Source: Brachynemurus nebulosus
Lineage: Eukaryota; Arthropoda; Insecta; Neuroptera; Myrmeleontidae
Reading direction: 5' to 3'
NCBI GenBank assembly: GCA_035578155.1
Contig: JAPWDM010000001.1
Coordinates: forward strand, 77,379,972-77,443,971
DNA: 64,000 nt
This document shows positions 1 to 64,000 of the stretch, piece after piece. The stretch's first letter is position 1, and each line of letters begins with the position of its first letter. The translations under genes were made by a program, and so were the position numbers. The notes beneath the pieces were generated by a model that worked only from the letters and a program-made list of their open reading frames with translations, had not been told where the DNA came from and did no database searches.

Positions 1-671
1 AAATTTTTACAAACCTAACCTAACCTAACCAAAATTATATTTTATTTTTTAAAATTTATACAAACCTAACCTAACCTAACCTAACCTAACCTAACCAAAA
101 TTATATTTTATTTTTTAAAATTTATACAAACCTAACCTAACCTAACCTAACCTAACCTAACCAAAATTATATTTTATTTTTTAAAATTTATACAAACCTA
201 ACCTAACCTAACCTAACCTAACCTAACCAAAATTATATTTTATTTTTTAAAATTTATACAAACCTAACCTAACCTAACCATAATTATAGAAAAGAAATGA
301 ATATGATATTTGTAAATACATAAGCGAAAATGACCTATTTGTTAATATCTTAATATGTAGATTAATGTTATTTAACAATAAGTGTTTGCTAATATTTTAG
401 CGTATTGTAATAAAAATATTTGAATAAACTTAAAAGGATGTAATATTTTATTTTTTAAAATTTTTACAAACCTAACCTAACCTAACCAAAATTATATTTT
501 ATTTTTTAAAATTTATACAAACCTAACCTAACCTAACCTAACCTAACCTAACCAAAATTATATTTTATTTTTTAAAATTTATACAAACCTAACCTAACCT
601 AACCTAACCTAACCTAACCAAAATTATATTTTATTTTTTAAAATTTATACAAACCTAACCTAACCTAACCA
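1..671. repeat. Interrupted telomere-type (CCTAA)n array
   Basis: Runs of three to six CCTAA pentamers (TTAGG on the other strand, the canonical insect telomere repeat) alternate with a fixed AT-rich spacer of about 36 bp that begins CCAAAATTATATTTTATTTT. Two such blocks (1-279 and about 450-670) are separated by unrelated sequence. The 107 bp after each block (280-386 and 671-777) are nearly identical with an offset of 391 bp, so the array was duplicated as a higher-order unit. It could be subtelomeric satellite or an interstitial array. The window alone cannot say whether a chromosome end is near. Confidence 0.85.
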
Positions 672-890
672 TAATTATAGAAAAGAAATGAATATGATAT
701 TTGTAAATACATAAGCGAAAATGACCTATTTGTTAATATCTTAATATGTAGATTAATGTTATTTAACAATAAGTGTTACCAATTTAACCTATTAACTAGT
801 ATTTTATGTAGGTTAATGTTAATTAACGATAAGTGTTACCAATTTAACCTATTAACTAACTTTACCTATTATTATATGATAGATCTTAGG
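671..890. repeat. Second copy of post-array unit plus 60-bp tandem duplication
   Basis: Positions 671-777 repeat 280-386. They run into a 60-bp tandem duplication ending in AGTGTTACCAATTTAACC (about 771-859), whose second copy carries small changes. No coding content is evident. Confidence 0.6.
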
Positions 891-1001
891 TTGGGTTTGA
901 TTAGTTTGAATTTGTTTATAATTTATTGGATATTGAATATTGAATTCCGAAGCAGCGTACACAAACTAATTAATTACATTAGTCAATTACTTATAGATGA
1001 T

Positions 1002-1009
1002 AAAAAAAA
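1002..1009 (-). terminator. Pol III-type T-run downstream of the 5S-like gene
   Basis: Eight consecutive A on the plus strand, read as T8 on the minus strand, begin about 12 bp after the 3' end of the 5S-like sequence. This is where an RNA polymerase III terminator is expected. Confidence 0.55.
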
Positions 1010-1020
1010 GGAAATCTATT

Positions 1021-1139
1021 GACAACAACACATGGTGTTCCATAACTGGTCACCCATGAAAGTACTTACCATGCCCGATGTTGCTTAACTTCGGTGATCG
1101 AACGAGAACCGGTGTTTTCAACATGGTATGATCGTTGTC
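1021..1139 (-). rRNA. 5S rRNA-like sequence (diverged, possibly a pseudogene)
   Basis: Read on the minus strand this 119-bp block has the eukaryotic 5S layout: a 5' end GACAACGATCATACC, the internal-promoter region with GAACGAGAACCGGTG (plus-strand reading) and GATCACCGAAGTTAAGC, and a 3' end GTGTTGTTGTC. The terminal helix still pairs (GACAAC with GTTGTC) and the length is normal. Compared with my recollection of insect 5S genes, several CpG positions appear as TpG or CpA, which suggests a decaying dispersed copy. A T8 terminator follows. It could be a functional variant, a pseudogene or a 5S-derived SINE head; no SINE body is visible. Confidence 0.75.
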
Positions 1140-1977
1140 TGATTGTGGATACGATATTTGTAAAAATATATAGTTTTACTAGTAATACCAGTAATAATAA
1201 TGTCTAATTCTAAGTTGATTTATTAATAAATATATTTTATTACTACACTGAAAGGTTTTTTTTTTTTAATTTTACAGCTATATTTAGATATACTTTCCAC
1301 GTTAAATTTGTCCCATTTAGTAATGATAAGATATATTTTATTGATAATGTATAAAACTAATTTAATTTATTAATAAATATACTTTATTACTGTACTTAAA
1401 AGCTTTTTTTTTTATTTCATAGTTACCTCTAAATATACTTTCGACATCCAATCTATCCTATTAATTATCCATCTTTAATTCTATTAATTATTCTAAAATT
1501 TTTGTTTGTAATATGTTTTTATATTTATATTTATTGTTGCTCAAATTGCCTCTTACAAATTTCATTGCCCAAATAACCCCGCTCTACCCTACAACAAGTG
1601 GAAACAATACCTGAAATAACTATCAATAATCAATACAAATCATAAGGACATAAATGATGACAATGATAAATTTGTTACTGTTACTCGACGAAAGAGAAAA
1701 GTAATAAAGCCCATTCGTGGATGTGGTACTAACATGGATGATTTCCAATATGTAGATTCAAAGGTGTGGATATATTGGTCGCTGTGATTAACATTTTAAC
1801 GTAGAAAAAATAAAAAAGTGGAAATTTTGGCAAAAAACTAATTTTTTGCAAGAACAAAAGCCATGTTCCTAGCATCCGACGTGTCTGGCTGAAGAACTCA
1901 TCCAAGAGTTTGGGACTTCCAACATTTTCACCAAATTTTGTAATAGTAGGACATTTCGTTCGAGAGTTATCGTGCGG

Positions 1978-1981
<4 letters not shown>
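1140..1981. other. AT-rich stretch with a ~150-bp tandem duplication; no gene seen
   Basis: About 1211-1320 and 1361-1460 are diverged copies of one unit (TTATTAATAAATATA, TTTATTACT, long T-run, TTTAGATATACTTTC-like tail). Around 1640-1740 a short stretch reads as a basic peptide ending in RRKRK and could be the end of a retroelement gag-like ORF, but it is too short to call. Confidence 0.4.

Positions 1982-2060
<79 letters not shown>
1982..2060. repeat. (TA)n microsatellite
   Basis: Uninterrupted TA dinucleotides for about 79 bp. Apparent ORFs of alternating Ile-Tyr through here are artefacts of the repeat. Confidence 0.97.
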
Positions 2061-2063
<3 letters not shown>

Positions 2064-3060
2064 GGTGTAAAATATATAACTCTCCGAAAAAATAGGGGAG
2101 AAAGGTCTCAATTTACTAATTAAGTTTTGCTAGTTAAATTGTACCGATCAAGTTTCATTTCAGAAATTTTCGATTGTCAAAAACGTGTTAAAAAATGGCC
2201 CCTAGAAAAAAAACTTAATCAGGATCTGATTACTTATCATTTTTTTCCTTTGCTTTTTTGAACGTAAATTTTTTTGTCAACAAAATATTTTTACCTTCTT
2301 GTTTACGGAATCTTTTTAAAATAGCTCTACAGCAGTGTCCATAAAAATTTGAACATAATTTTTAATGAGACAATCTACGTCATATTTCAAAAAGATTGAT
2401 TTTGTCAAATCTCATTAAATTATTTGGAAATTTAACAAACACCTGCAATCGATTTTAGTAATCACTGACTTACGTCAACTTTAATCCAATTCTTTGACAC
2501 ATTTAACACATTCAGGGCTGCCTCTAACATTGGCGTAGTTCAGAACAAAATTAAAACTAAACACCCCTCAGAATAAAAATTGTTTAATGGTTAAGGGCGC
2601 TTTTCTATTGATGAGACTGGTGACATGAAAGTATTTTTTTCACTATAAAATTTAGTTTTTTACGAATTATGACACAACAATTAAATTTAAAACATTTCTA
2701 AAATATACAATCGGTTAATTATTCATGCACATACAAATACTTTTAATTTTAATACTTTGATTTAAAGAAAAACCAGTACCTCTATTGTTAAAAATATCGT
2801 TATTTCCGAAGTGAAAAATGTACTGTTTTATTATTGATAATATCAGTCGTACCCATGTGACAAATATGTATAAATAGGTTACTAGTGTTTTTAATAAATA
2901 ATAAATTTTCAGAACAGTATAAATATCCAAATGACACTGACAAGTAATAAATAACTTGAAAATATCTTTTTTAAAAATAACTAATGGTCCAAGAGCCCAC
3001 CGTATGCAAAACCTTTGTATAAGATAGTGGATTTTTTGTAAGTAGTACTACCCCAGACCT
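2061..3060. other. AT-rich, no gene seen
   Basis: Both strands are broken by frequent stops. No splice-bounded exon, RNA gene or clear repeat was recognised. Confidence 0.4.
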
Positions 3061-3373
3061 AAATTTTGCCCGCATGATAAAAATATGACGTCATTTCCGG
3101 TTATGGTTTTGTTACGTCATCAAATACATTGATGATATTTACACCAAAATGAAAACTGCCAGATCGTAAAATTGTGGCTGCCTTCATTGAAAGGTTTTTT
3201 TTTTCAGTTAAAGCCGCCTCATTGTTGCGAATTACTAAGGCCTGGCAGCACTCAATCTTTTTATTTTGGACTTCGAAACGTTCGTTTTGGTGTAAATATT
3301 TTCAATGTATTTGATGACATGACAAAACCATAACCGGAAGTGACATCATATTTTTATCATGCAGGCAAAATTT
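3061..3373. mobile_element. Foldback MITE-like inverted repeat
   Basis: About 100 bp starting AAATTTTGCCCGCATGATAA is repeated in inverted orientation at the right end (GCAGGCAAAATTT, ending 3373). The arms share ATGACGTCA-type and CATAACCGGAA-type blocks. The centre of about 110 bp is unique and has no ORF. This is the structure of a non-autonomous foldback element; no convincing target duplication was identified. Confidence 0.65.
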
Positions 3374-4807
<1,434 letters not shown>

Positions 4808-4877
4808 CAGTGGCTGTAATAACTGAATTCCATTCTGGAAATTCGCTAAAATCATCTCGTAAAAACACATAAAAATC

Positions 4878-5045
4878 ATGAGTTTATTGTTTGACGATTT
4901 AGAAAGTAAAGGGAAATTTAAAAGTCACCGTATAGGAGCAGATAAGAAATTAATAGAAGAATTGTACGACGGAAAAAACTGGCCAATAGGAGCACTGGCA
5001 CCGCGTTATGTTTTTTGCCGACCACCAGCATCTTTCAACAACTAA
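4878..5045 (+). CDS. Small 55-codon ORF, unknown
   Basis: An ATG-initiated ORF (starts [20 protein letters not shown], ends SFNN) directly follows the TA microsatellite. Unlike most short ORFs nearby it is not low complexity and has a mixed, hydrophilic composition. I do not recognise it. It may be a fragment of a transposon protein or chance. There is no upstream promoter or splice evidence. Confidence 0.2.
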
Positions 5046-5732
5046 TGTTTTCGAAATTTCACTCTAGTTGAAAAACGTGCAACTATGATATCGATATTTC
5101 GATGTGTGAAAATTTGAAAAGTTATAATAAAATTAATATTTTATATTTTGAATTGTACTGTGACTTTTTATAGTCCATTATTGTATAACGTTTTGTATAC
5201 CTTTTTAGTTTCCACAAATAAATTTATTATTATTATTATGCTTAAATTTGTTAAATTAAATTTTGAAGGGAAGTGTTGACTTTTTTTATTAACAAAAATG
5301 TACACTTCTTTTAAGGCTACGGCAACAAAACACTTTTTCTTTTTTAAAATGAAGTTTAAGATCTCCTCTAATCATAAGAATTGTTTCGTCTGATAAAAAC
5401 CTTTTTTTGCTATGTCAGATTTAATTTTTAAAGCTCCGAAACAATAATTTTTATAAGAAAAATCCTTTATAATCATTCTAAAATAAAGAAAACAGTTAAG
5501 AAAATTACTTTTCATATTTTAATGTAAAGTTTAAGATCATCTTTATCCAGCGAAGAAGGCTTTGTTAGAAGATATGGTGTTTTAGCCAGTCAGACTTCAT
5601 TGTTAAACGTAGAACATAGATTCCCAACCTTTTCTGGACCACCGCCCCCTTTAATATAGAATAGTAATAAAAATATCAAAATTGGTACTGCAACATTTTT
5701 TTTTTTTGTTATATAGTGTCCGGATTCGCTCC
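5046..5732. other. AT-rich, no gene seen
   Basis: No supported gene. A TTATTATTATTATTA patch lies near 5224. The right edge has an inverted pair (GTCCGGATTCG at about 5718 and CGAATCCGGA at about 5744) belonging to the end of the next element. Confidence 0.35.
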
Positions 5733-6624
5733 TATGTGTGGGGCGAATCCGGAAAGTGCTTTTTCTCCAATATAAATCATATGCGGTTATGCATTTGGAT
5801 GAAATCGGACATAAAAAGAAAAAAATAGCGATTTTATTTTATTTCGATTTGCCTTTGAGTCTATCATGCAAGGTTGATTTGGGAACATGGAAATATTCAG
5901 CAGCTTGTCTGAGCAATTTTCTTTTATTTGTAATATCGGAAAGCAGGCACGCAAAAATTACAAATCTGCAGGGAGTCCAACAAAAAAATAAATAACCAAA
6001 TTTTTTGATAACGCAATTCTCTGATAATAATGGAAAATGCTGTAATAAAAAGTCGTCTCCAAAAATTTGATTTTCAAATAAAAAATATTAGTAAACCACT
6101 AAAAATTTTACTTTTTAATATAAATAAAATAAATTGAATGAAAATTTATGTAATTTTATAAGGAGTCCAGGTAATTTTAGAGGATTCGGACCCCTTGGAC
6201 CCCCGCCCCAGTTATTGTGCCACTGTTGAAAAATGCCAATTCTATATTATTTAAACTATAGTTGATGTAGTTTATATTGACGCACCATGGTGTATGGATT
6301 CGCCTCACCTATAGACAATTTTTTGCTAATTAATTTATCGAAAAAAAAAAATTAAACACAATACAGCTTTCATTTATTGTACATATATTGTCAACAAAAC
6401 ATCAAACATTTTGTTGCCAGTTCCTACCATATATATAAAAATGATAAAAGACGTGCCTGTAAAATAATAAAATATAAAGATGTTACGTTCACCGCTTTTC
6501 TTCGACGACTAGCACATAATTGACAAAATTCAGTAACATAAATTGATCTATAGCCTTGTACGATCATAACACTGATGAAGAAATATCGACAGGCAGCTCT
6601 GTCTGGATTCGTCCCAACTGATGG
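5733..6624. mobile_element. Pogo-like DNA transposon remnant, copy 1
   Basis: The sequence is homologous over most of its length to 37783-38923. The right end reads GATTCGTCCCAACTGATGG followed by TA, matching the other copy's terminus. The left end is diverged (TGTGTGGGGCGAATCCGGA). On the minus strand about 5840-5960 encodes a degraded helix-turn-helix of the pipsqueak/pogo type (residues resembling LRQAAEYFHVSKSTLHDRLKG in the other copy). No full transposase remains. Confidence 0.6.
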
Positions 6625-6965
6625 TACACACATTTATACGTATTTTCACACAAAGATACATTTTTATAAAATTGCATAAAAAGGAATTGCAAATAAAGAA
6701 AATATTTTAGCCAAAGATTTTTCAAAAATCTTTTAAGTCAATATGTACACTCATGCCAAATTTCTAGTTTCTAGCACTAGCAAAAATTCTCTAAAAAAAT
6801 AACCATTTATGTATTTTAATATTTATTTTTAAAAAAATAAACACTTCTCTCTTTAAAATATTACATATTGTATATAGGATTCTTTTGTATATTCAATTAT
6901 GTTACAATAGTATACCTTATTTCAAATACAATTGATCATGAGTCATCGTTAAAAAATTAAATAAC
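6625..6965. other. AT-rich, no gene seen
   Basis: No ORF, RNA gene or repeat structure recognised. Confidence 0.35.
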
Positions 6966-7131
6966 TGTAAATAATAAACAAATATTTTAGTTTGCAAAAT
7001 ACCACTTTTATTTTTGAAACTGTGACAATATTGTTTCGAACCGTTAGTTCATTTTCAAACAGACACGTTTGTCACAGTTTCAAAAATAAAAGTGGTATTT
7101 TGCAAAGTAAAATATTTGTTTATTATTTACA
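6966..7131. repeat. 166-bp near-perfect hairpin
   Basis: Arms 6966-7028 and 7069-7131 are complementary over 63 bp with about one mismatch (TAGTTTGCAAAA against TACTTTGCAAAA in the folded comparison), around a 40-nt loop. No ORF. It could be a very short foldback MITE or, if transcribed, a long hairpin RNA precursor. Confidence 0.85.
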
Positions 7132-7370
7132 AATATGGAATACCATAAAGTAACGCTCAAATCTATTAATATTAATTAAATAACTCTTATATTCGAAACA
7201 AATCAATCTTCAATTCTTTTCTAACAACAAACTGCAAATTTAAAATCTACGTAAATGCAATAATGAAAGAGATAAAGCCAAGAAAACGGAAATTATTTAA
7301 ATTCAAAGTGATGAAAAATTTAAGTGAAATGGACCATATTATTTATATTAAATCATTATTAAATACATAT
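7132..7370. other. AT-rich left flank of the Sola-like element
   Basis: No gene recognised. The last four bases, ATAT (7367-7370), are repeated after the element's right end (11181-11184) and may be its target-site duplication. Confidence 0.4.
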
Positions 7371-7403
7371 CGACGCGTTTCTGACAGAACGACGTAAGCG
7401 CCA
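7371..7403 (+). repeat. Left terminal inverted repeat of the Sola-like element
   Basis: Pairs with 11148-11180 read on the other strand. Starts CGACGCGTTTCT and ends GTAAGCGCCA. Confidence 0.85.
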
Positions 7404-7642
7404 GTTTTTCGAAAAATTAGATATCAAATTCAATTAAATCAGGAAATTAAGCTGTATTATATAATTTAATTATTGCTATATACGTAATTTTTTTTAAAAG
7501 TTATGATCAATTTTAATTACATAAACGTCATTTTTTTTAACAAGTTTGGATCAATACAGATTTTATTTTGACGTATGCACCATTTACATTGTATCTTCCG
7601 TAAGTGAAAGACGTGCTTTTATTGTGTGTGTAATTTAAACAG

Positions 7643-7980
7643 GTAGGACTTTTTTCTTATATTTTAATTTTTTTATATAGTATATTAATTGAAATTACAA
7701 AAAAAAGATGTGTACTTAAATTAATTTCCATGTAAATTATGGAAAAACTGAATTTAAAATTAATGTCGCTTACGCCAAAATGTATTTACAAATTTAATCA
7801 TTGACGTAAGCGACAGTTACTTAATTTTTAACCCTTTGATGTTGCTTTGTAGTTCCTATTTAATTTTAGAAGTGTACTAATTTTACAAAAGTATTGTATA
7901 TACTAGATTCGGAAGTGTTAGTGTTAAATTTGAATATACTAATTTCTATTCTCTATTACTATTATTATTATTATTTTTAG
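7643..7980 (+). other. Putative 5'-UTR intron of the transposase gene
   Basis: A donor-like AACAG/GTAGGA at 7643 and a pyrimidine/T-rich acceptor ATTTTTAG ending at 7980 bracket 338 bp just before the ATG at 7995. It contains two subterminal GACGTAAGCG-type motifs. Splicing is inferred from consensus only. Confidence 0.4.
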
Positions 7981-7994
7981 ATATTATCTTAACA

Positions 7995-10301
7995 ATGGTA
8001 GAGGCTCAGCATAATGAAGATATTAAACAAATTTTATATAGCGTCATAGATAATATCGAAGGACATATTATAAAGGATATATTAAATGAATTAATAACAA
8101 AAGTTGAAACAAATAATACTACTACTCAAAATTATAATGAAAATTTTTATAATCAACCAGAAACACCTGATGAATTTTGTTTTATCAATGTTAATAATGA
8201 TGACCTTTTTGAGGCCTTACAACACGAACTTATACAAATAGAAAACATTACTCTAATAAATCAGGAATCAGTAAACACGCCCGATTTTGGAAATCAAATG
8301 TACATGGATGTTAGTCAACATATACTGCAAAGTGGTAATGAACTACAAATCAGTCATAAAGGAACCGACAATGATATTATGACTGTGACAACTAAAATAA
8401 ATTACAATGTACTAAAAGATAAGAATTTAAATACCGATTCTCAAAGCGATACGGATTCAGTAAGTAACAGTGGGGAAATACCAGATATTGAAAGTGATGC
8501 GGAAAACGAAGAAAATTTTGCTGGTTTAAAGAGAAAAAGAAAGCTTTCTCAAAGAGAGATTCAAAGATATAAAAGGTTGAAAGGTTTATCTTATGAAACG
8601 GCGAAAGGGAAACATAAGAAAGAAAAAACAGTTTTACCAAATCCTTGTAAAAAGAATACCTGTCAGAATAAATGCGTGTCTATTACATATGAAGAGAGAA
8701 AATTTTTTTTTGATAAATTTTGGGAACTTGGACAAGAAAACTTACAAAAACAATTTTTGAATAACTACATTGAGTGTCAAACAGTAAAGAGAAGGCGAGC
8801 AAAATTTTCAGAAAACAAATCGTACAGAAAAAATTACACTTTTAAATATTTTATTGAAAGTCCTGAAAAAAAGAAAATACAAGTATGTCAACAATTTTTA
8901 TTAAATACTTTAAACATATCGCAAAGATTACTAAGAACTGTAATAGATAATAGAAACTTAGATCGTTTTCCCGATATTGATTTGAGAGGAAGACATAAAC
9001 CCAAACACAAATGTATCGAGGAGGATGTATCCTTCTTAAAAACGTTTATTAAGAAGCTTCCTATGGTACCCAGCCATTATTGCCGCGCATCGTCTAGTGT
9101 AAAATATTTACCTGAGTATTATGGGTCATACAGAAAAATATATAAAGTATATGAACAAGAGTGCAAAAGCAAAAATATGACTACAGTTTCATATTCTACT
9201 TTTCATCGAATATTTCACAAAGATTACAATATAAGAATTCACCAACCAAAAAAAGATAAATGTTTAACTTGCGAAACTTATAAAAATATGGCAAATAAGA
9301 CAGAAGAAAATGAAAAATTACATCAAGAACATTTAAATGAAAAGGAGTCTGCAAAGTTAGTTTTTTTGAATGAACAAAATAAATGTAAATTTAATCCGAG
9401 TCTTATAGTAGCGAGTTTCGATTTACAAAAAGTTTTAAATACTCCTTTTGCACTTAATAATATGCTATTATATTACAGTAGACGATACAATGTTTATAAT
9501 TTTACAGTTTATGAATCTGGAAGTAGAAAAGCATATTGTTATTTATGGGGAGAAAGTGATGGCAATAGGGGTGCCAACGAAATATCAACAAATATTTTTG
9601 AATACTTGAAAGAAACCGATTTAAAGTCGTCTAATATTAAGGAAATATCTTTATATTGTGATAATTGTCCCGGACAAAACAAAAATAAAATTTTATTTTG
9701 TATGATAGATTTCTTTTTAAAAAATGTATCAAAGAAAATAACAAAAATAAAAGTAACATATTTAGTAGCAGGTCATTCATATATGCCTGTAGATTCTATG
9801 CATGCAGTTATAGAAAATAAAATTCGAAAGTCGGTGGTTTGGGCGCCCTCTGAATGGCCTACGATTATTACAAATTCCAGATATAAGCCCGAACCATATA
9901 CAGTAAAAAAACTAAATTATGAAAATTTCTACGATTTTAAGAATATGTTTAAAGGCGCATCATTGCATAATACAATTACAAAAAAGGATGTTAAAATTGG
10001 CGAAATTAAAAAAATATGTTTTGAAAAAGATGTCGAATCTATTAAATACTATAAGTCATACGATGATTCGCAAGAATTTATTGCAAAAATAAAAATTAAG
10101 AAATATCCTCTTAGTATTATTTCAGCATATTCTGAAAAATTACAGATAAATTCAAAAAAATATCATGATTTAAAAAGCCTTTGCGATAAACACATTATAC
10201 CAACCAATTATCACAAAGAATATTATGAACTGAAGTCATCGGACTTCGTTGAACTGTCACCATTAGATGTGAACGAAGATGATTCTAATATTAATGATTA
10301 A
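7995..10301 (+). CDS. DDE-type transposase, Sola-like (DUF7869-like core)
   Basis: The 768-aa ORF is uninterrupted. The N-terminal ~180 residues are acidic and low complexity. A Lys/Arg block (GLKRKRKLSQREIQRYKRLKG) and a short Cys cluster (PCKKNTCQNKC, about residues 217-227) follow and may bind DNA or zinc. The C-terminal half has the RNase H-like order of motifs: SFDLQKVL with Asp about 476, LYCDNCPGQNKN with Asp about 556, and AGHSYMPVDSMHAVIE with Glu about 607. The C-x-D-N-C-x-G-Q-N and GHS...E motifs are what I associate with DUF7869/Sola-type insect proteins. The start is the first ATG after a good acceptor. The element's inverted repeats flank it and no stop or frameshift is present, so it may be recently active. 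Codon use is AT-rich like the surroundings. Confidence 0.8.
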   Translation: MVEAQHNEDIKQILYSVIDNIEGHIIKDILNELITKVETNNTTTQNYNENFYNQPETPDEFCFINVNNDDLFEALQHELIQIENITLINQESVNTPDFGNQMYMDVSQHILQSGNELQISHKGTDNDIMTVTTKINYNVLKDKNLNTDSQSDTDSVSNSGEIPDIESDAENEENFAGLKRKRKLSQREIQRYKRLKGLSYETAKGKHKKEKTVLPNPCKKNTCQNKCVSITYEERKFFFDKFWELGQENLQKQFLNNYIECQTVKRRRAKFSENKSYRKNYTFKYFIESPEKKKIQVCQQFLLNTLNISQRLLRTVIDNRNLDRFPDIDLRGRHKPKHKCIEEDVSFLKTFIKKLPMVPSHYCRASSSVKYLPEYYGSYRKIYKVYEQECKSKNMTTVSYSTFHRIFHKDYNIRIHQPKKDKCLTCETYKNMANKTEENEKLHQEHLNEKESAKLVFLNEQNKCKFNPSLIVASFDLQKVLNTPFALNNMLLYYSRRYNVYNFTVYESGSRKAYCYLWGESDGNRGANEISTNIFEYLKETDLKSSNIKEISLYCDNCPGQNKNKILFCMIDFFLKNVSKKITKIKVTYLVAGHSYMPVDSMHAVIENKIRKSVVWAPSEWPTIITNSRYKPEPYTVKKLNYENFYDFKNMFKGASLHNTITKKDVKIGEIKKICFEKDVESIKYYKSYDDSQEFIAKIKIKKYPLSIISAYSEKLQINSKKYHDLKSLCDKHIIPTNYHKEYYELKSSDFVELSPLDVNEDDSNIND

Positions 10302-10309
10302 AGTATAAA

Positions 10310-10700
10310 TTTTCAAGTACAGAATGACATAATTAATTTAAAAAAAATATATTTTTCAAACTTTGAGATTTTTTTTCTTTCATGTAGTCAAACTGAATAT
10401 TTAATTTAAGTAAATTAGAAAGAAATTTATTTTAAATTTTATAATATTCAGAATAACATAATTAATTTTAGAAAAAAATTCTTATTCAAATTTTGTCAGA
10501 TCTTTTTTTGTAATCTAATCGAATTAAGTATTTAGTTTAAATAATTTAGAAAGAAATTTATTTTAAATTTTATATTCAATATGACATAATTTAAAAAAAA
10601 TTCTTTTTCAAATTTTGTCTGTGATCTTTTTTTTGTAATCTAATCGAATTGAGTATTTAATGTAAATAATTTAGAAAGAAATTTATTTTTCAATTCAGTT
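10310..10700 (+). repeat. Three degenerate ~125-bp tandem repeats in the transposase 3' region
   Basis: The block AGAAAGAAATTTATTTT recurs at about 10417, 10548 and 10671. Each is preceded by TTTTTTGTAATCTAATCGAATT-like sequence and followed by a CATAATT/AAAAAAATTC stretch. AATAAA-type polyadenylation signals lie just beyond (about 10742). Confidence 0.65.
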
Positions 10701-11147
10701 GTTTAGGGCAGAGTTTATGATTGTGAATGATAATTATTTTTAATAAATAACGTTTCTATTATTATTGTTTTATTCAGTGCACCTTAACCTGAATTGATAT
10801 TACATACTATGTAATTATATTACTTAAAGGGTTAAAAAATTAAAAATATAAGTCAAAAAAATAAAGATGTAAACGACAGATAAAAATTTTATATAAAATT
10901 AAGACGTAAATGCCAAAAATGTAATAGACGTATCCGACAGAAACATTTATCCTAAATTTCAGTTTAGACGTAAACGCTGCTTTTTTTATATAAGAGTAAA
11001 TATCTTGGAAAATACTTAATTAATTATCATAATATTTTCAGGATCACCTCCTAATGATCTTCTTAGTAATTTATATTAATTTAAAGAAAATTTGCATTCA
11101 AATAATATGAAAAACAGATTTTCCTTTATAGTGTAAAATTTTGCCAA

Positions 11148-11180
11148 TGGCGTTTACGTCGTTCTGTCAGAAATGCGTCG
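11148..11180 (-). repeat. Right terminal inverted repeat of the Sola-like element
   Basis: Reverse complement matches 7371-7403 except at two purine positions. Followed by ATAT. Confidence 0.85.
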
Positions 11181-11184
11181 ATAT

Positions 11185-13490
11185 AGTGTAGTCAATAAAG
11201 GTTTTCACCTCTAAATTCTCTATAACAGGTCCGATTTTGATGATTTTTTTAAAAAAATTGTTCCTTTTGTAGTATTATTGAAAATCATAGCCATTAAAAA
11301 TGGCGTTTAAAAGGTTTTAGGCCCTAAATTTAAAAATGAAAATTTTTGATTTCAAAAAAACGGTGTTTGAATAGCAAAATATAATACACATATTTACTTA
11401 CTGAACTGCTAAAATATTTATATTCATAGCATATTTTGATGTTCAAAGCATCTCAGTAAAAAAATTTTTATCCAAAATGAAACAATAATGCTTTAAAAGT
11501 GACAAGACTTAGCGCCTTGAAACAAAGTCCATTATTTGATTTAATTATAAAAGAAAATCTAATATAAAAGAAAAATTCAAAAAAATTCCCGAATTTTAAA
11601 TATGAAAAAATGAGTGATAAATTATAAAAATTGTTAAATTTTGTAAAATTCATGTATCTGTTTTTAATAACAAAAATGAATATTGCAGAAAAATTAAAGC
11701 ATTCGTATTTTTGGCTATCACGGCAATATATTACCCATTTAGTAAGTTTCAGAAATTTTTCCCGTTAAATTTTTTTACAAACGACAGCCAAAATTTTTTT
11801 TCTGACCGTAAAAGCAATTATCTGTATGAAATAGTTATATTTTGGTGAAAATTTTTGGAAAACGAGTTCTCGTATTGCTTTGACTACTATAGCATTTTAT
11901 TGCCTATTGGATAAGAAATGACTCGTAAAAATTTTAACCCTTAATTACATGATTTTTTAAAAATAGGGAAAACAATGTTGTATGTCGATAAAAATAAAAA
12001 AAAAAATTCTCTATATATAACGGGAAAAATAAAAAAAAATCCTCATTCAGGTTTAAGTTTTTTATTAAGGGAAAAAGGTTCGTTGGAAATTTGCAACGCC
12101 ATGCATTGGTTGTTTTATATTGTTAAAAAAAATAACATTATCATATTTACCTACATGTATGTACCTTTTATAAAAAGAAAAAACCATAATATATGTTGTT
12201 TGTTCTCTTTGTAATACACGTCATGAATTTTCTTTCTCTGTTTCTTACAATTTTTCTTATCTTCTCCAATCTTTTTGATTTATGGCAATAATAGCCTTTT
12301 TTAATAGGTAAATTTGGTATATATTTTTTAAATATACCTATCCGTTTTCGTATGACGTCATAAATATTTTAAAATGTAGTTATTCAGGACAAACGATTTT
12401 TAACTATTTTTAAATTAGTTGAAAAGAAATGCATACAATTTTTATTGCGATAACTAAAAAAAAAAAGCTGAATGAACAACACGTCCATTTGTATGAAAAA
12501 ACATAAACAAGCTTAATTTATAAAAAAGGATGTATGTATACGATTTGTGTTACCAATTATCCTATTTACTCTTTTACTGATATAAAATTCAATTGTTCTG
12601 TTTGATAGCATTATATTGTCCCTTAATATCATTTTCGAATGATTTATTACATTTAAAAAAAATATTAGTGCAAATTTGCAACGATATGCAATTAAGAGTT
12701 AACTGTTTTCAATTTATCGTTTTTCCGCAATTAGAAGCAAAATTTTTTGGTAGAGATAAAGACACTTACATGTATAAAGTATTTATGTTTAGGTGAAAAT
12801 TTTTCGAAAACGACTTGCCGTATTTTTTTGGTTATTTCAGAATTTTATTTCCTGTCGAATAAGAAATAACCTGTAAAAATTTTAATTATTTTCGGTGTAT
12901 CGTTTTTTTTTACAATATTACAAGAAAAAAAGTTTTTGAAAAAATAAAATTTTGTCAAAATACATTATTATTTATTTTGGACCCTTTTGAGACTCCAAGA
13001 CACTGGAGGACAATTTTGATTCCCCATTTTTTTCTCGATCTCATTAGTATTCGTACAAAATTTAGTCAAGGTCCATGCAACCTTCTATTCAGGAAGTTTT
13101 TTGGGACCGCAGGACCCTGGAGCACAATTTGAAGTTCACCTTCATTTTTTCCTTATTCTCATAGTATTTAAACAAAATTTAGAGGTCACTTCCCACAATT
13201 TACTTTGGATCCTTTCTGGGACCCGAGGATCCGGGAGGATAATTTCAACCTAACGTTCATTTTTTTGGAATCTCAATAGTATTTGAGCAAAGTTTGACCA
13301 AGATCCGTCTAGCCGTTTATTTTGGGCCTTTTTCGGATCCCAGGATCCTACGGGACTTAAGTACGCCACTTATAATGCTTGTGATATTAAATAATACATT
13401 GAAACATACAATTTAACAAAATTTCATAAAAATTGGTTATAGGGAATTTCGAGATTTTCATTATTTTGATGCTTCATTGACTACATTAAT
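11185..13490. other. Degenerate repeat-rich block, possible TE remnant
   Basis: The edges carry an inverted match (TGTAGTCAAT near 11187 and ATTGACTAC near 13483), so this may be an old element with short terminal repeats. Inside, about 11827-11955 and 12773-12890 are diverged direct repeats (GGTGAAAATTTTT, AAGAAATRACC/ACTCGTAAAAATTTT). No ORF of substance survives; the open stretch 11975-12214 is Lys/Ile-rich and unconvincing. Confidence 0.4.
12970..13350. repeat. Three to four degenerate ~118-bp tandem repeats
   Basis: Units share TTTTTGGGACCC.AGGAYCC, GGAGGACAATTT, TTCATTTTTT and TCTCATAGTATTYG.ACAAAATTTAG blocks at spacings near 115-120 bp. The copies are well diverged. Confidence 0.6.
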
Positions 13491-13991
13491 ACAGAATTAC
13501 AGGTACATGCATATGTGTACTCGTATTTGCACACATCCATATATATTTTTAGAAAATTGCATAAACAGGGTACCAATAATAATGAAAATATTTTAGTCAA
13601 AAATTAATGTAAAAATTACATTTAAACAAAAAATTACTCAAAATAAAGGCATACCTTTCTTTAAATAAGTAAAAATATTTTATGAATTGTTTATGTGTCA
13701 ACAATAATGTATATTATATGTGACACTGCGAAGACGCACAGACATACACACATGGCACATACACACGCACAAGCTCAGTGTATATAGATAACAATTTAGT
13801 GGGGATTTTACGTCATCTTTTGACGATGCTTGTCTCGCTAATATAGAGATAGGAAATTACCTACTAGTGTTCTGTGGATAGAAGTACCTTAATAATATGA
13901 TTACATTTGAAATCTGAAATAAGTCCCCATAAGCTTTTTCGGCGTTAATTTCAGATAACGTTATCTAGGTAAGCACAACACTAATTATACA
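13491..13991. other. AT-rich, no gene seen
   Basis: No ORF or structured repeat recognised. A short ACACACAC/ACACATGGCACATACACACGC-like patch is present near 13730-13770. Confidence 0.35.
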
Positions 13992-14021
13992 TCCTAACTA
14001 ATATTATAACTGCGAAAGTGA

Positions 14022-14103
14022 GTTTATTTGTTTATTTGTTTGTTTGTTTGTTTGTTTGTTTGTTTGTTTGTTTGTTTGTTTGTTTGTCTGTTTGTTTGTT
14101 TGT
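14022..14103. repeat. (GTTT)n microsatellite
   Basis: About 20 GTTT units with two GTCT variants near the right end, just inside the 5' end of the Helitron-like element. Confidence 0.95.
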
Positions 14104-14439
14104 CTGACTAGGGCTTTCACGCCTCAACAACTTAACCAATCAACTTGAAACTTTGCACAGACATACCTAGGATATACGGAACTGAGACGGTTATAGGCTA
14201 CTTTTTATCTCGGGAAAAATTCGTTCAGAGGGTCAACTTGAGTCTCTTTTCACCAAGCCAATGTCAGTTTTTCATTTGTTACTAATTAAATGTATTTTAC
14301 AATATTAGTAAATATTTCTATAGATACCATCAATAATAATAATATTTTTTTATTATTCATGCGGGAGAAGTACTAACTTGGCGCACACATTTCTGTACGC
14401 AAAATAGCTGTTTGCCCACTGTACTATTCCACATACTTT

Positions 14440-14473
14440 TTTGCGTGCGGAAAGTAAACTTTCCGCACGCAAA
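14440..14473. repeat. Perfect 34-bp palindrome
   Basis: TTTGCGTGCGGAAAGT and its exact reverse complement are separated by 2 bp. Further CACGCAAA copies follow to about 14515. Confidence 0.85.
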
Positions 14474-14690
14474 TTGGCAATAAAACACGCAAAATTTAAT
14501 CAAAACACGCAAAGCTGCCTCTTGATTTTTCATTTAATAATTATTTCTATAGAAACCACCAACAAAGTAATTTAAACAATATTTAATTCAGAAAAAAAGA
14601 CGAACATTCAAAAATATTATTTTAAAAAGTAATAAAAATGTCAAAAATAGCAATAATAATAGAAAAAAGTATGTGAGATTCGTAATAAAA

Positions 14691-14824
14691 AATAGTATGT
14701 TCAACTCGTGCGGGATTGTCGATTGCCCACTCAAGCGAATAAGCGCACTCACTACGTTCGTGCGCTCAACTTCGCTTTCGTGGGCAATCGACAATTTCCC
14801 GCACTTATTGCACAATATACTATT
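14691..14824. repeat. 134-bp foldback hairpin inside the Helitron-like element
   Basis: The arms from AATAGTATGT to the reverse-complement ATATACTATT fold with a GC-rich core (GATTGCCCAC with GTGGGCAATC, AAGCGCAC with GTGCGCT). ORFs on both strands here are products of the palindrome. Confidence 0.75.
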
Positions 14825-15550
14825 ACCAACGATTACTATGAAATTACTTATTTACTGTACAAAATATTATTTTTACCCTATGGAAATAAACAATCCGTAA
14901 CTGTCAGTTGGCACATCTACTCTTCTTAACAAATTCCATACAGATGAAGTTTCCACCGAGGCGGGTTCGGTCACCCTAATATTTAAATTATAATTGCGAA
15001 CAATCAAAAAATGGACAATTGATTTCAAATTTTGTATATTGTTAACAGAAGAGATGAAAAAGGACACAGACTACTTTTTACTCCGGGAAAATATTTTAAT
15101 CTCGTGGGAAATCTCAGTCCTGGGGGAAAATAAATTTTAAATGAAAAAGAAAGATTCTTTAAGTTGGCTCGAACTTAGCATATTGTTAGCAGAAAAAACG
15201 ATATACAGCGCTAAACATATGTTACTTTCTACCCCGAGAAAATATCTAATGCTCGTGGGAAAATATGTTTAAAACGATATAAAAAAAAGAATCATTGACT
15301 TCATTCGAACTTTGCATATTGTTAAAAGAATGTTATAGTCTACTTTTTACCCGGGGAAAACATTTTATTTCCGTCGAAAAATTCCCCCAAAAAAAAAAAC
15401 AGTTCTTAATAGTGACGTGATGTGTACACTGTAGACGTTTTAACTAGATATCATAATTTCAAAAGTGACGCGAGCGAAGCCGCGGGTAAATACTAGTAAT
15501 ATATAAAAATATGAGAAATTTTATATTTAGAAATATATTTAGAAATCTTT

Positions 15551-19295
<3,745 letters not shown>

Positions 19296-19577
19296 TACAG
19301 TCTGTTAAGTAAGATCGTGGTCGAGATAATTTATATAAATATTTAAAAAAATTTTGAAATACATATATACGTTCCACCTGATGAGGACTACGATGCAATT
19401 AGCTTAATAAGGTGTCCTGTCACTACCGGCGTCGATAATCGCCGGTGGTGACGCCATTTTCGAGGCATACTTTTAGTTAAATTGACGAATTTCTTAGAAT
19501 TCAATTTTTTAGATTGAGACGAATCTCGCGAGTTAACTGCTTTAAATGTATATATGCGTTTTCCTCGAAGTTTGTAC
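19296..19577. other. Left outer flank of the giant palindrome
   Basis: TACAGTCTGTTAAGTAAGATCGTGGTCG at 19296-19323 is an exact inverted match to 29992-30019, although the sequence between it and the arm (19324-19577) is unrelated to the corresponding right-hand stretch. A GC-rich 11-bp stem with an 8-nt loop lies at 19421-19450 (CACTACCGGCG paired with CGCCGGTGGTG). Confidence 0.6.
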
Positions 19578-19678
19578 TTGATATGAGTAGTAGAAATATA
19601 GCGGTTTGGGGCCCTCCTCCCTCCTCCCGATTTTTAACGACTCTTAGAGGAGATAGGTAAGCTATGTCGTCTAGGTGG

Positions 19679-19862
19679 CGTTGCTGGTCTGAACCACTGT
19701 GAACTCTGTACCTTGATTCAAAATTCCATGAAAAGATGGCGTTGCTAGTCGGAACCACCGCGAATTCTGTACCTAGATTCAAAATTCCATGAAAAGATGG
19801 TGTTGCTAGTCGGAACCGCCGTGAATTCTGTACCTAGATTCAAAATTCCATGAAAAGATGGC
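19679..19862 (-). repeat. 61-bp tandem repeats near the outer end of the left arm
   Basis: Three units, each with CCATGAAAAGATGG, TTGCTAGTCGGAACC and GAATTCTGTACC. A partial fourth core lies further in at about 19950-19995. They mirror 29495-29678. They are not evidently coding, although a frame stays open through them on each arm. Confidence 0.8.
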
Positions 19863-20155
19863 TCTCGTAGTCTAGATCCTGTGTGTGAGTTTGAAAAATT
19901 GTCAATTGATGGCATCGAAAACCTTTTTTCGATAGTTAAAAAATGACAGTGCTAGTCTGAACCACCGCGAACTCTGTACCTTGATTCAAAATTTTATCAT
20001 ATTTTTATCTGAAAACAGGTTTAAAGTTGTATAAATTGTCAGCTGATGTCATTAGAAAATTTCTGTCTAATATGCGAAAAATGAATTTTATCGTATGATT
20101 TCATATTTTTATCTGAAAACGGGTTTATACAGGTTTTCTCTAAATAAAAATACAT

Positions 20156-20238
20156 TTTTTTTTATTTTTAATTTTTATTTTTATTTATTTTTTTATTTTT
20201 TTATTTTTTTATTTTTTTTATTTATTTTTTTTTGTTTT
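20156..20238. repeat. T-rich low-complexity tract (left arm)
   Basis: TTTTTATTT-type tract immediately downstream of the V-D-F-Q-G-F ORF stop on the minus strand. The mirror tract is at 29119-29201. Confidence 0.85.
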
Positions 20239-20280
20239 AATAAATTTATTTTAAAAGAAATATTTTTTACAATAAAATAT

Positions 20281-20802
20281 TTAAATGTTATTACAATAAT
20301 ATTTGTATATGGATATGACATTTTCCATGGCGCAAGTTGCTCCGGAATGATGGCCGCATCGAGGACTAGTGTATGTTGATGTTATGATTCTCAACTTGAG
20401 ACAAATTGTTATTTCTTCAAAGTTCATTATGGGCGCTGATGGTAGCAGTCGTTTCAAATAGCGTACTTTTTCTTCTCCTTTCATATAAATGATTCGAGTT
20501 CCGTGCAGATTGTTTATTAAAATGTATTGTAGTTCCTCGTATTCAATATGTCCATCCATCCAGGCGAACCCATGATGATTTTTCCGCAACCAGCGAGCTG
20601 TGCGTTGATCTTTTTCACTTAATCCACAAAACGGTATTGGCGATTTGAATACATAGTGCTGTAGTATATAATCTTCATCACAATTTTCTTCGGAAGAATC
20701 GAATTTCAACACAGCTAATTCCTTTATGTAGAATTTCCCATTTGTTGAATTTGGAAATCCTTGGAAGTCAACAATGCTGCGTCGGTCTTCATTGTGCGTT
20801 GT
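20281..20802 (-). CDS. V-D-F-Q-G-F-motif protein, left-arm copy
   Basis: The ORF is open for 173 codons and ends ...IYKYYCNNI. It begins after an in-frame TAG and has no ATG before the conserved-looking V-D-F-Q-G-F motif. It then contains FYIKELAVLKF, VFKSP.PFCGLS, WLRKNHHGF and a C-terminal Cys/His cluster (CGHHSGATCAMENV). I associate this arrangement with an abundant insect family found next to virus-like capsid genes; its fold may be RNase H-like but the function is unknown. An ATG lies just upstream in another frame, so translation would need splicing, recoding or an indel. It differs from the right-arm copy at two residues (Ile/Thr and Pro/Ser). Confidence 0.55.
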   Translation of the reverse strand, partial: TTHNEDRRSIVDFQGFPNSTNGKFYIKELAVLKFDSSEENCDEDYILQHYVFKSPIPFCGLSEKDQRTARWLRKNHHGFAWMDGHIEYEELQYILINNLHGTRIIYMKGEEKVRYLKRLLPSAPIMNFEEITICLKLRIITSTYTSPRCGHHSGATCAMENVISIYKYYCNNI

Positions 20803-20844
20803 CTAGAGCGAAACTAACTGATTTATAGCTGGATTGCGATGTTT

Positions 20845-22182
20845 TTATACATATTTTGTAACAATATTTGTCAATGGATTATATTGAACCACACGATCAT
20901 GTAGTAGAAGGCAAAATGCTGATGTATTCTCTGGCACCTCCTTCAACGTTTTAAATTCAATTGGAATATCCACTGGTCCACTTTTCAAAGTTTCGTTTTG
21001 ATGAGAACAATCGATGAATATGATTGGAGCGATATTCTTGAATTGCGTTTTGTTTAAAAGCGGTTCATTCTTCTTACAATCATAATATGCTTGTTGAAAT
21101 TTCGAATACATGTGATATGCTACTGCATATCTATCATTACTGAAATCCAAATTCAAATCCATGTACGGGTATTTCGCAGAATTTAAATAAACTTTGACGT
21201 CTGAAAGTTCACAGTGATCGAAAATACTGGAATCTTTATCTTTTTTATTTCGTCGATTCGTTTGTAGAGCGAATATAATGTAGCGTGGTTTCTCCAGTTG
21301 AGTCGATGTTTTCACCGTCCAAATGTTTTGTCTCGCTGTTGGAATCGTTGGCTGTATATGCATATCCCATGATCGAAAAGCAATTGTAATATCTTGACTA
21401 TTTTCCGCATATTTCAACAACTTCAGTTTCTGTTCATCTGCAGCCGTAAAGTGTGGAACCATCCATTGAATTTTATGTATATGGAAAGTGACGTCATCCG
21501 TTGGTGATATGACTGCATCGTGATCCGTCCGAGCCCGAGTCAGAATTAGTTGATGTTTTGCGTTGATGATAACTTTCTTGTAATGGTTAAGAAATCCAAA
21601 CATCCGCGCCAATGGTAGACAGAAATTGAAGTAGCCTTTTTCCGTTACTTTAATTGTTTCACCTGGACACCATCCGGCGTTGTAGAGTAGTTTGCTTTCA
21701 TTTTCGTTTAATGCCAAATAATTGATTAACGTTGTTGTCGGTCCCACGTACTTGCATTGATCGATTTCCACGTCGTTCAGTTCATATCGTATTTCTTCAA
21801 ACAGGTACGCCAATGAATTGTTGGATAATTCCGCTGTAGTCGATACTGTTTTATCACTCTTCAACAATTGTTCTTCTACATACAGACAACTTTCGTGCGG
21901 TAGCAGGATCAGATCTTGATTTTGACAGCATAGTCGAATTTCGTCGCTATTTCCAAACGCATTTAGAAATGGCGAATAGCAGTGATACTCGATGTTTGAA
22001 ATGCTCTCATCGAAATCGATGCTTAAAATGCTGCTTATTTTTTCCTCTTCAGCTTGAAACCCAATTGTCGAAGAAATTGTTTGTTCTCTCTTGTTAATGG
22101 TGGTCGTTGTTGCTTCTTCCTCGCCGATCCGTTCACCTTGGTGGCAAGTTGTAGACTGATCGGTCGCACCACATTTTCGTCT
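20845..22182 (-). CDS. Major-capsid-like protein, left-arm copy
   Basis: An open frame of about 445 codons ending in ...LTNIVTKYV. The part that looks protein-like starts near the NIEYHCYSPFLNAFGNSDEI stretch. Motifs I associate with double-jelly-roll capsid-like proteins of invertebrate Polinton/adintovirus-type elements include NSDEIRL...LPHESCLYVEE, PRYIIFALQTNR, FDHCELSDVKVYLNS.KYPY and a C-terminal SGPVDIPIEF. No in-frame ATG exists between the upstream stop and the conserved region, so the start is not visible. It overlaps the 53-aa ORF in another frame. It differs from the right-arm copy at one residue (Ala instead of Val in PHFT.ADE). Confidence 0.55.
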   Translation of the reverse strand, partial: RRKCGATDQSTTCHQGERIGEEEATTTTINKREQTISSTIGFQAEEEKISSILSIDFDESISNIEYHCYSPFLNAFGNSDEIRLCCQNQDLILLPHESCLYVEEQLLKSDKTVSTTAELSNNSLAYLFEEIRYELNDVEIDQCKYVGPTTTLINYLALNENESKLLYNAGWCPGETIKVTEKGYFNFCLPLARMFGFLNHYKKVIINAKHQLILTRARTDHDAVISPTDDVTFHIHKIQWMVPHFTAADEQKLKLLKYAENSQDITIAFRSWDMHIQPTIPTARQNIWTVKTSTQLEKPRYIIFALQTNRRNKKDKDSSIFDHCELSDVKVYLNSAKYPYMDLNLDFSNDRYAVAYHMYSKFQQAYYDCKKNEPLLNKTQFKNIAPIIFIDCSHQNETLKSGPVDIPIEFKTLKEVPENTSAFCLLLHDRVVQYNPLTNIVTKYV

Positions 22183-22196
22183 TTAAATACCAACAT
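22035..22196 (-). CDS. Small basic 53-aa protein, left-arm copy
   Basis: ATG-initiated only 2 nt after the stop of the penton-like gene. The product is Lys/Arg-rich (ARKKQQRPPLTRENKQFLL, ending KRKK). It resembles a short basic ORF that sits between penton-like and capsid-like genes in related elements, perhaps a nucleic-acid-binding core peptide. Its end overlaps the capsid-like ORF at a run of six A. Confidence 0.5.
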   Translation of the reverse strand: MLVFKDENVVRPISLQLATKVNGSARKKQQRPPLTRENKQFLRQLGFKLKRKK

Positions 22197-22198
22197 TT

Positions 22199-22897
22199 TC
22201 ACGCCGGCTTCAAATGCAGCTTTACTGTTATCGTTTCGCCTCGAAAATTCACTAAATTGCCGTCTTGATCCACAATTCGTAAAACTAGAGATGTTATCCG
22301 TCTCACGGTCACCGGCATATAAATAACTGTATTCGGTGATTCGCTTATTTTATACCCAGGTTCAACTTGAATCGAAAACGAATAAATATTATGTGCTGGA
22401 ATGTTGTTCAGATAGCTGTTCGTTGTAATGTTTGTTTCAACTTGTATCAGATTCACTTTCATGATATTCGTTGGTTTATCCGAATAGTGGTAATGACCAG
22501 CCGCAAGTTTTCGCTTACTGAAGCCAAGTAGCGAGCCAATTGTTCGTTCTTGATCGAAATGAATTGTTTCCATGCATTTTATTTCACTTTTTAGCGTATT
22601 GTTATTCGCACGAAGTATAAGTTGCGGGCTATCACCCGGTTTTCTCTTCTCTAGTATCCGATCTTCTATTTGAAACTCTAAATCTTCCAGATCATAATTG
22701 CCGACAGGTATCTCGATGCATTTCACTTCTTCTTCACCGTAATGAAATAAGTTATTTGTTTCGTCGATATTTGGTACTGCATTGTATGTTTCAAAATTGA
22801 CCAACCCGCATACATAATCACCCGGCAAATCGATGGGTGGAAAATATTCAGCTGTTAGTATAGATGAATCACCACTTAACGTTAATGTTAACGACAT
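22199..22897 (-). CDS. Penton/minor-capsid-like protein, left-arm copy
   Basis: A complete 232-aa ORF with a good ATG (MSLTLTLSGD). It contains DYVCGLVNFETYNAVPNIDE, LILRANNNTLKSEI, GSLLGFS and a C-terminal RIVDQDGNLVNFRGETITV block. It is a beta-rich, signal-less protein of the length expected for a single-jelly-roll penton or minor capsid protein. The family look is shared with capsid-linked insect endogenous virus genes; the role is inferred from neighbours. Protein identical in both arms. Confidence 0.6.
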   Translation of the reverse strand: MSLTLTLSGDSSILTAEYFPPIDLPGDYVCGLVNFETYNAVPNIDETNNLFHYGEEEVKCIEIPVGNYDLEDLEFQIEDRILEKRKPGDSPQLILRANNNTLKSEIKCMETIHFDQERTIGSLLGFSKRKLAAGHYHYSDKPTNIMKVNLIQVETNITTNSYLNNIPAHNIYSFSIQVEPGYKISESPNTVIYMPVTVRRITSLVLRIVDQDGNLVNFRGETITVKLHLKPA

Positions 22898-23038
22898 GGT
22901 GACTAAGATACGAATGAGAGAAACTTCTTATCATGGGTATATTTAAAGTATAGATGAAAAGTGAAACAAAATTATTCAAATATTTGTTTCCAAACTGATA
23001 AATGTCGCGATCAGTTAATGGTCGATCGGGTAGCTCGC

Positions 23039-23395
23039 TTAGCGGTTTTTTGATTCGATGTAAAGTCCCAAACCTCTTCTGTATGGTTTCAAATAAAGTC
23101 CAGTTCCAGATTTGGATCCAAGAGCAATTGCTTCCATCATCCTGTTATGACGTTCATTTTCATCCAATTGTTTCTTTGCTGTTTTATAAGCATTTACTGC
23201 TTTCGCAACACCAGCAGCACCTCCGGCAGGTGATCCTACAGCAGACAGGCCGGCAAAAAGTGGAACCAGGAATGGTAAAATTCCACCAGTTTTTGGAATT
23301 GGAATGATTCTCGGTGTTGTAAATTGACTGTTCTTACACCAAATTACACCAAAAATACACCAAAAATACACTGAATAACACCAAAAATACACCAA
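23039..23395 (-). CDS. GG-rich hydrophobic virion-core-like protein, left-arm copy
   Basis: The conserved part is PRIIPIPKTGGILPFLVPLF, followed by a Gly/Ala-rich hydrophobic stretch, a Lys/Asn helix with a basic-acidic pattern (KTAKKQLDENERHNRMMEAI) and GLYLKPYRRGLGLYIESKNR. TGG followed by a hydrophobic stretch resembles adenovirus/adintovirus pX-like or pVI-like core peptides. The nearest ATG lies inside the GGTGTA minisatellite, so the first ~25 residues (VYFWC repeats) are probably not genuine and the real start is unknown. Confidence 0.5.
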   Translation of the reverse strand: MVYFWCYSVYFWCIFGVIWCKNSQFTTPRIIPIPKTGGILPFLVPLFAGLSAVGSPAGGAAGVAKAVNAYKTAKKQLDENERHNRMMEAIALGSKSGTGLYLKPYRRGLGLYIESKNR

Positions 23396-23509
23396 TTAAC
23401 ACCAAAATTACACCAAAAATACACCAAATAACACCAAAATTACACCAAATTACACGAAAAATACACCAAACTACACCAAATGACACCAAAATTACATCAA
23501 AAAGACACC
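23335..23509. repeat. GGTGTAATTT-type minisatellite (left arm)
   Basis: Plus strand reads ACACCAAAAATACACCAAATTA over and over in units of 10-12 bp, abutting the 5' side of the GG-protein gene. Mirror of 25848-26022. Confidence 0.9.
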
Positions 23510-23660
23510 AAAGAGTCACTCCCAAAATGAGTCACTTCAAAAAAGAGTCACTCCCAAAAAGAATCACTCCGAAAATGAGTCACTCCCGTAATGAGTCACT
23601 CCCAAAAAGAGTCACTCCCAAAAAGAGTCACTCCCAAAAAGAGTCACTCCCAAAATGAGT
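23510..23660. repeat. GAGTCACTCCCAAAA minisatellite (left arm)
   Basis: Nine or so units of 15-16 bp. Each contains GAGTCACT, which embeds TGACTC, an AP-1-like half palindrome. Mirror of 25697-25847. Confidence 0.9.
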
Positions 23661-23856
23661 CCCTCTAAGTAGGTATGGGGCCACTTGGCAACGCGGTGTA
23701 ATTGCCTATATTGCCTATATCTCGTATAACCTAACGAGACCTAAGCGAACTTAGCTTAATCTAGGAATCCAAATTTTCCTACCAGATTGGCCAAGTGGCC
23801 ATTGAATATAGGCAATTACACCGCGTTGCCAAGTGGCTCCATACCTATTTAGAGGG
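23661..23856. mobile_element. 196-bp MITE inside the left arm
   Basis: It is bounded by inverted repeats of about 51 bp starting CCCTCTAARTAGGTATGG and containing GCCACTTGGCAACGCGGTG. The centre is 95 bp. It occupies the mirror position 25501-25696 in the other arm, so it inserted before the arms were duplicated. A diverged relative of the end sequence occurs near 56822 (GCGGCCACTTGACAACG). Confidence 0.85.
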
Positions 23857-24309
23857 CTAGGTCCTTAAGTGATAATTCCCGATTTTGATGAGACTTAACT
23901 AGTGTGTAGAACAAACAAAAATACCATACACATATTTTTTTTATCTGCTATAAAAACCATTTAAGGGGTGAAATGGACCTTCGAAGTTGGGGTGAAAATT
24001 TAATTTTATCAAATTATTCGAAAACTATAACAACTAGAAGAAAAATTTAAATTGGTATAATCCTTTATTTTTAAAGACCTTTCTATTGGCATACTCAAAT
24101 CCAGGGTCGGACCTATTAGAGGGGGCATGGACGATAAAATTGGGGGTGAAATTTGAAATAGGGTGAAAATGGTTTGACCAATCAAAATATTAATATCAAA
24201 TATGAAAAACTGCATCAAAATCAATATTAGTTTACCTGTTTTTACTAAACGCCGTACCGTTGCAACAAAAAAGTGTTAAATCTTAATCTAAAATCTTACA
24301 TATTCATTC
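23857..24309. other. Inner left arm, no gene supported
   Basis: Unique AT-rich segment mirrored at 25048-25500. It contains GGGGTGAAA/TTTCACCCC foldback-type blocks and a 71-codon frame that looks non-coding. Confidence 0.5.
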
Positions 24310-24353
24310 TATATTTTATCTGTAATACCGTTAGAAATAACTATTTCTCTTTG

Positions 24354-24457
24354 GGAGTGATTCTTTTGGGAGTGACTCATTCTGGGAGTGACTCATTTTG
24401 GGAGTGACTCGTTTTGGGAGTGACTCTTTTTTGGAGTGACTCATTTTGGTAGTGACT
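24354..24457. repeat. GGGAGTGACTC minisatellite (spacer copy)
   Basis: About seven 15-16-bp units, fewer than in the arms and with private variants. Confidence 0.85.
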
Positions 24458-24618
24458 CTTTGGTGTCTTTTTGATGTAAATTTGGTGTAATTTGGTGTAT
24501 TTTTCGTGTAATTTTGGTGTTATTTGGTGTATTTTTGGTGTAATTTTTGTGTTAATTGGTGTATCTTTGGTGTTATTCGGTGTATTTTTGGTGTATTTTT
24601 GGTGTAATTTGGTGTAAG
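24458..24618. repeat. GGTGTAATTT minisatellite (spacer copy)
   Basis: Shorter than the arm versions, with variants such as GGTGTATCTTTGG. It abuts the GG-protein copy. Confidence 0.85.
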
Positions 24619-24912
24619 AACAGTCAATTTACAACACCGAGAATCATTCCAATTCCAAAAACTGGTGGAATTTTACCATTCCTGGTTCCACTTTTTGCCG
24701 GCCTGTCTGCTGCAGGATCACTTGCCGGAGGTGCTGCTGGTGTTGCGAAAGCAGTAAATGCTTATAAAACAGCAAAGAAACAATTGGATGAAAATGAACG
24801 TCATAACAGGATGATGGAAGCAATTGCTCTTGGATCCAAATCTGGAACTGGACTTTATTTGAAACCATACAGAAGAGGTTTGGGACTTTACATCGAATCA
24901 AAAAACCGCTAA
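24556..24912 (+). CDS. GG-rich hydrophobic virion-core-like protein, spacer copy
   Basis: Same protein as the two arm copies from TTPRIIPIPKTGG onward, but with Ala-Gly-Ser-Leu-Ala where the arms have Val-Gly-Ser-Pro-Ala. The conserved part remains open to the same stop, ...YIESKNR. As in the arms the nearest ATG lies in the minisatellite. Downstream the penton-like gene is missing, so this copy stands alone. Confidence 0.45.
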   Translation: MVYLWCYSVYFWCIFGVIWCKNSQFTTPRIIPIPKTGGILPFLVPLFAGLSAAGSLAGGAAGVAKAVNAYKTAKKQLDENERHNRMMEAIALGSKSGTGLYLKPYRRGLGLYIESKNR

Positions 24913-25047
24913 GCGAGCTACCCGATCGACCATTAACTGATCGCGACATTTATCAGTTTGGAAACAAATATTTGAATAATTTTGTTTCACTTCTCATCTA
25001 TACTTTAAATATACCCATGATAAGAAGTTTCTCTCATTCGTATCTTC

Positions 25048-25500
25048 GAATGAATATGTAAGATTTTAGATTAAGATTTAACACTTTTTTGTTGCAACGG
25101 TACGGCGTTTAGTAAAAACAGGTAAACTAATATTGATTTTGATGCAGTTTTTCATATTTGATATTAATATTTTGATTGGTCAAACCATTTTCACCCTATT
25201 TCAAATTTCACCCCCAATTTTATCGTCCATGCCCCCTCTAATAGGTCCGACCCTGGATTTGAGTATGCCAATAGAAAGGTCTTTAAAAATAAAGGATTAT
25301 ACCAATTTAAATTTTTCTTCTAGTTGTTATAGTTTTCGAATAATTTGATAAAATTAAATTTTCACCCCAACTTCGAAGGTCCATTTCACCCCTTAAATGG
25401 TTTTTATAGCAGATAAAAAAAATATGTGTATGGTATTTTTGTTTGTTCTACACACTAGTTAAGTCTCATCAAAATCGGGAATTATCACTTAAGGACCTAG
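25048..25500. other. Inner right arm, no gene supported
   Basis: Mirror of 23857-24309. A 71-codon frame (25133-25348) is identical in both arms only because the DNA is; its composition does not suggest a protein. Confidence 0.5.
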
Positions 25501-25696
25501 CCCTCTAAATAGGTATGGAGCCACTTGGCAACGCGGTGTAATTGCCTATATTCAATGGCCACTTGGCCAATCTGGTAGGAAAATTTGGATTCCTAGATTA
25601 AGCTAAGTTCGCTTAGGTCTCGTTAGGTTATACGAGATATAGGCAATATAGGCAATTACACCGCGTTGCCAAGTGGCCCCATACCTACTTAGAGGG
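25501..25696. mobile_element. 196-bp MITE inside the right arm
   Basis: Inverted copy of 23661-23856 with the same ~51-bp inverted repeats (CCCTCTAAATAGGTATGG). Confidence 0.85.
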
Positions 25697-25847
25697 ACTC
25701 ATTTTGGGAGTGACTCTTTTTGGGAGTGACTCTTTTTGGGAGTGACTCTTTTTGGGAGTGACTCATTACGGGAGTGACTCATTTTCGGAGTGATTCTTTT
25801 TGGGAGTGACTCTTTTTTGAAGTGACTCATTTTGGGAGTGACTCTTT
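25697..25847. repeat. GGGAGTGACTC minisatellite (right arm)
   Basis: About nine 15-16-bp units with TGACTCTTTTTGGGAG as the core. Mirror of the left arm. Confidence 0.9.
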
Positions 25848-26022
25848 GGTGTCTTTTTGATGTAATTTTGGTGTCATTTGGTGTAGTTTGGTGTATTTTT
25901 CGTGTAATTTGGTGTAATTTTGGTGTTATTTGGTGTATTTTTGGTGTAATTTTGGTGTTAATTGGTGTATTTTTGGTGTTATTCAGTGTATTTTTGGTGT
26001 ATTTTTGGTGTAATTTGGTGTA
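25848..26022. repeat. GGTGTAATTT minisatellite (right arm)
   Basis: Units of 10-12 bp alternate TTTTTGGTGTA and ATTTGGTGTA. They run directly into the GG-protein coding sequence. Confidence 0.9.
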
Positions 26023-26318
26023 AGAACAGTCAATTTACAACACCGAGAATCATTCCAATTCCAAAAACTGGTGGAATTTTACCATTCCTGGTTCCACTTT
26101 TTGCCGGCCTGTCTGCTGTAGGATCACCTGCCGGAGGTGCTGCTGGTGTTGCGAAAGCAGTAAATGCTTATAAAACAGCAAAGAAACAATTGGATGAAAA
26201 TGAACGTCATAACAGGATGATGGAAGCAATTGCTCTTGGATCCAAATCTGGAACTGGACTTTATTTGAAACCATACAGAAGAGGTTTGGGACTTTACATC
26301 GAATCAAAAAACCGCTAA
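25962..26318 (+). CDS. GG-rich hydrophobic virion-core-like protein, right-arm copy
   Basis: The genuine-looking part starts about 26025 (SQFTTPRIIPIPKTGG) and ends ...GLYIESKNR. Order: TGG-hydrophobic segment, Gly/Ala-rich stretch, charged helix, then a GLYLKPYRRGLGLYI tail with repeated Gly-Leu-Tyr. It lies ~140 bp upstream of the penton-like gene on the same strand, as in the left arm. The ATG at 25962 is within the minisatellite and encodes repeat-derived VYFWC residues, so the start is doubtful. The pX-like reading is inference from shape and context. Confidence 0.5.
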   Translation: MVYFWCYSVYFWCIFGVIWCKNSQFTTPRIIPIPKTGGILPFLVPLFAGLSAVGSPAGGAAGVAKAVNAYKTAKKQLDENERHNRMMEAIALGSKSGTGLYLKPYRRGLGLYIESKNR

Positions 26319-26459
26319 GCGAGCTACCCGATCGACCATTAACTGATCGCGACATTTATCAGTTTGGAAACAAATATTTGAATAATTTTGTTTCACTTTT
26401 CATCTATACTTTAAATATACCCATGATAAGAAGTTTCTCTCATTCGTATCTTAGTCACC

Positions 26460-27158
26460 ATGTCGTTAACATTAACGTTAAGTGGTGATTCATCTATACT
26501 AACAGCTGAATATTTTCCACCCATCGATTTGCCGGGTGATTATGTATGCGGGTTGGTCAATTTTGAAACATACAATGCAGTACCAAATATCGACGAAACA
26601 AATAACTTATTTCATTACGGTGAAGAAGAAGTGAAATGCATCGAGATACCTGTCGGCAATTATGATCTGGAAGATTTAGAGTTTCAAATAGAAGATCGGA
26701 TACTAGAGAAGAGAAAACCGGGTGATAGCCCGCAACTTATACTTCGTGCGAATAACAATACGCTAAAAAGTGAAATAAAATGCATGGAAACAATTCATTT
26801 CGATCAAGAACGAACAATTGGCTCGCTACTTGGCTTCAGTAAGCGAAAACTTGCGGCTGGTCATTACCACTATTCGGATAAACCAACGAATATCATGAAA
26901 GTGAATCTGATACAAGTTGAAACAAACATTACAACGAACAGCTATCTGAACAACATTCCAGCACATAATATTTATTCGTTTTCGATTCAAGTTGAACCTG
27001 GGTATAAAATAAGCGAATCACCGAATACAGTTATTTATATGCCGGTGACCGTGAGACGGATAACATCTCTAGTTTTACGAATTGTGGATCAAGACGGCAA
27101 TTTAGTGAATTTTCGAGGCGAAACGATAACAGTAAAGCTGCATTTGAAGCCGGCGTGA
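26460..27158 (+). CDS. Penton/minor-capsid-like protein, right-arm copy
   Basis: Identical 232-aa product to the left-arm copy, from ATG 26460 with no signal peptide or membrane segment. The early part has alternating hydrophobic/acidic strands (GNYDLEDLEFQIEDRILEKR), the middle has RANNNTLKSEIKCM, and the C-terminus has the VDQDG...NFRGETITVKLHLKP block. Its stop is followed by AA and the ATG of the 53-aa ORF, a compact virus-like spacing. Confidence 0.6.
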   Translation: MSLTLTLSGDSSILTAEYFPPIDLPGDYVCGLVNFETYNAVPNIDETNNLFHYGEEEVKCIEIPVGNYDLEDLEFQIEDRILEKRKPGDSPQLILRANNNTLKSEIKCMETIHFDQERTIGSLLGFSKRKLAAGHYHYSDKPTNIMKVNLIQVETNITTNSYLNNIPAHNIYSFSIQVEPGYKISESPNTVIYMPVTVRRITSLVLRIVDQDGNLVNFRGETITVKLHLKPA

Positions 27159-27160
27159 AA

Positions 27161-27322
27161 ATGTTGGTATTTAAAGACGAAAATGTGGTGCGACCGATCA
27201 GTCTACAACTTGCCACCAAGGTGAACGGATCGGCGAGGAAGAAGCAACAACGACCACCATTAACAAGAGAGAACAAACAATTTCTTCTACAATTGGGTTT
27301 CAAGCTGAAGAGGAAAAAATAA
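27161..27322 (+). CDS. Small basic 53-aa protein, right-arm copy
   Basis: ATG two bases after the penton-like stop. The 53 residues are strongly basic and end in KLKRKK before TAA at 27320-27322. The frame overlaps the capsid-like ORF by about 150 nt. The overlap ends at AGGAAAAAATAAGC, where a -1 slip on the six-A run would enter the capsid-like frame. Whether that happens is unknown; an independent small core protein is equally plausible. Confidence 0.5.
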   Translation: MLVFKDENVVRPISLQLATKVNGSARKKQQRPPLTRENKQFLLQLGFKLKRKK

Positions 27323-28512
27323 GCAGCATTTTAAGCATCGATTTCGATGAGAGCATTTCAAACATCGAGTATCACTGCTATTCGCCATTTCTAAATGCGT
27401 TTGGAAATAGCGACGAAATTCGACTATGCTGTCAAAATCAAGATCTGATCCTGCTACCGCACGAAAGTTGTCTGTATGTAGAAGAACAATTGTTGAAGAG
27501 TGATAAAACAGTATCGACTACAGCGGAATTATCCAACAATTCATTGGCGTACCTGTTTGAAGAAATACGATATGAACTGAACGACGTGGAAATCGATCAA
27601 TGCAAGTACGTGGGACCGACAACAACGTTAATCAATTATTTGGCATTAAACGAAAATGAAAGCAAACTACTCTACAACGCCGGATGGTGTCCAGGTGAAA
27701 CAATTAAAGTAACGGAAAAAGGCTACTTCAATTTCTGTCTACCATTGGCGCGGATGTTTGGATTTCTTAACCATTACAAGAAAGTTATCATCAACGCAAA
27801 ACATCAACTAATTCTGACTCGGGCTCGGACGGATCACGATGCAGTCATATCACCAACGGATGACGTCACTTTCCATATACATAAAATTCAATGGATGGTT
27901 CCACACTTTACGGTTGCAGATGAACAGAAACTGAAGTTGTTGAAATATGCGGAAAATAGTCAAGATATTACAATTGCTTTTCGATCATGGGATATGCATA
28001 TACAGCCAACGATTCCAACAGCGAGACAAAACATTTGGACGGTGAAAACATCGACTCAACTGGAGAAACCACGCTACATTATATTCGCTCTACAAACGAA
28101 TCGACGAAATAAAAAAGATAAAGATTCCAGTATTTTCGATCACTGTGAACTTTCAGACGTCAAAGTTTATTTAAATTCTGCGAAATACCCGTACATGGAT
28201 TTGAATTTGGATTTCAGTAATGATAGATATGCAGTAGCATATCACATGTATTCGAAATTTCAACAAGCATATTATGATTGTAAGAAGAATGAACCGCTTT
28301 TAAACAAAACGCAATTCAAGAATATCGCTCCAATCATATTCATCGATTGTTCTCATCAAAACGAAACTTTGAAAAGTGGACCAGTGGATATTCCAATTGA
28401 ATTTAAAACGTTGAAGGAGGTGCCAGAGAATACATCAGCATTTTGCCTTCTACTACATGATCGTGTGGTTCAATATAATCCATTGACAAATATTGTTACA
28501 AAATATGTATAA
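27175..28512 (+). CDS. Major-capsid-like protein, right-arm copy
   Basis: Open frame bounded by TAA at 27172-27174 and ending TAA after KYV. No ATG occurs before the protein-like region (about 27320 onward), and the first possible non-AUG start after that is a TTG at 27490, too far in to give a whole domain. Features: Asn/Asp-rich N-terminal strand block, PHFTVADE, FRSWDMHIQP, FDHCELSDVKVYLNS, YHMYSKFQQAYYDC, FIDCSHQNETLKSGPVDIPI. These fit a double-jelly-roll capsid-like family seen in invertebrate DNA-virus-derived elements, although at ~400 residues it is shorter than typical Polinton capsids. The assignment is by recollection and needs a structure search. Confidence 0.55.
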   Translation, partial: RRKCGATDQSTTCHQGERIGEEEATTTTINKREQTISSTIGFQAEEEKISSILSIDFDESISNIEYHCYSPFLNAFGNSDEIRLCCQNQDLILLPHESCLYVEEQLLKSDKTVSTTAELSNNSLAYLFEEIRYELNDVEIDQCKYVGPTTTLINYLALNENESKLLYNAGWCPGETIKVTEKGYFNFCLPLARMFGFLNHYKKVIINAKHQLILTRARTDHDAVISPTDDVTFHIHKIQWMVPHFTVADEQKLKLLKYAENSQDITIAFRSWDMHIQPTIPTARQNIWTVKTSTQLEKPRYIIFALQTNRRNKKDKDSSIFDHCELSDVKVYLNSAKYPYMDLNLDFSNDRYAVAYHMYSKFQQAYYDCKKNEPLLNKTQFKNIAPIIFIDCSHQNETLKSGPVDIPIEFKTLKEVPENTSAFCLLLHDRVVQYNPLTNIVTKYV

Positions 28513-28554
28513 AAACATCGCAATCCAGCTATAAATCAGTTAGTTCCGCTCTAG

Positions 28555-29076
28555 ACAACGCACAATGAAGACCGACGCAGCATTGTTGACTTCCAAGGAT
28601 TTCCAAATTCAACAAATGGGAAATTCTACATAAAGGAATTAGCTGTGTTGAAATTCGATTCTTCCGAAGAAAATTGTGATGAAGATTATATACTACAACA
28701 CTATGTATTCAAATCACCAACACCGTTTTGTGGATTAAGTGAAAAAGATCAACGCACAGCTCGCTGGTTGCGGAAAAATCATCATGGGTTCGCCTGGATG
28801 GATGGACATATTGAATACGAGGAACTACAATACATTTTAATAAACAATCTGCACGGAACTCGAATCATTTATATGAAAGGAGAAGAAAAAGTACGCTATT
28901 TGAAACGACTGCTACCATCAGCGCCCATAATGAACTTTGAAGAAATAACAATTTGTCTCAAGTTGAGAATCATAACATCAACATACACTAGTTCTCGATG
29001 CGGCCATCATTCCGGAGCAACTTGCGCCATGGAAAATGTCATATCCATATACAAATATTATTGTAATAACATTTAA
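28555..29076 (+). CDS. V-D-F-Q-G-F-motif protein, right-arm copy
   Basis: 173 codons open after an in-frame TAG at 28552-28554. CTCTAG there could also be a splice acceptor, with TAG as its last bases. The first ATG nearby (28565) is in another frame and closes after about 22 codons. Contains VDFQGFPNS, YIKELAVLKF, TARWLRKNHHGFAWMDGHI, IIYMKGEEKVRYLKRLL and a C-terminal C-G-H-H...C-A-M-E-N cluster. Function unknown. It follows the capsid-like ORF by 42 bp on the same strand. In this arm the variable residues are Thr and Ser. Confidence 0.55.
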   Translation, partial: TTHNEDRRSIVDFQGFPNSTNGKFYIKELAVLKFDSSEENCDEDYILQHYVFKSPTPFCGLSEKDQRTARWLRKNHHGFAWMDGHIEYEELQYILINNLHGTRIIYMKGEEKVRYLKRLLPSAPIMNFEEITICLKLRIITSTYTSSRCGHHSGATCAMENVISIYKYYCNNI

Positions 29077-29118
29077 ATATTTTATTGTAAAAAATATTTC
29101 TTTTAAAATAAATTTATT

Positions 29119-29201
29119 AAAACAAAAAAAAAAAAATAAATAAAAAAAATAAAAAAATAAAAAAATAAATAAAAATAAAAATTAAAAATAAAAAAAAATG
29201 T
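29119..29201. repeat. A-rich low-complexity tract (right arm)
   Basis: AAAAAATAAATAAAA-type tract following an AATAAA-like signal (about 29107) after the last ORF. Mirror of 20156-20238. Confidence 0.85.
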
Positions 29202-29494
29202 GTTTTTATTTAGAGAAAACCTGTATAAACCCGTTTTCAGATAAAAATATGAAATCATACGATAAAATTCATTTTTCGCATATTAGACAGAAATTTTCTA
29301 ATGACATCAGCTGACAATTTATACAACTTTAAACCTGTTTTCAGATAAAAATATGATAAAATTTTGAATCAAGGTACAGAGTTCGCGGTGGTTCAGACTA
29401 GCAGTGTCATCTTTTAACTATCGAAAAAAGGTTTTCGATGCCATCAATTGACAATTTTTCAAACTCACACACAGGATCTAGACTACGAGAGCCA

Positions 29495-29678
29495 TCTTTT
29501 CATGGAATTTTGAATCTAGGTACAGAATTCACGGCGGTTCCGACTAGCAACACCATCTTTTCATGGAATTTTGAATCTAGGTACAGAATTCGCGGTGGTT
29601 CCGACTAGCAACGCCATCTTTTCATGGAATTTTGAATCAAGGTACAGAGTTCACAGTGGTTCAGACCAGCAACGCCAC
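29495..29678 (+). repeat. 61-bp tandem repeats near the outer end of the right arm
   Basis: Three units of 61 bp, each with TCTTTTCATGGAATTTTGAA, GGTACAGAATTC and GACTAGCAACGCCA. A partial unit lies upstream at about 29365-29400. Mirror of the left arm. Confidence 0.8.
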
Positions 29679-29779
29679 CTAGACGACATAGCTTACCTAT
29701 CTCCTCTAAGAGTCGTTAAAAATCGGGAGGAGAGAGGAGAGCCCCAAACCGCTATATTCCTACTACTGATATGTGACAA

Positions 29780-30230
29780 AATCGGATTGGTATCGGGCGA
29801 CTGCGACGGCCAGTCTAATGTAAAGATGCCACATTTGGCATTCGTGTCGCATATTTGGCACTCATGGTACTTCGCTTGTTATTCTAACAAAAGACAAACA
29901 AATGAACCTTTCTTTAAAGTGCATGGAAGACAAAGGTTCACTCTACCTGCTCACAAAATATTTAGAGAAAATCTTTTACCAGTTGTATGGGCGACCACGA
30001 TCTTACTTAACAGACTGTATATTTAAAATAAGAAACTTTACGAATTTTCTCTTAAAAAATAACTGGCGAGCAAAAAAAAAACTCAATTATATTTAAAATA
30101 AAAAATGCAGATATTTTCTTAAAAGCGGGACATTTTTGAAAATCGGCGGGACGCGGAACAGTCTTCCAAAAAGCAGGACTGTCCCCCCGTAGTTAAATTG
30201 TAGTTAAATTGTGTCATTTACCAATTGACA
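29780..30230. other. Right outer flank of the palindrome
   Basis: Not homologous to the left flank except for the 28-bp inverted match at 29992-30019. A frame stays open from 29571 to 30026 but runs through the 61-bp repeats and is not convincing. Around 30120-30185 there is AAAGCGGGAC/GGCGGGACGCGG sequence of unknown nature. Confidence 0.4.
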
Positions 30231-31744
30231 GTAGCCAGGCTATAAGAGTTCAGGAGGACAGTAAAACCCCAATTTTCCGGACTACTTTTTGACGGTGTTA
30301 AGAACCGTGTAGTTTGGGGTCCTACTGTACCTCGTGTATGGATTGACCTTTGGCCCGGCACGTACCGAGTACATGTATCAAAATTTGTTGTTGACATTTG
30401 ACTCGCTCATACTGTTGGCCTTGAAATTCCTAAGACATGAGTCATCACCCGCAACCAAATTAATTCAAGTTAACCCATTATGCGTCATCACAATTTGTTC
30501 ATCACGGATTGGTTTTCTGTTAACCCATTACCCGCCAGCACTAACGTAGTTTTTGAATCCAAACCTAACGCATGCGCAGACTGAATTTTAGTACACGACG
30601 CATGCGCAGACTGAATTTTTAGAACCCGACGCATGCGCAGACTGAATTTTAGTACACGACGCATGCGCAGACTGAATTTTAGAACCCGACGCATGCGCAG
30701 ACTGAATTTTAGGCTACAAATTGATAGATAGGGTACACTACCGCTTCAAAAATGTGGGGTTACCCTAACTCGGGGTGGCTCCAAACTTTTGACACCGTAG
30801 TGTACTTAAATTTTTGGTACACTGCGGTGTCAAAAGTGCGGGCCCGCTGGCTAAAAAGGTATCCTATCACTTTTGAAGCGTACTGTACTTATTTTGTGTA
30901 CGTGCAAACCTTGACCCTAACACGCGCTTACCTTAATTGCGTCATTTTAAACGAAAGGTACACTACCGCATCAAAAATGTGGGGATTAGCCTAACTCAAG
31001 GGGTGGCCCCAAACTTTTGACACCGTACTGTACTTACATTTTTGGTACACTACCGTGTCAAAAGTGTGGCCCCCCCGGTGAAAAAGGTATATGATCACTT
31101 TTTGAAGCGTACAGTACTTATTTTATGTACGTGCAAATCTTGGCCTTTGACCCCAACACACGCTTGCCTTAACTGCGTCATCTTAAACGAAAATCGGGGG
31201 AGGCCCCTAAATTTTGTGGGGGGCACTGTACCAAGCGCTACCGCAAAACTAACTTCATACTCCAGGGTCCAGATTCCAGAGTCCAGTGTCCAGATTTCAG
31301 ACTGGTCTGAATTCAGTCACAAATTCAGTCTGCGCATGCGTCGGGTTCTAAAATTCAGTCTGCGCATGCGTCGTGTACTAAAATTCAGTCTGCGCGTGCG
31401 CTAGGTTTGGATTCAAAAACTACGTTAGTGCTGGCGGGTAATGGATTAACACAAAACCAATTCGTGATGAACAAATTGTGATGACGTATAATGGGTTAAC
31501 TTGAATTAATTTGGTTGCGGGTGATGACTCATGTCTTAGGAATTTCAAGGTCAACAGTATGAGCGAGTGTGGGGTCAAATGTCAACAATAAATTTTGATA
31601 CATGTACTCGGTACGTGCCGGATCAAAGGTCAATTCATACACGAGGTACAGTAGGATCCCAAACTACATGGTTCTTAACACCGTCGAAAGTAGTCCGGAA
31701 AATTGGGGTTTTACTGTGCTCCTGAACTCTTATAGCCTACCTAC
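30231..31744. mobile_element. 1.5-kb foldback element with CGCATGCGCA repeats
   Basis: Long imperfect inverted repeats: the left starts GTAG..AGGCTATAAGAG (about 30231) and the right ends CTCTTATAGCCT (about 31738). They extend about 480 bp inward through CCAATTTTCCGGACTAC, the ACATGAGTCATCACCCGC region and a GCATGCGCAGACTGAATTTT minisatellite. The centre has two diverged ~227-bp direct repeats (GGTACACTACCGCWTCAAAAATGTGG at about 30731 and 30958). Open frames here, including MRRVLKFSLRMRR on the minus strand, are repeat artefacts. Confidence 0.75.
30565..30715. repeat. ~30-bp minisatellite, GCATGCGCAGACTGAATTTT
   Basis: Five units in the left arm of the foldback element; three inverted units lie at 31320-31405. 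Each holds CGCATGCGCA, one base off the NRF-1 palindromic consensus. Confidence 0.85.
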
Positions 31745-32170
31745 TATTTACTTTTTGTAGGTAAAGTTGCAAATGTAGCCAGTGGTCGAAAAGACCTTTT
31801 TAACTTCTACACTTGTTGGTTTTATTGTCAACAAAGACAGGTATTTTCTTTAGACTCCTTCACTTTTAAGCACTTACTCATACAAAAACAGTATTTTTCC
31901 AGAAAGTCTGTGTCATGTATTTTCACCGGATCCGGTACCAACATATCGGGTATCCGGTAGACGACCAGTGACGCCGGATCCGTCGAATTACCGAATCCAG
32001 TTTTCCAGATTACAATCCCTAACGACCAGGTCTCTTTTTCTCTCACACTACCGTCAATTTCTTAAACTATAAACATATTAGTAAACACATATATATACTT
32101 ATAAAGAATAAATATAATAAATATGGAAGATTTTAGGTAAAAGTATTTTGTAAATATTTCTTTGTTCCAG
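31745..32170 (+). other. Intronic or upstream sequence before the GPCR exon
   Basis: No coding exon recognised. It ends with a T-rich tract and TTTGTTCCAG, a strong splice acceptor at 32161-32170. Confidence 0.4.
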
Positions 32171-32406
32171 AGTTTTGCAACAAAATATTGTACGCAAAAT
32201 GGTACATGGTATATCGACAAATCGTTAAACAAAACATGGACCAACTTCTCACAGTGCATGTATCAAGACATTGAACTATATAATGGAATAAAAAATTCGA
32301 CCGAGTTCAAGGAATGGTTTCCCTATGTTAAAACTGTATCACAAGCTGGCTACTGTGTTTCTTTAATAGTTCTTATTGTTGCCATATTAATATTTTCATG
32401 TTTCAA
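32171..32406 (+). CDS. Class B GPCR exon: end of hormone-binding domain and TM1 (partial gene)
   Basis: Phase-0 exon, 78 codons plus 2 nt, between acceptor TTTGTTCCAG and donor TTTCAA/GTAAGT. It begins SFATKYCTQNGTWYIDK and continues WTNFSQCMYQD, the C-x(n)-NGTW...W-x-N-x-x-C signature at the end of the secretin-family HormR domain. After EFKEWFPYVKTVSQAGYCVS comes a ~20-residue hydrophobic helix LIVLIVAILIFSCFK, TM1. Earlier exons (signal peptide, rest of the HormR domain) were not found in the window. Together with the TM2 and TM3 exons it most resembles insect parathyroid-hormone-receptor-like genes; other class B receptors (for example DH31 or DH44) are possible. Plasma-membrane peptide-hormone receptor, presumably Gs-coupled. 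Confidence 0.85.
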
Positions 32407-33295
32407 GTAAGTTATTTTTTAATATTTCAATTTTTATTTTAAATATTTTAAACATAATTATTAGATGGTCCCAAAAGTCCCACAAAAATTTAGAAAAAAA
32501 TTACATAATCTTCACGATTATGGTCAAATGAAGAGAATTTGTCAGAAACGCTTCGATTTTTTTACAAATATCATAACACTAAAGAATTTTGTGTTCTCTG
32601 GCTAATATTTATCTTGTCCCGCCCTACTTCTCGTAATCCTGTGATTAGTCCGTAGATTAGTTTGGTTAACACGTATACTTAAAGGCCTGATTTGTATGTT
32701 GACATCGTAAAGCACCGAATTTACAACTGGTTTTTTTTCGAATTAAATAAAATTTTTGTATAAGCATACAAAAATTGTACATTTTGCAACTACAAACTTT
32801 TACATAAGATACAATCTATTGACCAATGCCTCTCATTAAATTGCACTAGCAATCAAATTTTTGTTTACGTTATCATTCAGTTAAGTTGCTTTCTACTCTA
32901 AAAATTAACAAAATTCGTATAAGGAGCACTTTATCCTCTGGTAATTTATATTTTTTCGTGGTAACGACGGCAGAAAAACATCTGTTGATGAATTTAAATT
33001 ACAGCAACATAATTGACAAAGTAACTGAAGACAGTAAACTTTTTTGGAAGTCATTGACTAATTGTTAAAAATTACAAATAAATAAATGATTTAAAATTTT
33101 CATTTGTAGTTTTCATTTTTTGTGGAAGAAGGGGGACCAAGCTCTTTAAAAGGCTGAGACTGGTTTCAGGTCCCATTTTAGATTTGTTGTCATTAGACTT
33201 ACTAACATAACTACCTGAAAATTAAGTAGCAGTATTTAATTGCACGTAAAATCGATGTGAAACTAAATAAAAACAAATTAATAAAAAAAATAATA
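32407..33295 (+). other. GPCR intron, left part; nothing recognised
   Basis: AT-rich intron sequence between the TM1 and TM2 exons. A 60-codon open stretch (32886-33068) has no recognisable domain. Confidence 0.5.
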
Positions 33296-33864
33296 GCTAG
33301 GGAGCTGGTGGGAATTTCGGTATATGATTTCATCGTCATTGATACTAATGTGTTATATAGTTTACTACTGTGTGAATAAGGAAAAATTAGAGCAAAGTTC
33401 AAATGGTGCTGACTTTTCTTGAAAATGAATTTTGAAAATTAGAAGAATAAGAAAGCTCCCTTAAATTACATCATCGTGTCTGCCATGGATATATAGTGCT
33501 AAAGACAGTAAGTATATAATAAATTTGTGGAAGATAGACGTCTACATTGTTGCATTAAAAAAAAATAATGATAAATTTATTTTCAAAAAAATATTTTAAA
33601 GAAAAATACAGCAATGTAGATGTCTGCTTTCCACAAATTTATTATATACTTACCGCCCTTAACACTAAATATCAATGGCAGACACGATGATATAATTTAA
33701 GGGGGCTTTCTTATTCTTCTAATTTTCAAAATTCATTTTCAACAAAAATCAGCCCTTCTTAACTCTGCTCTCATTTTTCCTTATTCGCACAGTAGTAAAC
33801 TATATAACATATTAGCATCTATGACGATGAAATCATATACCGAAATTCCCACCAGCTCCCTAGC
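33296..33864. mobile_element. 569-bp foldback MITE in the GPCR intron, TA target site
   Basis: Inverted arms of about 260 bp start GCTAGGGAGCTGGTGGGAAT (33296) and end with CCCACCAGCTCCCTAGC (33864). TA flanks both sides, as for Tc1/mariner-type MITEs. The arms diverge by roughly a tenth and have a short A/T-rich loop. No transposase. Confidence 0.8.
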
Positions 33865-34977
33865 TATAAAAAGAAGTCAGCTATACAAAAGTATTTTAAA
33901 AAAATTTTTAAAAATTGTTTTCATCTGTGTAAAACCTTTTAAGGCACGTACACTTTTTAACAGCTTATATTTTCGTTTATTTTTGAGAAATTCTGAAACT
34001 CTTTTTTCAATGAATCTACTAAGTTTGAACACAATTGGAGGTTGCAAATGCATGAAGGGGTTATGTCATATTTTGTTGAAGTTCAACAATAAACATATGT
34101 TATTGCATAGGAAATATGTAAATTTTAAACTGTAAAATTGTAAAAATATCCCATAAACCCTACATGCACTTGCTCCTTCAATTCTGGACTAATTTTGGTG
34201 CTGGACCATTGATAAACAATTTTTTGTTTTAACAGATAAATCATGTCGAATTTCTGAAAACTATTATACACAGTCTTGTCTTGTTAAATTATTTCACAAA
34301 TATTTTAAGGATTCGAGAAAATATCCGAGCTTCATAAACACGAATCCAAAAATATAATTATTTTCTGAAACTAATTCTTTTAGTGTATGTGCATTAGGGA
34401 TAGTGGGTTTACATCATAGCATTAAGTATAAACAAGACCGGATTTATATTAAGTGCCGCACTGTGCGCCATGAAAAATGTCGCCCTTAAAAAAAATACAT
34501 TAACTTTTCTATAAAAAAAAAAAAATTCCTACCAAAAATTAGTGACGAGTAAAAAAAAAATCCTAGGCAGTAGTCCCGTGTGCCCCTAATGTAAATCCAA
34601 ACTGGGTATAAGAGAAATAAATAGTCTTAAATATTAGTCATATTTATCAAATTTTAAATAAATGGTACAAATAAATATTCTTACGGATAGCCAAGCCCAA
34701 ACAATTCAGCCAGAAAGTAATAATACTTACAGAGGGATACCTACTCTTCATATTATTAAGTCAGCATAATTCAGCAATCATTACTAATAGTAACAATACT
34801 ATATATACATTTGTGCATTTTAGTTTCCCCGACTGTTGAACGAGATAAATACACATTTTCTAATTGTAAATCACTAAAAGGATGAACTACTTTTTTTATA
34901 CAAATTATGATACTATAAATCTAAAATTTTATATAAATTATAATATTACGTACCTACTGGTTCACGTATTGTTTCAG
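33865..34977 (+). other. GPCR intron, right part; no gene seen
   Basis: AT-rich, ending in ATTGTTTCAG, the acceptor of the TM2 exon. A patch near 34440-34500 (GCCGC...GTGCGCCATGAAAAATGTCGCC) echoes 19190-19205. Confidence 0.45.
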
Positions 34978-35140
34978 GAAACTTCGGTGTTCAAGAAATC
35001 GACTTCATCTACATCTTTTCGTCTCGTTCAGTATGCGAGCGTTTATGGCTCTCTTGAAAGATGTCCTATTTTTGGAAGGAGTAGCAATGTCTCAAAATCT
35101 AATTTTTATTGAGGGCGAAATGTTTATCACTGAATTAAAC
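34978..35140 (+). CDS. Class B GPCR exon: TM2 and first extracellular loop
   Basis: The exon starts with one base (G) that completes the Lys codon left open by the 32171-32406 exon (AA/G), then 54 codons to donor TTAAAC/GTAAAA. It encodes KLRCSRNRLHLHLFVSFSMRAFMALLKDVLFLEG, the class B IC1-TM2 signature (C-x-R-N-x-x-H-x-H-L-F-x-S-F-x-x-R-A). A loop ending EMFITELN follows. Phases agree on both sides, which strongly supports one gene. A GTAAAA donor is weaker than usual, so the exon end could be a few codons earlier. Confidence 0.85.
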
Positions 35141-35887
35141 GTAAAATTATATTTCATCTTTCTTAGTTATAACTATTTAAATAACAAAAACTTCTGTAAA
35201 TCGAGTTTTATAGCTACTTAAATTAGTACATTACCTAACTTAATCGGTAATAGTTATAAGTTGCATATTACACACAAGCAAAAAATTGACACAAGCGCAG
35301 CAGCGAATGTGTAATTACACAAATATGTAATATACCTTATTCGAGTTACTATACTTTATCTACGGTTAATACATTCACAATAAATATAAATTTAGTACGA
35401 AAACATTATATTAAAATTGTATTAAGCCTAGCGATCACAAAAGACTTTAGTCATCATGGCATTTTTGTCAGTCCTCTCTAACCTGTGTGTTAAAGGTAGA
35501 GTTAATCCGTTTTTAGCTCTCCGGTGTTAAGAGAATGGACTGGGGCCTTTATGGTTTTCATAAAATTGGTCCCTTTTCACAGCAAGAGACTTTTGAAAAA
35601 ATGGAAAAAGGTCATTTATGATATAGTTTTGTGTTTATTATTTACGTATACTTATTCATTACCTTTATACATATACAAGGTGTACCAAGTTATTCATTCG
35701 TAAAAATTAAACTATTTATTTTTGATCTGTAAAGTAATTGTAGAATTAATTTTGTTATTGATAATTTTATGACTTAATTTTTTTTTACTAAATATTTGTT
35801 TAACATGTTTAATTGCAATTACGATATAAATTTAATAAATACGGTTTTGATTACTAATATAATCAAAAATTCAGCAACTTTCTAAAT
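35141..35887 (+). other. GPCR intron; no gene seen
   Basis: Start of the 16-kb intron. AT-rich, nothing recognised. Confidence 0.4.
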
Positions 35888-36205
35888 ATGGCAAATTGTT
35901 ATGTTTACATATATCCTTTAAAAGAAATGGTTCTGATATCAACAATCAAGTTAAGGCGTTTTATATTGTTGCCGCTGGGGCCTTCAAATTCTCTGTTTCA
36001 ATTTACAGCCTTGCTTGTAAATAATTTTTTCCAAGATAACAACCGATTTGCAACGCCTCCAATCCTGATACTTTACACTTATAGCAAACCTCCTTACGAA
36101 TTTCAGGAAAAAATCGGTACTAATCCAAAATACACGATTAAGGATAAAAAGACGAGGAATTTACCGTACTATTTGTATGCACGGATGCTTAAGAAGCGTC
36201 ATTAG
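35888..36205 (+). CDS. 105-codon ORF of unknown nature, possible retrocopy or 3' exon
   Basis: The C-terminal half (KPPYEFQEKIGTNPKYTIKD ... NLPYYLYARMLKKRH) looks like a genuine basic protein end and not chance, and an AATAAA signal follows at about 36250. The first third (MANCYVYIYPLKEM...) is less convincing. An acceptor-like AATCAAG or TTTACAG could begin an exon inside. I do not recognise the family. It lies in the GPCR intron on the same strand. Confidence 0.3.
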   Translation: MANCYVYIYPLKEMVLISTIKLRRFILLPLGPSNSLFQFTALLVNNFFQDNNRFATPPILILYTYSKPPYEFQEKIGTNPKYTIKDKKTRNLPYYLYARMLKKRH

Positions 36206-37049
36206 ATGAATGTGTCAAATATACCCTTGTTTTAATTATTAGAAGCACAAATAAAAGTTTTGTGATACTAAATTAATACTTTTTAATAAAAAAAAAAAGT
36301 CATTTGATATTTTTAAATAAATGGTATGTTGTTAACTATAAAGAGAAAACCGATATTTTGTTTAAGTAGCGTAAAGTAATTATAATATAAAAACTTAAAG
36401 TTATTACGGTATAAAAAGTACTTCTTAAAACTCGACACCACTACCGTTAGGTGACAAAAAGGTATCATTATATTCTTAAGAGTAATACTACCTTGTACAC
36501 TTTTTTGTTTTACTACATTCTTACCACCTTACATACTCTCTTAACTATTCGAATATCTGTAGGAGTATGGCCAAGGAGGTCTTTTGAAGAAATGGATTTT
36601 CTGACGAGAACTGTTAACGCTATTTTGATTTTTAATTATTCATAAAAAAAGTCTTTTAAGCACATCAATACACATACAAATGCATATGTGTGAAAAATTT
36701 ATTTCCATAAACTGATTTGTACATTAATTCGAAAAATGAGCTATAATTTCACATTCACAAAGAAGCATTACCTTTCAATACTATGGTACAAAAATGAAAC
36801 AAATCTTACAAACGCCAATAACACAATTTGCCGATTTTACATATTATTTTACCAAAGACTGGCTTCTAATTCAGCTACTGTCATTACAATTTAGTGTCGG
36901 AAACAATTTTCTACATATTGCAAGAATTTATGTATATACAGTAACTATATCACTTATTAATTACGTACAGTTTTTTGAAAATAGAAATTTAACAAATTAA
37001 TGCCCAGTGGTACGGTTTTTACTTTAAGTATATAGTACAGGATACCTAT
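36206..37049 (+). other. GPCR intron; no gene seen
   Basis: AT-rich. Short open stretches at 36451-36645 and 36794-37000 have no domain features. Confidence 0.35.
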
Positions 37050-37470
37050 AGGAAGCGATCTTCACCGATGAGGTAACCGGATGGAATCTATTTCTTATGA
37101 AATAAAATAAGTTAAGAAAAGTAACGGTAATGGGTTGCCTAATGAAGTTTTGTCAAGACTATCTTTAATTAAAAATTCAATAATTAATTTTTTTGCCATA
37201 TCTTCACCGATCTTGTAACCAAAAAAATTGAACACTAATCGAAAGTTTGAAGTCAGTAGAATATGCAAACGTAGGATTGCTTACCCTTTTTTTGTCAAGG
37301 CTATATAGTTGCCAGGTTTAAACAGATGAATTGAAAGTGATATCTTCACCGATCTGGTAACCAAATAAATTATATATCAAAATAAAGATAATTTTATTAC
37401 AAAACGGCTAGCATAAGATTGCCTGTCAAAAAAACAGTCAAGAGTCAGGGTTGTAAGGTTTTGAAATTCA
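37050..37470. repeat. Three degenerate ~141-bp tandem repeats
   Basis: TCTTCACCGATSWKGTAACC recurs at 37059, 37201 and 37343. A second block TTGTCAAGRCTATMT recurs with the same spacing (37151, 37293), and a degenerate GTCAAGAGTCAGG lies near 37438. Confidence 0.65.
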
Positions 37471-37610
37471 AAAACTGAAGCGTATAGAAATGAGCGGGAA
37501 AAGGAGGCTATCCATTCTGACCAGTGCCGTAGACGATATTTCATTTAATTTTTTATTTTAGAGAATAAAAAATATCTTTATTATTCATAAGCTTTATACA
37601 AATATTATAT

Positions 37611-37612
<2 letters not shown>

Positions 37613-37669
<57 letters not shown>
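37613..37669. repeat. (TA)n microsatellite
   Basis: About 57 bp of TA dinucleotides. Confidence 0.95.
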
Positions 37670-37670
<1 letters not shown>

Positions 37671-37782
37671 CTATATATTAATATCAATAGTGGATATGAT
37701 TTTTACACTGCAAACACAATTTTGACATGTTTTTAAATAAAAAATAGCGTTTTATATTACAAATACGTGAAAGTAATAATTA

Positions 37783-38923
37783 CCCTCAGTTGGGACGAAT
37801 CTAGACGATTTTTTCAGTTTTTTGGCAATAAATTGTTTAGAGTTTATCTAAAAAATTCTAAAAAAATCTGGACAGTGCTTTATTTGCAATATAAGTCACA
37901 TTCAGTCATCCATATGTGTAAAATTGGACATAAAAAGATAAAAATAGCTGAATTTCCAATCTGAAAATTCGCTAAGCTAAATAACTGCATCAGCGAATGA
38001 CTTTTGATGAGTGGAATAAAACATTTTGGATTTAAATGAATTTTATTTCGATTTGCCTTTGAGTCTATCATGTAAGGTCGATTTGGAAACATGGAAATAT
38101 TCAGCAGCTTGTCTGAGCGATTTTCTGTTATTTTTAATATCGGAAAGCAGGGGCGCAACAACTACATATCTACAGGGGGAGCAACAAAAATTTAAATTAT
38201 CAAATTTTTTGATAACGCAGTTCTCCGATAACAATGGAAAATGTTGTAATAAAATGTCGTTTCCGAAAATTTGATTTTCAAATAAAAAATATTAGCAAAC
38301 CACTAAAAATTTTACTTTTTAATATAAATAAAATAAATTGAAGGAAAATTTCCAGGTAATTTTAGGGGGTCCGGACCTCTTGGACCTCCCCGCTTGTTGC
38401 GCCTCTGTCGAAAAGAGCCCATTTTATGTTATCTGGACTACAGTTTATGTAGTTTATACCGTAGTTTATATAGTAGTTTATAAACTTTCTTTTTATACTG
38501 ACGCAACATGGTGTATGAATTCGCCTCACCTATAGACAATTTTTTGTTAATCAGTTTATAAAAAAAAAAATTAAGCACAATACAGCTTTCATTTTTGGTA
38601 CATATATTATCAAAAAAACGCCAAACATTTTGTTGCCAGTCCCTACTTTATATATATAACTGTTTTTTTTTTTTTTTTTTTTTTGTACAGCAGTTTCTAG
38701 AATGCGCGTTATTTTTAAAAATTATAAACAATGCGCCTGTAAAATAACAAAATACAAAGATGTCACGTTCACCGCTTTTCTTTGATAACTAACTTATAAC
38801 TGACAAAATTCAGTAGCATAAATTGATCTATGACTATGTACGGTCATAACACTGGCGAACAAATATCGAGAGGCAGCTCTGTCTAGCTTCGCCCCTCCTG
38901 TCTAGATTCACCCCAACTGATGG
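37783..38923. mobile_element. Pogo-like DNA transposon remnant, copy 2
   Basis: Terminal inverted repeats CCCTCAGTTGGGACGAATCT (37783) and its counterpart ending CCAACTGATGG (38923) are flanked by TA on both sides, the pogo/Tc1 target. The interior matches 5733-6624. On the minus strand 38043-38234 keeps a pipsqueak-type helix-turn-helix. The rest of a transposase is absent. The poly-T at 38661-38684 looks secondary. Confidence 0.7.
38043..38234 (-). pseudogene. Pogo/pipsqueak-type DNA-binding domain remnant
   Basis: The reading frame ends SLRQAAEYFHVSKSTLHDRL plus KGKSK, the classic HTH_psq/CENP-B-N-like motif at the N-terminus of pogo-family transposases (helix 2 AAEYFHVSKSTL, recognition helix STLHDRL). 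The DDE catalytic region is missing, so this is a deletion remnant. Confidence 0.6.
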
Positions 38924-38993
38924 TACCTAAAAATATTTTAAAGAAGTATTTTAACAGTAATATTTAAAAAAAAAACTGAATGACAAAAACGTA

Positions 38994-39880
38994 CCGTAAA
39001 ACCGTCTAGACCCGGACACTTTGCACCAGTCTTCAAAGTAAGTAGTTTCTACATTAACCTGCCACAATAAACATTCGTTGTTGACGTCATTAGAGAGAGA
39101 AAAACATCTTCTAAATAACTGTACCAATAGAAACTACGGATTTCAACTTCTACTATCTCATTTTACAGGATTACTATTCTCCAGTTTTTCAAAGAAATAA
39201 AATGTGTGTCTAACTTAGACATGTAATTTTCGTTATAGTTGTCATATTGTTTTAATTTTGATATGCATGTGTTCAGAATTTTATTGCGCATCATTTAATG
39301 ATGTTTGAAGTTACATTCGATGTATATATAAAAAATACATGCTATATACATATATCCGTTTAGACCCGGACACATCAGTTTATTACACTATGGCCACGAT
39401 TCGCACTGGCTGTAACTTCCACTATCCATACGTTATATTCCCGCCAGAATTACGCGGTTTATGCCTCCTTCTGGTGTCATATCGCATGTTTACTACATAG
39501 AGAGGCATACTATGTATTGACCCCTTTCCCTTCCCACAAAATGTTTTGAAGCCTTTGACAGGTTCAAAGACATCAGACGATATAAAACACTGTCCTAACC
39601 CCGACGGGAGAGGTTATTTTGCATATTATTACATTATTTAAGTAAGTGTCCGAGTCAAGACGGATTTGGGGTAGACCCGGACACTTACTAATTATTTTTT
39701 ATTTTTTTTTTTTTTTTATTTTTACTTATAATGAAACAAATGGGTTAGGGATATAACAAATAATATACGCTCTTTCTAATGGTAATACTTTTATTGGTCA
39801 TATCTATGAAGGAAACATGTATAAACATAAAATTATACCAAAAAATGTAAAAAAGTGTCCGGGTCTAGACGGTTTTACGG
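38994..39880. mobile_element. 887-bp MITE with perfect 28-bp ends, TA target site
   Basis: CCGTAAAACCGTCTAGACCC... (28 bp, 38994-39021) is exactly inverted at the right end (GGGTCTAGACGGTTTTACGG, ending 39880). TA lies on both sides. TAGACCCGGACAC occurs again inside (about 39361 and 39671), forming subterminal repeats. No ORF, so non-autonomous. TA and the ending style fit Tc1/mariner/pogo. Confidence 0.85.
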
Positions 39881-39982
39881 TAAGTAAATATGAAATTTAA
39901 GTATTTTTAAAATTAATTTTGTCTTGGTAATTATACTCGTATGTAATAAGCACATACATAAGTATATTTATTATCTTTTTAG

Positions 39983-41105
39983 AATTCTGCTTCCAAAAAA
40001 GGAAAAGTTCGGGATGCTAACTTTTGTGCATCAGAAAAGTAACTTCTTTATAATTTAGTCTTTAAATACAAAAATATAATTGAAAATAAAACAACGGACG
40101 CTGTAGCTAATGAAGAAAAAAATAAAACGTGGGAGAAAATAGCTAGAGAATTCAATGCAGCTTGCCCTGGGAGCTTGCCCAGCTTGCAGTCGAGAACTCC
40201 AATCTCCTTAAAAAAGCTATATCATAATAAAAAAACAAGAAATACGAAAATTAGCCGCTGAAGCTAAGAAGGAAGTATATTTAACGGGTATATTGTGTTA
40301 CTTCAAAAATAATTATTTAAGTAAAATTTATTAATAATTTTCAAAGAAATTTTAGGTGGGAACAAGCCAAGCATTGAGTTAAATTCGGAAGATGATTTAG
40401 TTTTATCGCTTATTAATAGCAAATCCGTTCATGGTTTAGAAAATCCTTTTGATTCATACCAAATGGATACATTTCAAAAACTATAGTTGGTTCACTTTAT
40501 TTGGATATAAATCACATATTTGGTGTAATTAAAAATTACATTTTTTAATTTATAGCAATCTGATCGAGAGGAAGATCTGTCTGTACCAGCTAAAAAAGCA
40601 AGACGGGACAGCGTCAGTGAAATAAATAACGAAACAGTACATTGGAAGTATTTTTTTTATTTTATAAATACTATGAATGTATATTTAGATTAAAAATATT
40701 AATTACTAATGTATTTTTTTTCAGATGCCTACAAACAGTTGGTCGCAACCAACACCATCTATATTGAGCACAACAGTACATAGTGCCTTATATAATAAAA
40801 AATCAAATATAAAAGTAATGAATTTATTTTCTTAAATTTTTTATTTTTTTACTGTGAAATTCTTTTAGAAAACCTTTTCTACAGCAAGAAGATGACCTGC
40901 AACAGTTGTAAGAGCATTGACTTCATCAATTATGTCAGAAAAATATCAGGATTTAATTGGGAAAAGAATGGTAGTAGCAAATATGGAGACGGACTCGATT
41001 GAAAAACGAATGTTGTGGGAAGGTGAAAAACATCATTTAGAAAAAGAAAAACTTTTATTAGACATTCAAATAAAAAAAAGAAACGTTAAAATAATTAGAA
41101 AATGA
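39983..41105 (+). pseudogene. PIF-Harbinger Myb/SANT partner protein, decayed (element 1)
   Basis: A set of exon-like pieces: 39983 onward (KKGKVRDANFCASEK, then stop, then FKYKNIIENKTTDAV and KTWEKIAREFNA), a piece at 40356-40485 (GNKPSIELNSEDDLVLSL), KKARRDSVSEIN near 40590, and the C-terminal coiled helix 40917-41105 (MWEGEKHHLEKEKLLLDIQIKKR-like). This is the layout of the Myb/SANT-like protein that Harbinger elements need for nuclear import and DNA binding. It contains a TAA, a frameshift near 40255 and a TGA at about 40893, so it is dead. It faces the nuclease gene convergently. Confidence 0.6.
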
Positions 41106-41230
41106 AAATAAATTAGTTTAAAAAAAATGTTATGTGTAAATAAAAATTTGTTTTAATTAAAATATTTTTTTATTCAACAAAATGTATATTTTAATATGTG
41201 TTTAATTAATTCATTTATTTATTTAATTGT

Positions 41231-42120
41231 TTAGTTGCATAAAATTACAAACTGTAAATACATATTTCCAAAATAATTATTAATAAAAGTATTTTTGAGG
41301 TCAATAATTTCGTTTGCTATGGAAACTGCTACAATTTGCCCATTATTAATTAACAGTTCAAATTCATCTATATCAATATTTTTTGGCGAAGGTGGCAGTT
41401 CATCATGCGTTGTACGTGCAATATTTTGTAGTACTGCAGCAGCTGCAATTACTGGTAGAGATGTTTGAAGTTTTAATCTCAAACCATATGCAAGAAAAAG
41501 AAAACGTCTCTTCCAATTTCCGAACAATCGTTCAATGGTATTCCTGGTTCTTATATGTGATCCACTATATAGTTGTTCGGCCCTTGTTACAGGATTTGCT
41601 AATGGAGTTAAAAAATAATTTCGCAGTGGATAACCTCTGTCACCCAAGAGCACCGTATTTAAAAAATCACCACCTTGCTCTTAATCGACTGTTAATAAAA
41701 ATCGTCGAATCGTGTGTAGATCCTGGCCACCTTGCTACTATATCTAATATTTCTAAATTTGCAGTGGCAGTAACTTGGGTATTTATTGAAAAATATGACT
41801 TACGATTATAAAACATTTCTACATCGTTACCACCAGGGGATTGTATTTTAATATGAGTGTCATCTATCACTAACAATACGCGAGGAAATAACGCAATTTC
41901 GAAAAATTCGATTTTTATTCTTTGAATAGCAGTTTCGGTTTCAGGCATTTTAATGAATATTGGCCGAAGCATTGCAATTGCTCTCGGGACACGCTTAATA
42001 ATTCTCGATACCGTTGAAACATGCATACCTCCAAAATCAGCGATAGAATTCACATGTCCAAAAGATGCATAAAATACAAGCGTCGTTAATAATTGATTCA
42101 TTGGGGAAACACTGTTGTTA
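41231..42120 (-). pseudogene. PIF-Harbinger nuclease (HARBI1-like), frameshifted (element 1)
   Basis: The first part (42120-41667) holds SVSPMNQLLTTL, a helix-turn-helix GGMHVSTVSRIIKRV, VIDDTHIKIQSP (first catalytic Asp) and ARWPGSTHDSTIF. The second part (41653-41231), in another frame, holds LLGDRGYPL (second Asp) and TRNTIERLFGNWKRRF (Glu). So the DDE triad of the DDE_Tnp_4 family survives, but a small indel at about 41665-41670 breaks the frame after RLRARW. The N-terminal ~80 residues upstream of 42120 are missing or in an unrecognised exon. No terminal inverted repeat was found. Confidence 0.75.
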
Positions 42121-43157
42121 TTAAAACAGAAATAGAGATATTTGCTTCTGAGAGGTCCCTGGGGATTTCTCGAGTGAAGGCTCCTCGTGAAAATATAAGC
42201 AAATTAAGAAAATTTTCTCCGAAAAAAAACTTCCTTCCTATTGTACTATATAAGCCACACAAATTTAAATAGTTTTAGACTGATACAAAAACGTATCTAA
42301 ATTGTGTATCTAGATACAAATTTATTTTGAGTATCTGTATCTGTAACAAGATACACTCTGAGTATCTGTATCTGTATCAAGATACATTTTATATAGTATC
42401 TATACAGCACTGCGGAAACCATACGAACTATAAAGACTATACCAATCGGTTTCCCCCAATAGACCGATAAAATTTACTCATTTAGAGGGAAATAAAAAAA
42501 AATTGTTACCTGGACTTTTATATAGTAAAGGGGTTCACAATAAACATAAAAAAATAAATGTGTTAGTAGGAGCGGAGGAGGGTCGATTTGAGAGGTCTCA
42601 AAGGGGTTAAAAATTGTATTATTGTAATTTCCCGCAAAAATCAAAGTCAAAGGAAAAAGTATCCTTTACAAAAGTTGTAGATCATGCAAAAATTTACAAC
42701 TTGTTAAAGCTCACTTTTTAACATGTCATAAAATGACAGCCCTTTGGCATGTAATGAAAGTTACATATTTACAGTCTCTTTGATATCTGTAAGGCGCAAG
42801 CTCGAAAATACGTGCATGTTTGCTTATAGCTAGGTTTGATTTTCAATATCTATTGATTAGTATAATTTTTAACATCAGTTGATCAATATAATTTTTCAAT
42901 ATCAGTTGATTAACATAATTTACAATATCAGTATGTTTTTTAATGCGGTATAATTAATATAATTTTTGAAGTAGTATGATTTTGAACGATCTTTAAATTT
43001 AAAAAAGATTATTATTTAAACCGTTTTAGTGTGAGTACTCGCCCAAAAAAATCAAGTCTACCGCTCATCTCCGTTGTGTAACATACCAACCCAGTTATCA
43101 AAATGGCGAAAGTAATTGGACGCTCCTATGATTCGCTTGCAAATGTGCAAACATGGG

Positions 43158-43158
<1 letters not shown>
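42121..43158. other. GPCR intron; short repeats, no gene
   Basis: Around 42294-42412 GAGTATCTGTATCTGTA recurs two to three times with AAGATACA between copies, mirroring itself as a small foldback. Around 42840-42920, TATCAGTTGATTARYATAATTTT recurs three times. Confidence 0.45.

Positions 43159-43234
<76 letters not shown>
43159..43234. repeat. (TA)n microsatellite abutting the errantivirus
   Basis: 76 bp of TA running directly into the residual 5' LTR with no other host sequence between. Confidence 0.95.
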
Positions 43235-43239
<5 letters not shown>

Positions 43240-43284
43240 GTATTGTTGTAAAAATAATTTTTTTTAAACATAAACTTCTATCGA
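43234..43284 (+). repeat. Residual 5' LTR (last ~51 bp)
   Basis: AATTTTGTATTGTTGTAAAA... to ATCGA matches the end of the 3' LTR (50520-50569) with few changes. The rest of the LTR is replaced by TA repeats. Confidence 0.8.
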
Positions 43285-43292
43285 GTTTAGTT

Positions 43293-43311
43293 TTTGCGCA
43301 GCCAGTAGGAT
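43293..43311 (+). other. Primer-binding-site-like sequence
   Basis: TTTGCGCAGCCAGTAGGAT, nine bases inside the LTR end, resembles the GGCGCAG.C.GTAGGAT sites used by 17.6/297-type errantiviruses. Confidence 0.5.
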
Positions 43312-43707
43312 AAGTGCAGGAAAATTTCGTAAACCTCCACTATCTATGCGCTCATCGTAAAATTAACGCGACGGTTAAACTACGAGTGTCTTTCAAGGCT
43401 TTGGAGTCGAACCTACGAAACAAATAAATTAAATACAACTCGACTGGAATAGTAACAGTGGTTTGGGGCAACATATGTCAGACAACGACATTCTCGACGG
43501 ATTATCAGGAGCCAATAACGAACTACCCATTCACGGCAGTTTACTGTGGAGAAGATTGGCTTCGTTCTGTTAACGTCTGGAACTACACGTACGTTGGTTC
43601 ATTGGAATATGTGGACATCACCGACTCTATTGTTGTCTTAACTTTCCTTTATTATCGCTTGATTTTCAACGCCCAGATCTTACCCTTCTGTTAAAAGTAT
43701 TAAATAC

Positions 43708-44930
43708 TTGAAGAAAGACGACGGTTTATCGCTCGATTCAGATTCATCAAGTAGTTGTAACTACGCAAATAATTTTGATATTTTTAATAACAAAAATAAT
43801 AATAGTAATAGTAATTTAGAAAATAATTTAGAAAAAACAAATATGGCTCAAACAAGATTGGTATCTATTCACCAATCTGCAAACGCAGTTGAAACGTTAC
43901 TAAAACTTTTCAAATACCAGACATTATTAAAGTGATTGTACCATACGATGGTAATAGAAGTAGTTTATTTAATTTTATAGACAATGTAGATATAGCAATT
44001 GATTTATTGTTTAGCTTAAGAGATGACAATTTAAAAAACTTATATAGTAATAAAATTCGTAAAAAGATCGTAGGCCCAGCAAACGACGTATTAAATCAAT
44101 ACGGTCGCGTTAGGAACTGGGATAATATTAAAGAAATACTTATAGGACATTATGCAGACAAAAGAGATGAGTACAGTCTCACACGGGACCTTTACTCATT
44201 AGCACAAGGCAGTTAGTCCGTTGAGTTGTTCTTTGGACGAGTGAATGAAGTGCTCGCTCAATTAATAAATAATATCAATTAATAAACAATGTTTCACTAA
44301 TGTATAGTGGCGAAAGTATAAAGCGAATAAAAATAGAACATTACAATCAAGCCGCATTAGATTTCTTTTTAACCGGCTTGGATAGGAATATAGGTAATAT
44401 AGTACGTGCCTTCCAATCCAAAACTCTGGGAGACACATGGCAATTAAACGTTTACTATAAACAGACTCAATATGGTAATAGGGGCAGACTAGCAAAACAG
44501 ACAAATACACAACCACCAAAACAAATTATAAGATATATACAAACACAACCACAACCCCAAATTCCATATACACCTAGGCAACATTTTAATCAAAATATTC
44601 AGCCAACACAGAATATATTTGAAAATCTCCCTAGACTACAATATGTACCGCAAAATTAGCGAAATTTCAATAATTTTAATCAACAATCGATTATACATAA
44701 CCCAAGTACATCACAAGGTCCACAACAACTACCACAAATTAATCGGTTCATACCCGAACCAATGGGTACTAGTTTAGGAAACACTAGACGCGTTAATACA
44801 AACAATAATAATATGATTAGACAGATAGGACCACCAAGAGTAGTATCTAAAGAATTATTTAACACAGAAAATAATTATGACGAACAAGAATATGATGACA
44901 AGATGGTAAAATAATTAAACTCGTTCGAGT
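43708..44930 (+). pseudogene. Errantivirus gag, decayed
   Basis: Acidic Ser/Asn-rich start (DGLSLDSDSSSSCNYANNF), then a capsid-like part from 43932 (VPYDGNRSSLFNFIDNVDIA, KKIVGPANDVLNQYGRV, IKEILIGHYADKRDEYSL) that hits an in-frame TAG at 44214. The frame resumes as VELFFGRVNEVLAQL. A Gln/Asn/Pro-rich C-terminal region follows (44300-44900) with another stop at 44657. Zinc knuckles are not seen, as usual in errantiviral Gag. Confidence 0.75.
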
Positions 44931-45024
44931 ATCAGTTTAACAAGGAACCTAATCCCGTTGAATTTGATCAAACAGACTTGAATAACATAAATTATGTAGA
45001 GGATGAGGGTTTTCTGCCTACAAC

Positions 45025-45360
45025 CTCGAATCTGCCGGATACATAGAGTTAAATCTCCAGCAAACAAAAAACGGAACGTTACCTTGTATACTAATTAGGA
45101 ATGGACCTCACATACTCAAGTTCCTCATTGATACCGGAGCGAACAATAACTTTATCGACCCTAAGCATACGGACAAAATGACGTTAATACCAACCGACAT
45201 TGAAGTAAAAACTGCTTTAAACACACATAAAATCAATAGCAAAATATGTGTACAATACTTAAAAGAATTGAACAACAAAGACCCGCTAGAGTTCTTAATC
45301 TTCAAGTTTCACTATTTCTTTGATGGTATTATAGGTAACCAGACATTACGGCAATTATAG
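45025..45360 (+). pseudogene. Errantivirus aspartic protease region
   Basis: Contains LKFLIDTGANNNFIDPK, the D-T-G active site of retropepsins, and ends FDGIIGNQTLRQL followed by TAG. Confidence 0.75.
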
Positions 45361-45800
45361 ACAAAAATAAATTACAACAATCGTACCATACAGTTCGGTA
45401 ATAAAGTGAATAGACTCTATTATAAACCGTGTATCACACCTCTAGTATTCACGCTTGAAGCACGCGAACAGCGATTAATAGAACTACCCACACTAGTTAA
45501 AGATGGTGACATATTAGTACCTAGTATTAAGTTAAATCATCATGTACAAACTATTAATGGAATATAAACAGCATATAATAATAAAACAAAAATATTTATC
45601 ACTAATAATTCTGATGAAAAACAACACATTATCATAACACAACCACTGAATAGTGAACCGTTAAATAACTGCATAGAAATCAACAATATCAATACACACG
45701 AACCAATAGATGTGGATTATTCTGACAACTACAAATTCGTTACCGACAACATACGGATGAAGCACTTAAAGAAGAACAAAATGCTTTAATCAACCTATGT

Positions 45801-47130
45801 ATGGACTACAGAGATATCTTTTACACACCTGATCAGCCAATGACGTTTACATCTGATGTCAAGCACTCAATCACCACGAAAGACGACCTGCCAATACACA
45901 TACGAAGTTACAGATACCCACACGTCCATAGAGAAGAAATAGCAACGCAAATCGACGAAATGCTCGAGAAAAATATCATCAGACCACCAAACTCTCCATG
46001 GTCATCACCAATATGGATTGTGGCCAAGAAAGCTGATGCTTCTGGAAAGAAGAAATGGCAGCTAGTTATCGATTATAGAAAACTCAATGAAAAGACCATA
46101 GACGACAAGTACCCGTTGCCAAACATCAACGACATCCTGGATAAACTGGGAAAATGTTACTATTTCACTACTTTGGATCTCGCATCAGGTTATCACCAGA
46201 TTGAGCTGGACCCCAAAGACATTCCCAAGACAGCATTCACCGTAGACAATGGTCATTACGAGTTCACACGAATGACATTCGGGTTGAAGAACAGCCACAT
46301 TTAAACGCGTTATGGATAATATGTTGAGACTTAGTCTTAGTATATATGGAAAAACGTCTTAGTATATATGGATGATATCATAATATTCTCTGCATCATTA
46401 ACAGAATATATGGATATGTTAAGGAAAGTTTTCGAAAAACTGAGGCACCACAATTTCAAAACTCAATTGGATAAATGCGAATTTTTGCACAAGGAAATCG
46501 AATTTCTGAGTCACGTAGTCACTACGGAAAGAATCAAGCCTAATCCTCGCAAGATCGAAGCTATCAAACAATTTCCACTACCGAATACCACAACGGAAAT
46601 CAAATCATTTCTTGGATTATTGGGATGTTACCGAAAGTTCATAAAAGACTTTGCAAAAATTACGAGACCGATGACCCAATGCTTACGCAAGGACGTCAAA
46701 ATCAATGTAAACGATCGAGTATACGTTAAAAGTTTTTAATATTGCAAGGCATTATTAATGGGTGATCCGATTTTACAATACCCAGATTTTGAAAAACCTT
46801 TCATTTTAACGACAGATGCTTCTAATTATGCAGTCGGAGCTGTATCATCCCAGAGACCAGTAGGACAAGATAAACCAATTTGCTACGCATCCAGAACCCT
46901 CAATAAAGCAGAGCAGAATTGCAGCACCATTGAAAAATAATTACTGGCAATAGTATGGGCATGTAATCAATTCAGACCATATTTATTTGGACAAAAGTTC
47001 AACATATTCACCGACCACAAACGGTTGAATGGGTATTTTCCTTAAAGGAACCAAACTAAAACTCGTACGTTGGAAGATCAAGTTATTGGGCTACAACTTT
47101 GATTTTGACTACTAACCATGGAAGATAAAC
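45801..47130 (+). pseudogene. Errantivirus reverse transcriptase and RNase H, decayed
   Basis: RT motifs: SSPIWIVAKK, WQLVIDYRKLNEKTI, FTTLDLASGYHQIELD (motif A Asp), TRMTFGLKNS, then a stop at 46302. The frame resumes after a ~15-bp tandem duplication (CTTAGTATATATGGA, 46328-46371) with VYMDDIIIF, the catalytic Tyr-Met-Asp-Asp. After FLGLLGCYRKFIKDFAKI comes a stop at 46737. RNase H follows with [14 protein letters not shown] and FTDHKRLN, interrupted by TAA at about 46938 and 47042. Confidence 0.85.
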
Positions 47131-48650
47131 GCCAATGCTGACGCACTTAGCAGAATACAAACAACTGAGATAAATGCGTTAACATCTAACGAAGTCGAGA
47201 CGGCCCATTCATACGAAGAAAACTTGAACAAAGGAATACGCATCTCGGAACAATCGCTCAACGAATTTTCCAATCAAATTATCATCAGTACGGGACTACG
47301 AGAAAAGGTATACACCGATTATTATTACAAAACAAGAAAACGAACAACAATTGAAGTAATTGAAACACCAACACAACAACAGTGTATCAATTTAATAAAA
47401 GAATATTCCTCACCAAATAAACTTAATTCTACATTGACTGACGACGACTAAATCAACTATATGATAAATATTTTTCTAAATATAAAATAATTAGGAGCAT
47501 GAAATTACTAACTGACATACAGGACGTAGACGAACAGACCAAATTAATTAAAGAATACCACGAGATATCAATTCACCACGGAATTGAAGAAACGTTAAAA
47601 CATTTAAAATGAAATTATTATTTCGTTTTTGTTTTGTTTTTTTTTTGTTTTTTTTTTGTTTTTTTTTTTTTTTTTTTTTTTTTTTGTTGGAGTTATTTCC
47701 ACCAGTGGTAATTATACTATCACCAAGAAAACCAATTATCAAGAATCATCCACCAAAAAATCAAAGAAATTATTATTTTAATAACATGAAATCAAAAATA
47801 ACTACCTACATAAATACATGCGGCACTTGCGTTAAATTTAAATACGAAAGACATCCATTACGATTGAAACAAGAGCAAACCGAACAAGAGACTAAACCCT
47901 TTGAACTACTTCATATAGACATACTTCACATAGAGAAAAATAATGTACTATTTTAGATAAATTTAGTAGATATGCGGAATGTACCATAATACCCTTTAGC
48001 AATCCAAATGAAGTGCTGAAAGTAATCAAAAATTATATAACTAGGAACGGAATCCCCAAAAAAATAGTTCACGACTACGGCTAAGAATTTTCAAACGTAA
48101 TGTTAGGGAATTTCTTAAAATGTACGTTATTGAACATCATATTACCTCTGTACGTAATTCAACTGGTAATTCTCCAGTAGAACGACTACATAATACTATA
48201 TTAGAAATATTACGAATATTAAAGGAAAAGAAAAAACTACCACTAGATGAGTTATTAGACCTAACCATGATTACTCATAACAATTCAATTCATTCTAGTA
48301 TACAATTTACACCCGTTGAGGTAATTAGAGAAGTTCGCGACAATACAGTGTTACAACCCAATAGAGACGCATTAACAGACTACACTAAAGCACGACAAGA
48401 TGAACTAAAAATTATTAAACAAATTATAAAAACGCGAAATGAAAAACAAAAATTAAACGATAATAATGACCAAAGACAAGGACCACCCCAGTTAGAGATA
48501 GGAAACAAAGTATACGTTAAGAACAACCAACGAAATACTAAATTGTTACCCCCTCATAACCCTAAACACGTAACTAAAGACTACAAACTAACCTTCCAGA
48601 ACAAGAAATACAAATACCACATGGCAAAAATAAAACCTAAACGAAAATAA
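47131..48650 (+). pseudogene. Errantivirus integrase, decayed and interrupted
   Basis: HHCC zinc domain HEISIHHGIEETLKHLK ... CGTCVKF is split by a 142-bp poly(T)-headed insertion (47624-47765). Core: LLHIDILHI (first Asp), HDYG then a TAA codon then EFSN (second Asp), and NSPVERLHNTILEIL (Glu). The C-terminal domain ends KYKYHMAKIKPKRK. Multiple stops (47956, 48081) mean no function. Confidence 0.8.
47611..47778 (-). mobile_element. Short poly(A)-tailed retroinsertion with 13-bp target duplication
   Basis: GAAATTATTATTT occurs at 47611-47623 and again at 47766-47778, exactly bracketing 142 bp. The insert begins with a T-rich run on the plus strand (a poly(A) tail on the minus strand) and contains ~75 bp of ordinary sequence. 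This is the signature of LINE-mediated retrotransposition of a 3'-truncated-length RNA in minus orientation. The source is not identified; it may be a gene 3' end or SINE. Confidence 0.75.
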
Positions 48651-48671
48651 TATTGTTACAGGTTTTTAACG

Positions 48672-50090
48672 ATGACGAACACACAACGAATAGAATACCA
48701 TAACATTTCCCACACGAAAGGACTAATTGCACTTAACTTAGATAGTACTAGGATAGTTTCACATTACAATAATTTAATTCATATTATTAATTTAACTAGT
48801 ATTAGAGGCACACTAGAACATTTAAAGTATAATATTTCCAATGTTGAATTTAATGAAACACTATATTACAATATCAAGAATTTAAAGGATTTATAAAATA
48901 GGATTGTACAAAATTTAGATAACTTGGAACTTAAAGTCAAACGCAATAAAAGGGGTTTAATTAACGGGTTAGGTTCAATAATTAAAACAATATCGGGAAA
49001 CATGGATAACAGTGATGCAATCAAAATTAATAAACAAATAGAAACACTTAAAAATAATGAACTATTAATAAAAGAATAAATCAACAACATAAATACGCAA
49101 ATGTTAGAACGTTTTAATAATGTCACGGAATTCATTAATGCAGAACAAACCAAATTAAAAATCCTTGCTAACGCAATGAAAACTTACCCACACATTGAAC
49201 AACAACTGTTTCAATTTCAATATTACTTCTCAGTTCAGTCACAATTGCAATATTTGAATCAACATATTAATGACAAAGTATTATCAATAAAATTAGCTAA
49301 ATTAAATATAATTTCCAAACACATTCTTACGCGAAACGAACTAAAATTAATATATACCAATTTGAAAGAGAACATCAAAATTTTAAGCGATGAACACCTG
49401 CACTAATTATTAAAATTAAAAGCTTATTACAACGGAACTAATATCATATTTGCAGTCATGATCCCTCAATTTAAAACTGATACTTTTAACACTGTTAAAA
49501 TACGTCCACTCCCAGAAAATCATCAAGTAATCAAACCCAAAACCAATCTGATCCTACAAAATAAAAGCCACTTCCAATTCCTCGAGAAGACTTGCGACAA
49601 AATAGAACAGGAATATATTTGCCCACCTGTGAAGTTAACACCAAAAGAAGCCAACACCTACGAAATCAAGCTATTGGAAAATATGCCAGCCCAATGTACC
49701 TTACATCGTACCATGGAAGAAGAATTTATTGAAGAAATAGAAGAAAACCACATCATTGTAATAACCAACCACACAATCAACATCACAAATAATTGCGGAA
49801 AAAACATTACCAATTTTATTGGTAAGCTCCATATCATAACAAATCTGTACTACGTCACAATTAATCAAGTAACATATGGGACGTTAAGCCGTTCAACCGA
49901 CAACATAATCCTGGAAAAAATCCTTTATAATACAATTAATATAACTGACATATCTAAAAACATTAATTTGGATTTGTTGCAGTTAAAACATTTGGAAAAC
50001 ACAGACACTTTACAACTTATGAAAATACAACATTACGCGCACATCAGTATCACAACTATCATCATTGGAATTCTGATAGCAACATTCTGA
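48672..50090 (+). pseudogene. Errantivirus env, decayed
   Basis: Pieces in changing frames: 48672-48896, a segment from ~48899 holding a basic R-x-K-R furin-type site followed by a Gly-rich hydrophobic stretch typical of the F-like fusion peptide, 49101-49406 (helical, heptad-like), and 49458-50090, Asn-glycosylation-rich and ending in a hydrophobic C-terminal anchor (ISITTIIIGILIATF). Stops at 48894, 49077 and 49404 break it. The family is baculovirus-F-like Env of insect errantiviruses. Confidence 0.75.
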
Positions 50091-50190
50091 TAGCAACAGA
50101 ACAAGAAGACATTCCAGAAATGGTCCGGTGGAAAATGCAGTCACTCAATTCCCTTTCAAAATTGAACTCCCATCTTAAGGAGGGAGGAGG

Positions 50191-50569
50191 TATGAACTCT
50201 GGACTAGCCACCTTAATAGAACATCAGCTAATCTTCAAACTGTATCATTAAAAACACCCATAGGATATGTAACCAATGTCATACAAGTTTCAAGAGAGAG
50301 GTAGTCCAACATGTGAACTAATATCCATTAAGTATACCCACAGGATACACAACCAATGTCATTCCAAGAAGTAACAGGAAATTTAACTGTATATAAGTCA
50401 AGACACAAAAGGAACATTTAGCATTCGCTCATAATACAAGTCACCGGAATCAACTACGTATAACCAACTGGAACACCGCGGTGGAAAATTAAACTATTTT
50501 ATTATTGTAATACTTTTAAAATTTTGTATTGTTGTAAAAATAATTTTTTTAAACATAAACTTCAATCGA
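50191..50569 (+). repeat. Errantivirus 3' LTR
   Basis: Begins right after the purine tract AAGGGAGGAGG-like (50177-50190) with TATGAACTCTGG and ends at CTTCAATCGA. It contains a TATA box (TATATAA, about 50390) and a pair of ~75-bp diverged direct repeats (CCCATAGGATATGTAACC and CCCACAGGATACACAACC). Confidence 0.75.
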
Positions 50570-51293
<724 letters not shown>

Positions 51294-51450
51294 GCTTGGA
51301 TATGTAAACTAATTACTAGCGTGTGGGAGTATTTCATCCTTGCCAATTACATTTGGTTATTAATGGAGGGTCTCTACTTACACAACCTAATTTTCACGTC
51401 ACTATTGTCTGACAGTAGTGCAATTACAGTGTATATTTATTTCGGATGGG
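51294..51450 (+). CDS. Class B GPCR exon: TM3 (partial gene)
   Basis: Phase-0 start after TTTGTTACAG, 52 codons plus one base, donor TGGG/GTAAGT. Encodes AWICKLITSVWEYFILANYI plus WLLMEGLYLHNLIF, the family's TM3 hallmark: the disulfide Cys (ICKL), FILANY.W and EGLYLH. It then encodes TSLLSDSSAIT and the start of TM4 (VYIYFGWG). Matches in phase with the TM2 exon 16 kb upstream. TM4-TM7 exons were not recognised in the remaining 12 kb, so the gene probably continues past the window or its exons lie in sequence I could not resolve. Confidence 0.88.
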
Positions 51451-51813
51451 GTAAGTAATAACATTAATACCTAAAAAAATATCTAATTCCGTTTGTACGT
51501 GATAAACTAGATCCAAAAAAAAGTTGATATGGAGAGATGCATTGTATTTATGGGTAATTAGGACACTGATCCTGGATATAATAAATCGACAAATAAAAAT
51601 TTCTTTATTTTTAGATACTTATTTTAAGTATTTTAAGTAAATTAAGTAAATTTTATTTCACAAACATTTTTTATACACAGAAGACAGAAATAAACTTTCT
51701 ATCTCTATAGTAGCGAGATTACTATAGTAGCGAAGTTTATAGTAGATAAACTTTCTATCTCCATAGTAGCCAAAAGATGACATAAAATTTCTCTCCCCCA
51801 CTAAACGCACAAC
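51451..51813 (+). other. GPCR intron; no gene seen
   Basis: AT-rich. A short repeat CTATCTCYATAGTAGC occurs at about 51700 and 51757. Confidence 0.4.
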
Positions 51814-54473
51814 ATTACTAACAAGGAAAGGTATCCAACTGTATCTCTCAGAAATTTTTGAAACTTTGGTGGATTGTAAATCTTATTAAAGCTAATCACG
51901 AGCCATATTTCGTTCGTGCCCATAAGCGGTTTAAGGGGGTGAAACTCACCCCTGAAAATTGGAGTTTTTTTCAATTTTCTTAAATATCTTGGAAATGGTA
52001 AAAGCTGTAGTAGGGAAACTATATATATATTTGTAAATGGCTATTTAAGATCTTTATTATGATACCAAAGTTAAAGTTATAAAATAATTGGGTTTTCATC
52101 CCCCACCCGAACTCCTAATTTTATCAGGTATTTTTTGGTAAAGGAGGAGGCTGTTATGTGTAAATAAAAGAATTTTTAATTAATATATTTTACATCATAC
52201 CAGTTTATTTTTTGTTGCATAAATACACCCATTGCTAATATTAACTTGGGAAAAATTTTAACACTCTGATTTAATAATTAGCAAAAATATAATCAAAGAA
52301 TCTCGTATTTTAGTAAAGAATTGTTACAAACTTGCGATATACTTTAAAGTACATAATTTAGGTCGTGGTTATATAGGAAGCTTGCACGCGCGTGTAATAC
52401 AAACGCGAGTGAGCGCTTACACGCGCCTGTAAGCGCGAGCACGCGCGTGTAAATTTGCTTCTTTTAATTTACACGCGCGTGCAAGCGTTTATGTACAGTG
52501 GTTATATAAAATCCTTGATATTTTTCATAAGGTAAACAAACAAATTAGAAGACTGCACTGCACGGTTCCTTTACATATAAATAAGACCGATCATTAAAAT
52601 AGGGAAGACTCAAAAACTTTCATAATATTGTAACTGACAGTGGCTAATATTTCTCAGAAATGTAGTTAACAACCATTTAAATATATTGTTTACCGAAAGC
52701 GTCTTAAAAATTATCGGTGAGAAATCGTATATACCTATTTAAAATAAACCGAGGACTGTAATATAAAGGTAAATATTTAATTTCATTAAAAATGTGACCC
52801 GTCCTATTTTGCATATAGAATGAATAGAAACAAATCAAAAGGGCCGGCATTCCTTTATATACAAATAAGACCGACAATTAAAATAAGAAAAATCCAAAAA
52901 CTTTTATAACATTACAATTTATAATGGATACTAATGCGGCTACAAAGAATAGGTGTGTAAGCATTTAGAATATGAATTTTCACAAATTAAATCTCTCAAA
53001 TTTTAATTTTTAATTCAAGTTATTGTTAAAAATTTATTTATTTATTGTTGTTATTTATCATTAAAAAAAAGCATTTATTATGAAAAATGCTAAAAATGTT
53101 AAAATCTGACAAAATAAACCATTTACTCGCGCCTGCACGCGCGTGCAAAAATCTACAAGCGCGTGTAAGAGCGAATAGAAGTTTGCAAGCGCGAGTAAAC
53201 GCGTGTAAATAAATGACTACAAAACCACTGCATACAAATTCAATGTAACAATATATACGAGTGTGCACGCGCTTGTGTTACACGCGCGTGCAAGCTTTCT
53301 ATATAACCACGACCTTAGAAGGAAAAAATACACTGCAACTCCCCCCTCCCCTCCCTTATGCTTTACCGATATCTATACAAATCTTATTTACTTATTTATT
53401 TATTTATTTTTATTTATCCATACAATTGTCAATATTTTAAGGTTTGTAATCTACACAATTATAATATTGTTCCTAAAAATGTTCAAAACAAAATTATTGT
53501 CCATACTAACCACATCTTATAAAAACCGATTTACCACATACACTACACTTTGGTGCTTCTCTTTCTTCTTTGAAAAAGCAATATGTTACAGAATTTTCAA
53601 AACTTTCTGGTCGTTGGTCAATATATTTACTTTTATACGATCCATACTTGAACAAATTTTGAAAACAAGGCGGCGAAAACTGATTGTGAGCTTGTTAGGA
53701 ATATTGTTAAGGCGATGTAAATCGATATCATACTCATTTAGAATTACATTATCCGAAAATAATCTAATGAATTGTTTCCAGAGTTGAAATCCATAGAAAT
53801 CCATAACATTTAGACATAGAGGTTAAAACATTGATAATTGTATAGATAAATAAAAATAAGTAAATAAGATTTGTATACATATCGGTAAAGCATGGGGTGG
53901 GGAGTTGCAGTGTATTTTTTCTTTCTAAATTATGTATTTTAAAGTATATTGTAAGTTTGTAACAATTCATTGCTGTAAAATACGACATTCTTTGACCATA
54001 TTTTTGCTCATTATTAAATAAAAAAGTTAAAATTTTTCCCAAGTTAATATTAGCAAAGGGTGTCTTTATGCAAAAAGAAATAAACTGGTGTGGTGTAAAA
54101 TATATTAATTAAAAATTCTTTTATTTACACATAACAGCCTCCTCTTTTACCAAATAACAGCTGATAAAATTAGGGGTTGGGGGTGGGGGATGAAACCTCA
54201 ATAATTTTATAATTTTAATTTTGGTATTATAATAAAGATCTTAAAGTGCCATTTACAAATACATATAGTTTCCCTACCAAAGCTCTTACCATTTCCAAGA
54301 TATTTAAGAAAATTGAAAAAAAGTCCAATTTTCAGGGGTGAGTTTCACCCCCTTAAACCGTTTATGGGCACGAACGAAATATGGCTCGTGATTAGTTTTA
54401 ATAAGATCTACAATCCACCAAAGTTTCAAAAATTTCTGAGAGATACAGTTGGATACCTTTCCTTGTAAGTAAT
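51814..54473. mobile_element. 2.7-kb foldback element, disrupted by a MITE
   Basis: The outer ends ATTACTAACAAGGAAAGGTA (51814) and TACCTTTCCTTGTAAGTAAT (54473) begin inverted arms of about 670 bp. The left arm is 51814-52360 plus 53318-53440, the right arm 53820-54473. They include GGGGGTGAAACTCACCCCTGA and TGTTATGTGTAAATAAAAGAA. The centre (53441-53819) has an open stretch on the minus strand (MDFYGFQLWKQFIRLFSDNV...) that is not recognised. Removing the 954-bp MITE makes the two arms collinear. Confidence 0.8.
52361..53314. mobile_element. 954-bp Harbinger-type MITE with TTA target duplication
   Basis: Terminal inverted repeats start GGTCGTGGTTATATAGGAAG and continue CTTGCACGCGCGTGTAA; the right end is CTATATAACCACGACC. 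TTA precedes (52358-52360) and follows (53315-53317). Inside each end are clusters of CACGCGCGTG-type motifs (52385-52490 and 53130-53290). No transposase. TTA plus GG- ends fit PIF-Harbinger. Confidence 0.88.
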
Positions 54474-54928
54474 TGTGTATGTGACATACATCACGCTAAT
54501 TCTCTGGTAGGTAGATAACCTTCTTCTGATCTCTGCAGTTTTCGCCGAATCATTTAGTTAATTGGTATTTGCGTGGGCGCAGACAGCCTATTTGATCTTG
54601 CCGCCCCGGAAATGACTATTATTTTAATTAGTTGGGTCAATGTTATTTTTAGCGTTGTAACTTGTTAGCAGAGTGAGGGATCGGAAATATATTTCTACTT
54701 TTACAATAGCATATAGAAATTGTTTCCAATCGTCCAGAGCAGAAAAATATATTTCTACAATGCCTCAGCTCGAGCTAGTTTTCCTACTTTCAGTCGTTAT
54801 ACAAAATTTTGCATTTAAACAAGTTGAAGGTAATGTATACATGCGGTATCGCTGTAGAGAGCTAACTTAATTTCATATATGAATTTTTATCAGCTTTCAC
54901 CCTTAAATAGATTTATGTATATATTATA
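54474..54928. other. No gene seen
   Basis: A short duplication of AGCATATAGAAATTGTTTCC-like and AAATATATTTCTAC motifs is present at 54688-54760. A 65-codon frame (54673-54870) is unconvincing. Confidence 0.35.
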
Positions 54929-56044
54929 GTCAAAGGTCGATATACAGCCTCTTCGCGGAATGACTCGTTTATCCTAGGTTTGGCTAACGCCTTTCGGCAA
55001 ACCCCGAAATCGGTTCCTGTTTCGGCCTTTGACTGATGTGTTTTTAGTCAAACCTAGATGTACCTAACTTTTAATGTCAATCGTCGAAAGTAAAATAATT
55101 TGTTTCGGGGTTTTCCTAGTCTATCCTAGAAGCGACTAAGGCACATTCGGTCAAACGTCGATTTGTACTGCACTTGTTGTATGTTTAAACAGGTTTTTGC
55201 ATGCGAGCCTAATTCTTTGCGGTATTTCAATAAATGTATTTGTAATTCCGTATTTGTGCATTGAACGTGCGAGAGTGTAAGCTTAAAGATGTGTGAATCA
55301 AACTGTGCTGTGACTGAAAACGCGGATAAAAAATCTTTGAAAGCTAAGCTTATGCAGAAAATATCTAATCTGAATAAGTATAAGTGTTCATTTTATACAG
55401 AGTGTGGGGACAAAATACGGAATAATAAACACACTTTTTGCTAGGAATCAGATACAAGAATGCAAAGAGAAATTTCTTAATTTGGAAGATGTACCCGACG
55501 TTCAGCTTTCTCTGAGGGAGATAATGCAAAAGATTCTAAGTTTGGGAGTCAAAGTTTTATAAAATGCCACTGTAGTAAAAAATACTTGCATCAAAATTGT
55601 GTAAATGTAAAAGATTGAACGTATTGTACAACTAAAAATGCCATAGCGCCTCACCTTGTCAAAATAAAGATGAATTTTTTTTTTCATTTTTTCATTAATT
55701 TCATACCTATTGTCATGATACAAAATAATAATAACCAATTTTATTTCTTGTTGTAATTATTTGTCAATTCATTCCTAAAATATAGGAACAATAAACATTA
55801 AAATTACAAATATTCTTTTATTATAGCCAATAATCAAATAATTTAGGTCTGACTGGTCAAACCCCGATTTCATCAAATTGAGTTTCGGCGTTTGACTGTC
55901 CAAATTAGTCTCTCCTAGGATTAACCAAAAATTCGTTAGTAAAAGGTAGAAAAGCGCTGTTCGTTTGGACTTTGACTGAGACGTTATGTCAGACCTGAGG
56001 TTTGACTAGGCAAACTTAGGAGCGCCGGCGCTTCGGTATTTGAC
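54929..56044 (+). mobile_element. KRBA2/Ginger-like transposon, internal-deletion derivative
   Basis: The ends GTCAAAGGTCGA and GGTATTTGAC are inverted, flanked by TATA on both sides (54925-54928, 56045-56048), consistent with a 4-bp target duplication. GTTTGACTAGGCAAAC- and GTCAAACC-type repeats crowd both termini (54950-55060, 55850-56030). The coding remnant at 55289-55618 resembles the two ends of KRAB-A-domain-containing-protein-2-like integrases with the catalytic middle removed. Confidence 0.5.
55289..55618 (+). pseudogene. KRBA2/Ginger-like integrase remnant (N-terminus joined to C-terminus)
   Basis: Starts MCESNCAVTENADKK, then KLMQKISNLNKYK, and later in other frames FLNLEDVPDVQLSLREI and QSFIKCHCSKKYLHQNC. 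The F-x-x-L-x-D-V-P...S-L-R-E and Cys-x-Cys tail is what I associate with the C-terminus of these integrase-like proteins. The zinc and DDE core (several hundred residues) is absent, and a stop lies near 55441. Confidence 0.45.
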
Positions 56045-57500
56045 TATAACATATATAATGTTAACAATTTACATATACATACTACACAAATTTTGTTTTG
56101 TTATGCAAATGTGATATAAGACTCTTTCTCAAATAAAAATAATTACTATAAATATACAACAATAGTAAAAAATGTTAATCTTATTGTTAGTAAAGATTCT
56201 TACAACGTATCAGATTCTTTTAACTACGTGTTATCGTGAGATTAGAAAAACAAAATCGCCTAACCCTATTGCATGCTTGATTAGGTGCATATCTAAGTCC
56301 ATTAAAAAGCAATGAACATCGATGATTTTCTTTCACATAAGACTAGATCATAAATACTGCTGATTTATAACATAATGTCTTTTGAAAGTATTATAAGCGG
56401 ACTTGTGTAATTTATTTACAACTCGTTAAATAGTCTTTACAAGCATAGTGACGTTAAATAGTAGGTGTTTCAAATCTGTAGTTTATACTAATACTTCATT
56501 ACCTATATTGTCTTTCATCTCAACTCAACATCTATATTACTGCTAAAATATAATAAACCCTAGAGAGATTTACCAGATATTGTCATAGAAAAAAAGTTCT
56601 TGGTAAATTGCCAGTATAGCTTATTAATTATAACTTACAAAGATTGACAAGTTTTGATACTGATCTTCTACTTGCTCTTAAAAATTAAATAAATTACAAC
56701 CTTTATAATCATAGCGACGTCATCAACAATATCAAGACAGATGTGAAGATAACAAGGAAAAAGCAAGACTTTTGCTAAAACATAAAAAAACCCTTGATTT
56801 ACTCAAGGCATGTAGTATTTATGCGGCCACTTGACAACGTAATGTAATTTTAGTTCAACTAACAATTCAACGAAATGTAGTTTTAGCTCAACTAACCATT
56901 TTGTCGTACATCCTCGGCTTAACCATATTTGGGTTTAGGATTTTTTAAGTATTCGATATAAAACCTGCAAATATGAAAATTGGGTTCGGAGATTATTAAA
57001 CATATACACTCACATGATATATAATTATTGAAATATTTCTTATTTTAAACACTTGGTATATTACATACATAATGGGTCGATTCTGTAACTCACGTTTAAC
57101 AGTCTGTAAAAATAACATAATGTTATGATCAACTCTCTGTTAGAAAACATTTTACAGTCTGTTAAAAATATGCATATTTTGGTATTCTGTATGTCGTTCT
57201 GTTTATACTCACTGTTAGGTGAAATATACTATTGAATAAAATACACAGTAACTTCAGGATAATTACCTTGGTTACATCTAAGCTGAGATACTTTCATTGA
57301 TATCTTTGGAATGTTTCGAAAGTATTATCGGTATCAATCTCTAATGTATACAAATAAATAGAGATATCGTATTGTGAAATAAGCAGGCGCCCTATTTTAA
57401 TGTTGCATTTTTTTTTTATTTACGTTTGCTTACTGTTTTTGGCGTTCGGGACGTTTTGTAGTTTTGTGTTTTTTTGTAAACTACATGAATAAAAAGAAAA
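56045..57500. other. AT-rich; left flank of Harbinger element 2
   Basis: A MITE-end remnant (GCGGCCACTTGACAACG, 56822) is related to the MITE in the palindrome arms. AACAGTCTGTAAAA and ACAGTCTGTTAAAA repeats around 57095-57170, with TTAACAG/CTGTAAAG counterparts at 60000-60050, may be subterminal repeats of the next element. No gene. Confidence 0.4.
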
Positions 57501-58439
57501 ATGGAAAGTCACGATTGCAGTCAAAGTTTATTGACATTTGGACTTAGTCCAATTTTAAATAAAAGCCGAAAAAGGCTACAGAAAACTAGTACCGAGCAGT
57601 ACGAAATTTATCTAAATAAAATGGAAAACGACAACATATTTACAACCAGTATCATTAATCCTGCCGTAAATTCAAATTACATTGAAAAACTCTGGAATAA
57701 GCTCTCTGCTGAATTGAATGCAGTCGGTAGTGGACCAATGTTGAAAGTCAGCGAGTGGAAAAAAGTAAGTACAAAATTCAAGTGATTTATAGAAAATGTA
57801 GCAAATTAATTATAAAATGATATTATTTTACAGAGATTCAATGATTGGAAGAATTCCACTCCCGCGAAATATCGCCGACTGCATGAAGAGAGTCAGAGAA
57901 CGGGAGGCGGGCCTCTTTCCACGCTCAAATTATCAGAATTGGAAGAGAGAGCATTAAGTGTTTGGGGAAAGGCTGCAGTGACTGGCATCTCTACCGTAAA
58001 TGTTACAGGAGGACTGCAGTCTCCACACCAAGAAACATCTACAAATGAAAATTCGGAAAATTTTATCACTAAAAATGTTTCCACCGAACAAAAAGAAACT
58101 AATGAAGAGGATGTGGCGTTGACAGAGGATGTGGCATTGACAGAGGATGTGCTTGAATTGGTAGAGATGAAAGCGAAGCCACAAACTCAAAGAGGCCTCC
58201 TGAGAATAGGAAAAGAAAAAGGCAGTCAAAAAATACAGTAAAAGATATAGGAGAAAGGTTATTAGACGTCTATGAAAAAGATGTTAAAAATGAAAAGAAA
58301 TTGGAATTCGAAGAAAGAAGGTTGGTATTAGAAGAAAGAAAGCTAGCATTAGAAGAAAAAAGGCTAAACCTTGAAGAAAAAAGATTGGAATTTGAAATTT
58401 GTAAATATAAACATCAAAATCATGATTTTATTTTTTAAC
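57501..58439 (+). pseudogene. PIF-Harbinger Myb/SANT partner protein (element 2), one frameshift
   Basis: Exon 1 57501-57764 (MESHDCSQSLLTFGLSPILN ... YEIYLNKMENDNIF ... LWNKLSAELNAVGSGP) has donor AAA/GTAAGT. Exon 2 begins 57834 after TTTTACAG (RFNDWKNSTPAKYRRLHEES, TGGGPLSTLKLSELEERALSVWG). The tryptophan spacing (W...W..W) is that of the SANT/zeste-like DNA-binding domain. A direct repeat EDVALTEDVALTEDV follows. Near 58190 the frame shifts by one base. The coiled-coil tail (EERRLVLEERKLALEEKRLN) is then read in another frame to 58439. Only this lesion was found, so decay is recent. Confidence 0.7.
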
Positions 58440-58641
58440 ATGTAAATAATAAAAAATGTAAATAATAAAAAAAATATTTTATTGTAACAAGTATTATTTT
58501 TATAAATAAAATTTTTTTAGAATATTTATTGCCGCACTATATTTATTCTAATATACTCCCGTCGAGCTGCTTGTCCTAAATTATAATCATCCATTTGTTC
58601 TAAAAAATATTCATAAATATTTAAATTACTAAATAATTGTA

Positions 58642-59907
58642 CTAAATAAATACTGGTAAAATTATACCATTATCAAAAATTTGTTCATCATTATTTTCTT
58701 CAATTTCGTTGTAAACTATTTCATCCGGCAACTGATTATTACGTCTTAGCGCAGTATTATGTAAAACTATTCCGGTATATATTATTCTTGCAGCTGCGTC
58801 TGGCGTATAATGTAAAACTCAATGCTGTAAAAGGCATCAAAAACGTACTTTTAAAATCCCATTTGTTCTTTCAACCACATTTCTAGCCGATGTCAATAAT
58901 TGATTAAATGATGCTTCAGGTGTCCCCTCAATAACAACATGAAACGGCGTAAAAAGCCATGGTTCCAGTGGATAACCACTGTCACCTATCAACAATTAAT
59001 TACATGTTATTGACTTTTTTAAGTGAATTTTAATTTAGGTAGTATTGAATATATAAGAACAAAAATTACCAATTAACCGAGTTACTTTATCTACATTTTT
59101 ATAGCTGGTTCTTCAAAAAATTTTATATCTGACATACGCCACATAGCTGCATCATGGACATGGGTCCCGTCAATAGCACCAATCACCGCACGGAATCCGA
59201 ATTTTTCAAAGAAACTGCAAACCAGGAAAACAATTTTTAAAATATACAAACAGCGATTTTTTAATCAATTGCGCTTTACCCTTGTTTAACTCTATTTTTT
59301 TCAATTTCTGTTTGGGGAAATCGGACCCATATAGGCATTAAAATATTAGTTATTAGTCGTGTAATTTCTGATACCGATCTGCTTACATACGTCTGACTGA
59401 CAGACATCCATGCAGAATGGCCTACACAATATTGGTAGGAACCATGCCCCAAAAAATTTAATGTTATGAATACCTGTAAAAAAAAAAAACGGTTAGTAAT
59501 ATTCTAATAAAGAATAATATACTGCACTCATTTTGATAAATAATAATAATATTGACTTTCATTCATATTTCCCAGGAAGTACATACTTTTACAAAGAAAG
59601 GAATCCTTGACGTTCTAGTAACATTATTTGCATGAGGTTCCAAATCGTTAATCAGTGTGTTTACAGTTTCCTTGTCCAATCGAAACATTTTTAAAAATAT
59701 TCGTTCCGGAATCTCAAATGGATTATAAGCGTCTCTTAAATTTCTCCTTTGAATCCTCATGTAATTTCTTGAAAAAAAAAATAAATAAAAAATACTTGTT
59801 AACAATATGTATTTATACATACACAATATGCTTGTCAGTTACCTCCTTTCGTGTTCTTCTAACAACATGTAAATAAAGGCAGGAATGATCTGTTCCACAC
59901 GTTGCAT
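58642..59907 (-). pseudogene. PIF-Harbinger nuclease (HARBI1-like), decayed (element 2)
   Basis: Read right to left: exon 1 59907-59843 (MQRVEQIIPAFIYMLLEEHE), exon 2 59767-59587 (DAYNPFEIPERIFLKMFRLD), exon 3 59473-59280 (FLGHGSYQYCVGHSAWMSVS, QTYVSRSVSEITRLI), exon 4 from 59214 (FRAVIGAIDGTHV with the first Asp) and a last exon with IGDSGYPLEPW (second Asp) and SARNVVERTNGILK (Glu). Splice phases agree. Defects: the DDE core between GTHV and HDAAMW is deleted, a one-base shift lies near 59105, and two TGA codons sit where Arg is expected (about 58840-58855). It converges with the Myb gene. Confidence 0.75.
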
Positions 59908-60425
59908 TTTATAAACGTCAAAATATTGAATTTATAAAAAAACGCAAAAATCAAAATTATCAATATTTAATACATAATATCCATAGTAATTAGCAGATTT
60001 AACAGCTCTGTAAAGTTTATGGCGAGTGTTTTGACTGCTGTAAAGTTAACAGGGCAGTGGCCTGTGAAATCAAATGACAAAGTTGAGTCAAATTTTTGCT
60101 CTATCAGATAAAAGAGAATTTTTCAATATTTTTAATAATTAAAAGTATTCTTTGTGTTTGCTGTGTTACTTAATAATAGTGTAATCATTTTATATTAAAG
60201 TTCTGGTTAATAATTTGTTGGAATAATGTAAATTGTTAATTTAAAAAATGGATAAACATCACATTTGGTGATAAGTAAAATTTTTGGTTGTCATGGAATA
60301 ATTTTCTTTTTTTTAATTGGTGATAAAGAAGTGATTAATTAAATTGCCTATTTTAAACTATATACAATTTAGATAATTTTGATATAAAAGAAGAAAGAAA
60401 ATTACAAATTAAAAGTTCCTTGTAA
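59908..60425. other. Right flank of Harbinger element 2; no gene
   Basis: Contains TTTAACAGCTCTGTAAAG and TGCTGTAAAGTTAACAGG, reminiscent of the left-flank repeats. AT-rich to the start of the next ORF. Confidence 0.4.
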
Positions 60426-61148
60426 TTGAAAACAATGGAATGCAATTCTGGAGGTAAAGATCCACCTGACAAGGGCGAGTTAACATCAATAAAAAAAGTA
60501 ATGGAAAATATTGCTGCTGACAATTTTAAATTTGGTAATACTATGGAAACAGTGACAAGTATTTCTAAAGAAAATGTGAATAATATTAACAGAAGGAAAA
60601 GAAGTAAATTGGAAGAAAAACAATATCAGTTGCAGTTAGATGATAATGTTAAAAAACAATGTGAAGGGATTATTAGGGTAATTAACAATATTGATAATAT
60701 TAACCAACAATCAGTTAGTAACTCTTTTACAGACGATAATGTATGTTCTGATCCAAAAAATATAAATAATAAGGGTAAATCAGACAACTTTTACAATATT
60801 TTTGATAAGGGACCATTTTTTGTAATGGTGGAAGCAATTACAGGTAATATAAATAGGATTCATCCAATGTTTATAGGTAAAATGATTAATAATCATATGC
60901 CTGAATTAAGAAAGAATATAGTTAAAATTATTAAGTCAGGAAGAAATCGTATTAAAATTTATTTTGATTCGGCTAAAGCAGCAAATACTTTTTCGGCAAA
61001 CCAAATTCAGAATTTTCACTCTTACATTCCTGAATTTGCATCGTGTAGATTAGGTTTAGTTCGTGATGTGGATACTATGTTAACGGACAGTGATATATTA
61101 GAAGGAATTAGTTGTAATTTTAAAAATGAACCCGAGTCAAGATTTTAA
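60426..61148 (+). CDS. Non-LTR retrotransposon ORF1-like protein (jockey type), probably truncated
   Basis: A 240-aa ORF. The first 120 residues are Asn/Lys-rich and disordered with a basic cluster NRRKRSKLEEKQ. From about residue 128, DKGPFFVMVEAITGNINRIHP begins an RRM-like Gag domain: MFIGKMINNH, IVKIIKSGRNRIKIYFDSAKAANTF, then SYIPEFASCRLGLVRDVDTM and DILEGI. This matches the pre-zinc-knuckle part of jockey-superfamily ORF1. It stops before the CCHC knuckles. No reverse transcriptase is in the window, so either the copy is truncated or a domesticated fragment remains. ATG 60426 is the first in frame. Confidence 0.6.
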   Translation: MKTMECNSGGKDPPDKGELTSIKKVMENIAADNFKFGNTMETVTSISKENVNNINRRKRSKLEEKQYQLQLDDNVKKQCEGIIRVINNIDNINQQSVSNSFTDDNVCSDPKNINNKGKSDNFYNIFDKGPFFVMVEAITGNINRIHPMFIGKMINNHMPELRKNIVKIIKSGRNRIKIYFDSAKAANTFSANQIQNFHSYIPEFASCRLGLVRDVDTMLTDSDILEGISCNFKNEPESRF

Positions 61149-61407
61149 CACTGTATTGACCCTTCTAACATCTAAATGAGCCTACATTCACCCTAAGTGA
61201 ACCTATATCGACTCTTAATGAACCTACAAACACAATGTTTACAAATAATAACCCTACATTGAAGCTACTTAACCGTCCATAAACCTATCTTAATGCTATT
61301 TAACACTTTATAAACAATTAAATAGTAGGTCTGAGCAGGTTCGATGTAGTCTCAAAACATTTTATTAGTTTAAAAAAATATATGGGAAAAAATAATATAC
61401 ATATATA
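61149..61407. other. CCTACATT/AACCTA-rich stretch, no gene
   Basis: Several CCTACATT, GAACCTA and AACCTATC motifs are scattered here. Inverted counterparts (AATGTAGG) occur at 63889-63972. Confidence 0.35.
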
Positions 61408-62787
61408 CAGTGTCTCTCATAAAGTACGCATGATATGGGAAACAATTTTATTATTGATTCCTTGAAAAATATCCTAGTGGGCTTAGTTGGTGCATCAGTT
61501 TAAATGAAATACTAGCTAAACACATCTTACCGCCCGCTTAATATTTGACAGGAAACCGGAAATTTCAAATTTGTTAATTATGAAAAATGATAATCCTTTG
61601 AAAGTTATTGATTACCTTCTGATGAAATTTTGGCATCGTATCAAAATTAGGCATAGTAAATATATTCCGAAAGCTAAATATCACAGTTTGCAAAAATAAA
61701 GCCCAAAAATCTGCTTTTCCAAAATACGAATTTAACTGACCCTAAATTCAAAATAATTGTACGAATTCTAGCAAAATAAAACTTACACCATTCGTTGAGA
61801 TCTGCGTATTCATAAAATCACAATTATCATCAAAATATTGCTACAGACATCGGTGTTTCAATAGAAAAATTTAACTTGGTCACAAAAAGACACGCTCTGT
61901 AATATTGGAATTTTAACAAGCATGAATAATTGTTATTTCTTTATTTTCTTTGCAGTTAGTAGTCAAAATACTCGTTACGTAAATCTCATTTCATTGATGA
62001 CAATTGTGATTTTATGAATAAACAGATCTCAAAGAACGGAATGATTTGTATTTTGCTAGAATTCATAAAATTTTTTGAATCTAGGGGTACTTAAAGCCGT
62101 ATTTTCAAAAAACAGACTTTTGAGCTTTATTCTTGCAGACTATAATATTTAGCTATCAGAATATGTTTACTACACTTAAATTGCCTAGTCTGCATATTCA
62201 TAAAATCACAAATATCATCAAAATATTGCCGTAGACATTGGTCTTTCAATAGAAAAATTTAACTTGGCCACAAAAAGACGTGCTTTGTAACATTTTTAGT
62301 TTTAATAAGCATGAGCAATTGTTATTGCTTTATTTTCTTTGCAGTAAGTAGTCAAGATACCTCCTCGTTACGAAAATTTCATTTCATTGATGACAGTTGT
62401 GGCTTTATGAATAAACAGATCTCAAAGAACGGCATAATTTTTATTTTGCTAGAATTCATGAACTTTTTCGTATTTAGGGCCACTTAAAGTCGTATTTTGG
62501 AAAAGCAGATTTTTGACCTTTATTTTTGCAGACTGTAATACGTTTATCATACCAAATTTTGATACGATGTCAAAATTTCCTTAATATTTCAAACGACACA
62601 ATGTTATTGTTTATATATCACAGATTTGAAATTTCCGGTTTCCTGTCAAATTGCAAACTGGGATAAGATAAGTTTAGCTATTTTGTCATTTTAATTGATG
62701 CAGTAACTAACCCTGCTAGAATATTTTTCAAAAAATTTTATTAGTAAAAAAGTTTCCCATACTGTGCGAACTTTATAAAAGACACTG
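61408..62787. mobile_element. 1380-bp TA-flanked element with internal 389-bp duplication
   Basis: The ends CAGTGTCTCTCATAAAGT (61408) and ACTTTATAAAAGACACTG (62787) are imperfect inverted repeats flanked by TA, the Tc1/mariner target. Further inward AGGAAACCGGAAATTTCAAA (about 61550) matches TTTGAAATTTCCGGTTTCCT (about 62625) inverted. The middle holds two direct copies about 389 bp apart (TATTCATAAAATCACA at 61809 and 62198), each itself palindromic. No transposase ORF. Confidence 0.75.
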
Positions 62788-64000
62788 TATATATGTATGC
62801 ATATACATTATATACCGGAATGATTGACAAAGATGAACAATAGACATAAACGAAACTTTACGACACAGACGACGGAAATGGCCGATAAGGCGTGTGAATA
62901 TGTTTCAGCTATTTGAAGAAATGACGGACTAGTTTTCTTTAAAACGAATTTAATAAAGTGTATCAAATTTATTGTCAAATATGTGTAGTAATTATTTCTT
63001 TATTTTGTATCAATTTAAATGTAAACAACCTCACAAAGTATTACGTAAATCATTTGATAATTAAAATTGAATCAATGTTAAGTGTAAATTTTAATTTGAA
63101 CCGGGTAAATGAACTCTACAATTCATAAGGTGAAAAATTAAAATTTTGTGTTTATATGAAGAAACTGAGATGAACTAGAAGTGAAAACTGTGAAAAAATT
63201 AAAAAAAAACGTTACATTTTAATTGTTAAAAATTGAGGTGCATTTAAAATAATTGTTAGCTTGTTGTGGTGACGCCCCAAACAGAAGTGACTTGCAAGCG
63301 GTAAACAAGCCCTGGGGTGAGATGAAAAATTAAAATTTTGTGTTTATATGAAAAAACTGAGATGAACTAAAAATGATAATTGTGAAAGAACTGAAAAACC
63401 ATTACATTTTAATTGTTTATATTTGAATAATAAGAATCAAATAGTTAAATTAATTGTCAAATATACATAGAATTATTATTATTAAAAAATAATATTAAAA
63501 AGAAATTATTACCATTTAAATGGTGTTTAAAATATGTAACGATAAAACGTTAAATGATTTTAATTTGAATTGTACTTAATGTATATACTTAAAATTAATA
63601 AACGTAAAATAATAAAATACTTTTGTTTTCATTTTAAAACCATATCTATACGTTTGCGTGCATGCATACATCCATACGCGTACGAATGTACACATATATG
63701 TATGTATGGATGTATGTATGTACGTATGCGTATATGTATTAGTGTATTGTATGTATACGATTAAGAACCTCTTTTCAGCCTCACAACATCTGATTTTAAG
63801 GGTCAAGGAGCAGTATTGTAGGGTCAGTAGAGGTACTACTTTGACACTATAAGTGGAGAATCTGTCATTTTGCGACAACATGTGGGCTTAATGTAGGCTT
63901 TTTTTACATGTAATTCTGAAACTACTTTAACCCTATTTAATTCAATTAAGAGGAATAATGTAGGTTTAATGCAGGTTGAATATTTCGACGCGGGAAATTA
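62788..64000. other. AT-rich end of window with a ~192-bp tandem duplication; no gene
   Basis: TGAAAAATTAAAATTTTGTG followed by TTTATATGAA.AAACTGAGA recurs at about 63131 and 63323, with a GC-richer insert (GGTGACGCCCCAAACAGAAG) between the copies. Around 63650-63750 there is ATGTATG/CATACAT-rich microsatellite sequence that creates overlapping ORFs on both strands. Confidence 0.45.

Follow-up and report, generated by a model that had tools for sequence, protein, structure and literature searches.

Mavericks or Polintons (polintoviruses, adintoviruses) are elements of about 15-20 kb with terminal inverted repeats and 6-bp target-site duplications, which encode a double jelly-roll major capsid protein (MCP) and a single jelly-roll penton and, when autonomous, their own integrase, packaging ATPase, protease and pPolB. 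For vertebrate Mavericks an (AGT)2//(ACT)2 end motif is described in PMC8097293, and according to that source Maverick particles have not been observed so far. A different kind of system, the snapback genomes of AAV (5'-SBG and 3'-SBG), consists of defective half-genomes folded into a palindrome (PMC8235507). The locus analysed here, which lies in a stretch of 64,000 nucleotides (the window), shares features with both, and we consider it about three-to-one probable that it is a palindromic, non-autonomous Maverick/Polinton derivative, a snapback-type defective genome of a linear Maverick.

The element is a discrete insertion of 10,182 bp (19586-29767) that begins with the terminus AGTAGTAG, which carries the (AGT)2 end motif described in PMC8097293, and ends in CTACTACT, with the perfect 6-bp target duplication GATATG on both sides (19580-19585 and 29768-29773). 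It thus resembles Mavericks in its (AGT)2//(ACT)2 ends, terminal inverted repeats, 6-bp duplication and capsid and penton genes, but it is 10 kb long instead of about 17 kb, consists of a single genome end in duplicate, and has tandem arrays and a segment that we call X in its middle. No integrase, packaging ATPase, protease or pPolB frame was found between the target duplications, in keeping with the preliminary description, which saw no replication or integration genes, and the element is therefore classed as a non-autonomous derivative and not as a full Maverick.

The palindrome itself, which had been claimed from the letters alone, is borne out: the inverted arms (19581-24309 and 25048-29772) align over 4,729 columns with 16 mismatches and one 4-nt indel, in agreement with a separate repeat search. 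Since one mismatch (19585/29768) falls in the target duplication, the arms of the element proper (19586-24309, forward strand; 25048-29767, reverse strand) differ by 15 substitutions and one indel. The mirror sum of 49357 reported for the frame boundaries holds for 20712 with 28645 and for 20281 with 29076, but is shifted further out by the 4-nt indel. The inner 2.24 kb is free of differences, all of which cluster in the outer 2.49 kb, with P of about 2e-5 (17 events) or, calculated by hand, about 3e-5 (16 events). A general gradient of arm differences was rejected, as they are found in the outer part in the window, near the centre in C1:57M and in both parts in C1:11M.

Each arm carries genes for an MCP, a penton-like protein and a basic protein, a 173-codon frame and the tail of a PLA2-type gene, with 61-bp tandem repeats in the terminal regions (19676-19862, forward; 29491-29677, reverse). 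In the left arm these genes lie on the reverse strand and in the right arm on the forward strand. The MCP (20845-22038 and 27319-28512) matches PF21738 in a profile search (E 4.3e-118), and in the structural match lists for MCP and penton (232 aa; 22199-22897 and 26460-27158) viral jelly-roll capsids rank well above unrelated rows. These structure searches support the assignment of a double jelly-roll capsid protein and a penton, and with it the earlier suggestion of virus-like structural genes. The basic protein (53 aa) occupies 22035-22196 and 27161-27322. The product of the 173-codon frame (20281-20802 and 28555-29076) had zero homologues at E <= 0.001, and neither the capsid and penton scans of viral contigs nor the genome scan (IMG/VR, GTDB) returned capsid relatives.

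The set of genes had been proposed to be complete, which it is not. Relative to the long copies described below, about 0.3 kb holding most of the Cys protease frame is gone from the window arms (left-arm junction at 22978-22992), and the PLA2-domain gene is reduced to its 3' end, a 118-codon frame (23039-23395, reverse; 25962-26318, forward). Both MCP copies have a short deletion near the N-terminus and lack an ATG at the start position used in other copies, and the left 173-codon frame likewise lacks its ATG there.

The centre of the palindrome is not simple. An inverted-repeat core begins on the left with array A (ACACCAAA-type) followed by array B (16-bp GAGTCACTCCC-type) at 23335-23668 on the forward strand, continues with core segment X (23669-24349, forward) and returns through arrays B and A on the reverse strand in a central copy (24350-24617) and again in a right copy (25692-26022). 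The PLA2 remnant occurs a third time at 24556-24912 (forward), probably as the original right-arm copy. Apart from one extra base, the region 25047-26452 (reverse) is the exact reverse complement of 22905-24309 (1.4 kb); it is a secondary event inside the palindrome. Among the matches listed X occurs at 39 loci, and part of it is related to Maverick terminal repeats (score 115; shuffled sequence reached at most 45.5).

Related loci are listed across the genome, and the idea of an independent new virus without relatives was rejected. Besides the window, the window query gave at least 18 single loci and at least three inverted pairs, counts that are lower bounds drawn from scored candidates (22 of 7,381 scored); C129:28.75M and C106:47.5M are further related loci outside the list for that query. 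The long relatives in the genome are 17-18 kb long (17.4 and 17.8 kb in the two measured), and one of them carries protease-like, PLA2, ATPase, integrase and PolB-like genes. The PolB-like assignment was made by eye in a long relative, from motifs that we take to be those of family-B polymerases, and a frame of 1,363 codons is the candidate for a protein-primed PolB; the polymerase had zero profile matches in Pfam, NCBIfam and PHROGs and none by PDB sequence. Two long copies were read at both ends, and in one of them, C58:5.19M, the PolB-like frame is split and an integrase frame was not seen in the frame lists. One long copy has a variant of the (ACT)2 motif at its right end.

The palindromes fall into two arm classes around a common core. 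Six loci have capsid-end arms around it, and in at least 15 other palindromes the arms come from the opposite, PolB-like end, 12 of these having a listed core match between the arms; 10 of the 25 PolB-arm loci are single arms. Where both ends of a palindrome were read (seven cases), a perfect 6-bp duplication was found every time, no two of them alike; these palindromes are 9.7-10.9 kb long (one after deducting a later insertion). The two long copies read in the same way also have 6-bp duplications. A search had been proposed for copies whose arms enclose a polymerase or integrase: none was present in the palindromes read, but the sister palindromes have the polymerase-like end as the arms themselves. 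In the capsid-arm tree C1:11M joins C1:57M (support 72), with the window and C118 left apart, and the junctions of C1:57M differ from those of the other capsid-arm lineages, which requires either more than one formation or later recombination.

Several explanations of how such a structure arose were weighed. Fold-back by assembly is unlikely in the window, since its flanks are unique and share a target duplication, its arms differ at the sites given above, and related palindromes exist elsewhere in the genome, with 15 PolB-arm pairs and more capsid-arm pairs spread over many contigs; the C118 copy, which stops at a contig end within its second arm at 100% identity, may be such an artefact, but folded reads as the source of the window palindrome are hardly credible. 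It is also highly improbable that a normal Maverick inserted and its left half was then duplicated, inverted, in place of the right half. Copying within the palindrome did happen, as the exact inverted copy at its centre illustrates, but an in-place duplication would have to stop exactly at the far terminus each time, when Maverick termini with matching duplications mark all seven palindromes in which both ends were read, and the list of loci with this core runs to 39. Foldback elements have short tandem arrays as inverted repeats around a middle segment, a layout that the core resembles, with arrays A and B around X, so that it could be an independent Foldback-type transposon which happens to lie between Maverick arms. 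This is quite unlikely: all 11 cores examined as sequence sit in Maverick arms (29 of the 39 listed X loci are not among them), wherever the sequence on both sides of a core was read, the two flanks are inverted relative to each other and do not form a direct target duplication, and X itself carries the stretch related to Maverick terminal repeats.

Two other explanations concern what the palindromes do. They might give rise to long hairpin RNA against Mavericks: read-through would yield long double-stranded RNA against capsid and polymerase genes, which would enter small-RNA silencing and benefit either the host or the element. The geometry permits this, with PolB-like arms read toward the core and capsid genes outward; the arms remain near identical though some frames are broken, and AAV 5' snapback genomes have been proposed to permit dsRNA transcription (PMC8235507). 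It is nevertheless an unlikely reason for their being kept, as the mobility evident from the target duplications accounts for the copy number without any benefit. Very unlikely is a capsid satellite, in which head-to-head capsid genes boost the capsid supply of helper Mavericks. The capsid genes are doubled and divergent, pN/pS is low across the family, the one C118 arm examined has full capsid and penton frames, and in AAV the 3' snapback genomes increase the amount of capsid protein (PMC8235507). But MCP or penton is broken in both arms of all three capsid-arm palindromes with both arms read, compared with none of the eight non-palindromic copies examined, and PolB-end palindromes outnumber capsid-end ones among those counted. 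The earlier suggestion that the element supplies capsids is weakened accordingly.

In the preferred reading, that of a snapback-type Maverick derivative, one linear Maverick end (terminal repeat and capsid gene block) would have been doubled head to head around the core. Foldback at the core during replication of the linear genome, through a hairpin-capped or snapback half-molecule, could turn one half into a palindrome, each end of which is a terminus for replication and integration. Full-length relatives would supply, in trans, the polymerase and integrase that copy and insert this 10-kb molecule; that palindromes insert as a unit is evident from the target duplications and end motifs. Palindromes sharing this core may then have arisen with one or the other end of different Maverick lineages, or have been joined to it by recombination, and multiplied. 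This order of steps is presumed; the two arm classes, common core and separate target duplications are observed. Arm-to-arm copying would keep the arms near identical, and it may have made the exact 1.4-kb inverted copy at the centre. On this reading the element is most likely a parasite of full-length Mavericks and not a capsid factory. An origin in linear-DNA replication fits the earlier idea of a replication intermediate; a captured intermediate with hairpin ends is not supported, since Maverick termini with a 6-bp target duplication imply that the palindrome integrated as a unit.

More tentatively, the core may be a transmissible 'palindromising' module: once it is joined to a Maverick, either half could fold back into a 10-kb satellite with two termini, copied and integrated by the helper; through its doubled capsid or polymerase end this satellite would regulate that helper or interfere with it, as has been suggested for AAV snapback genomes. 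If so, extrachromosomal, protein-primed replication of Mavericks would have left a fossil record in the host genome. Single-end palindromes with intact termini and separate target duplications fit poorly with cut-and-paste transposition and fit the replication of free linear DNA.

Like snapback or defective interfering genomes, the window element is a palindrome of one end with viral termini at both ends and no replication genes. Among the literature matches listed, no description of palindromic copies was found by title in the Maverick/Polinton/adintovirus literature, most subscription papers being outside this scope, nor did 'snapback genome' co-occur with Maverick or Polinton phrases. Maverick palindromes would be multi-copy, genome-borne snapback satellites of this virus group, of which none was found described in the literature searched. 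Defective adenovirus genomes with symmetric end duplications are likewise one-end palindromes of a protein-primed linear virus, but they arise in culture and are not integrated. Fold-back forms of a linear protein-primed element are also on record for the kalilo linear plasmid, of which a deletion derivative takes hairpin and duplex forms (Vierula and Bertrand 1992, cited in PMC11071308). That plasmid is mitochondrial and not an integrated genomic family. The AAV snapback genomes share with the Maverick palindromes the division into two classes, replication end and capsid end; they are parvovirus particles with packaged DNA, whereas the Maverick palindromes are integrated in the genome with target duplications and a common core.

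The palindrome proposed in the preliminary description is real, and its kind could be identified: positions 19581-24309 and 25048-29772 of the window align as inverted arms over 4,729 columns, with 16 substitutions and one 4-nt indel. On the left side GATATG runs directly into AGTAGTAG, and on the right CTACTACT runs directly into GATATG; since this hexamer abuts both ends, the unit is 19586-29767 (10,182 bp), and its insertion duplicated a 6-bp target. Because one substitution (19585/29768) sits in that duplication, 15 substitutions and the indel are left between the arms of the element proper; all arm differences fall in the outer 2.49 kb. According to a published survey, vertebrate Mavericks are marked by 5'-(AGT)2//(ACT)2-3' ends and 6-bp target duplications (PMC8097293). 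The structural case that the element is a snapback-type, non-autonomous Maverick is strong, while the mechanism of its formation is one that we infer.

Elsewhere the window holds two further fold-back pairs, at 30264-31712 (arms of ~139-219 bp) and 51809-54478 (arms of ~220-246 bp), an open frame of 805 codons with DUF7869 at 7881-10295 (+), two adjacent frames matching DDE_Tnp_4 transposase at 41234-42200 (-), and, at 43893-50087, a Ty3-like retroelement with a reverse transcriptase (PF00078), a capsid-like match under the Pfam cut-off and, further on, an env-sized frame that has no match in Pfam. At 12-670, which lies 77.38 Mb into the 195.7-Mb contig and far from its ends, (AACCT)n blocks lie within a 66-bp tandem unit, resembling insect telomere repeats; together with the homologues, these repeats make an insect source likely.

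When the 960-Mb assembly was searched with the left half of the element, at least 18 single-arm loci and at least three inverted pairs were found besides the window (22 of 7,381 candidates scored, the counts being lower bounds). Beyond the PLA2 gene, the 17-18-kb relative on contig C91 carries an ATPase, a 368-codon frame, an rve-domain integrase and a frame of 1,363 codons with C2H2 fingers. From family-B motifs visible in it, we take this last frame to be a putative protein-primed PolB; profile searches found no PolB match for it. Both ends were read in two long copies, which measure 17,819 bp (duplication TGGGTT) and 17,360 bp (CACACA), the latter having a split PolB-like frame and no integrase frame among those listed. 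The window palindrome lacks ~0.3 kb holding most of the long copies' protease frame, with the same deletion junction as the palindrome at C1:11.4M. By fold, the capsid protein's best matches among viral proteins include one from Cotesia sesamiae Mombasa bracovirus (R9XLG5).

The same design occurs at C1:57.0M, C1:11.4M and on contig C118, where it runs out at the contig end, and all four loci, the window included, share a core of array A, array B and segment X. The C118 palindrome, whose arms are 100% identical around a 7-nt spacer, is cut off within its second arm by the contig end at C118:602198 and may be a fold-back of the assembly. The C1:11.4M palindrome has, in its left arm but not in its right, an insertion adjoining array A (6032-7927 of fetched stretch L012): a 631-codon reverse-transcriptase frame, presumably Penelope-like, with a C-terminal match to a group I intron endonuclease of probable GIY-YIG type. 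Segment X matched at least 39 loci by our own count (40 of 4,333 candidates scored). Six of these were fetched besides the window: one, on C129, has capsid-end arms, and in the other five the arms are the N-terminal end of another Maverick lineage's PolB-like gene, the matched pieces being 37-78% identical in amino acids. The X locus at C106:47.5M is capsid-end on its left side, the side read, and each of the 11 cores inspected is embedded in Maverick arms. Searching with the PolB arm gave at least 25 loci, 15 of them inverted pairs and the other 10 with one arm each (40 of 86 candidates scored), and at least 12 of the 15 pairs have an X match between the arms among the matches listed.

All seven palindromes read at both ends have perfect 6-bp duplications, each different: GATATG, TATATA and AATGCC, together with TTTATG, AGAGAT, TACAAA and TGTCTT, the final four being identified by eye in the flanks. 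From base composition the chance of one such match is ~6e-4; TATATA, given its composition, is the weakest case. Lengths run from 9.7 to 10.9 kb (mean 10.18, SD 0.40, n=7, with a 2,478-bp insertion subtracted from one of them), clustering at 10.2 kb whichever Maverick end supplies the arms, which may point to a size constraint, set perhaps by packaging or replication.

Arm-to-arm coding difference is 0.27% in the window and 0.00% at both C1:57.0M and C1:11.4M, and separate copies differ by 0.1-2.7%. Over longer stretches, the C1:57.0M arms differ at 19 of 4,813 columns, mainly one repeat unit, and the C1:11.4M arms at 8 of 3,887 columns in the outer part and 28 of 914 in the core. In these three palindromes the lesions are present in both arms: the capsid start is lost in the window, the capsid gene has a stop at C1:57.0M, and the penton start is lost at C1:11.4M. 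Capsid and penton frames are full in the C118 left arm and in all eight non-palindromic copies examined; among these eight, one lacks the PLA2 frame, one lacks the protease frame, and two show no full 170-aa frame, one of these two copies being truncated by the fetched stretch. At the window's centre, 25047-26452 is one base plus the exact reverse complement of 22905-24309, and at 7 of 545 sites the third PLA2 remnant is unlike either arm. We infer that a template switch copied the inner left arm anew into the right one, which would account for the identity of the arms over their inner 2.2 kb.

We compared pN/pS using non-independent pairs, leaving out copies in which the match differed in length or covered the frame incompletely. 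Nine other distinct copies, a set that includes palindromes, give a capsid-frame ratio of 0.027 over 36 pairs, and comparing the window's left arm with these nine gives 0.147 (9 pairs); the corresponding values are 0.136 (45 pairs) and 0.143 (10) for the penton, and 0.098 (36) and 0.154 (9) for the 173-codon frame. The family was under purifying selection, and in the window's capsid gene selection looks relaxed, as expected once the start is lost.

Fold-back of a linear genome at the core would yield a molecule carrying one terminus twice, and both an integrase and a terminus-primed polymerase would need that terminus at each end. Large inverted duplications can be seeded by palindromes via hairpin-capped ends (PMC3315005). 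A stretch within X is related to the family's terminal repeats (local score 115, shuffle maximum 45.5). The PLA2/core junction is identical in four of the five capsid-arm palindromes compared, with single-base differences nearby and C1:57.0M differing, and all five loci (stretches L032 and L037 counted as one) share the PolB junction, with small differences. The core has thus either given rise to palindromes on more than one occasion or swapped arms.

The earlier suggestion that the element supplies capsids is weakened, because every capsid-arm palindrome in which both arms were read has broken capsid genes. It is conceivable that the palindromes act through hairpin RNA, given that PolB-like arms read into the core. 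The simplest view is that the element is a parasite of full-length elements, needing only termini and perhaps length. The palindromic architecture appears in none of the paper titles listed by our Maverick/Polinton literature searches. A close analogue is provided by the snapback genomes of AAV, which likewise fall into rep-end and capsid-end classes, with regulatory roles proposed for them in AAV (PMC8235507).
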